Source: Paenibacillus sp. R14(2021)
GTDB lineage: Bacteria; Bacillota; Bacilli; Paenibacillales; Paenibacillaceae
Assembly (NCBI RefSeq): GCF_019431355.1
Contig: NZ_CP080269.1
Coordinates: forward strand, 5,715,001 to 5,779,000
Direction of reading: 5' to 3'
Length of the DNA: 64,000 bases
This document shows, in pieces, positions 1 through 64,000 of this stretch. How positions within the stretch are numbered: the first letter of the stretch is position 1; each line of letters begins with the position of its first letter. The position numbers were made by a program, and so were the translations under genes. The notes below the pieces were generated by a model. That model made no database searches, was not told the DNA's origin, and saw only the letters and a program-made list of their open reading frames with translations.

Positions 1-1922
<1,922 letters not shown>

Positions 1923-2025
1923 TACTGAACCCTATTAAGGGGTTCACTTCGGAAACTAACGCTAACATCTTCGCTCAGCTAAGTAATGACCTCCGCAAAG
2001 GTTCGTATCCAGTTTTCAGGATGCA

Positions 2026-2070
2026 ATACAAAAACAGCCCCTATATTAAATATAGTGGCTGTTTTTGTAT
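2026..2070 (+). terminator. Rho-independent terminator of the rRNA operon
   Basis: A 14-bp stem (ATACAAAAACAGCC at 2026-2039 with GGCTGTTTTTGTAT at 2057-2070) encloses a further small hairpin (CTATATT/AATATAG). The A-rich left arm and T-rich right arm make it potentially bidirectional. It lies about 100 bp after the 23S 3' end. Confidence 0.85.
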
Positions 2071-2215
2071 GTAGAAATCGCGAAAACGGTTGAGCTGCGC
2101 ATGTTTTTGTCCGAAAATAAAGGATATTGAAGCGTAAACCTCGAAAAATACAGTTTAGTCTTTTTTTACAATCGCTGAATTCGGAATGAACCCAATACAT
2201 CGGGAGGATCCTATC

Positions 2216-3172
2216 ATGAAGAGCATTAAAGAATTAAGCGACGGCGACGATTTCGTGGGCTTTTACTTAATTAAAGAAAGCGAGATCAAACAGACCAATA
2301 CAACACCGCCGAAGGATTTCATGAATTTGACGCTGTCGGACGCAAGCGGTCAAGTGCATGCGAAGCTGTGGGATGCCTCTGAAACGGATAAAGAACATTT
2401 CAAGGTGCTGACACTGGTTAAAGTGCAAGGGATTGCACAGCTCTACCGCGATAAATTACAGGTTAAGGTAAACCGCATCCGCAAAACAACAGAAGCGGAC
2501 GGTGTATCTCTGACTGATTTTGTCCGTGCCGCGCCCATTGAACCGAATGCACTGGTAGAGAAAATCTATCAGGCTAAGGATAGTATTGGTGATGAATCCA
2601 TTAGAGCCGTCGTCGACTATTGCTTGGCGAAGGTTGGCGGCAAGTTGGTTCACGCTCCGGCGGCAAAATCGCATCATCACGCCTATTATGCCGGACTTGC
2701 TTATCATATTGTGAGGATGCTGGAGGTTGGGGCATTTATTTGCGGGCAGCGTCCATTTCTGAATGCGGATTTGGTGAAAGCCGGCATTATCTTACATGAT
2801 ATTGCAAAGCCTGAAGAGATGGTGTCCGAGCTTGGCATCGTGTCGGATTACAGCAATGCGGGCAAGCTGATCGGCCATATATCGCTCTCTTCGCTGTGGA
2901 TCACGGAAGCTGCGCTTCATCTAGGCATAGCCTCAGATTCGGAATGTATACTTGCGCTGCAGCATCTTGTGTTGTCCCATCATAACTTGGGTGAATGGGG
3001 CAGTCCCGTTCAGCCGCAGCTGGCCGAGGCAGTGGCGCTTCATTATATCGACTCCTTGGATGCCAAGCTGCAGATGATCGAGGATGCGCTGGATACGACC
3101 GCCAGTCATGAAGATTGGACTGCGCCGGTGAGAGGGCTTGAGAATAAAGCATTTTATCGGACGAAGATATAA
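2216..3172 (+). CDS. yhaM: 3'-5' exoribonuclease YhaM-like (OB fold plus HD domain)
   Basis: A 318-residue protein. The N-terminal ~100 residues resemble an OB-fold nucleic-acid-binding domain (FVGFYLIKESEI, then VKVNRIRK). The rest is an HD metal-dependent phosphohydrolase domain: a His cluster SHHHAYYAGLAYH near residue 150, the HD pair in ILHDIAKPEEM near 195, and LSHHNLGEWG near 255. This order and length match B. subtilis YhaM, which degrades RNA or ssDNA from the 3' end. I start at ATG 2216 because GGGAGG lies 10 bp upstream; an in-frame ATG at 2186 has no such site. Single gene, followed by an unrelated oxidoreductase. Confidence 0.88.
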   Translation: MKSIKELSDGDDFVGFYLIKESEIKQTNTTPPKDFMNLTLSDASGQVHAKLWDASETDKEHFKVLTLVKVQGIAQLYRDKLQVKVNRIRKTTEADGVSLTDFVRAAPIEPNALVEKIYQAKDSIGDESIRAVVDYCLAKVGGKLVHAPAAKSHHHAYYAGLAYHIVRMLEVGAFICGQRPFLNADLVKAGIILHDIAKPEEMVSELGIVSDYSNAGKLIGHISLSSLWITEAALHLGIASDSECILALQHLVLSHHNLGEWGSPVQPQLAEAVALHYIDSLDAKLQMIEDALDTTASHEDWTAPVRGLENKAFYRTKI

Positions 3173-3233
3173 TAACTTACATAGGGCGGAGCAGGAAGGC
3201 GAGCTGCATGCGCCTTTGACAAAGGAGCCTACT

Positions 3234-4232
3234 ATGATTCGATTCGGCATCATTGGAACCAACTGGATTACCGATCAATTTATCGAAGCGGCGCGAGAAG
3301 TCGAGGGATTCGCGCTAGCTGCGGTGTATTCACGGACGGAAGAGCGGGCGAAGGAATTTGCCGCTAAGCACGGAATACCATTAACCTTTACGGACCTGGA
3401 GGAGATGGCTGCAAGTACGGAAGTGGATGCGGTGTATATTGCTTCGCCGACGTCTTTCCACGAGGTACAAGCGGTTGCCTGTATGAGAGCTGGGAAACAT
3501 GTCCTGTGCGAGAAGCCAGCCGCCTCCAACTCGCATGAACTGCAGGCGATGATTGATGCGGCTCGCGAGAATGAGGTGGTCTTTTTGGAAGCGATGAAGA
3601 GCTCCTTCCTTCCTGGTTTTCAAGCGGTAATGGACGCTTTGCCTTCACTTGGCACGATTCGTCGCTATACAGCGAGTTATTGCCAGTATTCTTCGCGCTA
3701 CGATGCTTACCGGAGGGGAGAAATTCTGAATGCGTTCAAGCCGGAGTTCTCGAATGGGGCATTAATGGATCTTGGCGTTTACTGCATTTATCCGCTCATT
3801 ATGCTATTCGGTGCGCCAGAGAGCGTGATGGCGAGCGGCACGCTGCTGTCGACCGGCGTTGATGGACAAGGCAGCATAATTGCAAGGTACAAGGAGATGG
3901 AGGCGACCGTCACCTATTCCAAAATCTCAAATTCGTCGGTGCCAGCGGAGATTCAGGGCGAAGAGGGGACGATGACGATCGACAGCATCAACCTCCCGCG
4001 CAAAATCAACATCCGTTACCGCGACGGGCGCGTGGAAGAGATAAGTGCGCCAGAGGAAGGTGCGGTGATGAGCTATGAGACGCGCGCTTTCCTCGACCTA
4101 ATCGCGAATGGGAAGCGAGAGTCGGACTTGAACTCGCACGCGAATTCACTTGCGGTCATGAGCCTGCTCGATGAGGCAAGACGGCAGCAGGGCATCGTGT
4201 TTCCGGCGGATATGAAAACGAATAGTGGGTAA
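3234..4232 (+). CDS. Gfo/Idh/MocA family NAD(P)-dependent oxidoreductase
   Basis: A 332-residue protein. An N-terminal Rossmann fold (FGIIGTNWITDQF) is followed by the family hallmark EKP in VLCEKPAASN near residue 93, then the C-terminal alpha/beta domain. Members oxidise or reduce sugars, inositols and related polyols using NAD(P); the substrate here cannot be read from sequence. The ATG at 3234 has AAAGGAG just upstream, whereas the upstream in-frame ATG at 3138 lies inside the preceding gene. A strong hairpin terminator follows the stop, so it is probably monocistronic. Confidence 0.88.
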   Translation: MIRFGIIGTNWITDQFIEAAREVEGFALAAVYSRTEERAKEFAAKHGIPLTFTDLEEMAASTEVDAVYIASPTSFHEVQAVACMRAGKHVLCEKPAASNSHELQAMIDAARENEVVFLEAMKSSFLPGFQAVMDALPSLGTIRRYTASYCQYSSRYDAYRRGEILNAFKPEFSNGALMDLGVYCIYPLIMLFGAPESVMASGTLLSTGVDGQGSIIARYKEMEATVTYSKISNSSVPAEIQGEEGTMTIDSINLPRKINIRYRDGRVEEISAPEEGAVMSYETRAFLDLIANGKRESDLNSHANSLAVMSLLDEARRQQGIVFPADMKTNSG

Positions 4233-4280
4233 AAAGCTGCGGCTGTGCGGGAAGAGGGTTCCGCGCGGCCGCAGTTTTTT
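4231..4280 (+). terminator. Rho-independent terminator
   Basis: Inverted repeat AAAAGCTGCGGC / GCCGCAGTTTT with a short inner loop and a T run, directly after the oxidoreductase stop codon. It also separates this gene from the convergent AraC regulator. Confidence 0.8.
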
Positions 4281-4337
4281 GTTTGGATGCACATCGGTTC
4301 GGGATCAGACGAGGAACAGTCTATTCTAGATTCCCGG

Positions 4338-5201
4338 TTATTCATTACGCTTATACCGTGCAGGGGTACTGCCTGCGAATTTCTTGAACATGCGGTAAAA
4401 ATGCGGCAGGCTCTCGAAGCCGCAGGCGGCTGCAATCTCTGCTACGGTGCCGTCGGTTTCTGTCAGCAATTCTTTGGCGTATATGATCCGCTTGGCAATA
4501 ATGTACTCCATCACATTAAGCCCGGTCAGCTGCTTAAACATGCGCGAGAAGTAGGAAGGGCTGACAGCGGCTCGCGAAGCGAGCGTAGACAAGCTGATGT
4601 CTTGAACCAGATGGCTGTCGATATCGTTCAAGGCGTTCTGCAGCCAGTGTGGTCTGGACTCGCTATGGGTATGCTTTTGGGCGCCGGGATTAATTTTACG
4701 GTTCATTCGAAGGAGGATGGTTTGCAGAAGCAATACGATCGCTTGCTTATATCCGGGCTGCTTCGACGCGAACTCCTCCTGAAGCTCATCGAGCAGCTCT
4801 TCGAGGCGTGTACGCTCTGCCGGAAGAAGTTCCAACTTGTAGCTCCGGTTAAGCTTGGCGGTTTCGAAGCATTGCAGGAACGAGAAGGCATCCTTCAAGG
4901 CAGCCGCAGAGGTCTGGACGAGCTGGCCGTTGAAGAAAAGCGCCGATGAGGTGATAGGTTGATCGGGATCGGGCATTGTTTTGTGAATCGTATTGCCGGG
5001 AATGAGGTAGAGATCCCCTTCCTCCATCTCGTAAAAGGCGTGGTTGATGAAGATCGACCCAGCCCCGTTATGGACGTAGATGATTTCGAACCAATCATGG
5101 AGATGATCCGGAAGCTCGGCTTGGAGATTCTTCGTATTCCGGAGCACCAGCTCGACGGGCAGGGCGGCATCGGATACGAAATGTTTGCGAAGTGGATCCA
5201 T
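4338..5201 (-). CDS. AraC family transcriptional regulator (cupin sensor)
   Basis: A 287-residue protein. The N-terminal half looks like a cupin ligand-binding barrel (LPDHLHDWFEIIYVHNG, EEGDLYLIPGNTIH). The C-terminal ~100 residues carry two AraC helix-turn-helix motifs (LSTLASRAAVSPSYFSRMFK and VAEIAAACGFESLPHFYRMFK). This architecture is typical of regulators of sugar or uronate catabolism in Paenibacillus. It is transcribed divergently from the UxaA-type pair that starts at 5355, which it plausibly controls through the intervening region. Confidence 0.92.
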   Translation of the reverse strand: MDPLRKHFVSDAALPVELVLRNTKNLQAELPDHLHDWFEIIYVHNGAGSIFINHAFYEMEEGDLYLIPGNTIHKTMPDPDQPITSSALFFNGQLVQTSAAALKDAFSFLQCFETAKLNRSYKLELLPAERTRLEELLDELQEEFASKQPGYKQAIVLLLQTILLRMNRKINPGAQKHTHSESRPHWLQNALNDIDSHLVQDISLSTLASRAAVSPSYFSRMFKQLTGLNVMEYIIAKRIIYAKELLTETDGTVAEIAAACGFESLPHFYRMFKKFAGSTPARYKRNE

Positions 5202-5292
5202 GATCCCCCACTCTCCTTCTAGGTGATAGATGCGGATAGTACAAAAAAAGGTATATTTTCAGCGGAATCCGTTATTTAAGTTCTGTATCTTT

Positions 5293-5308
5293 GTTTCTAT
5301 AATGAAAC
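5293..5308. promoter_or_regulatory. Palindrome overlapping a candidate -10 box of the UxaA-type operon
   Basis: GTTTC-TATAAT-GAAAC is a perfect 5-bp-arm inverted repeat centred on a consensus TATAAT, about 50 bp upstream of the lyase small-subunit gene. An operator over a -10 box would suit repression. The -35 region is weak. The assignment is inference from position and symmetry only. Confidence 0.4.
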
Positions 5309-5354
5309 TATATCGAACTGTTTTTGGAATGTCCATATCTTGATTAAGGGATTG

Positions 5355-5687
5355 GTGAGCAGAGTGGATCATGTCATAAGCACAGGCGCGGATGCGCTGT
5401 ATATGGATGAGCGCGATCATGTCGTGACGGCGCTTCGGGAAATTCGGGCAGGCGAAACGATTCAATACCGGAATGCGGCAGGCATTCAAAGCATTGCTGT
5501 GGCGAACGATATTCCGTTCGGTCATAAGGTGGCAGTCACCGAAGTGGAAGCAGGCGCTGACGTTCGTAAATACGGCGAGGTGATTGGGCGTGCGGTGATG
5601 CCGATTGCAGCAGGCCAGCATGTGCATATTCATAATATCGAGGGCATTCGCGGACGCGGAGACCTTGGCACGAAGGAGACGAAATAA
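5355..5687 (+). CDS. UxaA/SuyA-type lyase small subunit (SAF domain)
   Basis: About 110 residues forming one SAF domain, as in the N-terminus of altronate dehydratase UxaA or the small subunit SuyA of sulfolactate sulfo-lyase. Seen: ALREIRAGETI, then the conserved FGHKVAVTEVEAGADVRKYGEVIG and AAGQHVHIHNIEG. In this superfamily it pairs with the large catalytic subunit, which begins one base after its stop. The start is uncertain: GTG 5355 has AAGGGA close upstream, and TTG 5340 or GTG 5364 are alternatives. Confidence 0.85.
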   Translation: MSRVDHVISTGADALYMDERDHVVTALREIRAGETIQYRNAAGIQSIAVANDIPFGHKVAVTEVEAGADVRKYGEVIGRAVMPIAAGQHVHIHNIEGIRGRGDLGTKETK

Positions 5688-6854
5688 GTGACGAACCGTA
5701 TGATTATGGGCTATGAACGGGCGAACGGCGATATCGGTATCCGCAATCATCTGCTGATTATTCCGACAGTGATTTGCTCGAATCAAGTGTGCAGCCGTAT
5801 TATGCAGAAGGTCCCAGGTGCTGTTGCCATTCCGCATCAGCATGGTTGCAGCCAAATCGGAGCAGATAAAGAGCGTACATTCGAAATGCTGGCAGGTACG
5901 GGGAAAAATCCGAATGTCGGCGCAGTACTGATTATCAGCTTGGGCTGCGAGGTCGTGGATCCGATCGCGCTCGCTGAAGATATCCGCCAAACCGGCAAGC
6001 CGGTTGAAGTCTTCGATATCCAATCCGCCGGTGGATCCGTGAAAGCGATTTCGTATGGGACGGAGCTTGCGCTTCGTATGATGGCGGATCTCGCGAAGCA
6101 GGAGAAAGTACCGGTTCCACTGAATAAGTTGAAGGTTGCGGTAAAATGCGGCGGCTCCGATGCGACGTCAGGTCTGGCATCGAACCCGGCGCTTGGCGCA
6201 GCCGCGGATTCGTTGATTGCGGAGGGCGGTTCGATCGTCATCGGCGAAACGACAGAAATTATCGGTGCGGAGCATTTGCTCGCTGAGCGCTGCGTGACAT
6301 CGGAAATTTCCGATAAGCTGTATTACATCGTTGACCGCTTCGAGAAAGAAGTGGAACGGATGGGCGCCGACATGCGCGGCGGAAACCCGAGCCCCGGCAA
6401 CATCGCAGGAGGCTTATCCACGATTGAAGAGAAGTCGCTTGGCTGCATTAGCAAATGCGGTAAGGCGCCGATTCAAGGCGTTATCGAGTATGCGGAGCGT
6501 ATTCCGGAGCACGGACTATATTTCATGGACTCGCCCGGCAACGATATCGAGTGCGTATCGGGCATGGCGGCCGGCGGCGTGCATATCGTATGCTTTACGA
6601 CGGGACGCGGAACGCCGACCGGTGCCGCGGTTGTTCCTGTTATCAAGATTACCGGTAACAAAATGATGTTCCAGCAGATGGAAGACAACATGGACGTGGA
6701 CGTCAGCGACATGCTGGACGGAACGGTAAGTCTTGAGCAAGCGGGAGAGCGCATCTGGCAGGAGATTGTTGAAGTCGCGGAAGGCAAAGAGACGAAAGCG
6801 GAAGTGCTGGGGCACCAGGAATTCAGCATTAACCGAATTGGACCAAGCTTGTAA
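5688..6854 (+). CDS. UxaA family lyase large subunit (altronate dehydratase / sulfolactate sulfo-lyase type)
   Basis: A 388-residue catalytic subunit of the UxaA superfamily, which eliminates water or sulfite from 2-hydroxy acids using a metal centre. Seen: IMGYERANGDIGIRNHLLIIP, the conserved cysteines in HGCSQIG, SLGCEVVD, CGGSD and SLGCISKCGKAP, and a C-terminal FTTGRGTPTG. The split into separate small and large subunits is like SuyAB; E. coli UxaA is a fused protein. Starts at GTG immediately after the small subunit stop, so translation is probably coupled. The substrate is unresolved. Neighbouring Gfo/Idh/MocA enzymes and an AraC regulator favour a sugar acid. Confidence 0.86.
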   Translation: MTNRMIMGYERANGDIGIRNHLLIIPTVICSNQVCSRIMQKVPGAVAIPHQHGCSQIGADKERTFEMLAGTGKNPNVGAVLIISLGCEVVDPIALAEDIRQTGKPVEVFDIQSAGGSVKAISYGTELALRMMADLAKQEKVPVPLNKLKVAVKCGGSDATSGLASNPALGAAADSLIAEGGSIVIGETTEIIGAEHLLAERCVTSEISDKLYYIVDRFEKEVERMGADMRGGNPSPGNIAGGLSTIEEKSLGCISKCGKAPIQGVIEYAERIPEHGLYFMDSPGNDIECVSGMAAGGVHIVCFTTGRGTPTGAAVVPVIKITGNKMMFQQMEDNMDVDVSDMLDGTVSLEQAGERIWQEIVEVAEGKETKAEVLGHQEFSINRIGPSL

Positions 6855-6878
6855 AATAAGCCGGAGGTGCAAGGCTGC

Positions 6879-7982
6879 GTGAGCTCAGTAATAGCAGATT
6901 GGCTTGATTTGGAGTATCGGCCGGCTTTGCCGCAGAACAAGGAAATGGGCATCGGCATTATTGGCGCGGGCGAGATCGTGGAAGCTTGCCATCTGCCTGC
7001 CTATGAAATGGGCGGCCTGCGGGTGGTTGGCATATTTGATTTGAATCGTGAGCGCGCCGAGCGGCTGGCCGCGAAATTCGGCATAGCGAAGGTATACCGG
7101 GATATGGATGAGCTGCTGCTCGATCCCGAGGTTCAGTTCGTGGATCTGGCCGTACCGGCTAAGGTGCAGCCTGATCTTGCAGAGCGGGCTGCGTCGGCAG
7201 GCAAGCATATTCTGTGTCAGAAGCCGCTGGCGGAATCGTATCCTGAAGCTGCACGCATCGCGCAAGCATGCTTGAAGCACGGCGTTGTTGGGGCTGTTAA
7301 CCAGCAAATGCGCTGGTCCCCGAGTATACGGGCGAGTCATACGATCATTCAGCGCGGCTGGCTTGGAGAGCTGCTGCAAGCGACGATTCAGGTGAACGTA
7401 AAGCAAGAGTTTGCAAACTGGGGCTGGCTGCGTGAGATGCCGACGCTCGAATTCATGTATCATAGTATTCATTATATTGATGCGATTCGGTTTCTCTTCG
7501 GAACGCCGGAATATGTGTATGCTGACGGTTCGCGCTTCCCGGGTCAACGCACGATTGGCGAGACGCGTACGCTGCTTCACATGAAATTCCCGGGCGAAGC
7601 CCGCGGCTTGATTCACGATAACCACAACAATATAGCAGGCGAGGACGATTGGTTCGCGACGTACCGGTTCGAAGGCACACAGGGAACGATCAAGGGCACG
7701 AACGGCTCGCTGTATAATTATCCTGTGGGCCGCGAGGATACGCTGAGCTTTCATTCGAAAGCGATTCATGAAGACTACTGGTTCAATCCACGGCTGCATG
7801 GCAAATGGTTTCCGCATGCATTCATGGGCACGATGGGCGAGCTGATGCGGGCCGTCGAGGAGAAGCGCCAGCCGGAGAACAGCGTCGAAGATAATTTGAA
7901 AACGATGCAAATGGTGTTCGGCGCGTACAAGTCGATGGAAGAGAACCGGCCCGTCCCATTGGCTGAAATTGCGGCGTTGTAG
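6879..7982 (+). CDS. Gfo/Idh/MocA family oxidoreductase
   Basis: A 367-residue protein with a Rossmann motif offset by ~27 residues (GIGIIGAGEIVEACHLPAYE), the EKP-equivalent QKP in ILCQKPLAES, and a large C-terminal domain with several Trp and His residues (FMYHSIHYIDAIRFLFG). I start at GTG 6879, about 11 bp after CCGGAGG; the GTG at 6867 overlaps that ribosome site. It lies 24 bp behind the lyase gene and is followed by a terminator, so it looks like the third gene of the operon. The EKP to QKP change may alter cofactor handling and is unusual. Confidence 0.86.
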   Translation: MSSVIADWLDLEYRPALPQNKEMGIGIIGAGEIVEACHLPAYEMGGLRVVGIFDLNRERAERLAAKFGIAKVYRDMDELLLDPEVQFVDLAVPAKVQPDLAERAASAGKHILCQKPLAESYPEAARIAQACLKHGVVGAVNQQMRWSPSIRASHTIIQRGWLGELLQATIQVNVKQEFANWGWLREMPTLEFMYHSIHYIDAIRFLFGTPEYVYADGSRFPGQRTIGETRTLLHMKFPGEARGLIHDNHNNIAGEDDWFATYRFEGTQGTIKGTNGSLYNYPVGREDTLSFHSKAIHEDYWFNPRLHGKWFPHAFMGTMGELMRAVEEKRQPENSVEDNLKTMQMVFGAYKSMEENRPVPLAEIAAL

Positions 7983-8035
7983 GTGCATCCGACGGATTCG
8001 CATGAGTGACTGCCGAGTTGAAGGGTAGACGGACA

Positions 8036-8060
8036 AGAGGGGCGAAGGCTCCTCTTTTTT
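8036..8060 (+). terminator. Rho-independent terminator of the lyase operon
   Basis: Stem AGAGGGGC / GCTCCTCT (one G-T pair) with a 4-nt loop followed by a T run, about 50 bp after the oxidoreductase stop. The remaining ~200 bp before the next gene show no gene. Confidence 0.8.
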
Positions 8061-8270
8061 GCGTTTATTCCTGCTTATTGTTCATTTGTGAGGCGGACAA
8101 TTAACGGTAGACTAGTCGTTTACGCAGCAAGAGCTGGATAAAGTTGTTTTGGAAGGAACCGGAACGGGTATGTTAATGGGAGCGAGACGGCCTAGAGCTG
8201 CAACCTTTTCAGAAAAAATGGCGTTAAAAGGAAAGAACGCGATTATACAGAATCCATGGAGATGATAGAA

Positions 8271-9008
8271 ATGAAACACATTCAACAGATGGCCTGCTCG
8301 GTTGTCCTTGCAAGCGTGCTGCTGTTATCAGCTTGCTCGTCGGACAGCGGCAACTCGGCTCAGACGCCGGAGAGCGGTACGAACACAAATGCGAATACGC
8401 CGCAAAATGATACAACAGTTCCGAGTGATTCGAATACGGGAAACAACCAAGCGAGTAATGGCAGCACGTCAGGGAATAACACGGCCAGCAACGGAACTTC
8501 GGGCAATGTCGGAGACAATTCAACAGGCAACGATAATGGAAATTCTGCCCCAGCGGAGAATCCGGACGACTCGCAAGCTGTGCAGGATATTAAGGCTATG
8601 TTAGCGTTAGCCAAGACAGGTAAAGTGAAGGGCATTAGCTTCGCGGCACATGATTCGCTCATTGACGATGTTGAGAAGGCTTGGGGCAAAGCGGATCGTA
8701 CGGATTCAGCAGGCAAAGGCATCTATGCCACCTATAGTAAGAAGCACGCCGTGATCGGGTACAACAAAGGCAGTCGAATTTTCGATGTGCGGTCCGATGC
8801 TCCTGAGCTTCATGGGCTGACGCTTGACGATATCGTGTCTGCACTGGGTAAAGCCGCAAGCATCACGAAGAACGGATCGGATACCATCTACACCTACAAG
8901 GCGGGCAGTGACTTTCAGTTAAGATTCGTCATTCCGAAGTCGACGGGCAAGGTAGATCATATCAGCGTCTACTCTCCGGCAGATACGATTAATAATATGG
9001 CGGGGTAG
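8271..9008 (+). CDS. DUF4309 (YjgB-type) lipoprotein
   Basis: A 245-residue predicted lipoprotein. It has a hydrophobic signal peptide with lipobox LLLSAC, a ~75-residue Ser/Asn/Thr-rich low-complexity linker, and then a globular domain (SFAAHDSLIDDVEKAWGKADRTD, later LTLDDIVSALGK) that I recognise as DUF4309, found in surface proteins such as B. subtilis YjgB. Function unknown. I start at ATG 8271 because GGAG lies 9 bp upstream; the ATG at 8256 is too close to be preferred. Monocistronic, with its own terminator. Confidence 0.82.
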   Translation: MKHIQQMACSVVLASVLLLSACSSDSGNSAQTPESGTNTNANTPQNDTTVPSDSNTGNNQASNGSTSGNNTASNGTSGNVGDNSTGNDNGNSAPAENPDDSQAVQDIKAMLALAKTGKVKGISFAAHDSLIDDVEKAWGKADRTDSAGKGIYATYSKKHAVIGYNKGSRIFDVRSDAPELHGLTLDDIVSALGKAASITKNGSDTIYTYKAGSDFQLRFVIPKSTGKVDHISVYSPADTINNMAG

Positions 9009-9106
9009 CAGTCAGTCATCGGCGCGGTATTAGGCAAGCAGAGGCGGGCGTTTACAAACGTCCTGCCTGATGGTAAGCTGAGCCTATAGATTCATCCGAA
9101 AGCATC

Positions 9107-9147
9107 GGAGATTTCTTGTCCAACTGGACGAGGGGTCTCCTTTTTTG
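9107..9147 (+). terminator. Terminator after the DUF4309 gene
   Basis: GGAGA / TCTCC closing stem enclosing a second small hairpin (GTCCAACTGGAC), followed by TTTTTT. Confidence 0.65.
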
Positions 9148-9209
9148 CGTGTTGTGGGTGATATTTCCAGCTAATAGACAACCTGCTATACTAAATGGGA
9201 GGAATGCTT

Positions 9210-10213
9210 GTGCGAATTACGCTTGCGCAGCGTGATGAGAGGTTTCTATCCGTAGGGCTGTTTCAATTCGATAGCAGCGCGCTCGAGAAAATCCGCTCGA
9301 TCTCCGGGAGAACCTATGTGCCGGAGGAGCGGTTGTGGCTGATTCCTTATACTTTAAGCGCAATAGAGCAATTCATGGGGTCGTTCAAGTCTCACGAGAT
9401 TTCGATCGATGCGAAATTGATGGAAGCTTGTCCGTTCTTCAAAGAAGTCGGCACTAAGGCAGAAGCGACACGCGAGAAGGATGATGTATTATCACAATCG
9501 GGGTCAGGCTGGGATGCGGGCTTGGAGCATCGGCTTCGGCAAGCGCTGGCACTTAGAGGCTACAGTCTCAAAACCATTAAAGCGTATTGCAGTCAGGTTG
9601 AATGCTTTTACCGGTTTCTTGCAGCCCATCAGTTAGCAGCGAGCGATGCTACAGTTCAACGGTATTCGCTGCAGCTGCTTGATCGCGGCTGCTCCCATTC
9701 GCACGTCAACCAAGCGTTAAGCGCGATAAAGTTTTATCATGGCCGCGTTCTCGAGGATTCCATGACGACGGCAGCCTATATTCGTCCCAAAAAAGAACAT
9801 AAGCTGCCGAATGTCTTGTCCCTCTCCGAGGTGAAGCGTATCCTTTCATCGTTCGCCAATCTGAAGCACCGTTCCATTATGTATATCACTTATTCATCCG
9901 GGCTGCGTGTCAGCGAAGTTGTTCGACTTCGAATGAGCGATTTTGACCGGGAGCGGAAAACGCTGCACGTTCGCCAAGGTAAGGGCAGAAGAGACAGGCA
10001 GACGCTATTGTCCGATGCGGCGTTCGCCGTCATTCAGCAGTATGTTGAACGGGAGCAGCCGGTGGGCTGGTTGTTCCCTGGCATCGACATTCGCTACACA
10101 TCCAGGAACTGCTCGGACACCAGAATCTGCGGACCACAGAGCGCTATACGCATGTCAGCGTGCGAGATGTACGGCGAATAAAGAGTCCGTTGGATCAGAA
10201 TAATGGGGAGTGA
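9210..10213 (+). pseudogene. Tyrosine recombinase next to the integron, inactivated by deletion and frameshift
   Basis: An XerC/XerD/IntI-like integrase with an ~80-residue N-terminal extension. A SAM-like core-binding domain follows (LRQALALRGYSLKTIKAYCSQ), then the catalytic-domain start with the first Arg (SSGLRVSEVVRLR) and the beta-hairpin Lys (RQGKGRRDR). After GWLFPG the protein jumps straight to GIDIRY, so roughly 50 residues carrying the HxxR box are missing. Two extra bases near 10095 then throw the tail out of frame. Read in the other frame, the tail is IQELLGHQNLRTTERYTHVS, with the late catalytic residues, down to TGA 10211. It has the same orientation as the cassettes and ends ~110 bp before the attI-like site. 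Start GTG 9210 follows GGGAGG. Whether it was a true IntI cannot be settled, because the IntI-specific insert would lie in the deleted part. Confidence 0.85.
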
Positions 10214-10267
10214 TCGGGGGGTCTATGAGGAGGCGAACGTTCGTCAATTCCCTTTAATCTGGCGATT

Positions 10268-10333
10268 ATTCGAAATACGTAAATCCTCGGTTTGGTAGGA
10301 GTTATGTGAAGTGCGTAAATAGAACGTTAGGTG
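10268..10333 (+). other. Candidate attI site (simple L-R site at the head of the cassette array)
   Basis: GCGTAAATAGAAC followed by GTTAGGTG (10326-10333) matches the right half of the attC sites in this array (GTGAATACAAGAAC-GTTRRR), but no left half is present, as expected for attI. Upstream lie a related direct repeat (ACGTAAAT near 10278) and a second R-like box GTTATGTG at 10301. The first cassette begins at this G/TT junction. It sits between the integrase and the array. Confidence 0.6.
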
Positions 10334-10344
10334 AAATAATGTCT

Positions 10345-10769
10345 AAATGAAATTCTTCACCCCCGCACTTGTGAATCTCTCTTGGAGATTCACAAAATGC
10401 GGGTCTATCCAACTTGGAATAAGGGAATTTGAATGTTTTCTTTTTACTGGGAGGAAAAGCAAACACGATCGAAGAATTTCCTAATAAATGGTAACAAAAA
10501 CCAATCTCTCAAAAGACAAGGGATCGTTCTTTTAGTAGGGGTTAGGTGAAGAGGAAGCGCGCTTCTTAAGCGCATAACTCCTACTAAAAGAATAACGAAG
10601 GAAACGAAAGCTTGTCAAAGGCGAAAAGAGATTGGATTTTGTTGAAAAGCGTAGAAAAGGATGGAAATTCTTCGATATTCGGAATAGAACATATGTTTGC
10701 TTTTTATTTTGAAAGGGAAGAAAACATTCAAATGGGATAATAAGAAGTTGGATAGGAAGAATTTCATTT
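10345..10769. repeat. Nested long inverted repeat filling a gene-less integron cassette
   Basis: At least seven arm pairs are arranged symmetrically around ~10560-10580: 10345-10358 with 10756-10769 (14 bp), 10406-10415 with 10745-10754, 10427-10442 with 10718-10733 (16 bp), 10455-10464 with 10695-10704, 10468-10481 with 10663-10676 (14 bp), 10501-10509 with 10627-10635, and 10527-10539 with 10580-10592 (13 bp). A separate local hairpin (GTGAATCTC/GAGATTCAC) lies at 10371-10392. No convincing coding sequence exists in this cassette (10327-10969). Confidence 0.85.
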
Positions 10770-10825
10770 TCGAAGGAATCGAAAAGAAGAAAAAGCCAGT
10801 GGGGGTAACGCTTCGACCGCCATTA

Positions 10826-10978
10826 CATCACCTAACATCATATTACCGCTGCGGGGCATACGCCCTTGGTCTGCCCGAAGTTATTTCTACGAAGTAAATC
10901 AGGCAGACACATTGATCCCCCTAAGATAAGAGCTATCTAAGGGGGATCAACGTCGGTAATACAGGAACGTTAGACGAA
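10826..10978 (+). repeat. attC site 1
   Basis: R'' box ACCTAAC (10830-10836), L'' TATTACCG, central hairpin CCCCCTAAGATA/TATCTAAGGGGG, L' CGGTAATA, R' box GTTAGAC (10969-10975). The R'' complement GTTAGGTGA equals the start of its own cassette at 10326. Closes the gene-less first cassette. Confidence 0.9.
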
Positions 10979-11008
10979 AGCATTGATAAAATCTAAAGGA
11001 AGTGCTGA

Positions 11009-11785
11009 ATGAGTTGGTTTCTTTTTTCGTTATTTATTGCAATTTACATAGTCTTAGTCATTTTGAATTTTACTTGGTATTTGTCGAAGAATAAAAATAA
11101 GATTTTTTACTACACATTATCTCCTGTTAATTGGTTAGTTCAGTTTATTGTTTTAATGGTAGGTTTAGGGTTTAGGTCGAATTACATAGAGAACAACGAG
11201 TTGGTATTTAAAATAGTCTTTTTTCTTATTGTGTTTATACTTTCGATTCAAATAATGTTTTTTGTAGTTGTACTTGTTATAGAACTGACGAAATTCATTC
11301 AAGATGATTCTGATTTTAATAGGCTCATACCAAAATACCAGGGAATATCTCTAATTACTCTATTAGTATCCTTTTTAATAATGCCTTGTTTAATATTTGG
11401 GATGTTTTACGACCTATGGTTGGAATACGCTCACATAACCGATAAAGTAGTCATTGAACTGAGGATGTATGATTTTATTTATTTTGCCTTTGGTATAAAT
11501 TACTCCCTCCCGTTGAGCGGTGCACTTGAAGATTTTCAAAAAGTTGTGAATTTCGATTACTATTTAAGGTCATTGCAGTTTGTACACGTGATTTCCTCGA
11601 AGATTTTAGAATTGATTGTTATAGGCTTTATTATTTCTAAAGTAACTAAGCTTTTTGAGAAAGATAAAGGGGAATTTACTTTTTCCAATGAAATAAAGAA
11701 ATTAGATATTCAAAGGAATCAAAAGAAGATAACAAATGAACAGTATGAGAAGATAGTTCAATATTATATTGATCGATATTGTTAA
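11009..11785 (+). CDS. Multi-pass membrane protein, ion-channel-like, cassette-borne
   Basis: A 258-residue protein with about five hydrophobic segments: residues 1-25, ~40-58, ~70-95, ~118-145 and ~190-215. The stretch DFIYFAFGINYSLPLSG between the last two segments sits where a pore loop would be in two-TM potassium-channel domains, but no TxGYG filter is present. The charged tail (KDKGEFTFSNEIKKLDIQ) is probably cytosolic. RBS AAAGGAAG precedes the ATG. AT-rich compared with the core genes. It is the only gene of its cassette. Function unknown. Confidence 0.7.
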   Translation: MSWFLFSLFIAIYIVLVILNFTWYLSKNKNKIFYYTLSPVNWLVQFIVLMVGLGFRSNYIENNELVFKIVFFLIVFILSIQIMFFVVVLVIELTKFIQDDSDFNRLIPKYQGISLITLLVSFLIMPCLIFGMFYDLWLEYAHITDKVVIELRMYDFIYFAFGINYSLPLSGALEDFQKVVNFDYYLRSLQFVHVISSKILELIVIGFIISKVTKLFEKDKGEFTFSNEIKKLDIQRNQKKITNEQYEKIVQYYIDRYC

Positions 11786-11817
11786 AAAGTTTGGATGTGT
11801 TTCAAGAGGTCAATGCC

Positions 11818-11938
11818 TTCGTCTAACACAGCATTCATGCATCGGGCCTGATGGCCCTCGGTCCGAGGATGTATTTCGAGGAAGCAGGAGCAGCGGACAA
11901 CCCCTACGGGGTTCGTGAATGCAAGAACGTTAGTCGAA
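11818..11938 (+). repeat. attC site 2
   Basis: R'' GTCTAAC (11821-11827), R' GTTAGTC (11929-11935), GGGCC..GGCCC inner arm, L' GTGAATGC. The shortest site of the array (~120 bp). Its R'' complement GTTAGACGA equals the start of its own cassette at 10969. Confidence 0.9.
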
Positions 11939-12241
11939 ATTACTGAAGGGCTATTAAACCAAAAAAATTTACAAAACTTTATCTATTGGAATAGGGCAAT
12001 AAACTTGAATAGAATTTTCAGATACTTAATGATCTATGTGTTAGCTATATTCCCGACTTTTATAATGATGAATTTATTAATTGAAAAATATCCAAAAACA
12101 GGTTTAGGGAGGATCGTAGCTATTCCCTTTATTTTATTAGTTAATACATTGTTAATAATGGGAGGGATCTTAATTCAAGAGAAAACAAGACCCTTTCTAT
12201 ATATTTTTACATGGATTCTAATAATATTTTTAACGAAATAA
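11915..12241 (+). CDS. Small membrane protein whose reading frame opens inside attC 2
   Basis: Up to 108 residues with two to three hydrophobic segments (YLMIYVLAIFPTFIMMNLL, IVAIPFILLVNTLLIMGG, FLYIFTWILIIFL). The only early in-frame start is GTG 11915 in the L' box of the preceding attC; a TTG near 12005 would give a shorter form. Family not recognised. If GTG is used, the first ~8 residues are encoded by the recombination site. Single gene in the cassette apart from an overlapping fragment at 12211. Confidence 0.5.
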   Translation: MNARTLVEITEGLLNQKNLQNFIYWNRAINLNRIFRYLMIYVLAIFPTFIMMNLLIEKYPKTGLGRIVAIPFILLVNTLLIMGGILIQEKTRPFLYIFTWILIIFLTK

Positions 12242-12321
12242 TAACAGTTGAAGTCTATCCTCAGGAATATGGCCCGCCAGTTATTGAGCGAATTCTTAAT
12301 GAGTGGATTAAGAACAAATAA
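12211..12321 (+). CDS. Short overlapping frame, possible gene remnant
   Basis: 36 codons from ATG 12211 (MDSNNIFNEIITVEVYPQ... ending ILNEWIKNK). It overlaps the end of the membrane-protein frame by ~30 bp and runs on in another frame. The charged, protein-like tail suggests the C-terminus of a degraded or frameshifted gene, but there is no ribosome site. Low certainty. Confidence 0.25.
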   Translation: MDSNNIFNEIITVEVYPQEYGPPVIERILNEWIKNK

Positions 12322-12370
12322 ATTGAACAAGATCAAATATTTTTGAAAGCTATTCATGAGGGTCAGTAAC

Positions 12371-12540
12371 ATCGCCTAACATCGTATTCACGCTACGGGC
12401 TTACGCCCATGGTCCGGACCGATGCAGAAGTGCCGAGGGTAGATTCAGCCGGACAACTCCTGCGAGGCTAAGTCTGACGACCCGTTCCCTACGTTCAATT
12501 AAGCCTCTCGGGTTCGTGAATACACGAACGTTAGGCGAAA
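12371..12540 (+). repeat. attC site 3
   Basis: R'' GCCTAAC (12374-12380), L'' GTATTCACG, GTCCGG/CCGGAC arm, L' CGTGAATAC, R' GTTAGGC (12530-12536). Its central arm, GCGAGGCTAAGTCTGACGAC...TTAAGCCTCTCGGG, belongs to the class also seen in sites 7, 11 and 13. Its R'' has one mismatch to the start of its own cassette. Confidence 0.9.
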
Positions 12541-12614
12541 CTGGCTTAATTCCGAAAAAACATTAACAAAGCTTGTATAGAAATCAAGCAATATCAAAGA
12601 GGAGGCATCATAAT

Positions 12615-12938
12615 TTGAATGAGATTATTGCAGAATTTTTAAATGATGAAGTTGGTTGTCAAGACTTCTACGATTCTATTTATAATTTTATTGCCGACCA
12701 AAACATCAGAGCTGGTGAGTATGAAGGGAATATATTTGTAATAAAAAAAATGGACAGACTTAATTTTATTATCTTTAAGGAATATGTTTTTAGAGATAGT
12801 GGATTGAGAACAATACATAACTCTATAAGTTTATTCAGAAAGGATCTATTAAAAGCAGTGAATGAACATGCTGCTACTCAGGGATTTACGGTAAAGGGAT
12901 ACGGCGAAGAAAGTAATGATGTGATTACTTCATGGTAA
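12615..12938 (+). CDS. Hypothetical cassette protein
   Basis: 107 residues from TTG 12615, which has AGAGGAGG nine bases upstream; the longer frame from 12573 lacks such a site. Sequence features: acidic N-terminus (NEIIAEFLNDEVGCQDFYDSIYNFIADQ), a middle beta-like stretch (NIFVIKKMDRLNFIIFKEYVF) and no membrane segment. Soluble and AT-rich. I do not recognise the family. Confidence 0.7.
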   Translation: MNEIIAEFLNDEVGCQDFYDSIYNFIADQNIRAGEYEGNIFVIKKMDRLNFIIFKEYVFRDSGLRTIHNSISLFRKDLLKAVNEHAATQGFTVKGYGEESNDVITSW

Positions 12939-12985
12939 GAAATAAAAGACGATTAAAGATTTTTAGTAATTCATAGAAGAGCCAG

Positions 12986-13169
12986 CATCGCCTAACACCA
13001 TATTCACGCTTCGGGGCATTCGCCCCTCGGTCCGGCCGGGGTCTGATGAGGATTCGGGGATGCCATTGGCAGTTGCAGCGAAGCGTAATCAGCCGGACAC
13101 ATCCTTCCCCCTAAGATAAGAGCTATCTAAGGGGGAAGGACGTCGTGAATACACCAACGTTAGCCGAAA
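12986..13169 (+). repeat. attC site 4
   Basis: R'' GCCTAAC (12990-12996), L'' ATATTCACG, L' CGTGAATAC, R' GTTAGCC (13159-13165). Central hairpin CCCCCTAAGATA/TATCTAAGGGGG as in sites 1, 8 and 14. The R'' complement GTTAGGCGA equals the start of its own cassette at 12530. Confidence 0.92.
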
Positions 13170-13199
13170 GAAGTTCTTACATGTTTAGGAGGAGTCTAT

Positions 13200-13967
13200 A
13201 TGATATTAGAAAAAGTTATAAATAGAATTGTAATACAAAGTGAATATAAGGATTTTGTTGATAAGTATATAGATAATATACTTACCGAATTTAAAGGTAA
13301 AATTCATAGCATTTATATGTGTGGCTCGATTCCAAAAGGAACTGCTAAACCTTTTAAGTCAGATGCAGACTTTACTATTGTATGTGTAAATCCCAAAGAT
13401 ATTGATTACGAAAGATTGTCAAATATTAAAGACAGGCTTTTGGAAGAATATCCAGTGGTAACTAAGATTGATACGATAATTTGCTCGATTGACGATGTAT
13501 TAAGTAAACCGAATGAGTGGGGTTTTTGGATTAAGATAATTTGTGTTTGCATATATGGTCATGACGTTGGTGAAAAAGTGCCACCGATAATTACTTCTCC
13601 AGAGTTCATTTTAGACTTAAATACAGAGACCAAGGATGAAGTAGATCGTATACATAGTTTACTTTCTAATGCTAGTGATAACACAATGAAAACTAGATAT
13701 ATTAAAGGTTATTCTAAGAGATTAATTCGTGCATTATACTCTTTGGTTTTAGAAGATACAGGAGTATGGCAAGATGACATTATTAAGATGAAGAATGCCA
13801 TATTAGACTATTGCGAGATTGACTCCGCTTTAGTTGATTATCTGTATGCTTGTTACTTGGATAGTCATGTACTTGTTGAAGAGTTTCTGGGAATTGCAGA
13901 TGAAGTATATAGCTATTTTGAGAACGCCTTAAATACAATGGCTGCTTCCAGAACTTCCTTCGGCTAA
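13200..13967 (+). CDS. Nucleotidyltransferase-domain protein (pol beta fold, ANT-like)
   Basis: A 255-residue protein. The N-terminal half has the polymerase-beta nucleotidyltransferase signature CGSIPKGTAKPFKSDADFTIV (about residues 41-61), with the two metal-binding Asp residues, and a likely third acidic residue in TKIDTIICS. The C-terminal half is helical, as in aminoglycoside adenylyltransferases, so nucleotidyl transfer to a small molecule or protein is plausible; antibiotic resistance is not shown. RBS AGGAGG before ATG 13200. The TAA stop lies inside the R'' box of attC 5. Confidence 0.82.
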   Translation: MILEKVINRIVIQSEYKDFVDKYIDNILTEFKGKIHSIYMCGSIPKGTAKPFKSDADFTIVCVNPKDIDYERLSNIKDRLLEEYPVVTKIDTIICSIDDVLSKPNEWGFWIKIICVCIYGHDVGEKVPPIITSPEFILDLNTETKDEVDRIHSLLSNASDNTMKTRYIKGYSKRLIRALYSLVLEDTGVWQDDIIKMKNAILDYCEIDSALVDYLYACYLDSHVLVEEFLGIADEVYSYFENALNTMAASRTSFG

Positions 13968-14127
13968 CACCATATTGACGCTCGGGGTCACTCTGAGAAG
14001 CGAGTGACCACATCCAGCCCCCTAAGCCCGTCGGGACGTCACTGCATTAGGTGTTCGGCAAGCCTCACAACTATAAGCAGCGGCTCTAAGGGGCCAGGAC
14101 GTTGTCAATACAAAACGTTAGCCGAAA
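13958..14127 (+). repeat. attC site 5
   Basis: R'' GGCTAAC (13962-13968) includes the stop codon of the preceding gene. R' GTTAGCC (14117-14123). L'' ATATTGACG pairs with L' TTGTCAATAC: the T-to-G change in L'' is matched by a change in L', a compensatory substitution. The central arm is unlike the other sites. R'' complements the start of its own cassette over 10 bp. Confidence 0.92.
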
Positions 14128-14203
14128 CTTCCTAGGTCAAGAACGTATGGTTAAACTCTCTTAAACCAGAAGCATCTAAGATCAATTTCGGAAAAGGGCA
14201 TAT

Positions 14204-14395
14204 GAAGGGCATATGAAGGCAAGATCGGTTAAGGGCGTATGTCGATCAAGATCGGATAAGTGCATATGAAGGTCAAGTTCGGATAAGGGCATATAAAGGT
14301 CAAGTTCGGATAAGAGCATATGAAGATCAAGATAAGATAGGGGCATATGAAGGTCAAGATCGGATAAGAGCTTAAGAGAATCAAGAACATACTTG
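14204..14395 (+). repeat. 27-bp tandem repeats in a cassette without a gene
   Basis: About six to seven copies of a 26-27-bp unit (GGGCATATGAAGGTCAAGAT then CGGATAA) run head to tail and diverge at the edges. They fill the cassette 14118-14543, which has no credible gene. The unit length is a multiple of three, so both strands show accidental periodic frames. The spacing is zero, so this is not a CRISPR array. Confidence 0.85.
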
Positions 14396-14419
14396 GTGGG
14401 TAGCTCAGAGAAGAGGAAG

Positions 14420-14551
14420 CATCGGCTAACACCGCATTCACGCTTCGGGCATACGCCCTCGGTCCGGACCGAAGTTGCAAAGCCTGGAAGTGGATTCAGC
14501 CGGACACACCCGACATTCGTCGGGCGTCGAGAATTCAACAACGTTAGCAGA
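14420..14551 (+). repeat. attC site 6
   Basis: R'' GGCTAAC (14424-14430), L'' GCATTCACG, short central arm CCCGAC/GTCGGG, R' GTTAGCA (14543-14549). The R'' complement GTTAGCCGA equals the start of its own cassette at 14117, although it mismatches the adjacent R'. Confidence 0.92.
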
Positions 14552-14584
14552 AATTCCCTAAGCTTTAAAACAGGAGGGGCGCAA

Positions 14585-15319
14585 TTGAAATCAATTAAAG
14601 ATATTTCAATGACCGAGAATGCAATGATCGTTTCTTCAAATGACATATATGGCGAATTCTATACACATGCTGAAAGGCTGGTTCAATTTTCGTTTCATTT
14701 TTTAAAAACAGTTAAGCCCAATGCTCAAGTATTTGTTATCTTTTTATCCCAAGTGAACAAATCTTTAAGCTTATCACTCTTATCATCTCTTCGAAGACAT
14801 GATGTACAAGCCCAGCTGATGCTGAGACATGTTCTTGAATCCGCAGTGCTTGCTACCTACTCCTTATATGAAACAGATATAAATCAGTTCGCTTACATTG
14901 ATAACAATGATTATGCTCATGAAAGACCAGAAGTAAAGGTTAAAGCACATAACTGGCTAGAAGAAAATTATAGTATCTTCAATGACAAGATAAAATTCAT
15001 GAAAACCAAAGTCATAAATAAGAATACTGCACACGCTAATATTATAACTGCATTCAACAACTATGACTTCAGCAACGAAGAAAAATTCGTAACGACGTTA
15101 TTTGACCCCGATGATCCATTAATAATAAAACAGAGACTTTGGTGGATTGCAAATATCTCCTTTGGACTTTTAGATATGTTCTTTAGAATCTCAAAGAATA
15201 TTCCTATTATTAATGTTAATGATGATTTTGAGAAAACTATGTTTGAATTCGGAAGAGAAAATAAGAGACTAGAAGAAATATTAAGATCAGATGAAAGATT
15301 AGCAAGACATTTTGAGTAA
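14585..15319 (+). CDS. Hypothetical helical protein, possibly DUF5677-like
   Basis: 244 residues from TTG 14585, preceded by AGGAGGGG; the upstream extension runs through attC 6 and is not credible. Predicted mainly alpha-helical. The segment SLLSSLRRHDVQAQLMLRHVLESAVLATYSLYE resembles the Arg- and Glu-rich helices of DUF5677-type proteins, but I cannot confirm membership. No signal peptide. Ends LARHFE. Single gene in its cassette. Confidence 0.7.
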   Translation: MKSIKDISMTENAMIVSSNDIYGEFYTHAERLVQFSFHFLKTVKPNAQVFVIFLSQVNKSLSLSLLSSLRRHDVQAQLMLRHVLESAVLATYSLYETDINQFAYIDNNDYAHERPEVKVKAHNWLEENYSIFNDKIKFMKTKVINKNTAHANIITAFNNYDFSNEEKFVTTLFDPDDPLIIKQRLWWIANISFGLLDMFFRISKNIPIINVNDDFEKTMFEFGRENKRLEEILRSDERLARHFE

Positions 15320-15334
15320 TTCAAGAAGAGGGAA

Positions 15335-15505
15335 CATCTGCTAACACCGTATTCACGCTGCGGGCTTATGCCCTTGGTCCGGACCGAAGTTAAGAAGCCT
15401 GGTAGCAGATTCAGCCGGACAACCCTGCGAGCCTAAGTCTAACGACCCGTTCCCTTCGGTCACTTAAGGCTCTCGGGTTCGTGAATACAAGAACGTTATA
15501 CGCAA
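15335..15505 (+). repeat. attC site 7
   Basis: R'' TGCTAAC (15339-15345), L'' GTATTCACG, GTCCGGAC arm, GCGAGCCTAAGTC/TTAAGGCTCTCGG central arm, L' CGTGAATAC, R' GTTATAC (15495-15501). The R'' complement GTTAGCAGA matches its own cassette start at 14543 but not the neighbouring R'. Confidence 0.93.
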
Positions 15506-15537
15506 TTACTGCAATTCAAAGGGAGCTAGATTAGAAG

Positions 15538-16023
15538 ATGACTAAAGTGAAATATTATATCCCTTATGCGATATGGATAATTATTGTCTTAATACTAGTA
15601 GAGAATTCAATGTTAGATAAGAAATTTAGTTTAATTTCTTTTATTATTTATAGTTTTATTATTTCTTTTTCTTTGGAGGTTATTAGAAACAGATTATTAA
15701 ATAATGCCTATTCTATAAAGAAAACTAGATCAATTTTGTATTTTACTCTGAATTTTTTAATAGGAATGCCCCTATTCACCATAATTTATTTAGTCATGTT
15801 TCCAATAGAGTCAGTCACCCTAAACAATGAGACAGACTTTGATAGGTGGCAGCAATACTTAGCTTTAGGGTATTTTATGGTTTGGTTTTTAATAAATTCA
15901 GTTATTTTAAAGCCATCGAGGCTAAGAAATATTTTATTATTTATTATAAGTCCGCTAATTCTTGTGGTGTCTACGTTAATTCTCACTATTTTTCTTTCTA
16001 CATTTATTTCGTACTACTTTTAA
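15538..16023 (+). CDS. Small multi-pass membrane protein
   Basis: 161 residues with about five hydrophobic segments (YYIPYAIWIIIVLILV, FSLISFIIYSFIISF, ILYFTLNFLIGMPLFTIIYLV, YLALGYFMVWFLINSVIL, ILLFIISPLILVVSTLILTIFL). A short polar loop NNETDFDRWQQ lies before the fourth. RBS GGGAG is 10-15 bp upstream of ATG 15538. Family not recognised. Only gene of its cassette. Confidence 0.7.
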   Translation: MTKVKYYIPYAIWIIIVLILVENSMLDKKFSLISFIIYSFIISFSLEVIRNRLLNNAYSIKKTRSILYFTLNFLIGMPLFTIIYLVMFPIESVTLNNETDFDRWQQYLALGYFMVWFLINSVILKPSRLRNILLFIISPLILVVSTLILTIFLSTFISYYF

Positions 16024-16044
16024 GTTGATCGAAGAAGGCAGTAA

Positions 16045-16229
16045 CTGCGTATAACACCATATTCACGCATCGGGCCATTCGGCCCTTGGTCCGGACAGAA
16101 GTTAGAAGTGGATTCGGGGATGCCTTTGGCAGTAGCGAGGAAGCATTTTCAGCCGTACACATCCATTCCCCTAAGATAGGAGCTATCTATGGGGAATGGA
16201 CGTCGTGAATACAAGAACGTTAGGCGAAA
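16045..16229 (+). repeat. attC site 8
   Basis: R'' GTATAAC (16049-16055), L'' ATATTCACG, central hairpin CCCCTAAGATAGGAGCTATC of the site 1/4/14 class, L' CGTGAATAC, R' GTTAGGC (16219-16225). The R'' complement GTTATACGC matches its own cassette start at 15495 and mismatches the adjacent R'. Confidence 0.93.
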
Positions 16230-16269
16230 TATTGTGATAAGAAATTTATGAAGAAAAGGAATTAGACCC

Positions 16270-16764
16270 ATGGATCCAATCAGCAATGAAATCTCGTCTA
16301 AATTAATTACTAAGACACGAGAAGAATTTAAAAATATCAGTAAACATAAAAGAGTTAAAGTGCCAATTATTGATTTTGAGATCCTGGTATTTATAAATCA
16401 GCACGAGCTGGATGATGTCTTTGTTCTTGAAGATTATTTCAAATCACTGAATCATGAAGGCAAGTATCCAATGTTTACTTGTTCATGTGGTATCTTTGGA
16501 TGCGGTGGCTTTTATGTTCATGTAACACACTCTAAAGACTATATTACTTGGAGAACCGACCACTCACCTTTTAAGGACATTGAGATAAGATCGGCAAACC
16601 TTTTTAAATTTACATGGAAAGAAATGATTAGATTTTCAGAAGAATTAATTAATCAGTTAAATGAAATAAATGAAATTTATATCTCAAAGGGTCTAAAGAA
16701 CCCTTTTGATTTAAAAGATTTTTGCAAAGAAATCAAATTAATGAAGAAAGAAAAGCATTTTTAG
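16270..16764 (+). CDS. Hypothetical protein with a CSCGIFGCGG motif
   Basis: 164 residues, soluble. The central FTCSCGIFGCGGFYVHVTHS is a compact Cys/Gly motif that may bind metal and that I associate with uncharacterised bacterial proteins. It is followed by TWRTDHSP and a helical, Lys-rich C-terminus. ATG 16270 is preceded by AAAAGGAAT. Function unknown. Single gene of its cassette. Confidence 0.72.
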   Translation: MDPISNEISSKLITKTREEFKNISKHKRVKVPIIDFEILVFINQHELDDVFVLEDYFKSLNHEGKYPMFTCSCGIFGCGGFYVHVTHSKDYITWRTDHSPFKDIEIRSANLFKFTWKEMIRFSEELINQLNEINEIYISKGLKNPFDLKDFCKEIKLMKKEKHF

Positions 16765-16789
16765 TAAGTGATTCTATGTAGTCACAATA

Positions 16790-16981
16790 CTTCGCCTAAC
16801 ATCATATTCACGCTTCGGGCCATCCGGCCCTCGGTCCGGCAGAGGATTTTCGGAGAAGCGAGAGCAGCCGGACACATCTGCAAGACTAATCTCGCTTTGC
16901 GAAACGGTGTGATGGATGGCTTCGCCGATCCACAAGTCCCTTTAGTCTTTCGACGTCTGAATACAGCAACGTTATACGACA
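16790..16981 (+). repeat. attC site 9
   Basis: R'' GCCTAAC (16794-16800), L'' ATATTCACG, GTCCGGC/GCCGGAC arm, a long central arm starting CTGCAAGACTAATCTCG and ending AGTCTTTCGACG (class shared with site 15), R' GTTATAC (16971-16977). The R'' complement GTTAGGCGAA matches its own cassette start at 16219. Confidence 0.93.
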
Positions 16982-17008
16982 TGTCTGTTTAATCAAGGAG
17001 AAGAATTA

Positions 17009-17488
17009 ATGAATAGATCAAACAAAAAACTAAATCAATTTCTTGATGGAATGGGGAAGTATAAGTTCCATGAACACACTGAACTAATAAATATTGTTTG
17101 GCCTACTTTTATTGAAGTAGAAGGTTGCATTTTGCTTCAGAATGATTTGAAACCAGATAGAACTATAAATATTGAGTTTGTTTTAAAGCAATTTGGGGAT
17201 CGATCAGGATTCGAAGCTTCGGAAAGCCATGTACATATGATTGATGTATCTAGCTTTTTTATTAAGCAGCCCTTGGAAGGCTTAAGATTTGCAATGAAAT
17301 TAGTGGATATGTGGGTAGTAAAGCTTAAACTAGATTTTCCTGATTATAGTTTTTTGATTATTCTAAGTTTTGATGGTGGAGACAGTATTATTCGGTTTCA
17401 TCGTATTAGAGAAGATGAAGAACCTTGGATTAATATTGAAAGAATAGATGAGTACAAGGATGAAGGAATATCAATTCGGATAGTTTAG
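17009..17488 (+). CDS. Hypothetical cassette protein
   Basis: 159 residues, soluble, mixed alpha/beta. It opens MNRSNKKLNQFLDGMGKYKFHEH, has a hydrophobic core LDFPDYSFLIILSFDGGDSI, and ends in an acidic tail (REDEEPWINIERIDEYKDEG). RBS AAGGAG before ATG 17009. No recognised family. Lies in the cassette whose attC is split by an insertion sequence. Confidence 0.7.
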   Translation: MNRSNKKLNQFLDGMGKYKFHEHTELINIVWPTFIEVEGCILLQNDLKPDRTINIEFVLKQFGDRSGFEASESHVHMIDVSSFFIKQPLEGLRFAMKLVDMWVVKLKLDFPDYSFLIILSFDGGDSIIRFHRIREDEEPWINIERIDEYKDEGISIRIV

Positions 17489-17504
17489 TCGAAGATGTCA
17501 GACA

Positions 17505-17650
17505 CGTCGTATAACACCATATTCACGCATCGGGCCATCCGGCCCTCGGTCCGGCAGAGGGATTTCAGGGGAGCTGGAGGAGCCGGACAACCCTGCACTG
17601 GCTAAGTCTGACGACCCGGGCTGGTGCCCTTAAGCCAGTGAGGGTTCGTG
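17505..17650 (+). repeat. attC site 10, left part (interrupted by an insertion sequence)
   Basis: R'' GTATAAC (17509-17515), L'' ATATTCACG, central arm CTGCACTGGCTAAGTC...TTAAGCCAGTGAGG (class of site 12), then the L' box is broken after GTTCGTG. The right part AATACAAGAACGTTATCT resumes at 19148. The R'' complement GTTATACGAC matches its own cassette start at 16971. Confidence 0.92.
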
Positions 17651-17752
17651 AATTATGATGACGAGGCCAGCTCCTAATTGTACAACGTAGGTTATAGAGG
17701 TGTTTATGGACAAACTACTCTACAGAGCTACAACAAAAAGGAGCTGGTTAAT

Positions 17753-18874
17753 ATGAATAATGCCACAAAATATATCGGGATGGATGTCTCGAAGGAAACC
17801 ATCGCTGTTGCAATCGCTGAATCCGGAAGAGAAGAACCGCGGTTCTGGGGAACCATTCCGCACAAACCAGAGGCTGTGAGGAAGTTGTTGAAGCAGCTAG
17901 GGGAGAAAGAACAATTGGAAGTCTGCTATGAAGCTGGACCAACGGGTTATGAATTGTATCGATGGCTAACGAGCATGGGGGTCAGCTGTATCGTGGTGGC
18001 ACCGTCGCTCATACCTAAACGCGCAGGAGACCGTGTAAAAACAGACCGCAGAGATGCATTGCGACTGGCTCAATTGTTTAGAGCTGGTGAACTTACAAGT
18101 GTCTATGTGCCGGATCGGGATACGGAGGCACTGCGGGATTTAGTACGAGCTAGGGAAGATGCAAAAGAAGATCTACACCGTGCAAGACAACGCATGGTGA
18201 AATTCTTGTTGCGCCATCAAATCCATCAACCCGTGCATTTGAAAAAACGATGGACGAAGAGTTACAAGAAGTGGCTAGGCGCATTGAAATTCGAGCGCAC
18301 AGCGGAGCATTATGTATTCCAGGACTACCTCCATGTGGTCTTAGAGAGTGAACACCGGTTAGAGCGGTTGGAAAACGAAATTGAACGGGAGAGTACAACG
18401 GCGCCGCAAGCGGAGGTGATTCAAGCAGTGCAGGCACTTCGGGGTGTGGGACTCGTAACAGCAGTAACCCTAGTAGCAGAAATCGGGAGTTTCGCAAGGT
18501 TTCGAAATCCACAGCAGCTAATGGCGTATGCGGGTATCGTGCCACAAGAACGATCGAGTGGGGATTCAAGCTGGCGAGGACGAATCACGAAGTCTGGAAA
18601 TGCGCATATACGGCGGGTGGTAACCGAAGCGGCATGGCAGTACCGCCACCGGCCGGCAATGACGGAGAGAATGCAGGTAAAAAACCAAAAGCAAGAGCCA
18701 GCCGTACAAGCGATAGCATGGAAAGCCCAGCATCGGTTGCATGGGCGGTATTTTCGACTTATTGTGCAACGAGGCAAGCAAAAATGTGTAGCAGCAACAG
18801 CAATAGCCAGAGAATTGTTAGGGTTTATCTGGGCGATTGCCCGGGAAGTGGAACAGACCCGAGCCGTTGGTTAA
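17753..18874 (+). CDS. IS110/IS1111 family transposase
   Basis: 373 residues. The N-terminal RuvC-like DEDD domain shows IGMDVSKETIAVAI (first Asp), CYEAGPTGYELYRWL (Glu) and VKTDRRDALRLAQLF (Asp pair). The C-terminal Tnp domain shows LRGVGLVTAVTLVAEIGSFARF, AYAGIVPQE and a Ser in SGDSSWRGRITKSGN. ATG 17753 is preceded by AAGGAG. Intact by eye. It catalyses insertion guided by an element-encoded RNA. Confidence 0.93.
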   Translation: MNNATKYIGMDVSKETIAVAIAESGREEPRFWGTIPHKPEAVRKLLKQLGEKEQLEVCYEAGPTGYELYRWLTSMGVSCIVVAPSLIPKRAGDRVKTDRRDALRLAQLFRAGELTSVYVPDRDTEALRDLVRAREDAKEDLHRARQRMVKFLLRHQIHQPVHLKKRWTKSYKKWLGALKFERTAEHYVFQDYLHVVLESEHRLERLENEIERESTTAPQAEVIQAVQALRGVGLVTAVTLVAEIGSFARFRNPQQLMAYAGIVPQERSSGDSSWRGRITKSGNAHIRRVVTEAAWQYRHRPAMTERMQVKNQKQEPAVQAIAWKAQHRLHGRYFRLIVQRGKQKCVAATAIARELLGFIWAIAREVEQTRAVG

Positions 18875-19147
18875 AAGCAAACGTGATGTAAACCAAGGAA
18901 GAAAAGGAAAAAGCTGAATTCCTGGGCCCGAAGGCAACGCGAGAGAGGGAATGGATTCGCGTCTTGTATTTGCATTAGCCCTAAGGGTAAACATGCGTCG
19001 TGAGTTAGCGAACAGATTCTCAGACGGTCGGATAAAATGTGGTAACCAACCCACGGATATCAGTGTGCCAACTGTCGAGTTGACTGTTGCCTTCGCGCCG
19101 AGGAATTCAGTGAAAATAAAGGGGGGCTAGACAAGCCTCGTCATATC
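18875..19147 (+). ncRNA. Likely guide (bridge/seek) RNA region of the IS1111-type element
   Basis: 273 bp of non-coding sequence between the transposase stop and the right end. In IS1111-group elements the guide RNA is encoded here. If so, part of it should complement the attC 10 target around GTTCGTGAATACAAG. I have not folded it; the call rests on position and family knowledge. Confidence 0.45.
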
Positions 19148-19168
19148 AATACAAGAACGTTATCTGCA
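19148..19168 (+). repeat. attC site 10, right part
   Basis: AATACAAGAAC then R' GTTATCT (19159-19165). It completes the site broken at 17650 and marks the start of the next cassette. Confidence 0.88.
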
Positions 19169-19329
19169 AGATCTGCCCCGAAAGAATTTATAAAAGTGAC
19201 ACATCAACAACGTCCTGTTGCTCGCAGCCAAATATGAAGCTATAAAACCGTAAGGGCTATAAGATAGTAAGGGCTATAAGGTCGTAAAGAACTTTTAAAA
19301 CATAATCCTATCAAATTGGAGGAAGAATT

Positions 19330-19800
19330 TTGGGATATATTCAGGATCTCAGAAAATTAGTAGGAACAAGGCCAATAATAATGGCAGGAGCTTGTGTATT
19401 ATTATTTGATAATCAAAATCGATTACTCTTACAAAGAAGAACTGATAATGGTTTGTGGGGTTCCCCTGGTGGTGCATTAGAGCCTGGTGAAAAAATGGAA
19501 GAAGTAGCTATGAGAGGACTATATGAAGAAACAGGCTTGATTGCAGAGCGACTACATTTATTTGATGTATTTTCCGGTAACGAATTATATTATAGGTACC
19601 CACATGGTGATGAAGTATTTAATTTAGTAACAGTCTATATTTGCAAAGAATATAAAGGAACATTAAGATCAGACGGAATTGAAACAAAGGAAGTGAAGTT
19701 TTTTGATCTCTGGAATATTCCGAAAGATCTTAGTCCACCTGAAATTCCAGTAATAAACAAATTATTGAAAGAAAAAATGGGATCATTAAATCAGAAGTAA
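19330..19800 (+). CDS. Nudix hydrolase (first of three in the array and its border)
   Basis: 156 residues. Nudix box GGALEPGEKMEEVAMRGLYEETGL at about residues 46-69. The usual RE-U-xEE is RGLYEE here: the first Glu is replaced by Gly, while the EE pair that usually binds metal is kept. Flanking strands MAGACVLLFDNQNRLLLQRR and a C-terminal FFDLWNIP fit the fold. Starts at TTG 19330 with GGAGG upstream. Members hydrolyse nucleoside diphosphates linked to other moieties. ~170 bp of non-coding sequence precede it in the cassette. Confidence 0.88.
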   Translation: MGYIQDLRKLVGTRPIIMAGACVLLFDNQNRLLLQRRTDNGLWGSPGGALEPGEKMEEVAMRGLYEETGLIAERLHLFDVFSGNELYYRYPHGDEVFNLVTVYICKEYKGTLRSDGIETKEVKFFDLWNIPKDLSPPEIPVINKLLKEKMGSLNQK

Positions 19801-19817
19801 CTCGAGGAAGGCCCCGA

Positions 19818-19988
19818 CAGCATATAACACCATATTCACGCATCGAGGCATTCGCCCTCGGTCCGGTCCGAGGATATTCGAGGAAGCGGAAGCAGCCGGA
19901 CAACCACTGCGGGCCTAAGTCTGACGACCCGTTCCCTAACGGTCATTTAAGGCTCTCGGGTTCGTGAATACACCAACGTTATGTGAAA
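19818..19988 (+). repeat. attC site 11
   Basis: R'' ATATAAC (19822-19828), L'' ATATTCACG, central arm GCGGGCCTAAGTCTGACG...TTAAGGCTCTCGGG, L' CGTGAATAC, R' GTTATGT (19978-19984). One mismatch between R'' and its own cassette start (GTTATCTGC). Confidence 0.9.
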
Positions 19989-20062
19989 GATCGGCAAGTC
20001 AATATAAAAGTACATTCGAATCATGCGTAGTATTTCATGACTCAATAATAAGGAGAAGATTG

Positions 20063-20521
20063 ATGGATTACATTAAGTGGATAAGAAGTAAGGTAGGTAG
20101 TGAAATGATAATCCTAAACTTTTCTGGAGCGATTATTACGAATGAAGAAGGACAAATATTGTTGCAACGGAGAAGGGATAAGAATGCATGGGGCTTTCCT
20201 GGGGGAGCTATGGAAATAGGGGAATCCGCTGAAGAGACAGCAATTCGTGAAGTACAAGAAGAAACAAGCTTAATCATATCTATTGAGAATTTAATTGGGG
20301 TATACACGAAGTACTTTGATAAATACCCAAATGGGGATCAAGCACAGACAATTGCATTCTTTTATAAGGGATGCATTTCCGATGGGGAATTAATTAGCTG
20401 TAATGAAGAAAGTCTAGAACTTAAATTCTTTAACCCTGAAGAAGTACCAGAATTATTTAATCAGCAACATGATGATGCATTTACCGATTTTATTAATAAG
20501 AGAACGGGAGTATATAGATAA
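20063..20521 (+). CDS. Nudix hydrolase
   Basis: 152 residues. Intact Nudix box GGAMEIGESAEETAIREVQEETSL, with the catalytic REVQEE. The upstream strands IILNFSGAIITNEEGQILLQRRR and downstream LKFFNPEEVPELF are typical. ATG 20063 follows AAGGAGAAG. It shares clear similarity in layout with the neighbouring Nudix cassette gene at 19330 but is diverged, so it is not a recent duplicate. Confidence 0.9.
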   Translation: MDYIKWIRSKVGSEMIILNFSGAIITNEEGQILLQRRRDKNAWGFPGGAMEIGESAEETAIREVQEETSLIISIENLIGVYTKYFDKYPNGDQAQTIAFFYKGCISDGELISCNEESLELKFFNPEEVPELFNQQHDDAFTDFINKRTGVYR

Positions 20522-20565
20522 TCGGAAAATCAGAATTTTAAGAGCTGATTCAAAGATGGCCGATC

Positions 20566-20723
20566 CATCACATAACACCTCATTTACGCGGCGGGCTGAC
20601 GGAGGGAATTCGAGGAAGAGGAATTAGGCAGACAACCCTGCACTGGCTAAGTCCGTCGGACCCGGCTCCCGTTGGTCGCCTTAAGCCAGTGAGGGTTCGT
20701 GAATGCAAGAACGTTATGTGAAA
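20566..20723 (+). repeat. attC site 12
   Basis: R'' ACATAAC (20570-20576), L'' TCATTTACG, central arm CTGCACTGGCTAAGTC...TTAAGCCAGTGAGG, L' CGTGAATGC, R' GTTATGT (20713-20719). Its left inner arm is shortened (the GGTCCGG segment is missing). The R'' complement GTTATGTGA matches its own cassette start. Confidence 0.9.
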
Positions 20724-20743
20724 TGCGAAGTGAAAGGATAAAA

Positions 20744-21194
20744 ATGATGAGAGATGAATTATTAAACAATTATTTTTATCGAGATGGAAGCCTTCGAGAT
20801 ATATATACTACGAACCCATTATTCTGATTGGGATTTGTTATTGGACTATGTCAGATCAAACCCTGATTTTGAAATATTTATTTTCAAAGATGGAGAAGAA
20901 GTACATGAGAAACTAAGTATTATAGAAATATTAAAACTTAAAGATGATTTTTCAATGGTCGTTCATATCGAATATAAAGGTATTTCTATTTCCGGCTATT
21001 TCTATGAGGCTGACAACATTGAGTTTGACATTTCACCTAAAGAAATTATAAGTCTTGAAGAAGTAGATAAAGTAATTCAGTTTATGAAGGAGATTGCTAT
21101 GTTTATTAACAAGGAAGTTATTTTAACACCAGAAATGGATATGAAAGAAGTATACATAAGAGTACTTTCTACAGGAGAAACAATATTTATGTAA
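20744..21194 (+). pseudogene. Hypothetical protein gene, frameshifted at an AT dinucleotide run
   Basis: ATG 20744 (or 20747), with AAAGGA upstream, opens a frame MRDELLNNYFYRDGSLRDIYTT that stops at ~20826. In the +1 frame the sequence continues as IYILRTHYSDWDLLLDYVRS to TAA 21194. The two join naturally (SLRDIYILRTHY) if two bases (AT) were restored in the (AT)4 run at 20799-20806. The alternative is that the real start is ATG 20784, which lacks a ribosome site. Family unknown. The mutation could be loss of function or slippage-based switching. Confidence 0.62.
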
Positions 21195-21209
21195 GTAGCT
21201 CAGGAGCAC

Positions 21210-21380
21210 TTCACATAACAGCGTATTCATGCTGCGGGCTTACGCCCTTGGTCCCGGACCGTTGTAAAAGTGCCGAGGGTAACTCAGCCGGACAACCACT
21301 GCGAGCCTAAGTCTAATGACCCGTTCCCTACGGGTCAATTAAGGCTTTCGGGTCCATGAATACAAGAAAGTTATCTGAAA
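21210..21380 (+). repeat. attC site 13
   Basis: R'' ACATAAC (21213-21219), L'' GTATTCATG paired with L' CATGAATAC: the C-to-T change in L'' is compensated by G-to-A in L'. Central arm GCGAGCCTAAGTC...TTAAGGCTTTCGG. R' GTTATCT (21370-21376). R'' matches its own cassette start GTTATGTGAA. Confidence 0.92.
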
Positions 21381-21418
21381 TTCAGCAAACTAAATTATGA
21401 GTCTAGGAGATACAAAAT

Positions 21419-21931
21419 ATGAAATCAATAATCGGTAAGGTGCGTTTTCTTTCCGTAAAGGAAGGAGGTCAAAGTAAATTACCTAAAGAAATGCTCAGTA
21501 CACCAATTATATTTAAAGATGATATTGACCAAGAATTTGGCCTATGGAGTATGAATATGTACTTGATTACTGATTTTGATGAGAATAGAGAGGCGATCGT
21601 ACGTTTCGAATTTTTATTCAATAACTCCTCGGAAGCGCCTCATCAGTTACTTTATGTAGGAAGTAAATTTAATTTAATAACTAACAGAGTAATGGCAAAT
21701 TGTATAGTAACTAATATTGTTGATGAAGAAGAAGGGGAATGGTTTTGTCCCGCTGTTGAGAGAGTAATTAGTGAGGGACTATGTTGGGAATATTGTTTTG
21801 CCAATAATGGCGGTCCGACTGATACTGCTCAAGAACTAGACTTATGGATTCGAAATACAAAGAAATATAAAAGTATAGAAGAATTCCAAATGGTTTGTGA
21901 TAAATGTAAACATTGTCAGTGGTCAAGATAG
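21419..21931 (+). CDS. Hypothetical protein, possibly an EF-Tu beta-barrel-like domain
   Basis: 170 residues, mostly beta. The opening IIGKVRFLSVKEGGQ and mid-part AIVRFEFLFNN resemble stand-alone EF-Tu C-terminal-like domain proteins (KVRFLxxxEGGR), but this is weak. The C-terminus has MVCDKCKHCQWSR, a Cys cluster that may bind metal. RBS AGGAGA before ATG 21419. Single gene in its cassette. Confidence 0.7.
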   Translation: MKSIIGKVRFLSVKEGGQSKLPKEMLSTPIIFKDDIDQEFGLWSMNMYLITDFDENREAIVRFEFLFNNSSEAPHQLLYVGSKFNLITNRVMANCIVTNIVDEEEGEWFCPAVERVISEGLCWEYCFANNGGPTDTAQELDLWIRNTKKYKSIEEFQMVCDKCKHCQWSR

Positions 21932-21968
21932 AATAAAGAATTTGTGAGTATATCATGGAAGTGCTGAA

Positions 21969-22104
21969 CTTCAGATAATACCGTATTCGCGCTTCGGGCT
22001 GACGCCCTCGGTCCAGCAGAGGCATTTCGGGGAAGTGGAAGCAGCCGGACACATCGATCCCCCTAAGATAAGAGCTATTTAAAAGGGATCAACGTCGGTA
22101 ATAC
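21969..22104 (+). repeat. attC site 14, right terminus eroded
   Basis: R'' AGATAAT (21973-21979), L'' GTATTCGCG, central CCCCCTAAGATAAGAGCTAT, and then CAACGTCGGTAATACAG, identical to the end of attC 1. The R' box is missing: CAGTAAATAAGAGC follows directly. L'' and L' no longer pair well, so the site looks like a hybrid. R'' matches its own cassette start GTTATCTGAA except the last base. Confidence 0.8.
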
Positions 22105-22130
22105 AGTAAATAAGAGCGTGGAGGTTCTAA

Positions 22131-22637
22131 ATGATTGAAATTCAGTTTCAATATGTTGGATTTTGGAAACGGTTGATAATTACATTTATTGAGATGCTAG
22201 TTATGTCAATACCGTTAACGATAATATACAGACTATCTGTATATTTAGCTGAAGCCCTTGGCTATGGTCCAATTTCCTTAATTCACTGGCTTGTTTTTTT
22301 TATCTTTGATATAACGCTCTTGGTTAAATTTGGTGGAACACTTGGGAAACTAATATTTAAGATAAGGGTAGTCAATAGAAATGGGAAATATTTGAATGTT
22401 AAGCAAGCTTTAACTAGATATATTTTTATACTAGCTTATGGAGTCATACTCTCGGTTGAAGAATATTTTTCATACCTGAATGTTGAGGCGCCAGATGTAA
22501 TAACTCAAATTTCATTATTTTATGGTTTAGTTTTTATCATTGATTCATTTACTATTATTTTTAACAATAAAAAAAGAGCTATTCATGATTTTATGGCTGG
22601 ATCATATGTAGTGACGAAGAAGAGCTTAGATATTTAG
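22131..22637 (+). CDS. RDD family membrane protein
   Basis: 168 residues with about four TM segments. RDD hallmarks: FWKRLIITFIEM near the N-terminus, GGTLGKLIFKIRVVNRNGK in the middle, and KKRAIHDFMAGSYVV at the C-terminus. RDD proteins are small integral membrane proteins, some linked to ion transport. ATG 22131 follows GTGGAGG. The leading part of the cassette has been shortened by loss of the preceding R' box. Confidence 0.88.
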   Translation: MIEIQFQYVGFWKRLIITFIEMLVMSIPLTIIYRLSVYLAEALGYGPISLIHWLVFFIFDITLLVKFGGTLGKLIFKIRVVNRNGKYLNVKQALTRYIFILAYGVILSVEEYFSYLNVEAPDVITQISLFYGLVFIIDSFTIIFNNKKRAIHDFMAGSYVVTKKSLDI

Positions 22638-22668
22638 ATTCATCTTCTTGGAAATGAAGGGCATATAA

Positions 22669-22890
22669 CTTCGCCTAACACCATATTCACGCTTCGGGGC
22701 ACTCGCCGCTCGGACCGTCCGGTGTCCGATGTGAATTCGAGGAAGCCATTGGCAGAAGCGAGGAAGCGGGAGCAGCCGGACACATCTGCAAGACTAATCT
22801 CGTTGTGCGAACCGGTGTTATGGAAGGCTAGCCGGTCCGATCCTCCCTTAAGTCTTTCGACGTCATGAACACAAAAACGGTATCTGAAAG
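22669..22890 (+). repeat. attC site 15
   Basis: R'' GCCTAAC (22673-22679), L'' ATATTCACG, long CTGCAAGACTAATCTCG...AAGTCTTTCGACG arm as in site 9, L' CATGAACAC, degenerate R' GGTATCT (T to G at the second base, ~22879). At ~220 bp it is the longest site. Confidence 0.85.
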
Positions 22891-22929
22891 AGTCAAATTT
22901 CGAATTATTAACCATAAAGGGCGATAATA

Positions 22930-23378
22930 ATGATATTTCGTGGAACTCAAGCTATTATTATTTGGTCGATTATTCATATTGTTGTCATAATAATTAGTTT
23001 TACTTTTATAAATATGTTTTCGGGAATAGTTTTTAGTATTTTACTTTTTTGTTTTTTAGTATATGGATATTCATCTAAAATTCTGATTATTGAATCAAAG
23101 ATAAGGACAGATTCTCTCTTTAAGAGAAGAGAAATTGATATAAGTGAGATAAAATTTATTGAGCAATTACAGAAAAAAAGGCTGGATACATTTATATAAG
23201 GCTAGGAAAAACTAATACAGAGGACTATTACATTCTTCATTTGAAGAATAAAGAAAAAGTTAAAGTAAATGCCTATTTAAAGCATAAAGGGATAAGCTTA
23301 GGGCGACATTTAAAGTATGTTCATAAAATTCAGTTTAAGGAATCAGATAAGATTAAATACGTTTACGGAAATCCTTGA
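22930..23378 (+). pseudogene. Membrane protein gene frameshifted in a poly-A run
   Basis: The frame from ATG 22930 encodes two TM segments (IIIWSIIHIVVIIISFTFI, IVFSILLFCFLVYGY) and then a soluble part, SSKILIIESKIRTDSLFKRREIDISEIKFIEQLQKK, before TAA 23199. One extra A in the A7 run at 23173-23179 would continue it as KKAGYIYIRLGKTNTEDYYILHLKNKEK to TGA 23378. The architecture, two TM plus a PH-like beta domain, suggests a bacterial PH-domain protein. The cassette also lost the left half of its attC. Confidence 0.7.
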
Positions 23379-23490
23379 GGCAGGAGTCCGTTGTGGGTCA
23401 AGCCGGGCACATCCCTCCAACTAATCGTATCGCGGCCGCCCCTTCGGGGCTTAAGTGGTAGGACATCGTGAAAACAAGAACGTTAGCTGA
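23379..23490 (+). repeat. attC site 16, right half only
   Basis: Begins near GGCAGGAGTCCG directly at the end of the broken gene. It has AGCCGGGCAC, a central arm CTCCAACTAATCG...CTTAAGTGGTAGGAC, L' CGTGAAAAC and R' GTTAGCT (23482-23488). R'' and L'' are deleted. Confidence 0.82.
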
Positions 23491-23527
23491 AATTACTGCA
23501 AATGAAGAGATAATTGAGGTGAAGGGA

Positions 23528-24189
23528 ATGGAGATTAAAATAATCTCTGACTTGGAATATGCAGTGTCAGGAGTATCTATTAAAGATGCAGCAACACAAA
23601 GATACTGTGTATTTGATTTCGAATCTACAGGGATAAATCATGAGACAGAATATATTACACAAATAGGCGCTGTAATTATTGAAAATGGTTGTATTCAGGA
23701 AGCCAAGACCTTTAATTCTTTTATTAAACCACCCAAACAGATTCCAGAAGCAGTTGAGAGATTCACAGGCATTTATAATAGCTATTTAATGAATGCCCCA
23801 GTTCTAAAGGGCGTTTATAACGATTTTTTAGTATTCATTAAAGATACTGTTTTAATTACGCACGCGGGATATGAATTTGATTTACCTATTTTACTTAATG
23901 AATGCAAGAGAAACAACCTCCCAATGATTACGAATTCTTGCTTAGATACAAAAGCTCTATTTTCGTATTTGTACCCGGAAGTTAAAGATATTATTTGGAC
24001 AGATTATTTAATTAAGTACTATAACATTCAAGATAATGATTTAAAAAGACATGATGCATTAGCGACAGTATATTAATTGGACGGATTTTTTTAAGCATAT
24101 TAGACGAATTCAAGACTAGAAACATAAATGACATAGAATTTATAGACCAAGTGATAGTAAAGCGATTTCAGATAAAACCCTTAGTGTGA
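23528..24189 (+). pseudogene. DEDDh 3'-5' exonuclease (DnaQ-like), frameshifted near its C-terminus
   Basis: From ATG 23528 (RBS GAAGGGA): YCVFDFESTGINHETEYITQIGAV with the first Asp/Glu pair, HAGYEFDLPILLNECKR, and KRHDALAT. The frame stops at 24076 (TATTAA). Removing two bases (TA near 24070) continues as ALATVLIGRIFLSILDEFK to TGA 24189, the expected length. The last catalytic Asp of HxxxxD appears as Thr (HDALAT), so even a repaired protein may be inactive. A longer frame opens at GTG 23468 inside the attC. Confidence 0.78.
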
Positions 24190-24210
24190 ATTGTTCTAAG
24201 AAAGGCAGTA

Positions 24211-24257
24211 ACATCAGCTAACACCGCATTCACGCATTGGGCCTGATGCCCTCGGTC
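24211..24257 (+). repeat. attC site 17, left half only (end of the intact array)
   Basis: R'' AGCTAAC (24216-24222) complements its own cassette start GTTAGCTGA. Then L'' GCATTCACG and GGGCC..GCCCTCGGTCC, after which the homology stops abruptly. Confidence 0.88.
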
Positions 24258-24293
24258 CTTAAAACCCTATTCATTTTATTGGAGGTTGAGTCA

Positions 24294-24719
24294 ATGAATC
24301 CACCAAAGCATATTGTTTCTGCAGCTGCGATCGTTGTTAACGATAAGCAAGAGATCTTACTCATTAAGGGTCCACGTAGGGGCTGGGAAATGCCTGGAGG
24401 ACAAGTAGAACTTGGGGAATCCCTTTCACAGGCAGCAATAAGAGAAACAAAAGAAGAATCAGGGATAGACATAGAAATTATCACATTTTGCGGGATTTTT
24501 CAGAATACCGGGAATTCAATTTGTAATACCTTATTTTTAGCGAAGCCGGTTGGCGGAGAACTAATAACAACAGAAGAGAGCTTGGAATCTGGTTTTTTTC
24601 CAATAGAGGAAGCACTAAACAAAGTTGAATGGAAAAATTTCAGACAACGAATAGAATACTGTTTAAAACCGGAAACACAGCCTTTTTGTATTGAGTTTAA
24701 TGATGAAATGAATATTTGA
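24294..24719 (+). CDS. Nudix hydrolase
   Basis: 141 residues. Nudix box GGQVELGESLSQAAIRETKEESGI; the U position is Thr (RETKEE). Strands SAAAIVVNDKQEILLIKGPRRGWEMP precede it. ATG 24294 is preceded by TTGGAGGTTG. It begins only 36 bp after the truncated attC, so it may have been captured by deletion of that site's right half. Codon use is AT-rich, like the cassettes. Confidence 0.9.
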   Translation: MNPPKHIVSAAAIVVNDKQEILLIKGPRRGWEMPGGQVELGESLSQAAIRETKEESGIDIEIITFCGIFQNTGNSICNTLFLAKPVGGELITTEESLESGFFPIEEALNKVEWKNFRQRIEYCLKPETQPFCIEFNDEMNI

Positions 24720-24750
24720 GCGGCCTTCGGTTACGTGAAAATAATTAAGT

Positions 24751-25530
24751 ATGGGGGGAACTGATCTGAGAGCAACTCCGGAAGTACTGGGCGTCTGGAA
24801 AAGGTTTGATATGCTTCCAATGGAAACATTAACAAAAGCGTGGTTCTTAAAAACAGAATCTGATACAAAACAGAGAAGTGTAGAATTAATGAAATTACAT
24901 CGTGAACAATATGGCACATCAGGCAATTGTTTTGATCTGGCCATTTGGTTACTGCATGAATTCAAACATGAGAACATATCAGCCTATGCGGTCGGTCATG
25001 ATTTATTTACTCCCAATGCGCATGTTGCAGTTGTTGCCGTGAGTGAAAGAGGCCATAAATACTTGTGTGATTTAGGTGATCAATGGATTGAGCCTGTTTT
25101 AATTGATCAAGAAAGCAGCGATTTTACAGAAGAGAGATTGGATGATTTTTTCCCTGGTGCTCAAGTGGACATATCAGTTAATGGAGAAGATCTACGTATT
25201 AACTACTATAGAACGAATGGAAAACAAAGTAGTCAAGTATATCATTTAAGACCAATACAGCCTGAGACATTAATAGAAGCAGGAGAATATTCGCAAAAAC
25301 TGTTAAGAAAACCGCTGGTAGAGAGCAGAATCTTTTCGAATAACGAAATCACACATTGGGAATTTAACGATTATCAAAGCTTTATGAGTAGTAAACAAGG
25401 AAGGACTGAAGAAAGTAAATTAACGATGATAGACGATTGGATTGAAAGAATTAATAATAAAGCAGGTATAAATAAGGAAATCATAAGAGAAGCGCTGGAT
25501 AAATATCATCTGAGATCTTCGAATGCATAG
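24751..25530 (+). CDS. Arylamine N-acetyltransferase-like / papain-fold protein
   Basis: 259 residues. A Cys-His-Asp triad can be read as GNCFDLAIWLLHEF (Cys ~66), NAHVAVVAVSE (His ~91) and YLCDLGDQWIEP (Asp ~109), with the order and spacing of the arylamine N-acetyltransferase or transglutaminase-like fold. The C-terminal 100 residues are not recognised. No clear ribosome site before ATG 24751; translation may be coupled to the Nudix gene 31 bp upstream. Substrate unknown. Confidence 0.7.
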   Translation: MGGTDLRATPEVLGVWKRFDMLPMETLTKAWFLKTESDTKQRSVELMKLHREQYGTSGNCFDLAIWLLHEFKHENISAYAVGHDLFTPNAHVAVVAVSERGHKYLCDLGDQWIEPVLIDQESSDFTEERLDDFFPGAQVDISVNGEDLRINYYRTNGKQSSQVYHLRPIQPETLIEAGEYSQKLLRKPLVESRIFSNNEITHWEFNDYQSFMSSKQGRTEESKLTMIDDWIERINNKAGINKEIIREALDKYHLRSSNA

Positions 25531-25557
25531 TTATAACCCCAAAGGAAACAACCCCCA

Positions 25558-26109
25558 ATGACCTATCACTTATATCATTATTTTGATTCAGATAGTGGTC
25601 CATTTAAAAACTTATCGAGTCTTACATCAGAAAAAGCAAATGAGATATCTGCTCAATTAAGACAAGAAGGTAAGTCGTTTGCAAGTCAAAGATCAGATGA
25701 TTACATGTTGATAAGACGAGAGTTAGAGAGAACTGCTCGAGAGAAATTTATAGACAAGAGAGGTAGGCCTAGAAATATCTATCCCCATTACATGACTGTG
25801 GGACCGTGTGAATGGCTTAAATCATGGTATACAAAACCAAATTGGATATCCATTAATTGGGATGAGTTTCAAGAACAGTCAATAAGTTTTACCTATGGTG
25901 ATCTATTTCCGACGATGAGATATCAGGACAAAAAACCTTACCGAGGACAAATATATACGAAAAATGAAATAAAAAGCTTAATAAAGGAATATGGATTCCC
26001 ACAAGAATGGAATAAACAAGGCGATAAGGGACCTGAGCGATATATTGAAGTGCAAGTATGGGATGATCAAGTGATTAAGCGATTTTTCAAAACGCACAAA
26101 AAGGACTGA
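25558..26109 (+). CDS. Conserved hypothetical protein, Nudix-associated
   Basis: 183 residues, soluble. I recognise the general pattern (YHLYHYFDSDSGPFKNLSSL, SQRSDDYMLIRRELE, PHYMTVGPCEWLKSWY, SISFTYGDLFPTMRY) from uncharacterised Bacillus-group proteins, but know no function. AAAGGA lies upstream of ATG 25558. It sits 27 bp after the NAT-like gene and 4 bp before a Nudix gene, suggesting co-translation. Confidence 0.75.
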   Translation: MTYHLYHYFDSDSGPFKNLSSLTSEKANEISAQLRQEGKSFASQRSDDYMLIRRELERTAREKFIDKRGRPRNIYPHYMTVGPCEWLKSWYTKPNWISINWDEFQEQSISFTYGDLFPTMRYQDKKPYRGQIYTKNEIKSLIKEYGFPQEWNKQGDKGPERYIEVQVWDDQVIKRFFKTHKKD

Positions 26110-26113
26110 AACC

Positions 26114-26578
26114 ATGTCTAGAAATATTATTGTTACAGGCGGGGCCATTATTAAAGATCATTACGGAAGAATATTATTACAGAAACGATCTGATTATGGT
26201 GATTGGGGATTACCAGGCGGCGGTATGGAAGCCGGTGAAACAATTGAAGAAACCATGATTAGAGAAGTTAAAGAAGAAACCGGACTTGATATCAAACACT
26301 ACGATTTATTTTCCATATATACAGGAGAAAGAATGAAGTATACCTATCCTGATGGAAATGAAGTTGTTTTTGTTATGTTTTTATTTAGTGTGGAAGCCAA
26401 TTTGGATGGGAAGCTAGCCGAGGATGGGGAAAACCTTGTTTATAGAGATACTGATAATGAGTCTTTGCAACTAGCATTTAGAAGCATTGAAGAAATTAAT
26501 ATTGACTCGATTAATATCGTACAGAGACCAGTATTTATTGATTTGAAGGGACGGAATACTGGAATTCTAAGAACCTAA
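26114..26578 (+). CDS. Nudix hydrolase
   Basis: 154 residues. Canonical Nudix box GGGMEAGETIEETMIREVKEETGL preceded by GGAIIKDHYGRILLQKR. ATG 26114 lies four bases after the previous stop, so it is probably translationally coupled. It is followed within ~30 bp by a half attC, implying that it once formed the 3' end of a cassette. Confidence 0.92.
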   Translation: MSRNIIVTGGAIIKDHYGRILLQKRSDYGDWGLPGGGMEAGETIEETMIREVKEETGLDIKHYDLFSIYTGERMKYTYPDGNEVVFVMFLFSVEANLDGKLAEDGENLVYRDTDNESLQLAFRSIEEINIDSINIVQRPVFIDLKGRNTGILRT

Positions 26579-26608
26579 AGGTGTGATAGATATCGAAGAG
26601 GGCTCTGG

Positions 26609-26628
26609 CATCACATAACATCGTATTG
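26609..26628 (+). repeat. attC left-end remnant
   Basis: CATCACATAACATCGTATT: R'' ACATAAC (26613-26619) and the beginning of L''. Homology stops at 26628, where an unrelated coding tail begins. Confidence 0.75.
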
Positions 26629-26724
26629 AGCTTGAAATCTTGAATTTAGTAAAACCTGTTTTCGAGATAATGAATGATCAGAAAGAACGATTTGAAAACC
26701 ATTGGCAGACAAGGACAGAAGCTT
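26629..26724 (+). pseudogene. C-terminal fragment of an unidentified gene
   Basis: An open frame without a start, reading ILNLVKPVFEIMNDQKERF then ENHWQTRTEA and a TAA at ~26724, begins exactly where the attC remnant ends. It looks like the tail of a protein whose front was removed by the same deletion. Confidence 0.4.
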
Positions 26725-26734
26725 AAAGTGACAA

Positions 26735-26790
26735 ACGCGTCTAGCACTGTAATATGGCAGCGGGCTTGCGCCCTGGATCCGACCTCTTTA
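26735..26790 (+). repeat. Degenerate attC left half
   Basis: GCGTCTAGCACTGTAATATGG then GCAGCGGGCTTGCGCCCTGG aligns with the TCTAACACCGTATTCACGC and TGCGGGCTTACGCCCTTGG parts of the array's attC sites. The R'' AAC is mutated (AGC). Confidence 0.6.
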
Positions 26791-26848
26791 AACCATGCTT
26801 AGTAAATAATGAATAAGAAGGATATAGTTTTGGCGGCTTTTATATTTA

Positions 26849-26998
26849 TTGGGTTTTATTTTATTCCTGTTGGCCTATATATTTATCGTAGCCTTTTTGA
26901 GAGCAATTAAGAATATAGTCAAAGGTAAACCGTACACCGGAGAATTATTTTGGAGTGGGCTATTGTTTGCAATAATCATATGGACAATTACGCCATAA
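26849..26998 (+). CDS. Possible tiny two-TM membrane protein
   Basis: About 49 residues from TTG 26849: GFILFLLAYIFIVAFLRAIK, a short loop, then ELFWSGLLFAIIIWTITP. No good ribosome site at a suitable distance, and an alternative 33-residue hydrophobic frame overlaps it (from ATG ~26810). Either may be the remnant of a cassette gene. Confidence 0.35.
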   Translation: MGFILFLLAYIFIVAFLRAIKNIVKGKPYTGELFWSGLLFAIIIWTITP

Positions 26999-27159
26999 TT
27001 AGCTAAGCCAGTGAATAGAGCCAATTAGATGCGCTGCACGCAATCGAAGAGTAGAGCCCTTCGACGCCGCGGCGCTTTATTGTATGCTGCAAACCCAAAA
27101 GTGGTATATACTACCAATATAAATGAGGATAGAAAAAATTTAATGTCAGGAGTGATAGC

Positions 27160-27648
27160 TTGAATCCAGCTATTTTATCTAATGAAGATCATGAGCTTAT
27201 CAAAAGGTATAAGATAGCCCCAATGAAGTTGGAAGAGGCTTTGTCTAATCTTTCCGATTTGGAATTAAATCAGAAAAGAGCAGAAGGAAAATGGTCAATT
27301 CGAGAGATCACACACCATATCATTGAATGTGATTTGAATTATTTTCATATTAACCGTTTTGCATTAGCAGGTTCAGAACAGACCTATATTTTTAATGATT
27401 TTGATCCACACATTTGGAATAAAAATCTTGAGCATCTGCAAAGGCCCGTGCAGCTCGAAATTCAATTATTCAAATTGATTAGAGAATACATATCCTATCT
27501 TTGCATGATTTTACCAAATGCACTTGATAGAGAATTAGTACATCAGGACGGGAGAGCGACAATTAGAGACGCAATAAATCATGATAATCTTCATGCCTAT
27601 CATCACATTGATCAAATTTATGAAATAAGAAAAATACATGATATTTAA
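27160..27648 (+). CDS. DinB-like (YfiT-type) putative metal-dependent hydrolase
   Basis: 162 residues of the DinB/YfiT four-helix bundle. Candidate metal ligands are His in KWSIREITHHIIECD (near 50) and HAYHHIDQI near the C-terminus. TTG start 27160 with AGGAG upstream. DinB-fold proteins include thiol S-transferases and many of unknown activity. AT-rich. Confidence 0.85.
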   Translation: MNPAILSNEDHELIKRYKIAPMKLEEALSNLSDLELNQKRAEGKWSIREITHHIIECDLNYFHINRFALAGSEQTYIFNDFDPHIWNKNLEHLQRPVQLEIQLFKLIREYISYLCMILPNALDRELVHQDGRATIRDAINHDNLHAYHHIDQIYEIRKIHDI

Positions 27649-27807
27649 GTCACATGAAGTATGAATACGGAGGGATCACGATGCTAATATTTTTTCGTTA
27701 CAACTGGATGGTAAGAGAACAATGGTATTAATGGTGTGATGGTCTTAAACGTCCGGAAGTATAAATTTATAAAATAAGGCTGCAGTTTTATTCTGGGAGG
27801 TACATAA

Positions 27808-28287
27808 ATGTCTGATAGAAATATTGAAATACGTAGAATTATTGATACGTATACGAATAATTGGAACGACTATGATTTCAAGAATATATCATGGCATAGT
27901 TCTATATCTGAAGGTAAAGCAACGATTGCTGAGATTATCGGCCACTTATTGAATTGGGATCAGTACTTAATAGCTAATGTCATCCCTTGAGTAGTCAATG
28001 GAGAGGGTATGATCTTTCCGGAATTCGATGCTTATAATAAATTAGGATATGAATATGCAAGAAATCGTTCGAAAAGTCTTTTAATTCATGAATTTACAAA
28101 TACGAGAAAAGAGTTATCGGAATTACTAATAAAATCAAAGGATATTATTGATAGACCAACTACTGCAAATGGCGTAAGTAATAGCCCGCATAGTGGAAAA
28201 CCGTACAGTTTGCTGTATATTATAGAGGAATTTATTGAACATGATGAACATCATAAAAATCAAATAAATGCAATTCAGATAAGGTAG
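27808..28287 (+). pseudogene. DinB/DfsB-like gene with an in-frame TGA
   Basis: ATG 27808 (GGGAGG upstream) starts SDRNIEIRRIIDTYTNNW and runs through EIIGHLLNWDQYLIANVIP to TGA 27988-27990. The same frame continues past the stop as VVNGEGMIFPEFDAYNKL to HDEHHKNQINAIQIR, ending 28287. Both halves look like one ClbS/DfsB-type DinB protein with the usual HDxxH at the end. A single point mutation in the TGA codon would restore ~159 residues. Confidence 0.78.
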
Positions 28288-28384
28288 TGAGGTTTATGCG
28301 ATACGGTTAATGACTTGGAACGGGTAACACGGCGAATGTTTATCGTTGGGGGAACTAGATTCCGAATTCTTCTAGAAAACTTGA

Positions 28385-28549
28385 AAATTTAAGAAAGAAC
28401 TAAGCAAAATTGATATTACTTCAACGTATGGTTGGTTGAGCTGCGATAACGCATTTTTAATAGACGCAAGGATAACAACCGGAAAGAAATATAAAATTAA
28501 ATATTTGCCTAATACCAATATTGGAATTTATAGAGAAGAAATTGATTGA
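28385..28549 (+). pseudogene. C-terminal gene fragment
   Basis: An open frame without a start, KFKKELSKIDITSTYGWLS then CDNAFLIDARITTGKKYKIKYLPNT and ending IYREEID, lies in a ~270-bp stretch with no complete gene. Probably a relic; family not recognised. Confidence 0.4.
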
Positions 28550-28561
28550 TAATAAGGGGAG

Positions 28562-29059
28562 ATGAAACAAAGATTATTCGGTCACTACGGACTGATTAGA
28601 GTTGGCATCTGCCTGAAAGGAGGGATATGGATCGTAACGAAGCGCAGCATCTATCTCTACATTCTTATCATCGTCATCGCGTTCGGTTTTCTAGCCTATG
28701 GTCTAGTTCCGGTGTCTGCACAGACTGTTGTGGCGAACATCGATGAAATAGATTCCATTTCATTTGATTATCTGAGTGATGGTGAAGTGACGCACGATTC
28801 AATCCGCTTGAAGGAAGAAGACCAAGAAGAACTTGCTTCAATCGTACACTCAGCGAAATATAACAGACAATACGGCAGCAAGAATATACGAAATGACGGG
28901 AAGGCATTACTGCTTACATTTATTTTGAAAAACAATGAAAATTTCCAAATGGATATCAATGACAAAGGCACAGTGGTTAGTCACCATAAGAAATACAAAA
29001 CGAACAAGATCGTCTACGATAAATTATTGAAATGGTTGAGGACTAAGAAACCGAGTTGA
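28562..29059 (+). CDS. Membrane-anchored or secreted hypothetical protein
   Basis: Up to 165 residues. One TM or signal segment (IYLYILIIVIAFGFLAYGLV) is followed by an extracytoplasmic beta-rich domain (VVANIDEIDSISFDYLSDGEV ... FILKNNENFQMDINDKG), possibly DUF5301-like. The start is unclear: ATG 28562 has AAGGGG only 2-3 bp away, while the good site AAGGAGGG at 28617 precedes no in-frame ATG, GTG or TTG at usual spacing. GC rises here, marking the return to core chromosome. Confidence 0.65.
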   Translation: MKQRLFGHYGLIRVGICLKGGIWIVTKRSIYLYILIIVIAFGFLAYGLVPVSAQTVVANIDEIDSISFDYLSDGEVTHDSIRLKEEDQEELASIVHSAKYNRQYGSKNIRNDGKALLLTFILKNNENFQMDINDKGTVVSHHKKYKTNKIVYDKLLKWLRTKKPS

Positions 29060-29166
29060 GCTATATACGATAAGGTATTAAGGAATAGGTCGCGAGGAAT
29101 CGCGACTTTTCTTGTCTATATACGTATTGACGTTAGGAATAATGAGGTAAACAGGAGGCGATCGTC

Positions 29167-29361
29167 ATGGAAAAATGGGAATATAAAACACTTACCTACA
29201 AGACCGGTGGTTTTCTAGGAGGTAAGCTGGATCCGGAGGAGTTCGAAGGACTTTTAAACGAATATGGAACTGAAGGCTGGGAGCTCGTTTCATGCTTTGA
29301 TACGAGCAAATCTCAAGGACAATCCAGGGATGTCATTGCGATTTTTAAGCGAAGACAATAG
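29167..29361 (+). CDS. DUF4177 domain protein
   Basis: 64 residues. The family pattern is clear: KWEYKTLTYKTGG at the start, then EEFEGLLNEYGTEGWELVSCF and IAIFKRR at the end. Function unknown in the whole family. ATG 29167 with AGGAGG ten bases upstream. Confidence 0.9.
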   Translation: MEKWEYKTLTYKTGGFLGGKLDPEEFEGLLNEYGTEGWELVSCFDTSKSQGQSRDVIAIFKRRQ

Positions 29362-29464
29362 GGACCTCCCGAATATTAGTCATCAAATCAAAGCATACGT
29401 CAACCATTCGAGAACGAAAACGGTTGAGCTAAGCTGTTTGCCTAAGCCTAAGGAGTTGAGTGCG

Positions 29465-29971
29465 ATGAGAATAAGAAGAGCTTCTATTCATGATATCGAG
29501 GGCATAGCCAGTGTGCATGCAGAGAGTTGGAAAAGTACATATAAGGGAATAATCGCAGATGCTTATTTATCGAGCTTGACTGTGGAAGGCCGTAAGCAAA
29601 ACTGGACGCGGATATTCGATCATCTTGATTCGGATCAAACCGTTCTGATCCTTGAACATAGGGATGGCCGGGTTGCAGGATTTATTCATGGCGGGAAGAG
29701 CCGGGAATCGGATATGACATACAGCGCGGAAGTGTATGCCTTCTATTTATTGAGGGAATTTCAGGGGCAAGGCTATGGAAAGCTGCTATTTCGGACGTTC
29801 ATTGATGCAATGAAGGCAATGAATCATAGATCCTTCATGCTGTGGGTGCTGAAGGATAATCCTGCACTGCAGTTCTATCAGAAGGTGGGCGGAGAAACCA
29901 TGTCGAGCAAGAAGATTCTAATCGGGGAAGAACGGTTAATTGAAGTGGCGCTTGGCTGGCACGAAAAATAA
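29465..29971 (+). CDS. GNAT family N-acetyltransferase
   Basis: 168 residues. N-terminal MRIRRASIHDIEGIASVHAES and the acetyl-CoA-binding motif YLLREFQGQGYGKLLFRTFI (about residues 99-118), followed by LWVLKDNPALQFYQKVGGE. ATG 29465 follows AAGGAG. Substrate unknown. It precedes a HIT protein by 32 bp. Confidence 0.93.
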   Translation: MRIRRASIHDIEGIASVHAESWKSTYKGIIADAYLSSLTVEGRKQNWTRIFDHLDSDQTVLILEHRDGRVAGFIHGGKSRESDMTYSAEVYAFYLLREFQGQGYGKLLFRTFIDAMKAMNHRSFMLWVLKDNPALQFYQKVGGETMSSKKILIGEERLIEVALGWHEK

Positions 29972-30003
29972 TTCGATAATCTAAGGAAGGAGTCGTCGCA
30001 GCC

Positions 30004-30411
30004 ATGAACTGTTTGGGTTGTCGATTAGCGAACCATCTGGCGGAGAGCCAAGTTGTTTGGGAGGATGATCTTGTGACATGCCTCTTGGACATAGACCCCC
30101 TGAATGAAGGCCACACGCTGATTTTGCCGAAGGCGCATGTGACGGAACTGGACGACATCGATGAACAGACGATGGGTTCCATTATGCAAGCTTCCATACG
30201 AATCTCCAAAGCGCTGAAGGCGATATACAAGCCGGATGGAATATCCGTCATTCAGAACGGCGGCATCTTTAATGATTTGGGGCACTACCATATGCATGTG
30301 TTTCCCCGCTATAAGGACGATGGATTCAGCTGGAATGAGCCTGGCATGAAATCGTCGATGGCACCTGCTTGTGTACAAGTACGTTTGATGGAAGAGCTCA
30401 GCCGGTTGTAA
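30004..30411 (+). CDS. HIT family protein
   Basis: 135 residues. The histidine triad appears as LGHYHMHVFPRY near residue 99, and the upstream LNEGHTLILPKAHV matches the family. CxxC near the N-terminus (CLGC) may bind zinc. HIT proteins hydrolyse nucleotide conjugates. AAGGAG upstream. Probably co-transcribed with the GNAT gene. Confidence 0.94.
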   Translation: MNCLGCRLANHLAESQVVWEDDLVTCLLDIDPLNEGHTLILPKAHVTELDDIDEQTMGSIMQASIRISKALKAIYKPDGISVIQNGGIFNDLGHYHMHVFPRYKDDGFSWNEPGMKSSMAPACVQVRLMEELSRL

Positions 30412-30478
30412 GAGACGAACTACCCCGTCTATTGCGAGAGTTCAACAGTCTGCATAGAAATAGTAAGGAGGAGACAGG

Positions 30479-30766
30479 ATGAAAACACTACCTTTGCTTA
30501 CGCGTATCCTATTAATTCCCGTTATCCTCTGTCTAATGCTGTTAGTGCCGATTGCGTTTGCTTTTAATGATTCAGGGGAATCGGCTTTAACGATCATCCT
30601 GATGTACGGTGGCATGCTGCTGGCAGGAATTGCGCTGTTCGTTGCAAATGAAATCGTCATTCGGAGGAAGGCGCTGCGTTACAGCGCGATTCGCATTATG
30701 TATCTGTGCATATGGGGAGTTATTGCACTTGTGGGCGTGTACATGCTCTCAAGGGGGCTTCTATAG
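30479..30766 (+). CDS. Small membrane protein
   Basis: 95 residues with three hydrophobic segments (LLTRILLIPVILCLMLLVPIAF, LTIILMYGGMLLAGIALFVA, IMYLCIWGVIALVGVYML). AAGGAGG before ATG 30479. Unrecognised; likely an inner membrane protein of a Paenibacillus-specific family. Confidence 0.7.
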   Translation: MKTLPLLTRILLIPVILCLMLLVPIAFAFNDSGESALTIILMYGGMLLAGIALFVANEIVIRRKALRYSAIRIMYLCIWGVIALVGVYMLSRGLL

Positions 30767-30788
30767 TACATATGCGATTGTCGACCGG

Positions 30789-31100
30789 GTGCTGCAAATC
30801 GATGAAATGTATATCGGGTTGAAAGATAACGGCGATGCGCCGCCAGACTTGTGGGACTCTGCGCCGGTGCGGCATGCGAATGCTTTCTGGTATTATCGGA
30901 GCTTGAAGCATCGTGTGAACTATTCGGGAAAGGTCGTCATTTGCCGGAATTTCTTAGGCCCAGCCGTTCGTTCTGGAGCCTATCATCCGCCGCATTGCTT
31001 TGAAGTGGTGTTGGAGCAGGTCTTCAGCGATGGCGTGCTCGTTAACCTGACTTCCTATAACGACTTGGCGGCAGACGTCAGAGAATTAATGAAGCAGTAG
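30789..31100 (+). CDS. Hypothetical protein
   Basis: About 103 residues from GTG 30789, or 97 from ATG 30807. Contains DAPPDLWDSAPVRHANAFWY, YSGKVVICRNFLGPAVRS and YHPPHCFEVVLEQVFSDGV, a well-formed soluble protein. No ribosome site is obvious. The frame extends upstream through the membrane-protein gene, so it may be translated by coupling or be a former fusion. Confidence 0.55.
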   Translation: MLQIDEMYIGLKDNGDAPPDLWDSAPVRHANAFWYYRSLKHRVNYSGKVVICRNFLGPAVRSGAYHPPHCFEVVLEQVFSDGVLVNLTSYNDLAADVRELMKQ

Positions 31101-31214
31101 CAGCCTGCTGGGGGCAATGTGCTCGATGCAAACGCCAGTCTTGGCGCGGCTGCAGCGAATACCTTCGCGTTTGCCTACCTATTGGAATCGTGACCGGAAA
31201 ATGAACAGCAAGAC

Positions 31215-31242
31215 AAAGAGACCTGGCCGATGCCAGGTCTCT
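31215..31242 (+). terminator. Rho-independent terminator
   Basis: AAAGAGACCTGGC / GCCAGGTCTCTTT with a 4-nt loop; the A and T arms suit bidirectional use between the hypothetical gene and the convergent HxlR gene. Confidence 0.85.
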
Positions 31243-31307
31243 TTGCTGCGTCGATGGCCCCTGTGAACCGCAAGCGCATAGGCGAAAGCGCGAACGGGAC
31301 AGACTAA

Positions 31308-31670
31308 TTACGGCTGATTAAAGACATTCTCTTCAAGAACGTCGAATTTATTCTCGTACAGCTTATTAATGTGCTGTTCGCCCCAGTCGCACATGGCATC
31401 CAGAACCTTCTGCAGGCTCTGCCCGTATTCCGTCAGCTCGTATTCTACTTTCGGGGGCATTTGATTGTAGCTGATCCGATTTACGATGCCGTCCTGAACG
31501 AGCTCGCGCAGCTGCTGCGTCAACATCTTCTGAGTCAGATTCGGAATGTGCTGGAGAAAGTCGCACTGGCGCTTCCTGCTTTTCGTGAGATAGCACAGAA
31601 TGAGCGGCTTCCACTTGCCTCCAATGACATCGAGCGTAGCCTCGACGGTTACATTATATTTTTTGTTCAC
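31308..31670 (-). CDS. ytcD: HxlR family transcriptional regulator (YtcD-like)
   Basis: 120 residues. HxlR winged helix: VEATLDVIGGKWKPLILCYL, LTQKMLTQQLRELVQDGIVNR and YELTEYGQSLQKVLDAMCDWG. I prefer GTG 31670 because GGAGG lies seven bases upstream; the ATG at 31685 overlaps that site. Divergent from an MFS transporter and an aldo/keto reductase, the same set as ytcD-ytbD-ytbE of B. subtilis, and presumably controls them from the 31.67-31.82 kb interval. Confidence 0.9.
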   Translation of the reverse strand: MNKKYNVTVEATLDVIGGKWKPLILCYLTKSRKRQCDFLQHIPNLTQKMLTQQLRELVQDGIVNRISYNQMPPKVEYELTEYGQSLQKVLDAMCDWGEQHINKLYENKFDVLEENVFNQP

Positions 31671-31816
31671 GGTATCATCCTCCATGCGGCCTAAAAGGAA
31701 CTTATAAGTACCTGCCTTACAAAAAAGTGCGTACTGTTCATTAGACAGTTATTCAACCATAATAACACGTATCGGCCGGATGGATCACAATAATTTCAAA
31801 GGAGAGAGGAACTATT

Positions 31817-33034
31817 ATGCAGGGAAGAAAAAATAAATTGGCGTTATTGTCTCTAGCCATTAGTGCCTTTGCGATTGGGACAACTGAATTTATCAGCGTC
31901 GGTCTGCTGCCATTAATCGCTAATGATTTGCATATATCCGTCTCGATGGCGGGTCTCACAGTTACGCTGTATGCGCTCGGTGTTATGTTCGGCGCGCCGA
32001 TTCTGACTTCGTTGACCGCATCTATGCCGCGGAAGACGCTGCTGATCTGGATCATGCTCGTATTTATTGCAGGGAACACAATGGCCGCATTCTCGACCGG
32101 ATTCGCGATGCTGCTGATCGCACGCGTCATCTCCGCGTTTGCCCACGGGGTATTCATGTCGATCGGTTCAACGATCGCAGCGGATTTGGTCACGGAGGAC
32201 CGCAGAGCCAGCGCGATTGCCACCATGTTCTCTGGGCTTACGGTGGCGACGGTGACAGGCGTACCGATTGGCACGTTCCTCGGTCAACAAATGGGCTGGC
32301 GGGCTGCTTTTATCGCGATTGTCGTTATTGGAATCATTTCATTGCTATCCGCATGGATATTGGTGCCTTCAGACCTTCGTAAAGCGGTGCGTACCCCGGT
32401 TCGCGACCAGGTTAAGCTATTCGCCAGCGGCAGACTTGTGCTCGCCTTCTTAATTACGGCGCTCGGCTACGGGGGTACTTTCGTCGTCTTTACTTATTTA
32501 TCTCCAATGCTGAACGAACTAACCGGATTCAAGGAATCGTCGATTGCATTAATATTACTCTTCTATGGCATAGCAATTGCGATCGGCAACGTGATCGGAG
32601 GTAAGGCAGCCAATCGGAAGCCGCTTCCTGCGCTCCTGGTTATGTTTATCATCCAAGCGGTCGTCCTGGTCATCCTGATGGCGGCGATTCCGCATAAAAC
32701 AGCCGGTCTAATCGCTGTCTTCGCCATGGGTCTGCTGGCCTTCATGAATGTGCCGGGGCTGCAATTGTATGTCGTTCAGATGGCCGAGCGATACGCTCCG
32801 AAGGCAGTTGATGTCGCCTCTGCAGTAAATATTGCTTCATTCAACGGGGGAATTGCGCTAGGCGCATGGCTTGGCGGCGTAGTTGCCGATCAATTGGGAC
32901 TTATTCATACAACGTGGGTAGGCGCTATTATGGTTGCTGCCGCTGTAGTACTCACCTTATGGAGCATACTGCTGGAGAAGAAAAAGAACCGTGCCGATGA
33001 TGAATTCTCGTCGGTACAACAAAAAGTCGGCTGA
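31817..33034 (+). CDS. ytbD: MFS transporter, DHA1-type (YtbD-like)
   Basis: 405 residues, about 12 TM segments. Opening LALLSLAISAFAIGTTEFISVGLLPLIA is typical of the AraJ/YdhP/YtbD subgroup of drug:H+ antiporters. The loop after TM2 reads LTASMPRKTLL and motif C-like glycines follow (TVTGVPIGTFLGQQMGW). AGGAGAGAG upstream. First gene of a probable two-gene operon under the HxlR regulator. Confidence 0.93.
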   Translation: MQGRKNKLALLSLAISAFAIGTTEFISVGLLPLIANDLHISVSMAGLTVTLYALGVMFGAPILTSLTASMPRKTLLIWIMLVFIAGNTMAAFSTGFAMLLIARVISAFAHGVFMSIGSTIAADLVTEDRRASAIATMFSGLTVATVTGVPIGTFLGQQMGWRAAFIAIVVIGIISLLSAWILVPSDLRKAVRTPVRDQVKLFASGRLVLAFLITALGYGGTFVVFTYLSPMLNELTGFKESSIALILLFYGIAIAIGNVIGGKAANRKPLPALLVMFIIQAVVLVILMAAIPHKTAGLIAVFAMGLLAFMNVPGLQLYVVQMAERYAPKAVDVASAVNIASFNGGIALGAWLGGVVADQLGLIHTTWVGAIMVAAAVVLTLWSILLEKKKNRADDEFSSVQQKVG

Positions 33035-33059
33035 CAGCCGTACACAGGAGGTTGGACTT

Positions 33060-33893
33060 ATGAAGCAGAAGACAATGGCTTTGCACAACGGTCTCGAGAT
33101 GCCGCGGCTTGGACTGGGTGTCTTCCAGGTGGAAGAAGGACAAGAGCTGATTGACGCGATTAAGTTTGCTATTCGCCAAGGCTATCGGAGCATAGACACG
33201 GCGGCGATTTACGGCAACGAAGCCGGTGTGGGTCAAGGGATTCGCGAGGCGCTGACGGAGAGCGAGCTTCATCGTGAAGACTTGTTCATTACGTCCAAGG
33301 TGTGGAATGCAGACCAAGGCTTCGAATCGACGCTGCAGGCGTTCGAAACCAGCTTGGCGAAGCTTGGTTTGGCATACTTGGATCTCTATCTGATCCATTG
33401 GCCGGTCGCGGGCAAATATAAAGAATCCTGGAGAGCGCTGGAGAAATTGTATGCGGAAGGCCGCGTTAAAGCGATTGGCGTCAGTAACTTCCAGATCCAT
33501 CATCTGGAGGATTTGATGAAAGACGCCGTAGTGAAGCCGATGGTCAATCAGGTGGAGCTGCACCCGATGCTGTCTCAGACAGAGCTTCGTGAGTTTGCAA
33601 AACAGCACGATATTCGAATCGAAGCGTGGTCACCGCTTATGCAGGGACAGCTGCTCGATAACCCGCTGCTTCAAGAGATTTCAGCGAAGCATGGAAAATC
33701 GGTTGCCCAAGTCATTATCCGCTGGGACTTGCAGCATGATATCATTACGATTCCCAAATCGACCAACGCGCACCGAATTGCCGAGAATGCCGATGTGGAG
33801 GATTTTGAGCTGACCGCGGACGAAATGGCTCGAATCGATGCGTTGAACGAGAACCGGCGTATTGGACCGGATCCGGATAACTTTAATTTCTGA
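33060..33893 (+). CDS. ytbE: Aldo/keto reductase (YtbE-like)
   Basis: 277 residues. The catalytic tetrad can be read: Asp in SIDTAAIYGNE (with Tyr of IYGNE), Lys in ITSKVWN, His in DLYLIHWPV. NADPH-binding IPKSTNAHRIAENA is at the C-terminus. ATG 33060 follows AGGAGG. It lies 25 bp behind the MFS gene and has its own terminator, so transport and carbonyl reduction are probably co-induced. Confidence 0.95.
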   Translation: MKQKTMALHNGLEMPRLGLGVFQVEEGQELIDAIKFAIRQGYRSIDTAAIYGNEAGVGQGIREALTESELHREDLFITSKVWNADQGFESTLQAFETSLAKLGLAYLDLYLIHWPVAGKYKESWRALEKLYAEGRVKAIGVSNFQIHHLEDLMKDAVVKPMVNQVELHPMLSQTELREFAKQHDIRIEAWSPLMQGQLLDNPLLQEISAKHGKSVAQVIIRWDLQHDIITIPKSTNAHRIAENADVEDFELTADEMARIDALNENRRIGPDPDNFNF

Positions 33894-33911
33894 GTTTATT
33901 TATTATTAAAA

Positions 33912-33947
33912 GAAGGGGTCGCTGCAAATCTTGCGGTGGCCCCATTT
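33912..33947 (+). terminator. Terminator after ytbE-like gene
   Basis: GGGGTCGCTGC / GCGGTGGCCCC hairpin followed by ATTTTCA. Confidence 0.7.
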
Positions 33948-34050
33948 TCACGTCTGGTATATACTACCAAATAGAGGGGTTTCCGCGAAAAGGGCAGAAA
34001 CAAGCATCGAGGGCGGACTGCAAATTGAAGAAAGATCAGGTGGTGGAAGG

Positions 34051-34761
34051 ATGCCAAACATGCCGATCAAAGCCGTATTCTTCGACTTATTCGAAACGTT
34101 AGTGACGGAGTTCGCGGATGGAAGGCGAATCTCGAAGCGCAATTATGACTATGCGGAGCTGCTCGGCATTCCGAATGAAGATTTCAAGCAGTCATGGAAC
34201 GAGCGATCAAGGCAAAGAATGACAGGGGCATTCCCGGACTATGCCTGTGTGCTCAGAGATATTTTGGCATCCCGAGCTTTAGTGTGCGACGAAGAGAGGA
34301 TCGAATCGTTATACCAAGCTAGATTGATAGAGAAGGCACTGCCCTTCCATGCCATTCATTCCGATGTTATTGCGCTTCTGAAGACACTTAAGTCGAACAA
34401 CATCAAGATTGGTCTGATTAGCAATTGCACCGAGGAAGAAGTGAGAGGTTTGCCGGGCAGCGAGCTTGCCGCCTACTTGGACGATGTTATTTATTCATTT
34501 GAAGTTGGCGCGGCCAAGCCTGACGCGGACATTTATGTACGGGCCTGTCAGCGGCTGTTCGTGAAGCCGGAGGAGTCGGTATTCGTCGGTGACGGCGGAT
34601 CGAGCGAATTGGATGGAGCTCGCGAGGCTGGAATGAGGGCGTATCATGCGGTATGGTTCAATACTTACCTAACGAGCAGCTGCAAGCGAATCGCTTCGCC
34701 GATGGAGCTGTGCAGCGAAGTGTTGGCAGGAAGAGAAACGGCAGCGGAGCACAACATGTAA
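34051..34761 (+). CDS. HAD family hydrolase
   Basis: 236 residues. HAD motif I VFFDLFETLVTE (nucleophile Asp; the second Asp position is Glu), motif II GLISNCTEE, motif III Lys in GAAKPDADIY, and motif IV VFVGDGGSSELDGA. The change of the usual DxDxT to DLFET suggests phosphatase or dehalogenase-like relatives in which position two varies. ATG 34051 with GGTGG; ATG 34060 is an alternative. It precedes a GNAT gene by 13 bp. Confidence 0.9.
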   Translation: MPNMPIKAVFFDLFETLVTEFADGRRISKRNYDYAELLGIPNEDFKQSWNERSRQRMTGAFPDYACVLRDILASRALVCDEERIESLYQARLIEKALPFHAIHSDVIALLKTLKSNNIKIGLISNCTEEEVRGLPGSELAAYLDDVIYSFEVGAAKPDADIYVRACQRLFVKPEESVFVGDGGSSELDGAREAGMRAYHAVWFNTYLTSSCKRIASPMELCSEVLAGRETAAEHNM

Positions 34762-34774
34762 AGGAGATTTCATC

Positions 34775-35266
34775 ATGACGATGACGAATGAGAGCACGGC
34801 TATCGAGATGAAGCGGGTGTCCACGGAAGAGACGCAAGCCGTGCTTGAGCTGTGGCAGGGGTCGGCCAGATGGCTGCAAGCCAAGGGCATTCGCCAATGG
34901 CATCCCGATGATTTCAGCCTGGATCGCGTGCTTGAGGTGATGCATGCCGGCCATGAGCTGTTTCTGGCAAGGCTGCAGGGCGAGCCAGTCGGGGCGCTCT
35001 ATATTTGCGGGTCAGATCCGCAGCTATGGGAAGAGCTGAACGATGAAGAATCGGGCTATATTCATCGCTTCGCCGTAAGCCGGGGCCACAGCGGGCTAGG
35101 GATCGGCGATCAGATGCTGGCATGGGCGGAAGCTTACATCCGCAGCCAGGGGAGGAAGCGGGTACGACTCGACTGCATGGCGGACAATCCGCGCCTGAAC
35201 CAGTATTATCTTGATGCCGGCTTTCGGCATGTGCGAATAGTGGATTGGGATAACGGCTACAGATGA
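34775..35266 (+). CDS. GNAT family N-acetyltransferase
   Basis: 163 residues. Acetyl-CoA site RFAVSRGHSGLGIGDQMLAWAEAYI and C-terminal LDCMADNPRLNQYYLDAGFRHV. AAAGGAG before ATG 34775. Substrate unknown. Probably co-transcribed with the HAD gene; the pair ends at the 35.31 kb hairpin. Confidence 0.92.
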   Translation: MTMTNESTAIEMKRVSTEETQAVLELWQGSARWLQAKGIRQWHPDDFSLDRVLEVMHAGHELFLARLQGEPVGALYICGSDPQLWEELNDEESGYIHRFAVSRGHSGLGIGDQMLAWAEAYIRSQGRKRVRLDCMADNPRLNQYYLDAGFRHVRIVDWDNGYR

Positions 35267-35308
35267 ATCTGTACGAGAAATAAGCGCCAGGCCGCGCCGC
35301 TTATCGAA

Positions 35309-35346
35309 AAGGACTGCTTTCGTTCACGTAGAACGGCGCAGTCCTT
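35309..35346. terminator. Bidirectional terminator between GNAT and MocR genes
   Basis: Perfect stem AAAGGACTGC / GCAGTCCTTT around an internal GTTC..GAAC hairpin, located between convergent genes. Confidence 0.85.
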
Positions 35347-35354
35347 TACTGTTG

Positions 35355-36791
35355 TTAACCCATCAGCTCGCGAAGTGCCTCCGCGAACATAGCGATGCCG
35401 GGTCCGATTTCCTCGGCTTTCGGTCTGGCGAAGGTGAAACGCACATAGCCGGCATCCGAACCGTAGACGCTTCCGGGCACGAACACAGCGCCTTTCTTGA
35501 TGGTTTCCTCCAGCAGCTTGCCATCGTGAACCTCGGGGACCAGCTTGCACCACAGGTGCAGCCCGCCCTGCGGAACCGAATATTGGACCAGGTCCGGGAG
35601 CTCTTTCTCCAACGCTTCAATGAGCAGATCTCTTCTGTAAAGCAGCTGCGTGTGCAGGCGTTCCAAATGCGGTTCGAAGTAAGACGATTTCAAGAACTCG
35701 GAAGCAATTTGCTGCGGAATGACGCTGAGCCCAAAATCCATCTGCTGCCGGGCGTCCGCAAGCCGTTTCACGATGGCATTCGGCGCTACCATCCATCCGA
35801 CGCGCAGGCCGGAAGCAGCGATCTTCGAGAACGAACCGATATACAGTGTCGAGCCTACGGGATCGATCGCTTTCAGCGGCAGGGGCGGGGCTCCTTCGTA
35901 AGCCGTCAGACTGAACGGATCGTCTTCCACGAGCGGAAGTCCCAGCTCGCTTGCGACGTCGAGCAGCTGCTTGCGCTCCTCAGAGCCGAGGAGGGTTCCC
36001 GTCGGGTTCTGGAAATTCGGATTCAAGAACACCATCTTGATTCGGTGCTTCTTGAATAAGGTGCGAATGTCGCCCGGCTGAATGCCCTGCCGATCGACAG
36101 GAAGCCGGAACAGCCGAAGACCGGCTGATTGAAACATCGGCAGCGAGTAACAGTAGGACGGATCCTCGATCGCAACGGCGTCTCCTGGAGCAAGCAGGCA
36201 CTGCGTGATCAGAAACAGCGATTGCTGAGAGCCTGACGTAATGAGAATGGACGATTCCGTCGTCTGTATACCCCGGTATTTCCCCAAATAAGTCACAAGC
36301 GATTGCCTGAGCGGGGTGTACCCTTGCGGATTGTCGTAGCCAAGGTAGCCGGTGTACTGCTGCTCTCGCATGAGTGCCGCAATCTCAGCGCTTGGGGCCA
36401 ATTCCGCCGCAAGCTCGCCGCTCGCGAAATCGATCAGCGATGGATGCTGCGTCAGTGCTTCGCGAATTCTCCGCATGAACGGCGGATTCGGCAGAAAGCT
36501 GCCGCCTTCGCTGTACCGGCTCCAATTCGGCGTATGCCTAGGCGTAGCGCCCCATTTGCTGCTGCTGACCCGCGTGCCGCTGCCTGTCCGGCTTTCGATA
36601 ATGCCCATCGCGCGAAGCTCCGCAAAGGCTAGAATGACGGTGCTGCGGTTCACGCCCAGCTGCTCCGCCAACTTCCGTTCGGAAGGCAGCAGGCTGCCCG
36701 GTGGAAATTCGCCGTATGAAATTCGCTGCTCCAAATTGTCCGCAATTTGCTCGAACAGCGCTTTTTTGCTGTTGCGATCGGGCTTCCACAT
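35355..36791 (-). CDS. MocR/PdxR-type GntR regulator with aminotransferase domain
   Basis: 478 residues. N-terminal GntR winged helix (FEQIADNLEQRISYGEFPPGSLLPSERKLAEQLGVNRSTV, about 10-55), then a class I aminotransferase fold with the PLP-lysine motif SFSKIAASGLRVGWM near residue 310. MocR proteins use PLP as effector or cofactor to sense metabolites. Divergent from the sulfite reductase operon across ~120 bp, so it may regulate it, though that pairing is only positional. Confidence 0.93.
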   Translation of the reverse strand: MWKPDRNSKKALFEQIADNLEQRISYGEFPPGSLLPSERKLAEQLGVNRSTVILAFAELRAMGIIESRTGSGTRVSSSKWGATPRHTPNWSRYSEGGSFLPNPPFMRRIREALTQHPSLIDFASGELAAELAPSAEIAALMREQQYTGYLGYDNPQGYTPLRQSLVTYLGKYRGIQTTESSILITSGSQQSLFLITQCLLAPGDAVAIEDPSYCYSLPMFQSAGLRLFRLPVDRQGIQPGDIRTLFKKHRIKMVFLNPNFQNPTGTLLGSEERKQLLDVASELGLPLVEDDPFSLTAYEGAPPLPLKAIDPVGSTLYIGSFSKIAASGLRVGWMVAPNAIVKRLADARQQMDFGLSVIPQQIASEFLKSSYFEPHLERLHTQLLYRRDLLIEALEKELPDLVQYSVPQGGLHLWCKLVPEVHDGKLLEETIKKGAVFVPGSVYGSDAGYVRFTFARPKAEEIGPGIAMFAEALRELMG

Positions 36792-36912
36792 GGTTGTTAC
36801 ACTCCTGGCTATGAAATGGATGGTTTACATTCATCCGGATTTGGATGGTTTATTATGTACCGCTTTTTATTATCATAGTGCTCAAGTCGAAAATCAGCAA
36901 GGAGTGGGCAGT

Positions 36913-38604
36913 ATGGCAGGGTCAGGCGAGGAGAATGTTTCGAAGATCGAGATCATTAAGCGGCAGAGCCGTCACCTGCGGGGGACGATCCAGGAGTCAC
37001 TGCTGGACGGACAGCCTAAGTTCGCAGACGAAGACGTTCAGGTACTCAAGTTTCATGGCGTGTACCAGCAGGATGACCGCGATCTCCGGGTGAAGCTGAA
37101 GAAAGAGGGCAAGGACCGGCATTACAGCATGATGATTCGGGCGCGCATACCGGGCGGCGTGCTGAACCCGGAGCAGTACCTCACATTCGATCGCTTGGCG
37201 GATACGTACACGGACTATAAGAACATGCGGATCACGACACGGCAAACACTGCAGCTGCACGGCATTCTCAAGGGCGATCTCAAAACAACGATCAAGACGC
37301 TGAACGAATCGCTCGTCACGACGCTTGGCGCATGCGGCGATTCGGGCCGCAATACGATCTGCTGCGCGGAACCGGGCGATGAGCCGTTCCGGGAGGAGAT
37401 GCGGCATGATTTGCTGGCGCTCGCGGACCGGCTGAGCGCGAAAACCAACGCCTACCATGAAATTTGGGTGGACGGCGAGCCTGTCCAATTAGCCGAAGGC
37501 GAATCGGAAGAGCCGCTGTACGGAGAGGTCTACCTGCCGCGTAAATTCAAGGTTGCTATTGTCCCGGAAGGCGATAACTGCCTGGATGTTTACGATAACG
37601 ACCTCGGTCTTGTCGCGCACATCAAGGACGGGCATATTGAGGGCTATACCGTCCTCGTCGGCGGCGGCATGGGCCGAATGGCGCTGGATCAGGAGACGTA
37701 TCCGAGACTGGCGAGCCCGCTGTGCTATGTGGCCAGAGAAGAAGCGATCGGAACGATTCTGGATACATGCGTCGCCATCGTTACCATGGAGCGGGATTTC
37801 GGCGACCGCGCCAACCGTCGCTTCGCCCGCATGAAGTATTTGATCGACCGCAGAGGATTGGCGTGGTTCCTGAGCGAGGTCGAGCACAGGCTGGGTCGCA
37901 AGCTGGATCCGCCTAGGCAGCTGGAGTGGCAGAACGGCAGCGATCATCTGGGCTGGCATCGGGAACGCGATGGGATCAGCTATTTCGGGCTATTCGTCCC
38001 TTATGGCCGTATTGCAGATACCGAATCGATGCAGCTGAAATCGGCGCTTCGCGAGATCGTCAGCGCGTTCAAGCCGACGATTCGTTTCACTTCGCAGCAA
38101 AATGTCATCCTTGGCGGCATCCCGGATGCACTGCGCGCTGCGGTTGAAGAACGGCTGCAGGCGGCAGGCGTACCGCTGCCGGATGAGCTGTCGAAGCTGC
38201 GGCAGCACACGATGGCTTGCGTGTCCCTGCCTACCTGCGGTCTAGCCTTGGCGGAATCGGAACGGGCGATGCCGGACTTGATCCCGCAGCTCGAGGAGCT
38301 GGTGCAGCAGCTTGGCCTCGCGGACGAGGAGCTCACCATCCGGATGACAGGCTGTGCCAACGGCTGCGCTCGCCCGTACAACGCCAATATTGCTTTCATT
38401 GGAAGGGCTGCAGGCAAATACGACGTGTTTCTGGGCGGAAGCGCGCTTGGAACAGCCTTGAACGAGCGATACCGGGAGGCAGTGCCTTTCGATCAGTTGA
38501 AGGATACGGTTCGTCCCGTGCTGGAAGCTTTCGTTCAAGAGCGGGCGGCAGGCGAGGATTTCGGTACCTACTGGCGGCGTTCCGCGGTACGGACAAATGG
38601 CTAA
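36913..38604 (+). CDS. cysI: Assimilatory sulfite reductase hemoprotein, CysI-type
   Basis: 563 residues. Two ferredoxin-like and siroheme/4Fe-4S repeats; cluster ligands are visible as CVSLPTCGLALAES and TGCANGCARPYNANIAFIG near the C-terminus. N-terminal HLRGTIQESL and RITTRQTLQLHGI match the family. It reduces sulfite to sulfide with six electrons. No CysJ flavoprotein is adjacent, so the electron donor lies elsewhere or is ferredoxin. ATG 36913 follows AAGGAG; an upstream open frame overlaps the MocR gene and is not used. Confidence 0.93.
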   Translation: MAGSGEENVSKIEIIKRQSRHLRGTIQESLLDGQPKFADEDVQVLKFHGVYQQDDRDLRVKLKKEGKDRHYSMMIRARIPGGVLNPEQYLTFDRLADTYTDYKNMRITTRQTLQLHGILKGDLKTTIKTLNESLVTTLGACGDSGRNTICCAEPGDEPFREEMRHDLLALADRLSAKTNAYHEIWVDGEPVQLAEGESEEPLYGEVYLPRKFKVAIVPEGDNCLDVYDNDLGLVAHIKDGHIEGYTVLVGGGMGRMALDQETYPRLASPLCYVAREEAIGTILDTCVAIVTMERDFGDRANRRFARMKYLIDRRGLAWFLSEVEHRLGRKLDPPRQLEWQNGSDHLGWHRERDGISYFGLFVPYGRIADTESMQLKSALREIVSAFKPTIRFTSQQNVILGGIPDALRAAVEERLQAAGVPLPDELSKLRQHTMACVSLPTCGLALAESERAMPDLIPQLEELVQQLGLADEELTIRMTGCANGCARPYNANIAFIGRAAGKYDVFLGGSALGTALNERYREAVPFDQLKDTVRPVLEAFVQERAAGEDFGTYWRRSAVRTNG

Positions 38605-39403
38605 GAACCTGCTGGGCAAGCGGATTGCCATCACGGGCTCGCGCAAGCTGCCGGAGCTGAGCGAGATTATCGAGCGGCAGGGCGGGACGACGATTGTTCG
38701 CCCGCAGCAAGGCTTGCTGGTGCTTCGAGAGGAAGAAGTGGAGAAGGATTTGCTTCATTTGCTCGAGAGCGGGACCGATTGGTGCATCTTCACGACGGGT
38801 ACGGGCCTTGCGGCTTTGCTTCAGCAAGCAGATCGGCTCGGTATTCGCGAGCGGCTGCTCGAAATCATCCGGGAGTCGAAGGTAGGCGCGCGAGGCTACA
38901 AGACCTATGCGATGCTGAAGCAGCTTGGTATTTCACCGCTCGTTCTGGATGAAGACGGGACGACGGAGGGGCTCGTGAAGGCGCTGCGCGCATTTGATTT
39001 CAAGAACCAGGGCATCTTCATTCAGCTGCATGGCGAAGAGATGCCTGCCTTGACGGACTTCTTCGAAGCGCAGGGCGCAGCGGTCAGGACCCTTCTCCCG
39101 TACAAGCATACGGCTCCCGATGCAGAGACCTCCCTGCGGCTGTGCCGGGAGATCATCGATGGCGAGGTCGATGCTGTCTGCTTTACAACGGCGGTGCAAG
39201 TGAGGTATTTGTATGATTTTGCCCGGCAGCATGGCTGCGCCGCGGCATTGAACGACAGCTTCAGCAGCAAGGTCCATGCGGCTGCGGTGGGCAGGGTAAC
39301 GGCTGACGTGCTGCTGCAAGAAGGTGTGGAGCGGGTGTCATCGCCCGCTATTGAACGGATGGGCGCCATGATCGTTGAATTAGCGCGCTGCTTCGAAGGA
39401 TGA
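38597..39403 (+). CDS. hemD: Uroporphyrinogen-III synthase (HemD family)
   Basis: 268 residues. Two-lobed HemD pattern: KRIAITGSRKLPELSEIIE, FTTGTGLAALLQ, LLPYKHTAPD, VCFTTAVQVRYLYDFA and AAVGRVTADVLLQEGV. It closes hydroxymethylbilane into uroporphyrinogen III, the precursor of siroheme, which the preceding sulfite reductase requires. Overlaps cysI by 8 bp and the next gene by 4 bp, indicating translational coupling. It may be a dedicated copy for siroheme supply rather than the general heme enzyme. Confidence 0.9.
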   Translation: MAKNLLGKRIAITGSRKLPELSEIIERQGGTTIVRPQQGLLVLREEEVEKDLLHLLESGTDWCIFTTGTGLAALLQQADRLGIRERLLEIIRESKVGARGYKTYAMLKQLGISPLVLDEDGTTEGLVKALRAFDFKNQGIFIQLHGEEMPALTDFFEAQGAAVRTLLPYKHTAPDAETSLRLCREIIDGEVDAVCFTTAVQVRYLYDFARQHGCAAALNDSFSSKVHAAAVGRVTADVLLQEGVERVSSPAIERMGAMIVELARCFEG

Positions 39404-40626
39404 CGGAGGAGAGAAGCGTATCGACCGGGCTGACCTCCGCATTGCTGGCCTGCTCGGGCGGCGCCATTCTGCTGGTCCAAACCGCGCAAACCGCCGGCTT
39501 GGCGCATGAAGAGCTCGTTACGTGGTTTGGTTCGGTATATGTGATCGGCGGGCTGTTGAACCTAATCTTGAGTTTAACGTACCGAATCCCGTTCGCAGGA
39601 GCGCACTCGATCACGGCCGTTGCCTTTATTGGCACGCTCTCAGCGCGCTTCACCTGGCCGGAGCTTGCCGGCGGCTTCATCATGTCCGGCGTGTTGATAC
39701 TGATCGCCGGAAGCACCGGGCTATTCGGAGCCGTGCTGAATCGAATTCCGAAGCCGCTAATCGATGCGTTGCTGGCAGGTCTGCTGCTCTCGTACGTAAT
39801 CGATATCGTGCCCGCTGCCGTCCAGCTGCCGGTCATCGGGCTGCTTGCCGGGGCAGGTTATTTCCTAGTGCCGCGGGTAACGAAGAGCCTCTCCCCAGCT
39901 CTCTGGGCGCTGCTTCTGGGATTGGCGGGGCTCGCATTGCTTGGCGGACTGCATAGCGGGTTCCCGCCAATGCAGGATACCTCGTTCGCGATGCCGCATT
40001 GGGTTCACCCGGTATTTACGGTTTCCGGCATGTTCGCCGTCGCGCTTCCGTTGTCGTTGTTGATCATGAGCAACGATCTTGCGGTAGCACTTGTTTCCTT
40101 GCGGCGCAACGGCTATGGCCCCTCCGTGGGCAGAACCATGACAGCCTCGGGATTCGCGAGCGTGGCTGCGGGCTTGTTCGGCGGTCATGCGGCTAATGTG
40201 GGAGGCATGATGAGCGCACTCTGCAGCAGTCCGGAGGCCGGCCCTTCGGAATCGCGTTACCGCGCGGCAGTCGTCTCGAATGCGGTTGTTATTCTATTTG
40301 GACTCGCCGCGTGGCAGGTAACGGACCTGATCCGCATGCTGCCGGCGTCCTTCGTCGCGATGATGACCGGGTTCTCGCTGCTTGGCTTGTTCCAGCATGC
40401 CGTTCGCTCTGCGCTTCAGAACCGCAAGCTTCTGCTTTCCGTTCTTCTAACCTTTGGCGCTGCAGCGCTGCATCTTCATGCTTGGGGTATATCCACGCCG
40501 ATTTGGGCGCTGCTGATCGGTGCGGCGGTGCTGAAGCTGTCAGCTGTGCATGAACGACGCAAACGCAAACTTAACCCTCTGATTGTACCAGCGTCGGATG
40601 AGCCGAACCAAGGCGGGAAATACTAG
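39400..40626 (+). CDS. BenE family membrane transporter
   Basis: 408 residues, 11-12 hydrophobic segments. BenE features: LACSGGAILLVQTAQTAGL at the start, RIPFAGAHSITAVAFIG, LIMSNDLAVALVSLR and GLFGGHAANVGGMMSALCSSPEAG. Named for benzoate:H+ symport in Acinetobacter, but here it is coupled (ATGA) to cysI-hemD, so an anion linked to sulfur metabolism is an alternative cargo. Confidence 0.88.
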   Translation: MTEERSVSTGLTSALLACSGGAILLVQTAQTAGLAHEELVTWFGSVYVIGGLLNLILSLTYRIPFAGAHSITAVAFIGTLSARFTWPELAGGFIMSGVLILIAGSTGLFGAVLNRIPKPLIDALLAGLLLSYVIDIVPAAVQLPVIGLLAGAGYFLVPRVTKSLSPALWALLLGLAGLALLGGLHSGFPPMQDTSFAMPHWVHPVFTVSGMFAVALPLSLLIMSNDLAVALVSLRRNGYGPSVGRTMTASGFASVAAGLFGGHAANVGGMMSALCSSPEAGPSESRYRAAVVSNAVVILFGLAAWQVTDLIRMLPASFVAMMTGFSLLGLFQHAVRSALQNRKLLLSVLLTFGAAALHLHAWGISTPIWALLIGAAVLKLSAVHERRKRKLNPLIVPASDEPNQGGKY

Positions 40627-40656
40627 GCAAGACCGTTATCGTATGGTGTACCGCAT

Positions 40657-40707
40657 GCAGACAGAAAACCAATGACGGATCTGCGATCCAGCATTGGTTT
40701 TCTGTCA
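40657..40707 (+). terminator. Terminator of the cysI-hemD-benE operon
   Basis: 15-bp stem GACAGAAAACCAATG / CATTGGTTTTCTGTC around a GATC-containing inner hairpin. Confidence 0.8.
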
Positions 40708-40853
40708 TGCCTTGGCAATCGTATGGACTTCGCCAAGTACATCATTTCATAGCCGCTGCCGGGCGGGCTCAGAGAGGGCATTTCGCTATACTGCCTTTAG
40801 CACAGCGGCCGTACGCATTGTGCTTTATCTTAGTAATGGAGGGAGTAACCGGC

Positions 40854-41558
40854 ATGCACGATAAATTGTGGTATCTATCTAGACTCAATATCTTCAAGGC
40901 GCTGCCCGAGGAGGATATCGTCGAGCTGGACCATATGGCGCGGATGTCGCATTACAACGCCTTGCCTGAGGGCACACTGCTTCAAACTCCGGATTCGCCG
41001 CGCGATGGCATTTTCTTCATCAAGGAAGGTAAGCTCCGTCTGTACAAAATCAGCACGGAGGGCAAACAATTTACGATGGGGATATTAGGGAAAGGCAATA
41101 TATTCGGGGAAACGGATGCGTTCTCACTTGGTTCAAGAGGTGTCTACATTGAAACGATGGAAGAGACCTTGATCTGTTCCGTGCTCAAGGAGCAGTTTGA
41201 ACAGTTCCTTCTCAAGCGGCCGCATTTGGCCATGAAGTTTCTTAGCGAGCTGAGCATGATGCTGAGAGAACGGGATGAAATGCTGGAGAAGCTGGCACTC
41301 GGCGATGTAAGAGAACGCATCCTGTACCTGCTGCTCAAGCTGTCCAAGAAATTTGGCGTGGAGGAGGACGGCTTCGTAAGAATCGATATGGCGGTAACGC
41401 ACCAGGAAGTGGCCAATATGATCGGCGCAACGCGGAAGGCGGTATCCGTCATCGTCAACAGTCTAACGAAGGAAGGCATTCTGCGGACCGGCAGGAGCAT
41501 GATTGCCATTCATCAAGCCAAAGCCGAAGCTTGTTTGGAGGAGGGCTGCAAGCCCTAA
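40854..41558 (+). CDS. Crp/Fnr family transcriptional regulator
   Basis: 234 residues. N-terminal cyclic-nucleotide-binding-like barrel (DGIFFIKEGKLRLYKISTEGKQF, KGNIFGETDAFSLG), dimer helix, then an HTH (VTHQEVANMIGATRKAVSVIVNSLTKEG). No N-terminal Cys cluster for an FeS centre, so it is not a classical Fnr; two Cys lie close together at the C-terminus (ACLEEGCKP). GGAGGG before ATG 40854. Lies just after the sulfite reductase operon. Confidence 0.92.
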   Translation: MHDKLWYLSRLNIFKALPEEDIVELDHMARMSHYNALPEGTLLQTPDSPRDGIFFIKEGKLRLYKISTEGKQFTMGILGKGNIFGETDAFSLGSRGVYIETMEETLICSVLKEQFEQFLLKRPHLAMKFLSELSMMLRERDEMLEKLALGDVRERILYLLLKLSKKFGVEEDGFVRIDMAVTHQEVANMIGATRKAVSVIVNSLTKEGILRTGRSMIAIHQAKAEACLEEGCKP

Positions 41559-42649
41559 GCCGGTCGGCTTTTCTTCTTGAATTGCATCAGGATGAACATA
41601 ATGGGCACATATGCGTACTGCAAGTAGAATCCGACTTGGGCATGATAGCTTGAAATCGACTTCAAGCTGTCGTAATCCTTAATCCAAAACACCCCCAGCA
41701 GGAAGAGCAGCAGGCATAGGGTCAAACTAACGGATTGTTTGATATGAAGGCTCTGCTTGGCTGCGCGGCATGTCATCCACAGCCCGAACGCGACGTTGGC
41801 GACAACGGTTATGAAGAGGATGGAGATAACCATATACTCTAGCCTTTGAAAAAGCGGCAGCTCCAAGAGCATGTAAATATGAAGCGTCGGCCATACGAGC
41901 AGCTGTAATTGATACTCGCTGTAGTACATAAACGTTACGAGAATGAGAATAAGATACAGCACGGTAGCCGCGGCAACGGCTCCATGGGCCCACTTCTTCG
42001 ATTTGCCTGGCGTCTTAAGGAACGGATAGATCATGAGCAGCGAAAGCACGCCTGCATATTGCACCGACATGTCTTTGGACGCCAGGAGCAGCTCGCCGGG
42101 AGTATGGTTGAACAACGGCAGCAGATTGAGCGGGTGCAGGTAACTCCATACCATAATTGGAATCGGGAACGTACACACGGCGGCAGCCAGCGTGCCCCAC
42201 AGGCTCAGCCCGTTCACGGACCGGAGACCGCCGCTCACCGTGTAGTAGAGCAGCACCAAAATGACCAGGGTGATCGGCCAAAGCGTTAACGTCGGAAACA
42301 ACCATACCTCAATAACGGAAAGGTAGCTGCGGAATGCGATCAGCGCTCCGTAGCCGAAATACAAGATGAAGATCAGATCCGCGATTTTGCCCCCGAACCG
42401 GCCGAAGCAAGCCCGGTTGACGGAGACGAGATCCATGGCTTCGCCGCCGCGCGAAACGATTTTGAAGATCATCCATACAATCAGGTGAACACTCAGTCCC
42501 GTGATCGCAACGGATATCCACCCGTTTAAGCCGGCATGTTTCAGAACTAAGCGCTGGTAGTTCAGTACGCCGAAGTTGACCAAGTTGACATGGAGCAGGA
42601 AGAACACTAATATCGGCGAGATTTGATCGGAAACCTTGATCTGATTCAC
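41555..42649 (-). CDS. Spore germination receptor permease subunit, GerAB/GerKB type
   Basis: 364 residues, about ten TM segments (KVSDQISPILVFFLLHVNLVNFGVLNY, GGKIADLIFILYFGYGALIAF and others) of the APC-like spore permease family, which binds the germinant in the inner spore membrane. Preferred start GTG 42649, nine bases after GGAGG; the ATG at 42673 overlaps that site. Last gene of a GerA-GerC-GerB operon; its stop overlaps the convergent Crp/Fnr gene end by 4 bp. Confidence 0.92.
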   Translation of the reverse strand: MNQIKVSDQISPILVFFLLHVNLVNFGVLNYQRLVLKHAGLNGWISVAITGLSVHLIVWMIFKIVSRGGEAMDLVSVNRACFGRFGGKIADLIFILYFGYGALIAFRSYLSVIEVWLFPTLTLWPITLVILVLLYYTVSGGLRSVNGLSLWGTLAAAVCTFPIPIMVWSYLHPLNLLPLFNHTPGELLLASKDMSVQYAGVLSLLMIYPFLKTPGKSKKWAHGAVAAATVLYLILILVTFMYYSEYQLQLLVWPTLHIYMLLELPLFQRLEYMVISILFITVVANVAFGLWMTCRAAKQSLHIKQSVSLTLCLLLFLLGVFWIKDYDSLKSISSYHAQVGFYLQYAYVPIMFILMQFKKKSRPA

Positions 42650-42696
42650 GGGGGCAATCCTCCAGGAGCGCAAGCCCGCTCAGCTGCTTTATTTCT

Positions 42697-43767
42697 TTAC
42701 AGGCTGAAGCCGGTTTGCAAGATGTCCAGCTTGACATGAACGTCTGTTACGACCGGGTAGCCGCTTCCTTGGGGCGAAGCTGTGCGGCTTCGCTTAGCGT
42801 GCCGTAAGGCGAATTCCTCGAGGCCAATGGGGTCAGTCCCATGCTGCCGGCAAAGCGCGAGGAGCTTCGTGATCTCCTTCTCGAGGATGCCGCCGACCGT
42901 TTGCTCGAAAGACGTAATGCGATTCGAAGCTTGATAGTCCGCGTGTTTCGGGACGTCCTTGATCCGGGCGGAAATGCGCAGGTCGATGGCAATTGCCGCC
43001 GGGTTGACCAGTTTATAGGCAGCTTTGGTTTTGACAATGCGCAGCAGCGTCGTTCCTTTGCTTTCTGTAATGGTGACCGGCGCCGAGTAGCTTCCGTTGC
43101 TCGCATTCTCCAGCAGCATATTCAGCAGCAGCGCTTGGCTCAGACCGACATGCAGCACGTCCTTTTGCTTCTTGAACAGCGCCAGGCCGGTCGTTTGCAG
43201 CTCACCTTGTTTCACCGCAACTAGCGGAAGGTACAAGTCCCTCCCACGCGAATAGAAGCTGAACAGCGCCCGGTGCATATTCATCTTCGGCAGATTGCCG
43301 TTCTTCATGTTCTGCTCGAGCAGATTCGCGATCAGGTACGTGTCCTTAGAATGCCTTGCCGTTTGCAGCAGCTCGCGAGCGGTTCGATCCGCTACGGCAA
43401 CTTGCATGTGCATGGAAATGCGGGTGTCGCGGCACAAATTTTCCATGATCTTGTCAATGCCTAGCTTCGCATACGGCGTTCCGAATACGATGGCTCCGAG
43501 CTGGCCGTATTCGACGGGATACCTCGTCTGGGTGTTAAGTGCGGTCAGCACTTCGAATTCCGAAGGCGTTTCCGTCTCCAGCATTGCCATATTGACCTCG
43601 TCCCGCTTGTTGTAGTTCCCCGTCAGCACGCTGCCTCGAATACTATTGCCCGCCGTATCGAAGCCGAGACTTTGTACGAGCATGATCTTATTGATCGTCT
43701 TCTTGTCGCCGCACCCCGTCAGCAGCGCGCAGAGCAGAAGAGCCGCAATCCATTTCCGCACAGGCAT
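42697..43767 (-). CDS. Spore germination lipoprotein, Ger(x)C family
   Basis: 356 residues. Signal peptide with lipobox ALLTGC near residue 17 and the Ger(x)C domain (QSLGFDTAGNSIRGSVLTGNY, RDTRISMHMQVAVADRTARELL, a C-terminal ILEKEITKLLALCRQHGTDPIGL). GGAGGGG stands immediately before ATG 43767, and GTG 43761 is an alternative. Anchored to the outer face of the spore inner membrane as part of the receptor. Confidence 0.92.
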   Translation of the reverse strand: MPVRKWIAALLLCALLTGCGDKKTINKIMLVQSLGFDTAGNSIRGSVLTGNYNKRDEVNMAMLETETPSEFEVLTALNTQTRYPVEYGQLGAIVFGTPYAKLGIDKIMENLCRDTRISMHMQVAVADRTARELLQTARHSKDTYLIANLLEQNMKNGNLPKMNMHRALFSFYSRGRDLYLPLVAVKQGELQTTGLALFKKQKDVLHVGLSQALLLNMLLENASNGSYSAPVTITESKGTTLLRIVKTKAAYKLVNPAAIAIDLRISARIKDVPKHADYQASNRITSFEQTVGGILEKEITKLLALCRQHGTDPIGLEEFALRHAKRSRTASPQGSGYPVVTDVHVKLDILQTGFSL

Positions 43768-43786
43768 AAACCCCTCCGGCATGATG

Positions 43787-45271
43787 TTAATTCCAGTCCT
43801 GCTTGTGCCGTTTGACGGGCTTAGGCGAATATTTGACCTTAGATACAGGCCGCAAAAAACCAGGTCGCCTATTGACCTGCTGAAAGGGCATGCGCAGAAA
43901 GCTGTCCTTGAAATCCGCTGGACGGAGTGGATATACCGGCGTCGTATACGGATAGCCAAGCGATTTCAACCGCGTCAGATGCACGAACAGGAAGCAGATG
44001 CCGATGAAGATGCCGAGGCCGCCCCATACCGCGGCAAGCAGAATGAACGGGAACCGCAGGAAGCGGATCGTATTGGCCATTTTATAAATTGGCGTCGCGA
44101 AGGAAGCGAGGGCGGACAACGAGACGATGATAATGAGTACATTGCTCGTCAGTGCGGCTTCCACCGCTGCTTGCCCTACGACGATGCCGCCGACGATGCC
44201 GAGGGTTTGGCCGATTTTCGTCGGCAGCCTGGCACCTGCCTCGCGGAGGAATTCGATCGTGATCTCTAGAAAAATAACCTCGAGGACGGGCAGAAACGGC
44301 ACGTGAATCCGGGAATAAATGAGCGGACCGAGCAGGCTGTGCGGCACAACCTCGTAGTGATAGGTCAGGATCGCGACGTAGAGCGCGCTCGCGAACAGCG
44401 AGAAGACGACGCCGAACATCCGAATTAGGCGGAAGAACGAGCCAAGTACCCATGGCAGGTAATAATCCTCCGGCGAGATGAAGAAGTCGAACAGCGTGGA
44501 CGGTCCTATTATAAAATAAGGGCTTCCGTCACAGATGAAGGCGGCTTGCCCGCTTGCCAAAGCGAATACGACCCGGTCCCGGCGCTCTGTGGCAAGCAGC
44601 AGCGGGAATGGCGTCATCGAACTGTCCGCCACCAATTGGTCCACCTGGCAGGAATCATAACTGACGTCGAGGTCGATGCTTCTCAGCCGCTGCTCAAGTC
44701 GGTTGACGATTTCCGGATTCGTAACGCCGTCGATGTAGAGCATTGCGACACGGGTATGCGACAGACTGCCGATGCTTACTTCCTTCACGACGAACTCTGG
44801 AATATTGATTTGCAGCCGCATGAGATGAATATTCGTATCAATGTCCTCGATGAACCCGACCTTCGGTCCGACGACGCTGAATTCATTCTCCGTATCGTTG
44901 TTCGGGCGGATTCCGAACTTGGTCGGAATATGAACGAGCGCGCCTTCTTGGGCGTCTCTCTTCAACTGAATCAGCACATGGCATCTCATCAGCTTGTCAT
45001 GGATCTCGTCCGAGCGGTTTGAAATCAAGATTTGCGTCATCGGAATCATAGGCAGCAGGTCTTCAAGGGAAGCAATCGGGTTCTCGCGGGCGCTCTCCTG
45101 TAAGATCCAGATCAAGTCATGCTGCAATTTGCTCTCGTCGATCAAGGTGCTGTAATACGAGATGTAGAGCTTCTGGGTTGGCAGGGCGATTGCCATTGTT
45201 TTGAAATCCGAAGACTGCCGGAAAATGCCGATCATCTGCGATAAGCTCTTGCTGTTTGTTTGCTTCGTCAT
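43787..45271 (-). CDS. Spore germination receptor subunit, GerAA/GerKA type
   Basis: 494 residues. Soluble N-terminal domain (DDIDTNIHLMR-like region, VAMLYIDGVTNPEIVNRLEQRL) and then ~5 TM segments with the family motifs YYLPWVLGSFFRLIRMFGVVF, EVIFLEITIEFLREAGARLP, GIVGGIVVGQAAVEAALTS. First gene of the operon; GerC follows after 19 bp. A sigma-G-like promoter lies 58-88 bp upstream. Confidence 0.94.
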   Translation of the reverse strand: MTKQTNSKSLSQMIGIFRQSSDFKTMAIALPTQKLYISYYSTLIDESKLQHDLIWILQESARENPIASLEDLLPMIPMTQILISNRSDEIHDKLMRCHVLIQLKRDAQEGALVHIPTKFGIRPNNDTENEFSVVGPKVGFIEDIDTNIHLMRLQINIPEFVVKEVSIGSLSHTRVAMLYIDGVTNPEIVNRLEQRLRSIDLDVSYDSCQVDQLVADSSMTPFPLLLATERRDRVVFALASGQAAFICDGSPYFIIGPSTLFDFFISPEDYYLPWVLGSFFRLIRMFGVVFSLFASALYVAILTYHYEVVPHSLLGPLIYSRIHVPFLPVLEVIFLEITIEFLREAGARLPTKIGQTLGIVGGIVVGQAAVEAALTSNVLIIIVSLSALASFATPIYKMANTIRFLRFPFILLAAVWGGLGIFIGICFLFVHLTRLKSLGYPYTTPVYPLRPADFKDSFLRMPFQQVNRRPGFLRPVSKVKYSPKPVKRHKQDWN

Positions 45272-45328
45272 TATCTACAGCTCCAACGGTTACTTGTGAG
45301 GCCAGATTTGCCAATGAAAGGATACAAA

Positions 45329-45359
45329 CAGTATGGCGTTGTAGATTGGTAATTATGCA
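45329..45359 (-). promoter_or_regulatory. Sigma-G-like forespore promoter of the ger operon
   Basis: On the minus strand, TGCATA (45359-45354), an 18-bp spacer, and CATACTG (45335-45329). Sigma-G boxes in Bacillus are near TGMATA and CATNMTA with 17-18 bp spacing, and germination receptors are known sigma-G targets. Position (~60 bp before the GerA start) fits. Confidence 0.65.
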
Positions 45360-45520
45360 ATTGGACTTGGAGGCAGGAGGGGAAGCAGCGCAAGCGCAGA
45401 CATTGGATGGTAGTTATTGACGCGGAAGTGGCGGGTGTGAATCGATCCGACCGCTTTTATAATGGACGCATGAAAGGCAAGCAGGCTTGAAAACAATCCG
45501 AATTAGGAGCGTGATCGATA

Positions 45521-45724
45521 ATGACTTGGCTGATGGGTGTTGTTGTTATCGTCATGGTGCTTGGCTTTGTCGGCACCATGATGATCGGACAATCCAAGAG
45601 CAATAAAGAGGCGAATTCCGGCTATTACGCGAATGCGGAGAAGAAATGGAACAATCTCAGCGGTATCTATATCCTCAGCATGATCGCGGTCGTTATTATC
45701 ATCTTTGCCGTCCTGTTGAAGTAA
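45521..45724 (+). CDS. Small two-TM membrane protein
   Basis: 67 residues: TM at 3-23 (WLMGVVVIVMVLGFVGTMMIG), a polar loop SKSNKEANSGYYANAEKKWNN, and TM near 47-66. AGGAG upstream of ATG 45521. Unrecognised; lies between the ger operon and a thioredoxin gene. Confidence 0.75.
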   Translation: MTWLMGVVVIVMVLGFVGTMMIGQSKSNKEANSGYYANAEKKWNNLSGIYILSMIAVVIIIFAVLLK

Positions 45725-45831
45725 GAGGTATGTATTGTAATCTACATTACGGTGAGAATAACGAAGGGGCGTTAAGATACAGCTATCAATTCAATAGAGC
45801 ACAATAACGATTACAAAAGGAGCGGCCCAAC

Positions 45832-46149
45832 ATGGATAGAATCGAAACAGAAGCGGAATTTCAAGAACTGGTCAATCGAGATCAATATACCGTCATCAAA
45901 TTCGACACGACGTGGTGCCCGGATTGCAAAAATATGGACCGATTCATCGGTGCGATTATCGAAGAGAATAAGGATAAGGACTTCTACGCGCTCGATGCCG
46001 AGCAATTTCAGCCGATCGCGGAAGCGAATGATGTACGCGGCATTCCAAGTCTGCTCGTGTATAAGAATGGCCAGAAGCTGGCGCATCTGCACAGCAAATT
46101 CGCCAAAACCCCCGGTCAAGTTCAGGAATACCTGGATTCCCTGCACTAA
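45832..46149 (+). CDS. Thioredoxin-like protein
   Basis: 105 residues. Active site TTWCPDCKNMDRF near residue 28 and cis-Pro loop RGIPSLLVYKNGQ near 70. The WCPDC variant (Trp-Cys-Pro-Asp-Cys) is seen in YtpP/YdbP-type thioredoxins of Bacillus. AAAGGAG before ATG 45832; strong terminator after. Presumed disulfide oxidoreductase. Confidence 0.93.
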   Translation: MDRIETEAEFQELVNRDQYTVIKFDTTWCPDCKNMDRFIGAIIEENKDKDFYALDAEQFQPIAEANDVRGIPSLLVYKNGQKLAHLHSKFAKTPGQVQEYLDSLH

Positions 46150-46177
46150 GCATCGTTTGGAATGGCATAACGTATAA

Positions 46178-46212
46178 CAACCCTCGGCTTCCGCCGAGGG
46201 TTGTTGTTTTTG
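46178..46212 (+). terminator. Rho-independent terminator
   Basis: AACAACCCTCGGC / GCCGAGGGTTGTT with a TTCC loop and T tail. Confidence 0.92.
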
Positions 46213-46245
46213 TCTCTTTTATCCAATTCAGGCGACACGAAACCC

Positions 46246-46728
46246 TTAGTTCTGGGACAACAATCTCTTGTACACGGAGATGATCCCGAAATGAATGCCT
46301 TCATGATATAAGTTATAACGGAGCGACTGCTCCGGCGTATGCAGACCGAGCCCCGTCGACGTTGTAATGGTAGGCGCGGATTCGTTCAAGCGGCTGACAG
46401 GAAGCAATTCGCGAATTCTCTGAGGCTGATTCTTTAACAATTGCTCCAGCTCCGGTATCGTCGGCACAGGAGCCGAGATCGCGATTTGGTCCTGCGGAGA
46501 CGTTCCATAAGGAAAGCGCTCCATAAATCCTTCCGGCAAATGAAGAGGCAGATTCAATTGCGACAAAGCCAAGATTTCCGTCACGGTGTAGACGTGACCA
46601 AGCTGCCAGCGGATATTATTGCGGAAACCGGCCGGCATTCGATCCCCAAGCTCCTCGGTTACTCCCTGCAGCAGTTCAAGCGTTTGACTTCTGATGAAGG
46701 CCAATTGGTCGAATAGATTTGTTTCCAT
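46246..46728 (-). CDS. DinB family protein
   Basis: 160 residues. DinB-type four-helix bundle: FRNNIRWQLGHVYTVTEI with a candidate metal His and LRYNLYHEGIHFGIISVYKR at the C-terminus with a His pair. AAAGGAGC upstream of ATG 46728. Unrelated in sequence detail to the two DinB-like genes near 27-28 kb. Confidence 0.88.
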   Translation of the reverse strand: METNLFDQLAFIRSQTLELLQGVTEELGDRMPAGFRNNIRWQLGHVYTVTEILALSQLNLPLHLPEGFMERFPYGTSPQDQIAISAPVPTIPELEQLLKNQPQRIRELLPVSRLNESAPTITTSTGLGLHTPEQSLRYNLYHEGIHFGIISVYKRLLSQN

Positions 46729-46832
46729 TACATCGCTCCTTTAGTTGAATTCCATTCTCGCATTTGGTATGTTGCCCGGAATAAATCGTTGTACTCCTAA
46801 GTGACATTGTCATTATGACGTGCTGCATGCAG

Positions 46833-47393
46833 TTAAGCCCGTTCGGTATGGACGGTCTTGCCTTCATAGAAGAGACGATCCATGGCCGCCTCTTTCTCCT
46901 TGGCCGCCATGGAGGCTGCCGTTAATTTGTAGAAAGCAGTTTTACTGCCTAAGGGGGAGACATATCGTTCTAAATGACTCCGCCCGAGCGGCCGATCATA
47001 GTAGCCGGGTACATATTTGTCCAGCATGACTTGCATGGCTTCCATTGCCTCGTCGAGGTCGGTTAACTGATGCAAGGAGCCTTCGATGATGACGCTCAAA
47101 TAAGCCGTATCGGTCTTGGCTGGGATCGGACTCGTAATGGTCCCGTAATTCTCGCTGACGGTGAAGCAAGCACGAGGGTTATGCTCGATATAAGTGACTT
47201 TTCTCCCTTCTTCCGCCCCGTGAAAATAAATCGCGCCGTTCAGCCAAACGAAATTGAGAGGAATAACATAGGGGATGTCTTCTGAAGACAAGCCGAGAAA
47301 TCCAATACGGGCCTGTTCGAGAAAGTGCTGAATTTTGCCGGTATCCGTACACGTGCGTTTCTCGTTGCGAATGGAATGCATCGTATTCATCAC
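46833..47393 (-). CDS. Pyridoxamine 5'-phosphate oxidase-like flavin-binding protein
   Basis: 186 residues of the FMN-binding split-barrel fold: [31 protein letters not shown] and [17 protein letters not shown] resemble NimA/PNPOx-like proteins. Likely binds FMN; activity unknown. AAAGGTG upstream of ATG 47393. Single gene. Confidence 0.88.
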
Positions 47394-47774
47394 CTTTGTT
47401 TGATTGTTTACTCGCGTTCAAGCGTCTACTTAAGTGCCTGTACTGGTTTAAATGTAGTGTAACCAAGTACGATAAATCTCTGGCTCGAATATGCATGGGA
47501 AAATGAGCGAATTAGAAAACGATATTTTCGTAAGCAGATGTATTCGTAAACGTCGGCATGGCTATGGGTATCGGTACCTTCTCTAGTTGTAATTCCACTG
47601 TTCCTGCTCTTCTTCGCACAGCTGAAACAGAGCCGCAGCTGAACCAAGAGCCGGACGATTAATAATTCAAGACAGGCACAGATAGGCCCACGCCCACATA
47701 TAATGTAGAACAGTCTCGAATCGTCGGGGAGCCATGGATCTACCCGGCCATTACATTATGGGGGTGGCCGTATC
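47394..47774. other. Intergenic region before the sigK fragment
   Basis: About 380 bp with no credible gene on either strand. It should hold the promoter of the PNPOx-like gene (minus) and of sigK (plus). CATATAAT at 47697-47704 resembles the -10 box of sigma-E promoters, as expected for sigK, but I see no matching -35. Confidence 0.4.
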
Positions 47775-48143
47775 ATGCCTGGATTATTTGCTACGATCGC
47801 TTTGTTTATTAAACAGTTGTCACTGCTCGTCTCCTATGTCAAAAACAACGCATTTCCCCAGCCGCTTCAAGAAGAAGAAGAACTGCGCCACCTGCAGTTA
47901 ATGGCTGAGGGCGATCAGCGTTCGCGAAATTTGCTTATCGAGCACAACCTCAGACTGGTCGCTCATATCGTAAAAAAATTCGACAATACAGGTGAAGATC
48001 TCGAGGATCTGATCTCCATCGGGACCATCGGTCTAATCAAGGCGATCGAAAGCTTCCAGACCGGCAAAGGCACGAAATTGGCAACGTTTGCAGCCCGCTG
48101 CATCGAGAATGATAATCTAATGTCATTAGTGCTGCATCGTTGA
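47775..48143 (+). CDS. sigK: Sporulation sigma factor SigK, N-terminal fragment (SpoIVCB-like), interrupted
   Basis: 122 residues. Opens [30 protein letters not shown] and continues through [36 protein letters not shown] and [12 protein letters not shown], the pro-sequence and region 2 of SigK. The alignment with SigK ends at CIEN-D, where the DNA reads GAGAATGATAATC instead of the expected GAGAATGAAATT. From there an unrelated tail (NLMSLVLHR) leads to a stop. In B. subtilis the skin element splits sigK into spoIVCB and spoIIIC at this very place. Regions 3-4 are absent from the window. GGGGGTGG precedes ATG 47775. Confidence 0.85.
48108..48112 (+). other. Candidate left junction (AATGA core) of a sigK-intervening element
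   Basis: AATGA in the codons GAG AAT GA is where homology to SigK ends. From memory, the B. subtilis skin element recombines at a 5-bp AATGA core in this codon context. The partner site and spoIIIC-like half are not in the window, so the element would be longer than 15.9 kb, or the gene is simply broken. Confidence 0.55.
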
Positions 48144-48186
48144 TTAAGATATTTAAGGAAGCCACAGCATTCATGTGGCTTTTTTC

Positions 48187-49026
48187 GTGTTTATTTTAAA
48201 GAATGAAGAACCTACAGCCAACGATGAAGAATTGATTGCTCTGCTGGCACGGCAAACCTTTTTGGGTGACCGAGCCAAAGAAGTTATCTCCCATGCTACT
48301 GTCGGTGTGGTAGGATTGGGCGGGGGCGGCTCACACATTGTTCAACAATTGGCCCATGTAGGATTTGACCACTATGTATTGTTTGATGGTGACCGAATCG
48401 AAGAGTCGAACCTTAATCGGTTAATCGGCGGGACTGTTGATGACGTCCAAAACCGAAAGACAAAGGTTGAAATTGCCGAGAGGATGATTCGCAACTTACA
48501 ACCAGGAGCCGTTATTCGTTCATTTGTTTCGGATTGGCAACAACATGCAGAAGAGATTCGCAACTGCGATGTTGTGCTAGGGTGTTTGGATGGTCTCCAG
48601 GCAATGAGCGAACTGTAGGCTACATGTAGGAGATTCCTAATTCCTTACATCGACATCGGTTTGGATGTGTATCCCGAAATCGAAAACCAGCCGCCCCGGA
48701 AGGCAGGACAAATAATTACTTCGGTCCCAGGCTTTCCTTGTTTACGATGCATGAACTTTATGTCGGATGAGGATATAACACGGGAAGTGCAGCGATATGG
48801 AGCAGCTGGTGTCAGGCCACAGGTAGTGTTTGCAAACGGTGTTCTTGCCTCTACTGCTGTAGCCGTAGTGGTGGGTCTGTTAACTGATTGGAGTAAATCC
48901 ACTCGAGGACCGATATTCTTATCCTATGACGGAAACAAGGGAACCCTTATACCGGATGTGCGCCTTCAATTCGCCAAACCTTGTAACCATTTTCCTTCTC
49001 AGGATGTAGGGGAATTAAGACTGTAG
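48187..49026 (+). pseudogene. ThiF/MoeB/HesA-type E1-like adenylyltransferase with an in-frame TAG
   Basis: Frame from about GTG 48187: nucleotide-binding VGVVGLGGGGSHIVQQLAHVG, DGDRIEESNLNRL, and VVLGCLDGLQAMSEL, then TAG at 48616-48618. It resumes in the same frame CRRFLIPYIDIGLDVYPE, with FPCLRCMNF (one Cys pair), to 49026. E1-like enzymes adenylate the C-terminus of ubiquitin-like or sulfur-carrier proteins. No partner gene is adjacent. One base change would restore it. The N-terminus may also be shortened by the element boundary. Confidence 0.8.
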
Positions 49027-49095
49027 AACTGCAAATACAGGCACGATGTAGGTAATATTCGAAAGTGCCTTTATATTTGCACCACGCTGCAAAAA

Positions 49096-49124
49096 CAAAG
49101 GGACCGTTTTTATCAGTCCCTTTA
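49096..49124. terminator. Hairpin terminator between the ThiF-like gene and the recombinase trio
   Basis: AAAGGGAC / GTCCCTTT around TTTTTATCA. A second hairpin, TGCCCT / AGGGCATTTTC, follows at 49131-49170, and a larger inverted repeat (TGCAAATA..TATTTGCA) lies at 49029-49083. Confidence 0.6.
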
Positions 49125-49213
49125 AGAATTGATGCCCTGTCCACTCTAAAGCGGAAGGGCATTTTCTTGTTTACTCCTCGTCCACAAAGAAAACTGATCT
49201 AGTCAACATGCCA

Positions 49214-50134
49214 TCATTCATCTAATAAACCATCAAAATCAATAATCCCCAGGTAATTCAGTGTGGTTTCAAGCAACTCATGTCTAAGCTGCCGTTGGAT
49301 TATTCTTGGATGGATTCCCTGCTCCAACATCAGATGTGCCATGGTATATCTAAGCCAATGAGAAGTGACCCTCTGAACGCCAGCAGCTTCACATATTGAT
49401 TCGATCCAATTGTTCAAATCCTTCTTGGTCGTTAATCTTTGACCATTTGATTGAATAAAGAGATAGGTATTGCCTTCCTTAAAGCGCGCTTGATTGAAAG
49501 GATGCTTCACATAAGCTGCTAATTCTTCGGTAAGTGTTTCACTTAGCCTAACAGAGTTTGAGCTTGTTTTTTGGCCGCGGCTAACATACAGGGTCGCTCT
49601 ATCAAAATCTATCTGGTCAATCTGTAATTCACGAGTTTCCTGGTTTCTTAAGCCTGTGTTCACTAGCAGGAAAATGAGTAAATAGGACTGTTTGATAAAT
49701 GGGTCCATACGTAATGCTGCATTCAATAGCTTCTCCACTTCATCGTTAGTAAGCCATTTGTTTAGGACGCTCCTATTGTAGTATGGGTTTTTATAGTAGA
49801 GTAGAGGATTTTTATTGATTAATTTCATGCTTTTCAAAAATGCAAATAAATGTCTAAGTGCAGAAATTGTATTTGCTAAAATCGCCTTGGTAGCGCCGTT
49901 ATTCAGCAGGTCTTCAATAAATTCATCAATGAACGTATTGTCAATCGGATCGAAGTGAGTCCTTTCAATGTCGCATACAAACTTATCGAAATCGAGCGTC
50001 CCTTTAAGTCCTGCCTTTTCTAAATACTGACCAAATCTGCGGTAAGCGGTTCGATAATTTTCTTTTGTTTTGTCCTTCAAATTTGTATACTTTTCCCAAT
50101 ATCCAATGTATTCAGATTCCATTAATATAGACAT
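49214..50134 (-). CDS. Tyrosine recombinase 3 of a trio
   Basis: 306 residues. Core-binding domain (KTKENYRTAYRRFGQYLEKAG), then the catalytic domain with Arg in VNTGLRNQETRELQ, box II SHWLRYTMAHLML (HxLRY), LRHELLETTLNYLGI with the presumed Tyr nucleophile. Third in transcription order, 17 bp behind the second recombinase. Trios of different tyrosine recombinases are known from RIT elements and Tn554-like transposons; which type this is, I cannot say. Confidence 0.88.
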   Translation of the reverse strand: MSILMESEYIGYWEKYTNLKDKTKENYRTAYRRFGQYLEKAGLKGTLDFDKFVCDIERTHFDPIDNTFIDEFIEDLLNNGATKAILANTISALRHLFAFLKSMKLINKNPLLYYKNPYYNRSVLNKWLTNDEVEKLLNAALRMDPFIKQSYLLIFLLVNTGLRNQETRELQIDQIDFDRATLYVSRGQKTSSNSVRLSETLTEELAAYVKHPFNQARFKEGNTYLFIQSNGQRLTTKKDLNNWIESICEAAGVQRVTSHWLRYTMAHLMLEQGIHPRIIQRQLRHELLETTLNYLGIIDFDGLLDE

Positions 50135-50151
50135 ACAGAGCCCTCCGTGGA

Positions 50152-51243
50152 TTATTTGTTATTGATCCCTTTTGCGAAGGGATGTTTTTCGATTGCTGCT
50201 TTCAATTGCTGTGTAAACAATTTCAGATAAACAGAAGTTGTTTTGACATCACAGTGTCCTAAGAGGCGAGACAAGGTATAGATATCAATACCTGAATCCA
50301 GTGCATACACGGAGAAGCAATGTCGGAATGTGTGAACACAGTAGTCATTCTTTTTATCTTCCGGAATCGTCGTGGCTCTTCTGATATAATCCTTCACAAA
50401 GGATTGAATGGCGCGGTTTGAGAGTGACGACTTTCCGCGATTAGCCGAAAAAACGAACAGATCCCGATACTCTTCATAAGGCAGAGTACTTTTCTGAGAT
50501 TGAAATGTAAATTCAACATAATCCGTTAAAATGGTGTACCCCAGAGCGCTGATATGTCGCTTTTGTTTAAAGCCGCCTCTGCCTTTGGCGATAACATAGA
50601 AAGTGGGAGATTCATTCAGAATATCTGCAATCCTTAAACGAGCAAGTTCGCATAAACGAATACCACTGGACAGAAAAGTCATCACAATAACAAAATTCCG
50701 GTAGTTGCTCTGACTAAGCTCCACAACTTCATTTATTTGCTCTACTGTAAGAGCTTTTGGAATTTCATCCTTTGGCATGGGTAAAGCTTTTAGAATAGGC
50801 TTCAAATCTTCAATGGTATCCTTATAGAAGTGTTTCACTGTAACCCTGAAAAAGGCACTCAAGAAGCCACATTTACGTGAATAGGTAGACTTATTCGTTT
50901 TATAGTTCTCTAAATAATCTTTGATAAGGATTGGTTCCATAAGCTGCTCCAATGTTGGTTCGGCTTTACAAAATTTCGCTACATGCTTAATAAACAAACC
51001 GAACTCGTATTTGTATCCTCTTCTGGATTCCGGAGCTAAGCCGAGATAGTAGCCGGATGATAAATAAAACTGCCGGACCTGCTCAAGAGTTACAATGGGT
51101 GTAACATCGCTTGTAACCGGCGCTACGACTACCTTTAGGTCCGACAATGCAGATTGTAAACGATCTAGTCCATACTGTTCGATAGCTAATTGCAGGGTGT
51201 TTTTCAGTTCTTTAGACTTTGTGGATGCTTTTACGATAGGCAT
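50152..51243 (-). CDS. Tyrosine recombinase 2 of a trio
   Basis: 363 residues. N-terminal ~50 residues variable, core-binding domain, then FLSSGIRLCELARLR (Arg), KGRGGFKQKRHI, VHTFRHCFSVYALD (HxxR box), LSRLLGHCDVKTTSVYLKL (His and Tyr). All catalytic residues seem present. AGGAGAG upstream of ATG 51243. Lies between the other two recombinases on the same strand. Confidence 0.9.
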   Translation of the reverse strand: MPIVKASTKSKELKNTLQLAIEQYGLDRLQSALSDLKVVVAPVTSDVTPIVTLEQVRQFYLSSGYYLGLAPESRRGYKYEFGLFIKHVAKFCKAEPTLEQLMEPILIKDYLENYKTNKSTYSRKCGFLSAFFRVTVKHFYKDTIEDLKPILKALPMPKDEIPKALTVEQINEVVELSQSNYRNFVIVMTFLSSGIRLCELARLRIADILNESPTFYVIAKGRGGFKQKRHISALGYTILTDYVEFTFQSQKSTLPYEEYRDLFVFSANRGKSSLSNRAIQSFVKDYIRRATTIPEDKKNDYCVHTFRHCFSVYALDSGIDIYTLSRLLGHCDVKTTSVYLKLFTQQLKAAIEKHPFAKGINNK

Positions 51244-51468
51244 TTGTTAACTCTCCTCACATGAGAATCTACTTTACAGTCCTACCGGACTGCCTTATAA
51301 TACAAATATCTAATCTTTCATTTTCAAGCGGGTGTAGCCAGGCGGCAGGATCCGTACCGTGGGCTCCTTATGGAGCAGAATGTTCAGACCCTTACTAGGA
51401 TAGGTCTGTCCTTTTTCACAGTACGAAACCTGAAGTGTTGGCTTATTTGTGTTTCTGCTGAAAAACAT

Positions 51469-52899
51469 CTATTCATGGATGCTTGTGACATGTCTGACAC
51501 GAAAGGTTTCCGTGTTGCCAAATAGATTGAACTTTTTCATAGCAGCCCCCAGTTCATCTGTACTACGGTGGATATAACGACTGGCGGTTTCACTTTTGGA
51601 AAATCGGCCGAGGTATTTTAAAAGCTTTGGAGTACACTCCTCCTTTGACAGCTTCGTAACATAAGTGTGTCGAAGTAAATGAAGTCCTCCCGGATAACGC
51701 CATCCCGCTATTTTGCTGAATATTCTGTAGTAGACGTAGAGGGAATCGGCGAAAGAAGAAGGTACTAGCCCAAAGATGTTGCCTTTCAAATCAGGGTTCT
51801 TCAGCTGAGATAATGTCTTTACAATCTGGTGTGGGAGGAGTAGAACATCAACACGGCCTCCCTTGCCGTAAATTTTGACGGAGGGCCACCCACGGGTGTT
51901 GAAATTTTCCCAGCGAAGGGATGAAACTTCGATCTTTCTTAATCCGAGGTAAAGCATACACTCGAATGCAAGTCTGTACAGTTTCGGGTTCGGAGCGTAT
52001 GTTTCGATTACGGTGAAGAGTCTTGATATTTCGTCATTAGTTGGTATGTCGCGGTACAAGTACTTTTCATACTTGATCTTTCGGATCCCCTCCGTGATAT
52101 CATCCAGGAGTTTGCTCTCTTGATAGAGACTTTGGAAAAGGTTGATGACGAAGCCCTGGATATAATTGGCGTGACTAGGTTCGAGATCATCACTCAATAC
52201 CTTCTGCTTGAGATAAGCACCGAATTCTACAAGATGTTCATTCTTTACTTGATACAGGGGCACCGAATCAGGGTTGAATTGCTGAAGGTCCGCGTACACA
52301 GTGGTTGCCCATGAGAGAAAGCGGAAGTAGGCTCGTTTGCGTTCTTGTATGGTTTTCTTGCTTACTCCCTTTAATGTAGCCAGGTGTGACAGTATGGTCG
52401 GATGTTGGAGCGCCGGTATATTTCGTGATTTCTTCTGCAAGTGAAACCATTCCGGTTTTTCTTTGCGAAAGTAGAGACGAAATAACAGCTTCAGATAACG
52501 AATGGTTGTATCAGAATTTGCGGCATCCGCTGCTCTCTGAAACAAAATATGGTCTTGGAGCGCAGCGTCATCAAGATCTTTGCTGAATAGCTTCTGTTCT
52601 TTGGCGATGTCATTCATCAAAATTTGAAGGCCACGAATAAGTCGGAAATAGTTATCAGGGGAACATTTTTTGGCCCTGATCTTGAAATAGGCGTGTAGCT
52701 TCTTCGAAGCGAATGAGGGTAGCACAATATTTTCGAAAAGCCAGTTATTGATTGCTGTTGCTCGAAATCCGGTGTCGGTTTCATTCGATAATGAGATAGA
52801 TTCATCATTAGCAGAAAGGTTATACATTGAACTTAACATTTCGATTACCGCCCCTTTCGTATTCAACTTGCGAATTGGGTAATTCGGTTTGTTATTCAT
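51469..52899 (-). CDS. Tyrosine recombinase 1 of a trio
   Basis: 476 residues. Long N-terminal domain, a core-binding-like region (KKTIQERKRAYFRFLSWATT), then MLYLGLRKIEVSSLRWEN (Arg), KGGRVDVLLLPH, LHLLRHTYVTKL (HxLRH) and LGRFSKSETASRYIH (Tyr; His position is Arg). AAAGGGG before ATG 52899. First gene of the trio; 225 bp separate it from the second. Confidence 0.88.
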   Translation of the reverse strand: MNNKPNYPIRKLNTKGAVIEMLSSMYNLSANDESISLSNETDTGFRATAINNWLFENIVLPSFASKKLHAYFKIRAKKCSPDNYFRLIRGLQILMNDIAKEQKLFSKDLDDAALQDHILFQRAADAANSDTTIRYLKLLFRLYFRKEKPEWFHLQKKSRNIPALQHPTILSHLATLKGVSKKTIQERKRAYFRFLSWATTVYADLQQFNPDSVPLYQVKNEHLVEFGAYLKQKVLSDDLEPSHANYIQGFVINLFQSLYQESKLLDDITEGIRKIKYEKYLYRDIPTNDEISRLFTVIETYAPNPKLYRLAFECMLYLGLRKIEVSSLRWENFNTRGWPSVKIYGKGGRVDVLLLPHQIVKTLSQLKNPDLKGNIFGLVPSSFADSLYVYYRIFSKIAGWRYPGGLHLLRHTYVTKLSKEECTPKLLKYLGRFSKSETASRYIHRSTDELGAAMKKFNLFGNTETFRVRHVTSIHE

Positions 52900-53350
52900 C
52901 AGTATTAACCCCTTTCGTGAAAAGTAGACTTTATCTGCAAGAACTTGCGTGAAAGCGGCTTTGTACGCAATATATTTCGCTATTTACTTACACAGGTAGG
53001 TAGCGAGCGACAGCTGGGTTGGCGGGGCATTGGCATGGTTGATTGTTAACAAATCGATCAACTGCTCCGCTCCTTGAAAAGTTGATAACGGAGGCACTCT
53101 CTGATAACTTGACCAAATTAATCATCTACAGGAGGGATCGGTATGAGGTTCAAGAGCTTTTTTATCATTATTTCTTATTCAAGTCAGAACTTACTTCCGG
53201 TCCACAAATGGTCCAGGTTTTCAAGCGTTTTGTAAGTTTTAGGACGTTATCGGGGAAAAATCGTGAGAAAAATAATGTGAAGTGGACCATTTCTGGACTT
53301 TTACTGAATCGGGTTGTGTAGTCATGCTATTCTTGACCTGGTGAACGATT
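52900..53350. other. Intergenic region between the recombinase trio and the next gene
   Basis: About 450 bp. A short frame with a good AGGAGGG site starts near 53142 (MRFKSFFIIISYSS, 30 codons), and a 92-codon frame overlaps it. I accept neither as a gene. Inverted arms AAATGGTCCA / TGGACCATTT lie near 53207 and 53283 and may be an element end or an operator. Confidence 0.4.
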
Positions 53351-54112
53351 ATGAATCAAAACCAGGACTTGAACGATCGCACAGCAATATCAATAAAGTC
53401 TGAAATGTCTAAAAAAATGCGTATCCCTTCAAAGGAAAGGATACGTTCAATTAAAAAGGATAGAAATAAGTGGGTAAAACTGCTTATTGATCAAAATCAT
53501 CTTGGAAATCGAAGAAGAATACTAGCTGAATCCATGGACCTAGGGATTAGTAATCTTAGAGAGATTACAGGCTGGGGAAAATCAACAGCATCCGATTTGC
53601 TTCGAACATCAGTAATGAAGGAAAGTACCCGTGAAATTGGCCGTGAATTTATTGCTCATTTTGGGATTTTCACTCGATCTTCATACTCATTAATTACTGA
53701 TGAAGATGCAAGTCTGGAATGGGAAGATACTTTGTTTAGATTAATTGAGCGCGACTGTATCGATGTGGAAGAATTAAACAAACAGATTCATATTGCTCTA
53801 GCAGATGGCAGTCGATTCTTAAAAGGAATCGTGTTAAAGAGCCAAGGCAAGAAACTGTATCTTCGCTTTGAAAGAAGAAACGGTTTGGTAATAATTGACC
53901 TTGCAAATGCCGATCTGACGACCTTTAGAATTTTTTCTGACATTCTACGAAACACTGAGATTTCCTGGAACTACTTGTTTTACCCTACGATCTTTCCTAA
54001 TAAAGAGTTCTTAATTTTCGTAGGGAATGCGGACGAATCTCGGATGCAGGAATTATTAAACGAGGATTTGTGTTGGGCGGATAAATGGGACAGGCTTTAT
54101 CGGTCGACATAG
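53351..54112 (+). CDS. Hypothetical protein, element-associated
   Basis: 253 residues. The N-terminal third is basic and helical with a possible helix-turn-helix (ISNLREITGWGKSTASDLLR). The C-terminal part is beta-rich (GIVLKSQGKKLYLRFERRNGLVIIDLANADL, FLIFVGNADESRMQELL). No known family recognised. Transcribed away from the recombinase trio and followed by a strong terminator. Could be an accessory DNA-binding factor of the element, but that is inference from position. Confidence 0.65.
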   Translation: MNQNQDLNDRTAISIKSEMSKKMRIPSKERIRSIKKDRNKWVKLLIDQNHLGNRRRILAESMDLGISNLREITGWGKSTASDLLRTSVMKESTREIGREFIAHFGIFTRSSYSLITDEDASLEWEDTLFRLIERDCIDVEELNKQIHIALADGSRFLKGIVLKSQGKKLYLRFERRNGLVIIDLANADLTTFRIFSDILRNTEISWNYLFYPTIFPNKEFLIFVGNADESRMQELLNEDLCWADKWDRLYRST

Positions 54113-54190
54113 TCATGAGATTATTAAATTCACCTTTAGCTATTGGTGAGAATGGATGTGCATTACTAAATTTTCATTTTTAAAAGTATA

Positions 54191-54248
54191 ACACAACAAA
54201 AAGGAAGCCTCCGTTTTCAATCTGAAAATGGGGCTTCCTTTTTGTTGT
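54191..54248 (+). terminator. Strong Rho-independent terminator
   Basis: CAACAAAAAGGAAGCC / GGCTTCCTTTTTGTTG, a 16-bp stem with an inner CATTTTC-type hairpin and T-rich tail. Confidence 0.92.
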
Positions 54249-54318
54249 TTTCATTTATTTAGGCCTCATTCCTAAAAAGAATCACAAACGAATTCAATCG
54301 CAGCTAGGGGGATGCCAC

Positions 54319-54459
54319 GTGAATATAAAAATCATCGTAAATAATAGTGATCGCAAGGCTAAGGCCGCTTGCTATAACTTACTGATAGACAAATATAGAA
54401 AATCCGGAAAAGATCCTATTCCAACCAACAAGCAGGTTGATGATTCCGCTAACAAATAA
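54319..54459 (+). CDS. Small basic protein
   Basis: 46 residues from GTG 54319 (AGGGGG 7 bases upstream): NIKIIVNNSDRKAKAACYN then LLIDKYRKSGKDPIPTNKQ. Soluble, Lys/Asp-rich. A large hairpin terminator follows, so it is a plausible independent gene. Family not recognised. Confidence 0.6.
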   Translation: MNIKIIVNNSDRKAKAACYNLLIDKYRKSGKDPIPTNKQVDDSANK

Positions 54460-54480
54460 ATGACAATGTAATATCCCTGA

Positions 54481-54540
54481 GGGTCTGATATCCTTCTTCA
54501 TAATCTTAACAGGTTATGATGGAGGCTATCAGACCCTCTT
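54481..54540 (+). terminator. Long hairpin terminator
   Basis: GAGGGTCTGATA / TATCAGACCCTC enclosing TCATAATC..GGTTATGA. Between here and 54896 I see only a partial copy of the CTAACGGG repeat and no gene. Confidence 0.75.
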
Positions 54541-54814
54541 AGTTTATAGAATATGTATTCGCTGACAATCTAAGGTCAATTTGTACATATACAATTGAGT
54601 CATGCTTAACATATACAGGTTGATCAAAGTTGGACCAGACAATATACATCGCAATAACAGAAACGCAGCACTACTTCGAATTATGGTGCTACAAGATGTC
54701 AAGACAGCTTTTTAGATTTTTAAGGTGTGAATTATTGCACAAGGTCAGCTTTAGCGTCCCTTAACGCTTGATGGGGAAGCCATTCATCTGGAAAAAGTTG
54801 CCCTTTTCATTAAA

Positions 54815-54825
54815 GTAACGGTCAG
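54815..54825 (+). repeat. CTAACGGG-family repeat, right end only
   Basis: AAAGTAACGGTCAG matches the right end GAAGTAACGGGCAG of complete copies. The preceding ~50 bp (from TAACGCTTGATGGGG) may be a decayed left part. It heads the RidA unit. Confidence 0.5.
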
Positions 54826-54896
54826 AATTGCGTAATAAATTTACACATGTAAATGGAAATATTAGTTTATACATTATGGAGAGAGGAGATTTTGAA

Positions 54897-55289
54897 ATGA
54901 ACGAAAGAACAAGAGTTTTTACTGGTTCGCTTTGGGAGCCAGTTGTTGGATATTGTAGAGCCATTCGTGTAGGGAATCGTGTTGAAGTAGTAGGTACAAC
55001 TGCTATGAAAGATGGTGAAGTTATTGGAGTAGAGAGTGCCTACGAACAAACGAAAAGCATTATAAAAACCATAGAAGAAGCACTTCATAAAGTTGGAGCG
55101 AATTTAGCAGATGTTGTTAGAACAAGAATGTTTGTAACTGATATATCAAAGTGGGAAGAGATTGGGAAAGCCCATGGAGAGTTTTTCAAAGATATCCAAC
55201 CTGTTGCCACAATGGTTGAAGTTAAAGCACTTATTGACTCAAGACTTTTAGTGGAGATAGAAGCAGAAGCTATTGTAAGCGGTGAATAA
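54897..55289 (+). CDS. RidA family protein
   Basis: 130 residues. Rid/YjgF fold: VFTGSLWEPVVGYCRAIRVGNRVEVVGTTAM, QTKSIIKTIEEALHKVGANLADVVRTRMFVTDISKWEEIGKAHGEFF and a terminal LVEIEAEAIVSGE. The Arg of VVRTRMFV corresponds to the Arg used by RidA to hydrolyse enamines or imines, but the family is broad. ATG 54897 follows GAGAGGAG. First gene of the second array. Confidence 0.92.
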   Translation: MNERTRVFTGSLWEPVVGYCRAIRVGNRVEVVGTTAMKDGEVIGVESAYEQTKSIIKTIEEALHKVGANLADVVRTRMFVTDISKWEEIGKAHGEFFKDIQPVATMVEVKALIDSRLLVEIEAEAIVSGE

Positions 55290-55310
55290 CTTTGTGAGTT
55301 TTTTATTGTG

Positions 55311-55395
55311 CTAACGGGCACGATACTTCAAATAAAGACACGAAGGCAGCCGATTGGAAAAGATCGGCTGCCTTCGCTCAACTAACGGGCAGGAT
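55311..55395 (+). repeat. CTAACGGG-family repeat, copy A
   Basis: Left end CTAACGGGCACGATACTTCA, stem CGAAGGCAGCCGAT / ATCGGCTGCCTTCG, right end CTAACGGGCAGGATA (55382-). Separates the RidA unit from the next gene. Confidence 0.88.
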
Positions 55396-55495
55396 ATTAT
55401 AACCAATTAACGAATGTTAGTGTATTGAGATGTTTGCGAAGCTCACTGATAAAGACATTAACAGAAATCCGAAAAACGTTTAAGGGACTGATTAT

Positions 55496-55963
55496 ATGAG
55501 TGATGAAGAGAGAAAAGTTAAAAAAGGACAAAAACGAATACTTGTGTTTTTCATCTTCATTGCAGTTCTGATTTTTCTAAACCCATTTTCAATCAGTTTA
55601 TATATTAATAACTACTATTTAAATCATTTTGAAAAGTCATTGAATTCGATACCTATTCCTTCAAATACAAGAGTAGTGAAACTATCTTCAAGCGTTGGAC
55701 TAAACTCTGCTTATAAATTTGGAGAAGAAGCTTCAAATGGAGATCATTGTGATTTTCTTGCATTTAAAGTGTTAGAAACATCACTTTCTGAGAAGGAAGT
55801 TACTGAGTTTTATAAGAATCGATCGGTTAAAGCAGCGAAAGGAAATGGAATCGTTCAAATAGTAATTAAGGACTTTAAAGAAGCGAGCAATGGCAACAAT
55901 AGCTTTAGAATACAGGTGTATGATCCTGATCATAGTGCAATGTTGGATATAAGATGCGGATAG
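55496..55963 (+). CDS. Membrane-anchored hypothetical protein
   Basis: 155 residues: a basic N-terminus, one TM segment (ILVFFIFIAVLIFLNPFSISL, about 15-35), then an outside domain (SLNSIPIPSNTRVVKLSSSVG ... FKVLETSLSEKEVTEFYKN). ATG 55496 with a weak AAGGGA site. Unrecognised. Its unit ends in a half attC of the first array's type fused to a CTAACGGG repeat. Confidence 0.7.
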   Translation: MSDEERKVKKGQKRILVFFIFIAVLIFLNPFSISLYINNYYLNHFEKSLNSIPIPSNTRVVKLSSSVGLNSAYKFGEEASNGDHCDFLAFKVLETSLSEKEVTEFYKNRSVKAAKGNGIVQIVIKDFKEASNGNNSFRIQVYDPDHSAMLDIRCG

Positions 55964-55980
55964 CGCAAAGGAGTTTCGGA

Positions 55981-56024
55981 CTTCTGATAACACCATATTC
56001 ACGCTTCGAGCCATTCGGCAAGGT
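55981..56024 (+). repeat. attC left half of the first family, within the second array
   Basis: CTTCTGATAACACCATATTC ACGCTTCGAGCCATTCGGC matches the R''-L''-GGGCC segment of the 10-24 kb attC sites. R'' is TGATAAC. The homology ends at 56024, 9 bp before CTAACGGG copy B. Confidence 0.85.
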
Positions 56025-56032
56025 TCATTACA

Positions 56033-56113
56033 CTAACGGGAAACGATAGCTCAATCATGACACGACGGCAGCCGGCCTGAATAACGGCTGCCGTCGTTGC
56101 GCTAACAGGCAGT
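56033..56113 (+). repeat. CTAACGGG-family repeat, copy B
   Basis: CTAACGGGAAACGATAG, TTCAATC-like CTCAATCATGACA, stem ACGACGGCAGCCG / CGGCTGCCGTCGT, right end GCTAACAGGCAG. Confidence 0.9.
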
Positions 56114-56184
56114 TTAGTGTGGTCATTCAAAGGATTGAAATTTGGAATTATTAGGAGTATTGTGTGATTCAAGGAGGAGATTAG

Positions 56185-56415
56185 ATGGTGCCACCTGAAG
56201 TCAAAGTAATTTCTGTATTAATTACAATATTTCTTGTGCTTTGGACAGGAGCTGCATTGTTCGCCACTATTAAGCCAAGAACATTTTGGAATATAACTCA
56301 AGGGTGGAAGGCAACACGAGAACCTTCACCTGCTTATTTTTTATTTTCTCGAATCGGAACTGCAATATTAGCATTCATTGGTCTTGTATTGTTAATCCAA
56401 CCATATTTCAATTGA
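56185..56415 (+). CDS. Small membrane protein, probably DUF6199
   Basis: 76 residues, two TM segments (VISVLITIFLVLWTGAALFA and IGTAILAFIGLVLLIQPYF) with KPRTFWNITQGWKATREPSPAY between them, a pattern I associate with DUF6199. AAGGAGG before ATG 56185. Function unknown. Sole gene between repeat copies B and C. Confidence 0.78.
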   Translation: MVPPEVKVISVLITIFLVLWTGAALFATIKPRTFWNITQGWKATREPSPAYFLFSRIGTAILAFIGLVLLIQPYFN

Positions 56416-56424
56416 AAGCTTAAG

Positions 56425-56506
56425 CTAATTAGGAACGATAGTTCAATTACGATATGCGGCAGCCGGTCTAACGATCAGCTTCCGTTTCCATTGAAGTAAC
56501 GGGCAG
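56425..56506 (+). repeat. CTAACGGG-family repeat, copy C
   Basis: CTAATTAGGAACGATAG, stem GCGGCAGC..., loop GGTCTAACGATC, right end GAAGTAACGGGCAG. Same stem class as copy F. Confidence 0.85.
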
Positions 56507-56586
56507 ATTTGCTTAAGAGCTAAGGAGGGAAATTCTGTATCTGTTACGAATTACTATCGTGTTGAGGATGGAAAAGGAAGAGAACG

Positions 56587-57057
56587 ATGAAGGTTACCGT
56601 CGGTGTACAAGCAGTTATTTTAAAAAACAATAAGATCCTAATTATTAAGAAACAGGATGATGACGGTGATGTGACTTACATCCTCCCAGGTGGCAAGCAA
56701 GAGTTTGGTGAAACAATAGAGCAAGCTGTTTGCCGAGAAGTATTCGAAGAGGTCGGTATAACCATAAACGTTGACGAGCTTTTATTTCTTCGAGAATTTA
56801 TTGGGTCCAATCATGAAAACGCCGAAACTAATAAAAACCTTCATATCGTCAGTCCTATTTTTTTATGCAGTATGCAGCCCGGCGACGATATTTCTCTAAC
56901 TCCCCCGAATCCAGATCCGGACCAAATTGGAGCAGCTTGGATTAATATTGATGAGTTAGGAGGCTTACGGTTTTATCCAAAGCAGTTAGTGCCCCAATTA
57001 ATTGAAATTGCTAGCGGAAATAAACCAAGACTCTGCTACGTTGGCGATATTAACTAA
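56587..57057 (+). CDS. Nudix hydrolase
   Basis: 156 residues. Nudix box GGKQEFGETIEQAVCREVFEEVGI intact with REVFEE. N-terminal VGVQAVILKNNKILIIKKQDDDG and C-terminal AAWINIDELGGLRFYPKQL. ATG 56587 has GGAAGAG upstream. Sole gene between repeat copies C and D. Confidence 0.92.
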   Translation: MKVTVGVQAVILKNNKILIIKKQDDDGDVTYILPGGKQEFGETIEQAVCREVFEEVGITINVDELLFLREFIGSNHENAETNKNLHIVSPIFLCSMQPGDDISLTPPNPDPDQIGAAWINIDELGGLRFYPKQLVPQLIEIASGNKPRLCYVGDIN

Positions 57058-57074
57058 TTGAAGTTCATTGAACT

Positions 57075-57125
57075 CCTAACGGGGAACGATAGCTCAATCA
57101 AAACACTAAGGCAGCCGGTCAGATT
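57075..57125 (+). repeat. CTAACGGG-family repeat, copy D, left half
   Basis: CCTAACGGGGAACGATAG, CTCAATCAAAACACTAAGG, CAGCCGGTCAGATT, then lost. The break coincides with the ribosome site of the GH43 gene. Confidence 0.85.
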
Positions 57126-57138
57126 GGAGGCGGATTCA

Positions 57139-58086
57139 TTGTCAGCTGTTTATAAGAATCCCTTGAACATTCGAAATATCGGAGATCCCTTTATATTGAG
57201 AACGACGGACGGCAAATACTATTGTTATCCCACATCGGCGCAGAACGGTTACAAGGTCTGGTCATCCGAAGACCTGATCGAATGGACGGACGAAGGGTTC
57301 GTATACGAGAAGGAGCGCAATGACAAGGCTTGGGGCTACAAGCAGTTCTGGGCTCCCGAGGTCGTGGAGCGCGAAGGCCAGTTCTATATGTATTACACGG
57401 CGCGGTGGAGCGAGAAGGACAGCTTGCGAATTGGAGTTGCCATTGCGGAGAGCCCGACCGGTCCTTTCGTTGACGTATTCGACCGACCTCTGTTTGACTT
57501 CGGCTATGCCGCAATCGACGCGCATGTCATGCTGGGTGATAACGGCACTTATTACCTGTACTATTCAAGAGACTGCTCCGAGAATATCGTGAATGGGCGG
57601 CATGAGAGTCATATCTACGGATTCGAGCTGGATGACGATATGTTGACTCCGAAACAGGAAGGAAAGCTTCTGTTGCAGCCTGACCAGGAATGGGAATTCA
57701 AGTCCGGACCAGATTGGCTTTGGAATGAAGGGCCATTCGTCGTTCGGAATAATGGTCTGTATTACTTAATGTATTCGGCGAACTGCTTCGCCCACCGGGA
57801 TTATTCGGTTGGTTACGCGGTCAGCGAATATCCGCTGGGGCCGTACCGGAAGTACGAACATAATCCGATTCTATTCTCCGATTGTGAAGAAATATCCGGG
57901 CCAGGGCATCACAGCGTAACGGACTCTCCCGATCGCACGGAGCTATTCATTGTGTATCACACGCATTCCGACCCTGTAGTAGGCGGTGGAGACCGACAAG
58001 TCTGCATGGACCGAATGGCGTTCCGGGAAGACGGCTCCATCGTCGTTCACGGTCCGACGCTGAAGGAGCAGAAAGCGCCTTCGTGA
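57139..58086 (+). CDS. Glycoside hydrolase family 43 protein
   Basis: 315 residues, five-bladed beta-propeller. Catalytic candidates: Asp in NIGDPFILRT (~14), pKa-modulating Asp in AAIDAHVMLG, and acid Glu in WNEGPFVVRNNG. GH43 enzymes act on arabinans and xylans; no signal peptide is seen, so it would be intracellular. TTG 57139 with GGAGG eight bases before. Its GC-rich codon use contrasts with the neighbouring AT-rich genes, so it seems to be host-type DNA placed in the array. Confidence 0.87.
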   Translation: MSAVYKNPLNIRNIGDPFILRTTDGKYYCYPTSAQNGYKVWSSEDLIEWTDEGFVYEKERNDKAWGYKQFWAPEVVEREGQFYMYYTARWSEKDSLRIGVAIAESPTGPFVDVFDRPLFDFGYAAIDAHVMLGDNGTYYLYYSRDCSENIVNGRHESHIYGFELDDDMLTPKQEGKLLLQPDQEWEFKSGPDWLWNEGPFVVRNNGLYYLMYSANCFAHRDYSVGYAVSEYPLGPYRKYEHNPILFSDCEEISGPGHHSVTDSPDRTELFIVYHTHSDPVVGGGDRQVCMDRMAFREDGSIVVHGPTLKEQKAPS

Positions 58087-58212
58087 TTCTGAATCATGAC
58101 CGGGCGGTATCCGCGCACGACGAGGTGTTGGGCGAACGGGCAGTCGAAAGCCATGGAATCGGCATGGCGCTGACCGTCGATTCGCTCCCCCGCGTGGCGC
58201 TCCGTGGTAGGC

Positions 58213-58255
58213 CCCAAAATGCCTCCCTCGCTTTCTACTGCGAGGGAGGCATTTT
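58213..58255 (+). terminator. Terminator after the GH43 gene
   Basis: CAAAATGCCTCCCTCGC / GCGAGGGAGGCATTTTG, a 17-bp perfect stem with a short loop. The following ~290 bp to repeat copy E show no gene. Confidence 0.92.
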
Positions 58256-58543
58256 GAATTCATGGCTGCTAAAATCCAATAAATGTGCACGGTGGATTGT
58301 GCGAGGTGCTAGCTCGTCTGGATCACCTGATAAAGAATATATAAGCCGTTCACTATGAAAGAACGAATTAACTTTCATGCTCTGTGGTGCAGCAGCATTG
58401 GGACTGATTAAATCTAAACGATCTGATTGGTATGCGACTTTTTCGGAGTTATTCCGTTCAAAGTAAAGTGAATTACAAACCGAGATTAAAGCCCTAACAG
58501 GGAATGCAAATTGATAATTATGAAAATGAGTGAAGGCATTAAG

Positions 58544-58622
58544 CTATCGGGAACGATAGTTCAATCATGACACGACGGCAGCCGGCCTGAATATCGGCTG
58601 CCGTCGTTCAGCTAACGGGCAG
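58544..58622 (+). repeat. CTAACGGG-family repeat, copy E
   Basis: CTATCGGGAACGATAG (here a perfect CTATCG/CGATAG hairpin), stem ACGACGGCAGCCG / CGGCTGCCGTCGT, right end GCTAACGGGCAG. Nearly identical to copy B. Confidence 0.92.
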
Positions 58623-58639
58623 CATTCCTATTATGAAGA

Positions 58640-60300
58640 AATACGAGGTTTGAGAAATAAAAAGACTCCTTGGTATGATGTTAATGGGTCCACGACGCTG
58701 GCCGGCTGAACGGATCCCAAAAACAAACCAAGGAGAATACAACATGAATTTTAATCAAAATGAACGAATTAATCAAATCACATCTTCTACCTTAATTGTC
58801 GGTGTAGACATCGCAAAATTCAAACATGTGGCTCGCGCACAAGACAACCGCGGAGTCGAGTTCGGGAAGCCAATTACGTTTGAAAATACCCAGGCAGGAT
58901 TCGAGTTGTTTGTGAGCTGGTTCAAGAAGATCATTGCAGAACAAGGTTTCCAAGACGTCATGGTAGGCATGGAACCAACCGGTCACTACTGGCTGAACCT
59001 TGCTCATTTCCTTAGAGGAAAGCAAGTTAAGTACGGTGTTGTGAATCCGCTGCACGTGAAAAAGAGCAAAGAGTTAGACGACAACTCTCCAACTAAAAAT
59101 GACATTAAGGATGCGAAAGTCATTGCACAGCTGGTCAAAGACGGGAGATACGCCGTTCCAAGCCTTCCTCAGGGCATTTATGCAGAATTGAGGGAAGCGA
59201 TGAAGATTCGCGATCACCTAACGACTGACCTTTGTGTGGTCCAAGCGCGTGTCCATAACTGGCTAGATCGGTACTTTCCAGAGTTTCTAACGGTATTTAA
59301 GGATTGGGAATGCAAGTCTGCCATCCAAATGCTGAGCCTCTATTTACTGCCACATGAGCTTGTAAACGTACCGGATAAAACCTTGCTGCAGCACCTGAGA
59401 GAGGTGGCAAAGCGAGGACTTGGCCTAGGTCGGATCAAGAATTTGAAGGAAGCAGCGTGTCGTTCAATAGGCATAAGAACGGGCTCGGAGTTAGCGAAAA
59501 TGGAGCTTAAGCTCTTGCTTACCCAGTACGAATGGCTTCATAACAAGCTCGAAGAGTTGGGAGCAAGATTGAATGAATTACTCATACAGATTCCTCATGT
59601 GCAGCAATTGCTGGCCATTAAAGGGATTGGAAGAGACACCATCGCAGGATTCCTTGCGGAGGTAGGTGACATTAGCCAGTACCGTCATCCCAAACAGATT
59701 AGTAAGCTAGCTGGATTGAATTTGAAAACGAACTCATCTGGTACACATACAGGACAGACCAAGATTACAAAGAGAGGCCGAAAACGCCTTCGCGCCTTAC
59801 TCTTTAGAGTAATGATGCCGTTGGTCGCTAAAAACGCCGCCTTCCGTGCCTTGCACGAGTACTACACCAAACGGTCGATAAATCCGCTCAAAAAGATGCA
59901 ATCTCTCATCGCGTTGTGTAACAAACTCATACGGATCCTGTTCGGTATATTGAAGAAGGGACATGAGTTCAGTGAAGAGAAAATGATCCAGGATATCCCT
60001 CGATTCGTAGAATTACCGCAAGCAGCTTAATTGAACGTTTTTCTTTTGACTTAGTAATGAAAGAAGCAGATAACAAGAAGCACGGATGAGTCGGAACGGC
60101 ACTAACATACGGACGAAGATCCTGTCGGGCAGCATATCTGACCTCCACCTCATGGACAGGTTGAATGAAGGAATGTGGGAGCGTAGACTCTGCGAGATGT
60201 GGGAGGGTTGACCGCCATGAGCTTATGTGGAGATCCAAAGGTGCAACCATACTTTACCGAAGTAACCACTTTTTACAGAGAGTGGTCTAGGTGGAGACTT
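58640..60300 (+). mobile_element. IS110-family insertion sequence (ends not resolved)
   Basis: One transposase gene with ~100 bp before and at least ~250 bp of non-coding DNA after it. The unit's right border could not be fixed because IS110 elements lack terminal repeats and I found no convincing subterminal pair. The longer 3' non-coding part suggests the IS1111-type layout. Inserted between repeat copies E and F. Confidence 0.65.
58744..60030 (+). CDS. IS110 family transposase
   Basis: 428 residues. DEDD domain: LIVGVDIAKFKHVARAQ (Asp), MVGMEPTGHYWLNLA (Glu), SPTKNDIKDAKVIAQLV (Asp pair). C-terminal LLAIKGIGRDTIAGFLAEVGDISQYRHPKQISKLAGLN with the Ser region LKTNSSGTHTGQTKITKRG. ATG 58744 with AAGGAG. 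Only distantly related to the transposase at 17753. Appears intact. Confidence 0.94.
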   Translation: MNFNQNERINQITSSTLIVGVDIAKFKHVARAQDNRGVEFGKPITFENTQAGFELFVSWFKKIIAEQGFQDVMVGMEPTGHYWLNLAHFLRGKQVKYGVVNPLHVKKSKELDDNSPTKNDIKDAKVIAQLVKDGRYAVPSLPQGIYAELREAMKIRDHLTTDLCVVQARVHNWLDRYFPEFLTVFKDWECKSAIQMLSLYLLPHELVNVPDKTLLQHLREVAKRGLGLGRIKNLKEAACRSIGIRTGSELAKMELKLLLTQYEWLHNKLEELGARLNELLIQIPHVQQLLAIKGIGRDTIAGFLAEVGDISQYRHPKQISKLAGLNLKTNSSGTHTGQTKITKRGRKRLRALLFRVMMPLVAKNAAFRALHEYYTKRSINPLKKMQSLIALCNKLIRILFGILKKGHEFSEEKMIQDIPRFVELPQAA

Positions 60301-60521
60301 TATTCGCCTTTGCCAGCCCCATAAATTTCTTCATCTACAACTTCGTTCCATCTAAATGTTATCTGTGAGGAAGTGTACTTGGTCAAAATCTAAGAAAACG
60401 AGAGCATTTAAGAGAAAGGCGATTCTCCATAGAGGGAGGTTAACGCAACAAATGGAACTTTTTTACGTCTAAATTTCAGACAACTATTGGACCTATTTTT
60501 TTATTGAAGGGAAGATAATGA
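60031..60521. other. Non-coding region: IS 3' part and array leader
   Basis: About 490 bp without a credible gene. The first ~270 bp are probably the IS guide-RNA region and right end. The rest is AT-rich spacer before a small membrane protein. Confidence 0.45.
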
Positions 60522-60680
60522 ATGACTGAAAAGAAAAAATTATATCTAGTTAACATGTTGGTGTTGGCAGTTATCCTCTTTCTTGTAGCCGCATATGTAC
60601 TACACACCTCGACACCAGTAACAGACTTTTTTTTAGCGTTATTGGCTTCGCATTTCATTATAGATAAACTTGTTAAATAA
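60522..60680 (+). CDS. Tiny membrane protein
   Basis: 52 residues: TEKKKLYLVNMLVLAVILFL then VAAYVLHTSTPVTDFFLALLA, two hydrophobic segments. ATG 60522 preceded by GAAGGGAAG; an overlapping ATG at 60518 stops after three codons. Sole gene between the IS and repeat copy F. Confidence 0.65.
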   Translation: MTEKKKLYLVNMLVLAVILFLVAAYVLHTSTPVTDFFLALLASHFIIDKLVK

Positions 60681-60704
60681 TTAACTTACTGACATTCAAG
60701 TTCA

Positions 60705-60786
60705 ACTAACGGGAGACGATAGTTCAATCACGATATGCGGCAGCCGGTCAAACGATCAGCTGCGTTTCCATTGAAGTAACGGGCAG
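60705..60786 (+). repeat. CTAACGGG-family repeat, copy F
   Basis: CTAACGGGAGACGATAGTTC AATCA, arm GCGGCAGCCGGTC with loop AAAC and GATCAGCTGCG, right end GAAGTAACGGGCAGGATA. Confidence 0.9.
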
Positions 60787-60905
60787 GATAGATCAATCAT
60801 TTCGCGAATACTTACAGCATGGATTTTTGCGAGTTCGTAAGACAGCACAAGAGAGAATCGGAAAGTTGAGAATTACATCAATATCATTTGAAGGAGTGCA
60901 TTTCT

Positions 60906-61229
60906 ATGGATTTCAATTCCATATATTTTCATGATTCAGAACTCAAAGAAATAAAATACGATTGGAATTCATTTACTCTAAATCTTATTCTAAATATTTT
61001 TATAGACGGTCCACGTAAACCTTTTCAACAAAGTATCTTGAAATTTACTGAATGTACTTTGTTTGAAGTGCCTCATAATGCACCTTGGGGAGATTCATTT
61101 TACATAAACGGAGCAAACCAACTTCTAAGTGCAGATCAAGAAATGAGCACATATGAAATTGAAATGCAATCAGGGGACATTATAAAGATAAATGCAAGAA
61201 GATTTGAATTATTAGTAAACGTAGATTAG
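60906..61229 (+). CDS. Hypothetical protein
   Basis: 107 residues, soluble, beta-rich: MDFNSIYFHDSELKEIKYD then FTLNLILNIFIDG, TECTLFEVPHNAPWGDSFYI and IEMQSGDIIKINARRFELL. It resembles small immunity-type or uncharacterised proteins with an N-terminal FHDSEL motif, but no family can be named. ATG 60906 lies nine bases after AAGGAG. Confidence 0.75.
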   Translation: MDFNSIYFHDSELKEIKYDWNSFTLNLILNIFIDGPRKPFQQSILKFTECTLFEVPHNAPWGDSFYINGANQLLSADQEMSTYEIEMQSGDIIKINARRFELLVNVD

Positions 61230-61320
61230 AAAACAGAATTTTGGTCGCTTTCAAGAAGCCGTCCCTCTAAATAACCCTTATTCATGCTGTTCAGTCCGCC
61301 TAAGCCTCTTTGGGATTAAA

Positions 61321-61340
61321 CTAACTGGGAACGATAGTTC
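61321..61340 (+). repeat. CTAACGGG-family repeat, copy G, left end only
   Basis: CTAACTGGGAACGATAGTTC, after which the next gene's leader follows directly, without stem or right end. Confidence 0.82.
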
Positions 61341-61367
61341 AGAGAATATAAATGCAGGAGGTTTCAG

Positions 61368-61571
61368 ATGAAGGAGGAGTGGATAGATGCTGCAAAGTTA
61401 TTAGCAACGGATCCGACCATATCCATCAAATGTCCTGATTGCAAAGATCACGTATTGATTGAGGTAGTAGACATTGATTCACCTTTAAATACAGTGGAAT
61501 TTGAAACGTATATGACTTGTCCTCGCTGTAAAGCACAAGCTGTTTTAAGATTGCAGCGTAAAGAGGCTTAA
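61368..61571 (+). CDS. Small zinc-ribbon protein
   Basis: 67 residues. Two CxxC knuckles, IKCPDCKDHVL near residue 25 and MTCPRCKAQAVLRLQRK near 52, predict one zinc ribbon. AGGAGG before ATG 61368. Function unknown. The stop TAA directly abuts repeat copy H. Confidence 0.82.
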   Translation: MKEEWIDAAKLLATDPTISIKCPDCKDHVLIEVVDIDSPLNTVEFETYMTCPRCKAQAVLRLQRKEA

Positions 61572-61572
61572 G

Positions 61573-61649
61573 CTAACTGGGAACGTTAGTTGAACGCATT
61601 TTGGAGCAGTTTGCCGGCGGCAGCTGCTCCATTTTTCGTTAACGGGCAG
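61573..61649 (+). repeat. CTAACGGG-family repeat, copy H
   Basis: CTAACTGGGAACGTTAG (perfect CTAAC/GTTAG pairing), TTGAACGCA, different stem GGAGCAG / CTGCTCC, right end GTTAACGGGCAG. Followed by an unrelated hairpin GAGGCTGCCG / CGGCAGCCTT at 61682-61704. Confidence 0.88.
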
Positions 61650-61844
61650 TATAGCGCGATGATATCTTAATAAAAAAAATAGAGGCTGCCGAATCGGCAG
61701 CCTTAAGTTTTATCAAAGGAAAAATAAATTCTAACTCAATTATTAGTCTAACTAAGGGAAAAAGATAAGTCTACAACTTTTTTGGTATTTCATGTAAAGT
61801 TGTTTGTGACCTGACCGGGAAACGTTTGAGCGAGGAGGATTAAC

Positions 61845-62828
61845 ATGGTATCTTCTGGAATATTGTCTAAAGCAGCTAAATCCTTTGGATTTGATGTTGA
61901 AACCTTGGCTTTTATCAGTAATTCAACAAATGAAGTGTACCGATTTTCAAAGAACGATTCACAATACATTTTACGACTATCAGAAAAGTCATTTGATTAT
62001 GTGAACAGAATAAATGCGGAAGTCCACTGGGTGCGCTATTTGGCCGAAAACGGAATACAGGCTTCGTTGCCTATCACAACAACGGATGGAGAATTAACCG
62101 CCGTTTATAATGAGAATGAAAAATGGGTTATAGCGACAGCTTTTCAAATGGCGTCAGGGATTTTTTTTGATAGAGAGCCGGGAATGTGGGGCCCTTCTTT
62201 GTTTCATCAATGGGGTGAATTGATGGGGAAGATACATAGCCTCACGAAATCTTATAACCCTGGGGACCTAAGTTTAAAAAGAGCTGAGTGGGGGCCTGCC
62301 ATACTTGATAACCCTCACTTAAGGGAAGGGAGCTACCGGATTCTCCTTGATAAATTACAGTCACTAGAAAGCCTGATTTCTTCCTTCCCTAAAGATGAGA
62401 AATCGTATGGGTTGATCCACTATGATTTCCATCCTTATAATTTCCTTATCGATCAGGGAAAGATTACAGTTTTTGATTTTGATGACGCGATATACGGCTG
62501 GTTTGCGCTGGACATTGGGGTAGCAGCGGCCCATGCGGTTTGGTGGGGTTCACCAAAGCATGATCGGAAATCAAAACGTGAATTTGCAACACGGTTTTTG
62601 AATGAGTTTCTTACAGGCTACTTAAAGCAAAATAGCTTGGAAACATACTGGATCCAACAGATTCCTCTATTCATGGATTACAGAAATATTAGTTCTTTCT
62701 TCTGGTGGCTAAGCAGCTGGGACGGAGATGAAGGACATCTATCAGAATTTCAGAAAAGTGCTATCGCAAACGCTGTTGAACGCATTCAAAAAGGCCTGCC
62801 TTTTGATGGATGCGACATTCAATTGTAA
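61845..62828 (+). CDS. Aminoglycoside phosphotransferase-like (APH) kinase
   Basis: 327 residues. APH/choline-kinase fold: N-lobe NEVYRFSKNDSQYILRLSE with the likely ATP Lys position occupied by Arg, catalytic loop LIHYDFHPYNFLID near residue 191 (Asp base), and metal motif ITVFDFDDAIYGW near 210. AGGAGG before ATG 61845. Relatives phosphorylate antibiotics or small metabolites, or are YerI-type kinases of unknown substrate. Largest gene of the second array. Confidence 0.88.
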   Translation: MVSSGILSKAAKSFGFDVETLAFISNSTNEVYRFSKNDSQYILRLSEKSFDYVNRINAEVHWVRYLAENGIQASLPITTTDGELTAVYNENEKWVIATAFQMASGIFFDREPGMWGPSLFHQWGELMGKIHSLTKSYNPGDLSLKRAEWGPAILDNPHLREGSYRILLDKLQSLESLISSFPKDEKSYGLIHYDFHPYNFLIDQGKITVFDFDDAIYGWFALDIGVAAAHAVWWGSPKHDRKSKREFATRFLNEFLTGYLKQNSLETYWIQQIPLFMDYRNISSFFWWLSSWDGDEGHLSEFQKSAIANAVERIQKGLPFDGCDIQL

Positions 62829-62863
62829 CACCAGGCTATCGAAGGTATCGACAGTTTGTTGAA

Positions 62864-62880
62864 GTAACGGGGAACGAGAG
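62864..62880 (+). repeat. CTAACGGG-family repeat, copy I, left end only
   Basis: GTAACGGGGAACGAGAG. The next gene's start follows within 15 bp; stem and right end are absent. Confidence 0.75.
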
Positions 62881-62894
62881 AGGGGTATATTCGA

Positions 62895-63281
62895 TTGATT
62901 TATAGACCCAGGGTATGTGCAGCAATAGTTAGGGATGATCAAATACTTATGGTATATCATGACCATCAAGATTGTGGTTTTTGGACATTACCGGGTGGTG
63001 GTGTAGAAGAAGGGGAAACTCTTGAAGAGGCAGTGATTCGTGAAGTTAAAGAAGAAGTAAATTTATATGGTAAAGTCCAACGGTTATTATTTGAGGATGA
63101 ATATGAATACGGGCCTGTCTATTGTTTCTTGGTTAATGTAAATGGTAGCCAAGATGCTTTATTAGGTTATGATCCAGAACTTTCAACCGATAAACAGATC
63201 ATGAAGAGGCTTAGCTGGATAGACCTTCAACAAATGAAAGAAGATATACAGGTTTCAAAAGTGATAAGTTCACTAGCGTAA
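62895..63281 (+). CDS. Nudix hydrolase
   Basis: 128 residues. Nudix box [24 protein letters not shown] intact (final Gly replaced by Asn). N-terminal [23 protein letters not shown]-terminal [12 protein letters not shown] 62895 with GAGAGGGG upstream, part of which is repeat copy I, so the repeat seems to supply the ribosome site. Confidence 0.9.
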
Positions 63282-63291
63282 GGTTTTTACG

Positions 63292-63370
63292 CTACGGGGA
63301 ACGATAAACAACGCATCTTGGAGCAGTTTGCCGACGCAGCTGCTCCACTTTTCATTAAGCTAACGGGCAG
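63292..63370 (+). repeat. CTAACGGG-family repeat, copy J
   Basis: CTACGGGGAACGATAAACAA, stem GGAGCAG / CTGCTCC as in copy H, right end GCTAACGGGCAGGAT. Confidence 0.88.
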
Positions 63371-63434
63371 GATTGCGCAACAAACCCATTAACTTTACGT
63401 ATAGGAAGTAAATGAAAACAAGGGTGGAATACAA

Positions 63435-63536
63435 GTGGATTTTCAACTAAGTACGGCGGTAATTCAGGTTTTAACCTTGATATTAATAGTGTTTTTGGGA
63501 TTCGTATTCTATAGGGTTGTAAAACGGAGAAAATAG
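63435..63536 (+). CDS. Tiny single-TM membrane protein
   Basis: 33 residues from GTG 63435: DFQLSTAVIQVLTLILIVFL then GFVFYRVVKRRK, a TM segment with a basic tail. AGGGTGG eight bases upstream. It occupies the unit between copies J and K, supporting the one-gene-per-unit pattern. Confidence 0.6.
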   Translation: MDFQLSTAVIQVLTLILIVFLGFVFYRVVKRRK

Positions 63537-63555
63537 GCATGCAATATGCGATTTA

Positions 63556-63632
63556 ACTAACGGAAACGATAGTTCAACAAAACACGAAGGTAACCGTCCA
63601 GATGATCGGTTGCCTTTGTTCAGTTAACTGTA
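63556..63632 (+). repeat. CTAACGGG-family repeat, copy K
   Basis: CTAACGGAAACGATAGTTC AAC, stem CGAAGGTAACCG / CGGTTGCCTTTG, right end GTTAACTGTAGAG (diverged). Confidence 0.85.
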
Positions 63633-63708
63633 GAGATTAGTTTCAAAAAGCGAATCATCATGTCCGAATCCACTCCCGCATAGGTTGTACAATACAGGGG
63701 GGATCGAA

Positions 63709-64000
63709 ATGAAGGTATTGAATACTGATTTTTCAACATTTCTGATTCGAACGATATTAGGAATTATTTTTTTAGCACATGGTCTTAATAAGATAAAAGG
63801 AATGGATGCAACCATTCATCATTTTCAAATGAATTTTGGGTTGCCGATATATTTAACTTATGCGGTAACATTGATTGAAGTGGTTGGAGGGGCATTGTTA
63901 GTCCTCGGAGTTTTCACACGGATTGCTTCAGTTGGGATTACCATTGTTATGATTGGAGCTATTTTTACGGTAACTTGGGAGAAGGGTTTTATAAACGGAT
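63709..64000 (+). CDS. DoxX family membrane protein (3' end outside window)
   Basis: 97 residues visible. Starts KVLNTDFSTFLIRTILGIIFLAHGLNKIKGM, then NFGLPIYLTYAVTLIEVVGGALLVLGVFTRIASV, the DoxX pattern of four TM helices. ATG 63709 after GGGGGGATC. DoxX relatives are often part of redox or thiol-stress complexes. It is the last gene of the window and follows repeat copy K. Confidence 0.9.
   Translation, partial: MKVLNTDFSTFLIRTILGIIFLAHGLNKIKGMDATIHHFQMNFGLPIYLTYAVTLIEVVGGALLVLGVFTRIASVGITIVMIGAIFTVTWEKGFING

What the first reader, a model, noticed from the sequence alone, without database searches (positions are those of the whole stretch)
10326..24257. A genuine integron cassette array in what looks like a Gram-positive spore former
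About 17 one-gene units lie head to tail on one strand, separated by sites with RYYYAAC and GTTRRRY boxes plus pairing L boxes. The strong proof is covariation. The R'' box at the end of a cassette complements the first 9-10 bases of the same cassette: ACCTAAC with GTTAGGT, GTCTAAC with GTTAGAC, GTATAAC with GTTATAC twice, AGCTAAC with GTTAGCT. It often mismatches the adjacent R' box, as in sites 6, 7, 8 and 9. This is exact in twelve cassettes and off by one base in three more. Only excision and integration as circles explains it. Large chromosomal arrays are known mainly from Gram-negative phyla.
Basis: partly seen in the sequence, partly recalled or inferred. Interest (0 to 1): 0.92.

Follow-up and report, generated by a model that had tools for sequence, protein, structure and literature searches.

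The report
Integron run by a different integrase
A spore-forming bacterium carries a real integron, a chain of small swappable gene cassettes, next to a broken enzyme gene whose intact relatives sit beside similar chains in related bacteria and lack the part thought to define integron enzymes.

Summary
Of 15 cassettes with both ends readable, 12 close with an R'' box that complements all 9 first bases of their own start and 3 miss by one; 0 of 200,000 permutations did as well. The array has 12 called attC sites, five split or eroded ones, and an attI-like site at 10308-10332.

Gene 9195-10181, upstream on the same strand, is a wrecked tyrosine recombinase. Relatives occur in 83 of 295 genomes of its family. 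All 20 loci I fetched have attC sites downstream on the same strand: 215 there, none upstream. Intact relatives lack the IntI-specific domain, branch outside a 100/100 IntI clade, and carry an N-terminal domain resembling HARP/UvsW/XPB domains. None of the 295 genomes scored an IntI over cut-off; 204 have attC-probe hits.

Best reading: a second integron lineage in Bacillota and, from a few loci, Bacteroidota, run by HARP-fused, Xer-like integrases. The copy here is broken. Recombination itself is not shown.

The parts
9195..10181 (+). broken tyrosine recombinase (integron integrase relic), open frame of 328 aa; intact through the first catalytic arginine and lysine, then missing the segment with the second catalytic arginine box, followed by a frame change
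   Evidence: (TIGR02249 positions 4-180 and 281-314 only); the tail with the tyrosine box lies in another frame at about 10097-10213
9204..9452 (+). N-terminal HARP/UvsW/XPB-like domain of the integrase
10308..10332 (+). attI-like site; first cassette begins at its GTT (10326)
   Evidence: motif near GAAGTNCNTAAATNAGAN|GTTA shared with sites 79-200 bp after the integrase stop in related loci
10326..24257 (+). cassette array, about 17 cassettes
10830..10975 (+). attC
11821..11935 (+). attC
12374..12536 (+). attC
12990..13165 (+). attC
13962..14123 (+). attC
14424..14549 (+). attC
15339..15501 (+). attC
16049..16225 (+). attC
16794..16977 (+). attC (arms not paired in the predicted fold)
17509..19165 (+). 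attC split by an IS1111/IS110-type element (about 17654-19147)
17753..18874 (+). IS110-family transposase inside that attC
   Evidence: PF02371 and PF01548
19822..19984 (+). attC
20570..20719 (+). attC
21213..21376 (+). attC
21973..22107 (+). eroded attC, R' lost
   Evidence: read; R'' pairs its own start 8 of 9
22673..22888 (+). eroded attC, R' changed
23390..23488 (+). eroded attC, R'' side lost
   Evidence: read
24216..24257 (+). truncated attC, R' side lost
   Evidence: read; R'' pairs its own start 9 of 9
13159..14116 (+). cassette with a nucleotidyltransferase-domain gene; 99.2% identical over 958 of 958 bases to a cassette of G003
26617..26780 (+). attC relics beyond the stated end
   Evidence: read

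Best explanation
This is a chromosomal integron of a lineage distinct from the IntI integrons. A HARP-fused, Xer-like tyrosine recombinase sits just upstream of attI, on the cassette strand. Through its N-terminal domain (inferred) it recognises the folded bottom strand of attC, cuts at G^TT (inferred from cassette boundaries), and moves cassettes as circles between attC and attI. The array, the attI-like site, exact cassette boundaries and own-start covariation are shown from sequence. That this recombinase is the enzyme is inferred from linkage, the adjoining attI and the absence of IntI. In this genome the gene is broken, so the array is now probably static unless served from elsewhere.
For: Own-start covariation: 12 of 15 exact in the window, 0 of 200,000 permutations; 177 cassettes of 20 arrays score 1055 against a maximum of 832 in 2000 permutations; 35 of G003 score 217 against 177. 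Linkage: 20 of 20 fetched recombinase loci have attC downstream on the same strand, 215 sites (2 to 19 a locus), 0 upstream in the 2-4 kb covered, 2 on the other strand. Predicted start of cassette 1 at 79-200 bp after the integrase stop in 16 of 20 loci, 14 of them with GAA at -18 as in the window. Exact-length cassette copies in different contexts. Active-site residues invariant in 18 aligned relatives. TIGR02249 over cut-off in 0 of 295 family genomes; positive control R388 IntI1 507 bits. IntI is a separate 100/100 clade.
Confidence: 0.84

Rival explanations
1. The array is a CALIN: cassettes once moved by a canonical IntI supplied in trans or since lost, and the neighbouring recombinase is unrelated.
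For: The sites look like classical attC, and IntegronFinder 2.0 lists a few CALINs in Firmicutes (passage). Some arrays, such as the second one at G000:C1:726-730 kb, have no recombinase of this kind in the 20 kb fetched.
Against: 0 of 295 family genomes gave an IntI over cut-off; for the genomes listed the tool scored the best 7 candidates. 20 of 20 fetched recombinase loci precede an array, 16 with an attI-like junction. Of the tyrosine recombinase places of G000, only the window's lies within 20 kb of an attC place.
Confidence: 0.09
2. Host XerC/XerD or another housekeeping recombinase moves the cassettes.
For: The integrase family is nearest to a XerA-type model, and Xer enzymes are generally present (recalled).
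Against: A dedicated recombinase and attI-like site stand at the head of the arrays fetched. It branches far from the other tyrosine recombinases of this genome that were put in the trees (three, one).
Confidence: 0.04
3. The sites are ordinary dispersed palindromes (REP or MITE type) that happen to lie between genes.
For: They are imperfect palindromes of one sequence type.
Against: Own-start pairing beyond all permutations, cassette units recurring whole, one strand, attI-like site at one end.
Confidence: 0.01

Closest known systems
Canonical integron (IntI class; class 1, Vibrio superintegron)
   Same: attC with R and L boxes and an extrahelical base, cassettes starting at GTT, attI-like site next to the integrase, one-gene cassettes head to tail, own-start covariation
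   Different: The integrase lacks the IntI-specific domain, lies outside the IntI clade, carries an extra N-terminal domain, and points into the array
Reverse-orientation integrons of Spirochaetota (mentioned in a passage of PMC9668308)
   Same: Described there as generally in reverse orientation; here the integrase also reads toward the cassettes
   Different: That passage calls those enzymes IntIs; I did not compare them here
XerA-type recombinases, NCBIfam NF040815
   Same: Continuous match over SAM-like and catalytic domains, 199-223 bits against a cut-off of 220 in five members
   Different: The model does not cover the HARP-like domain; from general knowledge Xer proteins resolve dimers at dif and have no attC array
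IS1111 elements that target attC (ISKpn4, ISPst6; passages of PMC11187229)
   Same: An IS110-family transposase with a long downstream non-coding part and subterminal inverted repeats, inserted in an attC
   Different: In a Bacillota array, at one point of the L' arm, twice in this genome

Membership tests
Integron (canonical definition) | attC sites that fold on the bottom strand, with R/L boxes | tested here: met
   (11 of 12)
Integron (canonical definition) | gene cassettes whose R'' pairs with their own start (mobile as circles) | tested here: met
   exact cassette copies
Integron (canonical definition) | attI next to the integrase gene | tested here: met
   by predicted cassette-1 start and motif in 16 of 20 loci and in the window (there tied with a second candidate at 10543); not shown functionally
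Integron (canonical definition) | integrase with the IntI-specific additional domain (named as defining in a passage of PMC9668308) | tested here: not met
   Intact relatives match TIGR02249 in two stretches below cut-off; against IntI4 2a3v, 27 residues stand where IntI has 69
Integron (canonical definition) | integrase within the IntI clade | tested here: not met
   23 IntI at 100/100; the 18 Paenibacillaceae integrases in another clade
Integron (canonical definition) | cassette promoter Pc driving the array | not tested
   none
Integron (canonical definition) | integrase-dependent attC x attI recombination | not testable with these tools
   needs an assay
Tyrosine recombinase | R, K, H/R box, H, Y conserved in intact relatives | tested here: met
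   invariant columns R226, K251, H316, R319, H342, Y351 in 18 members; the window's own copy lacks part of this
HARP domain (PF07443) at the N-terminus | sequence or fold match | tested here: inconclusive
IS1111-attC group | IS110-family transposase inserted in attC at a fixed point | tested here: met
   2 of 2 copies found in G000 at the same point

The most novel reading that the evidence does not exclude
HARP-fused integrases are a second, separately branching kind of integron integrase, spread over Bacillota and Bacteroidota with single members seen in Spirochaetota and Undinarchaeota. They read folded attC DNA with a branched-DNA-binding domain in place of the IntI-specific domain, so most integrons of these phyla have been missed because surveys look for IntI.
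Probability: 0.6. Interest if true: 0.94.

Novelty: new variant of a known kind. Interest (0 to 1): 0.87.

Why it matters
Surveys hold integrons to be nearly absent from Firmicutes. Here an attC probe hits 204 of 295 genomes of one family (the control pattern hits 34 by my hand count of that table, never more than 2 a genome), about 130 of them five times or more (hand count), with no IntI over cut-off. If the neighbouring enzyme is the integrase, the IntI-specific domain is not essential to integron recombination, and how an integrase reads a folded single strand becomes testable by comparing two separate solutions. It would also open a large reservoir of mobile cassettes in Gram-positive bacteria.

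Tried and rejected
The L010 recombinase of G003 was first taken for half of the integrase; it precedes what looks like an IS91-type transposase (my reading) and was set aside. A close-relative scan of viral contigs found no relative of the integrase, and one attC of the window used as query found nothing in phages. A LexA-type box upstream was found in 0 of 21 loci. HARP was not found by PDB profile in Paenibacillaceae-only N-domains or in single-sequence Pfam scans of the 18 whole integrases; it rests on the wider alignment and the fold. The comparison A5 with A3 was biased by a shared sequence and was repeated without it: A7 with A6, probability 98.3, E 1.5e-14. The full-length structure prediction was never accepted by the busy machine. 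In one search the script's top candidate in the window was a second GTTAGGTGAA at 10543, tied with the one at 10326; I chose 10326 because it fits the attI motif. My first own-start script missed one site through a search bound and was rerun.

Rows dropped: 12 of 30 integrase loci from alignment A1; of 83 IntI loci fetched (80, 3) I gave 26 to the first tree; L233, L238, L288 and L154 were left out of it for stops and L005 gave no frame; L003, L006, L172 and L182 were left out of the second tree. The 20 loci were chosen by me for large contigs from the 83 matching genomes; five of them (G007, G017, G032, G059, G097) already showed attC places. The Bacteroidota covariation (33 cassettes) used five loci chosen because sites had been seen there, with a distance filter. 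Of the 80 loci the caller flagged five: L138, L139 and L172 on the integrase strand, L142 and L178 on the other strand, the last two not examined; L144 and L146 were added on inspection.
Full report
THE OBSERVATION. The window is G000:C1:5715001-5779000 of a 5.98 Mb single-contig genome. On the + strand, 12 attC sites are called between 10.8 and 21.4 kb (one further call on the - strand overlaps the first cassette start). A stricter generic caller found 8, all in that stretch, against 2 in 20 shuffles of the window. One site is split by an insertion sequence and four are eroded (read), giving about 17 cassettes.

COVARIATION. Of the 15 cassettes with both ends readable, 12 have a closing R'' that complements all 9 first bases of their own start and 3 miss by one. 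The R' of the same site fits exactly in 3 of 13. In 200,000 permutations the mean was 1.33 exact matches and the maximum 8. The same test over 177 cassettes of 20 related arrays gave 1055 matched bases against a maximum of 832 in 2000 permutations; 35 cassettes of G003 gave 217 against 177. This is what excision and integration of circles predicts, because the free circle folds R'' against its own start.

FOLDING. With DNA parameters bottom strands pair their arms in 11 of 12 window sites and are more stable than the top strand in 10 of 12; z against shuffles runs from -1.6 to -8.5. With RNA parameters on slightly longer stretches the bottom was more stable in 8 of 11. An extrahelical base on the L' side is enriched, 120 of 194 sites. 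Shuffles were of two-base blocks, not exact dinucleotide shuffles.

THE NEIGHBOUR. 144 bases upstream of the first cassette, on the same strand, ends a 328-codon frame with an N-terminal extension of about 95 residues, a SAM-like domain and half a catalytic domain. It is the best TIGR02249 match in the genome but covers only positions 4-180, with 281-314 in a separate frame. The part with the second catalytic arginine is missing and the tail with the tyrosine lies in another frame. Intact relatives exist: 27 of 30 loci gave a frame of at least 375 residues holding the match.

LINKAGE. The protein is matched at E 1e-40 or better in 83 of 295 family genomes, this one included. I fetched 20 loci, chosen for large contigs, five already known to have sites nearby. 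All 20 have attC sites downstream on the same strand, from 2 to 19 each and 215 in all; none lies upstream in the 2-4 kb covered, and 2 lie on the opposite strand. In 16 of 20 the start predicted for the first cassette lies 79-200 bp after the integrase stop; 14 of these have GAA at -18 in a motif near GAAGTNCNTAAATNAGAN, and the window has it at 10308-10326. L104 gave no row, and L109, L114 and L120 had no candidate at that place. I take this as attI by position and pattern.

CASSETTE MOVEMENT. Among 231 cassettes (median 746 bp) several recur whole in other contexts. The window's 13159-14116 cassette is 99.2% identical over 958 of 958 bases to one in G003, with an unrelated left flank (63%, the random level) while the next cassette is related. 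In G003 one 815-bp cassette stands in two places with both flanks near random level, and others are shared between genomes.

NOT INTI. Five intact members fit NF040815 in one stretch (199-223 bits, cut-off 220) but TIGR02249 only in two stretches below cut-off. Against IntI4 (2a3v) 27 residues stand opposite 69, which is where the IntI-specific domain lies, a feature that a passage of PMC9668308 calls defining. A tree of 78 and one of 91 sequences both place 23 IntI in a 100/100 clade and the 18 Paenibacillaceae integrases in another, which in the second tree joins other Bacillota members at 93/97. No IntI over cut-off was scored in 295 family genomes (the tool warned that nothing rang anywhere in that search), with R388 IntI1 at 507 bits as a separate positive control.

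BREADTH. An 18-base attC probe hits 204 of 295 family genomes; a 19-base probe hits 9 of 22 in the genus, the control 2. In the phylum 25 of 398 genomes have the integrase at E 1e-60, 22 of them outside the family. Of 16 of these loci fetched, 15 had room downstream and 8 showed two or more coherent sites: four with the N-extended integrase (L324, L325 with a stop in the gene, L329, L331), two with partial frames (L326, L328) and two without the extension (L332, L333). Bacteroidota relatives in Rufibacter, Seonamhaeicola, Algibacter, Winogradskyella and one MAG (L172, matched only over residues 112-369) also precede attC-like sites with own-start pairing, 185 against 131 over 33 cassettes chosen with a distance filter. 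The caller flagged only 5 of the 80 loci, two of them on the other strand.

LITERATURE. In ten full-text searches the listings and the passages I read showed no report of this integrase or of common Bacillota arrays; no preprints are held, and subscription journals are mostly missing. Passages read: PMC9024848, PMC8618304, PMC9668308, PMC2426708, PMC11187229 and PMC11089894 (nothing relevant); the rest were seen only as listings. IntegronFinder 2.0 reports one complete Firmicutes integron and a few CALINs.

VERDICT. The array is genuine. It is best read as an integron of a different lineage, degraded in this genome through loss of its integrase. What is missing is an assay.

Noticed in passing
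window 17654-19147; L291 (G000:C1:718001-738000) about 10.2-11.7 kb: An IS110/IS1111-type element sits at the same point of the L' arm of an attC in two separate arrays of this genome (96.4% identical copies), suggesting that it targets attC.
   Followed up: partly
G000:C1:726-730 kb (L291): A second small attC cluster in the same genome, with no recombinase of this kind in the 20 kb fetched.
   Followed up: partly
window 19330-19797, 20063-20518, 24294-24716, 26114-26575: Four NUDIX-domain genes in or just after the array.
   Followed up: no
window 14205-14368: A 27-base unit repeated six times inside one cassette.
   Followed up: no
L333 (G415): An attC array downstream of an integrase without the HARP-like extension and apparently without the IntI domain, in another branch of the tree.
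   Followed up: no
L133, L135, L138: N-terminal parts that look like two tandem copies of the HARP-like domain (read).
   Followed up: no
L013 / L009 (G003): The integrase at the head of the largest array fetched from the genus (40 called sites in L011-L013) also appears broken.
   Followed up: partly
L142, L178: Several attC-like calls on the strand opposite to the matched recombinase.
   Followed up: no
L210 (Chryseobacterium plasmid NZ_CP041688.1): A relative of the integrase on a plasmid followed by small genes, an IS110 transposase and a group II intron.
   Followed up: no
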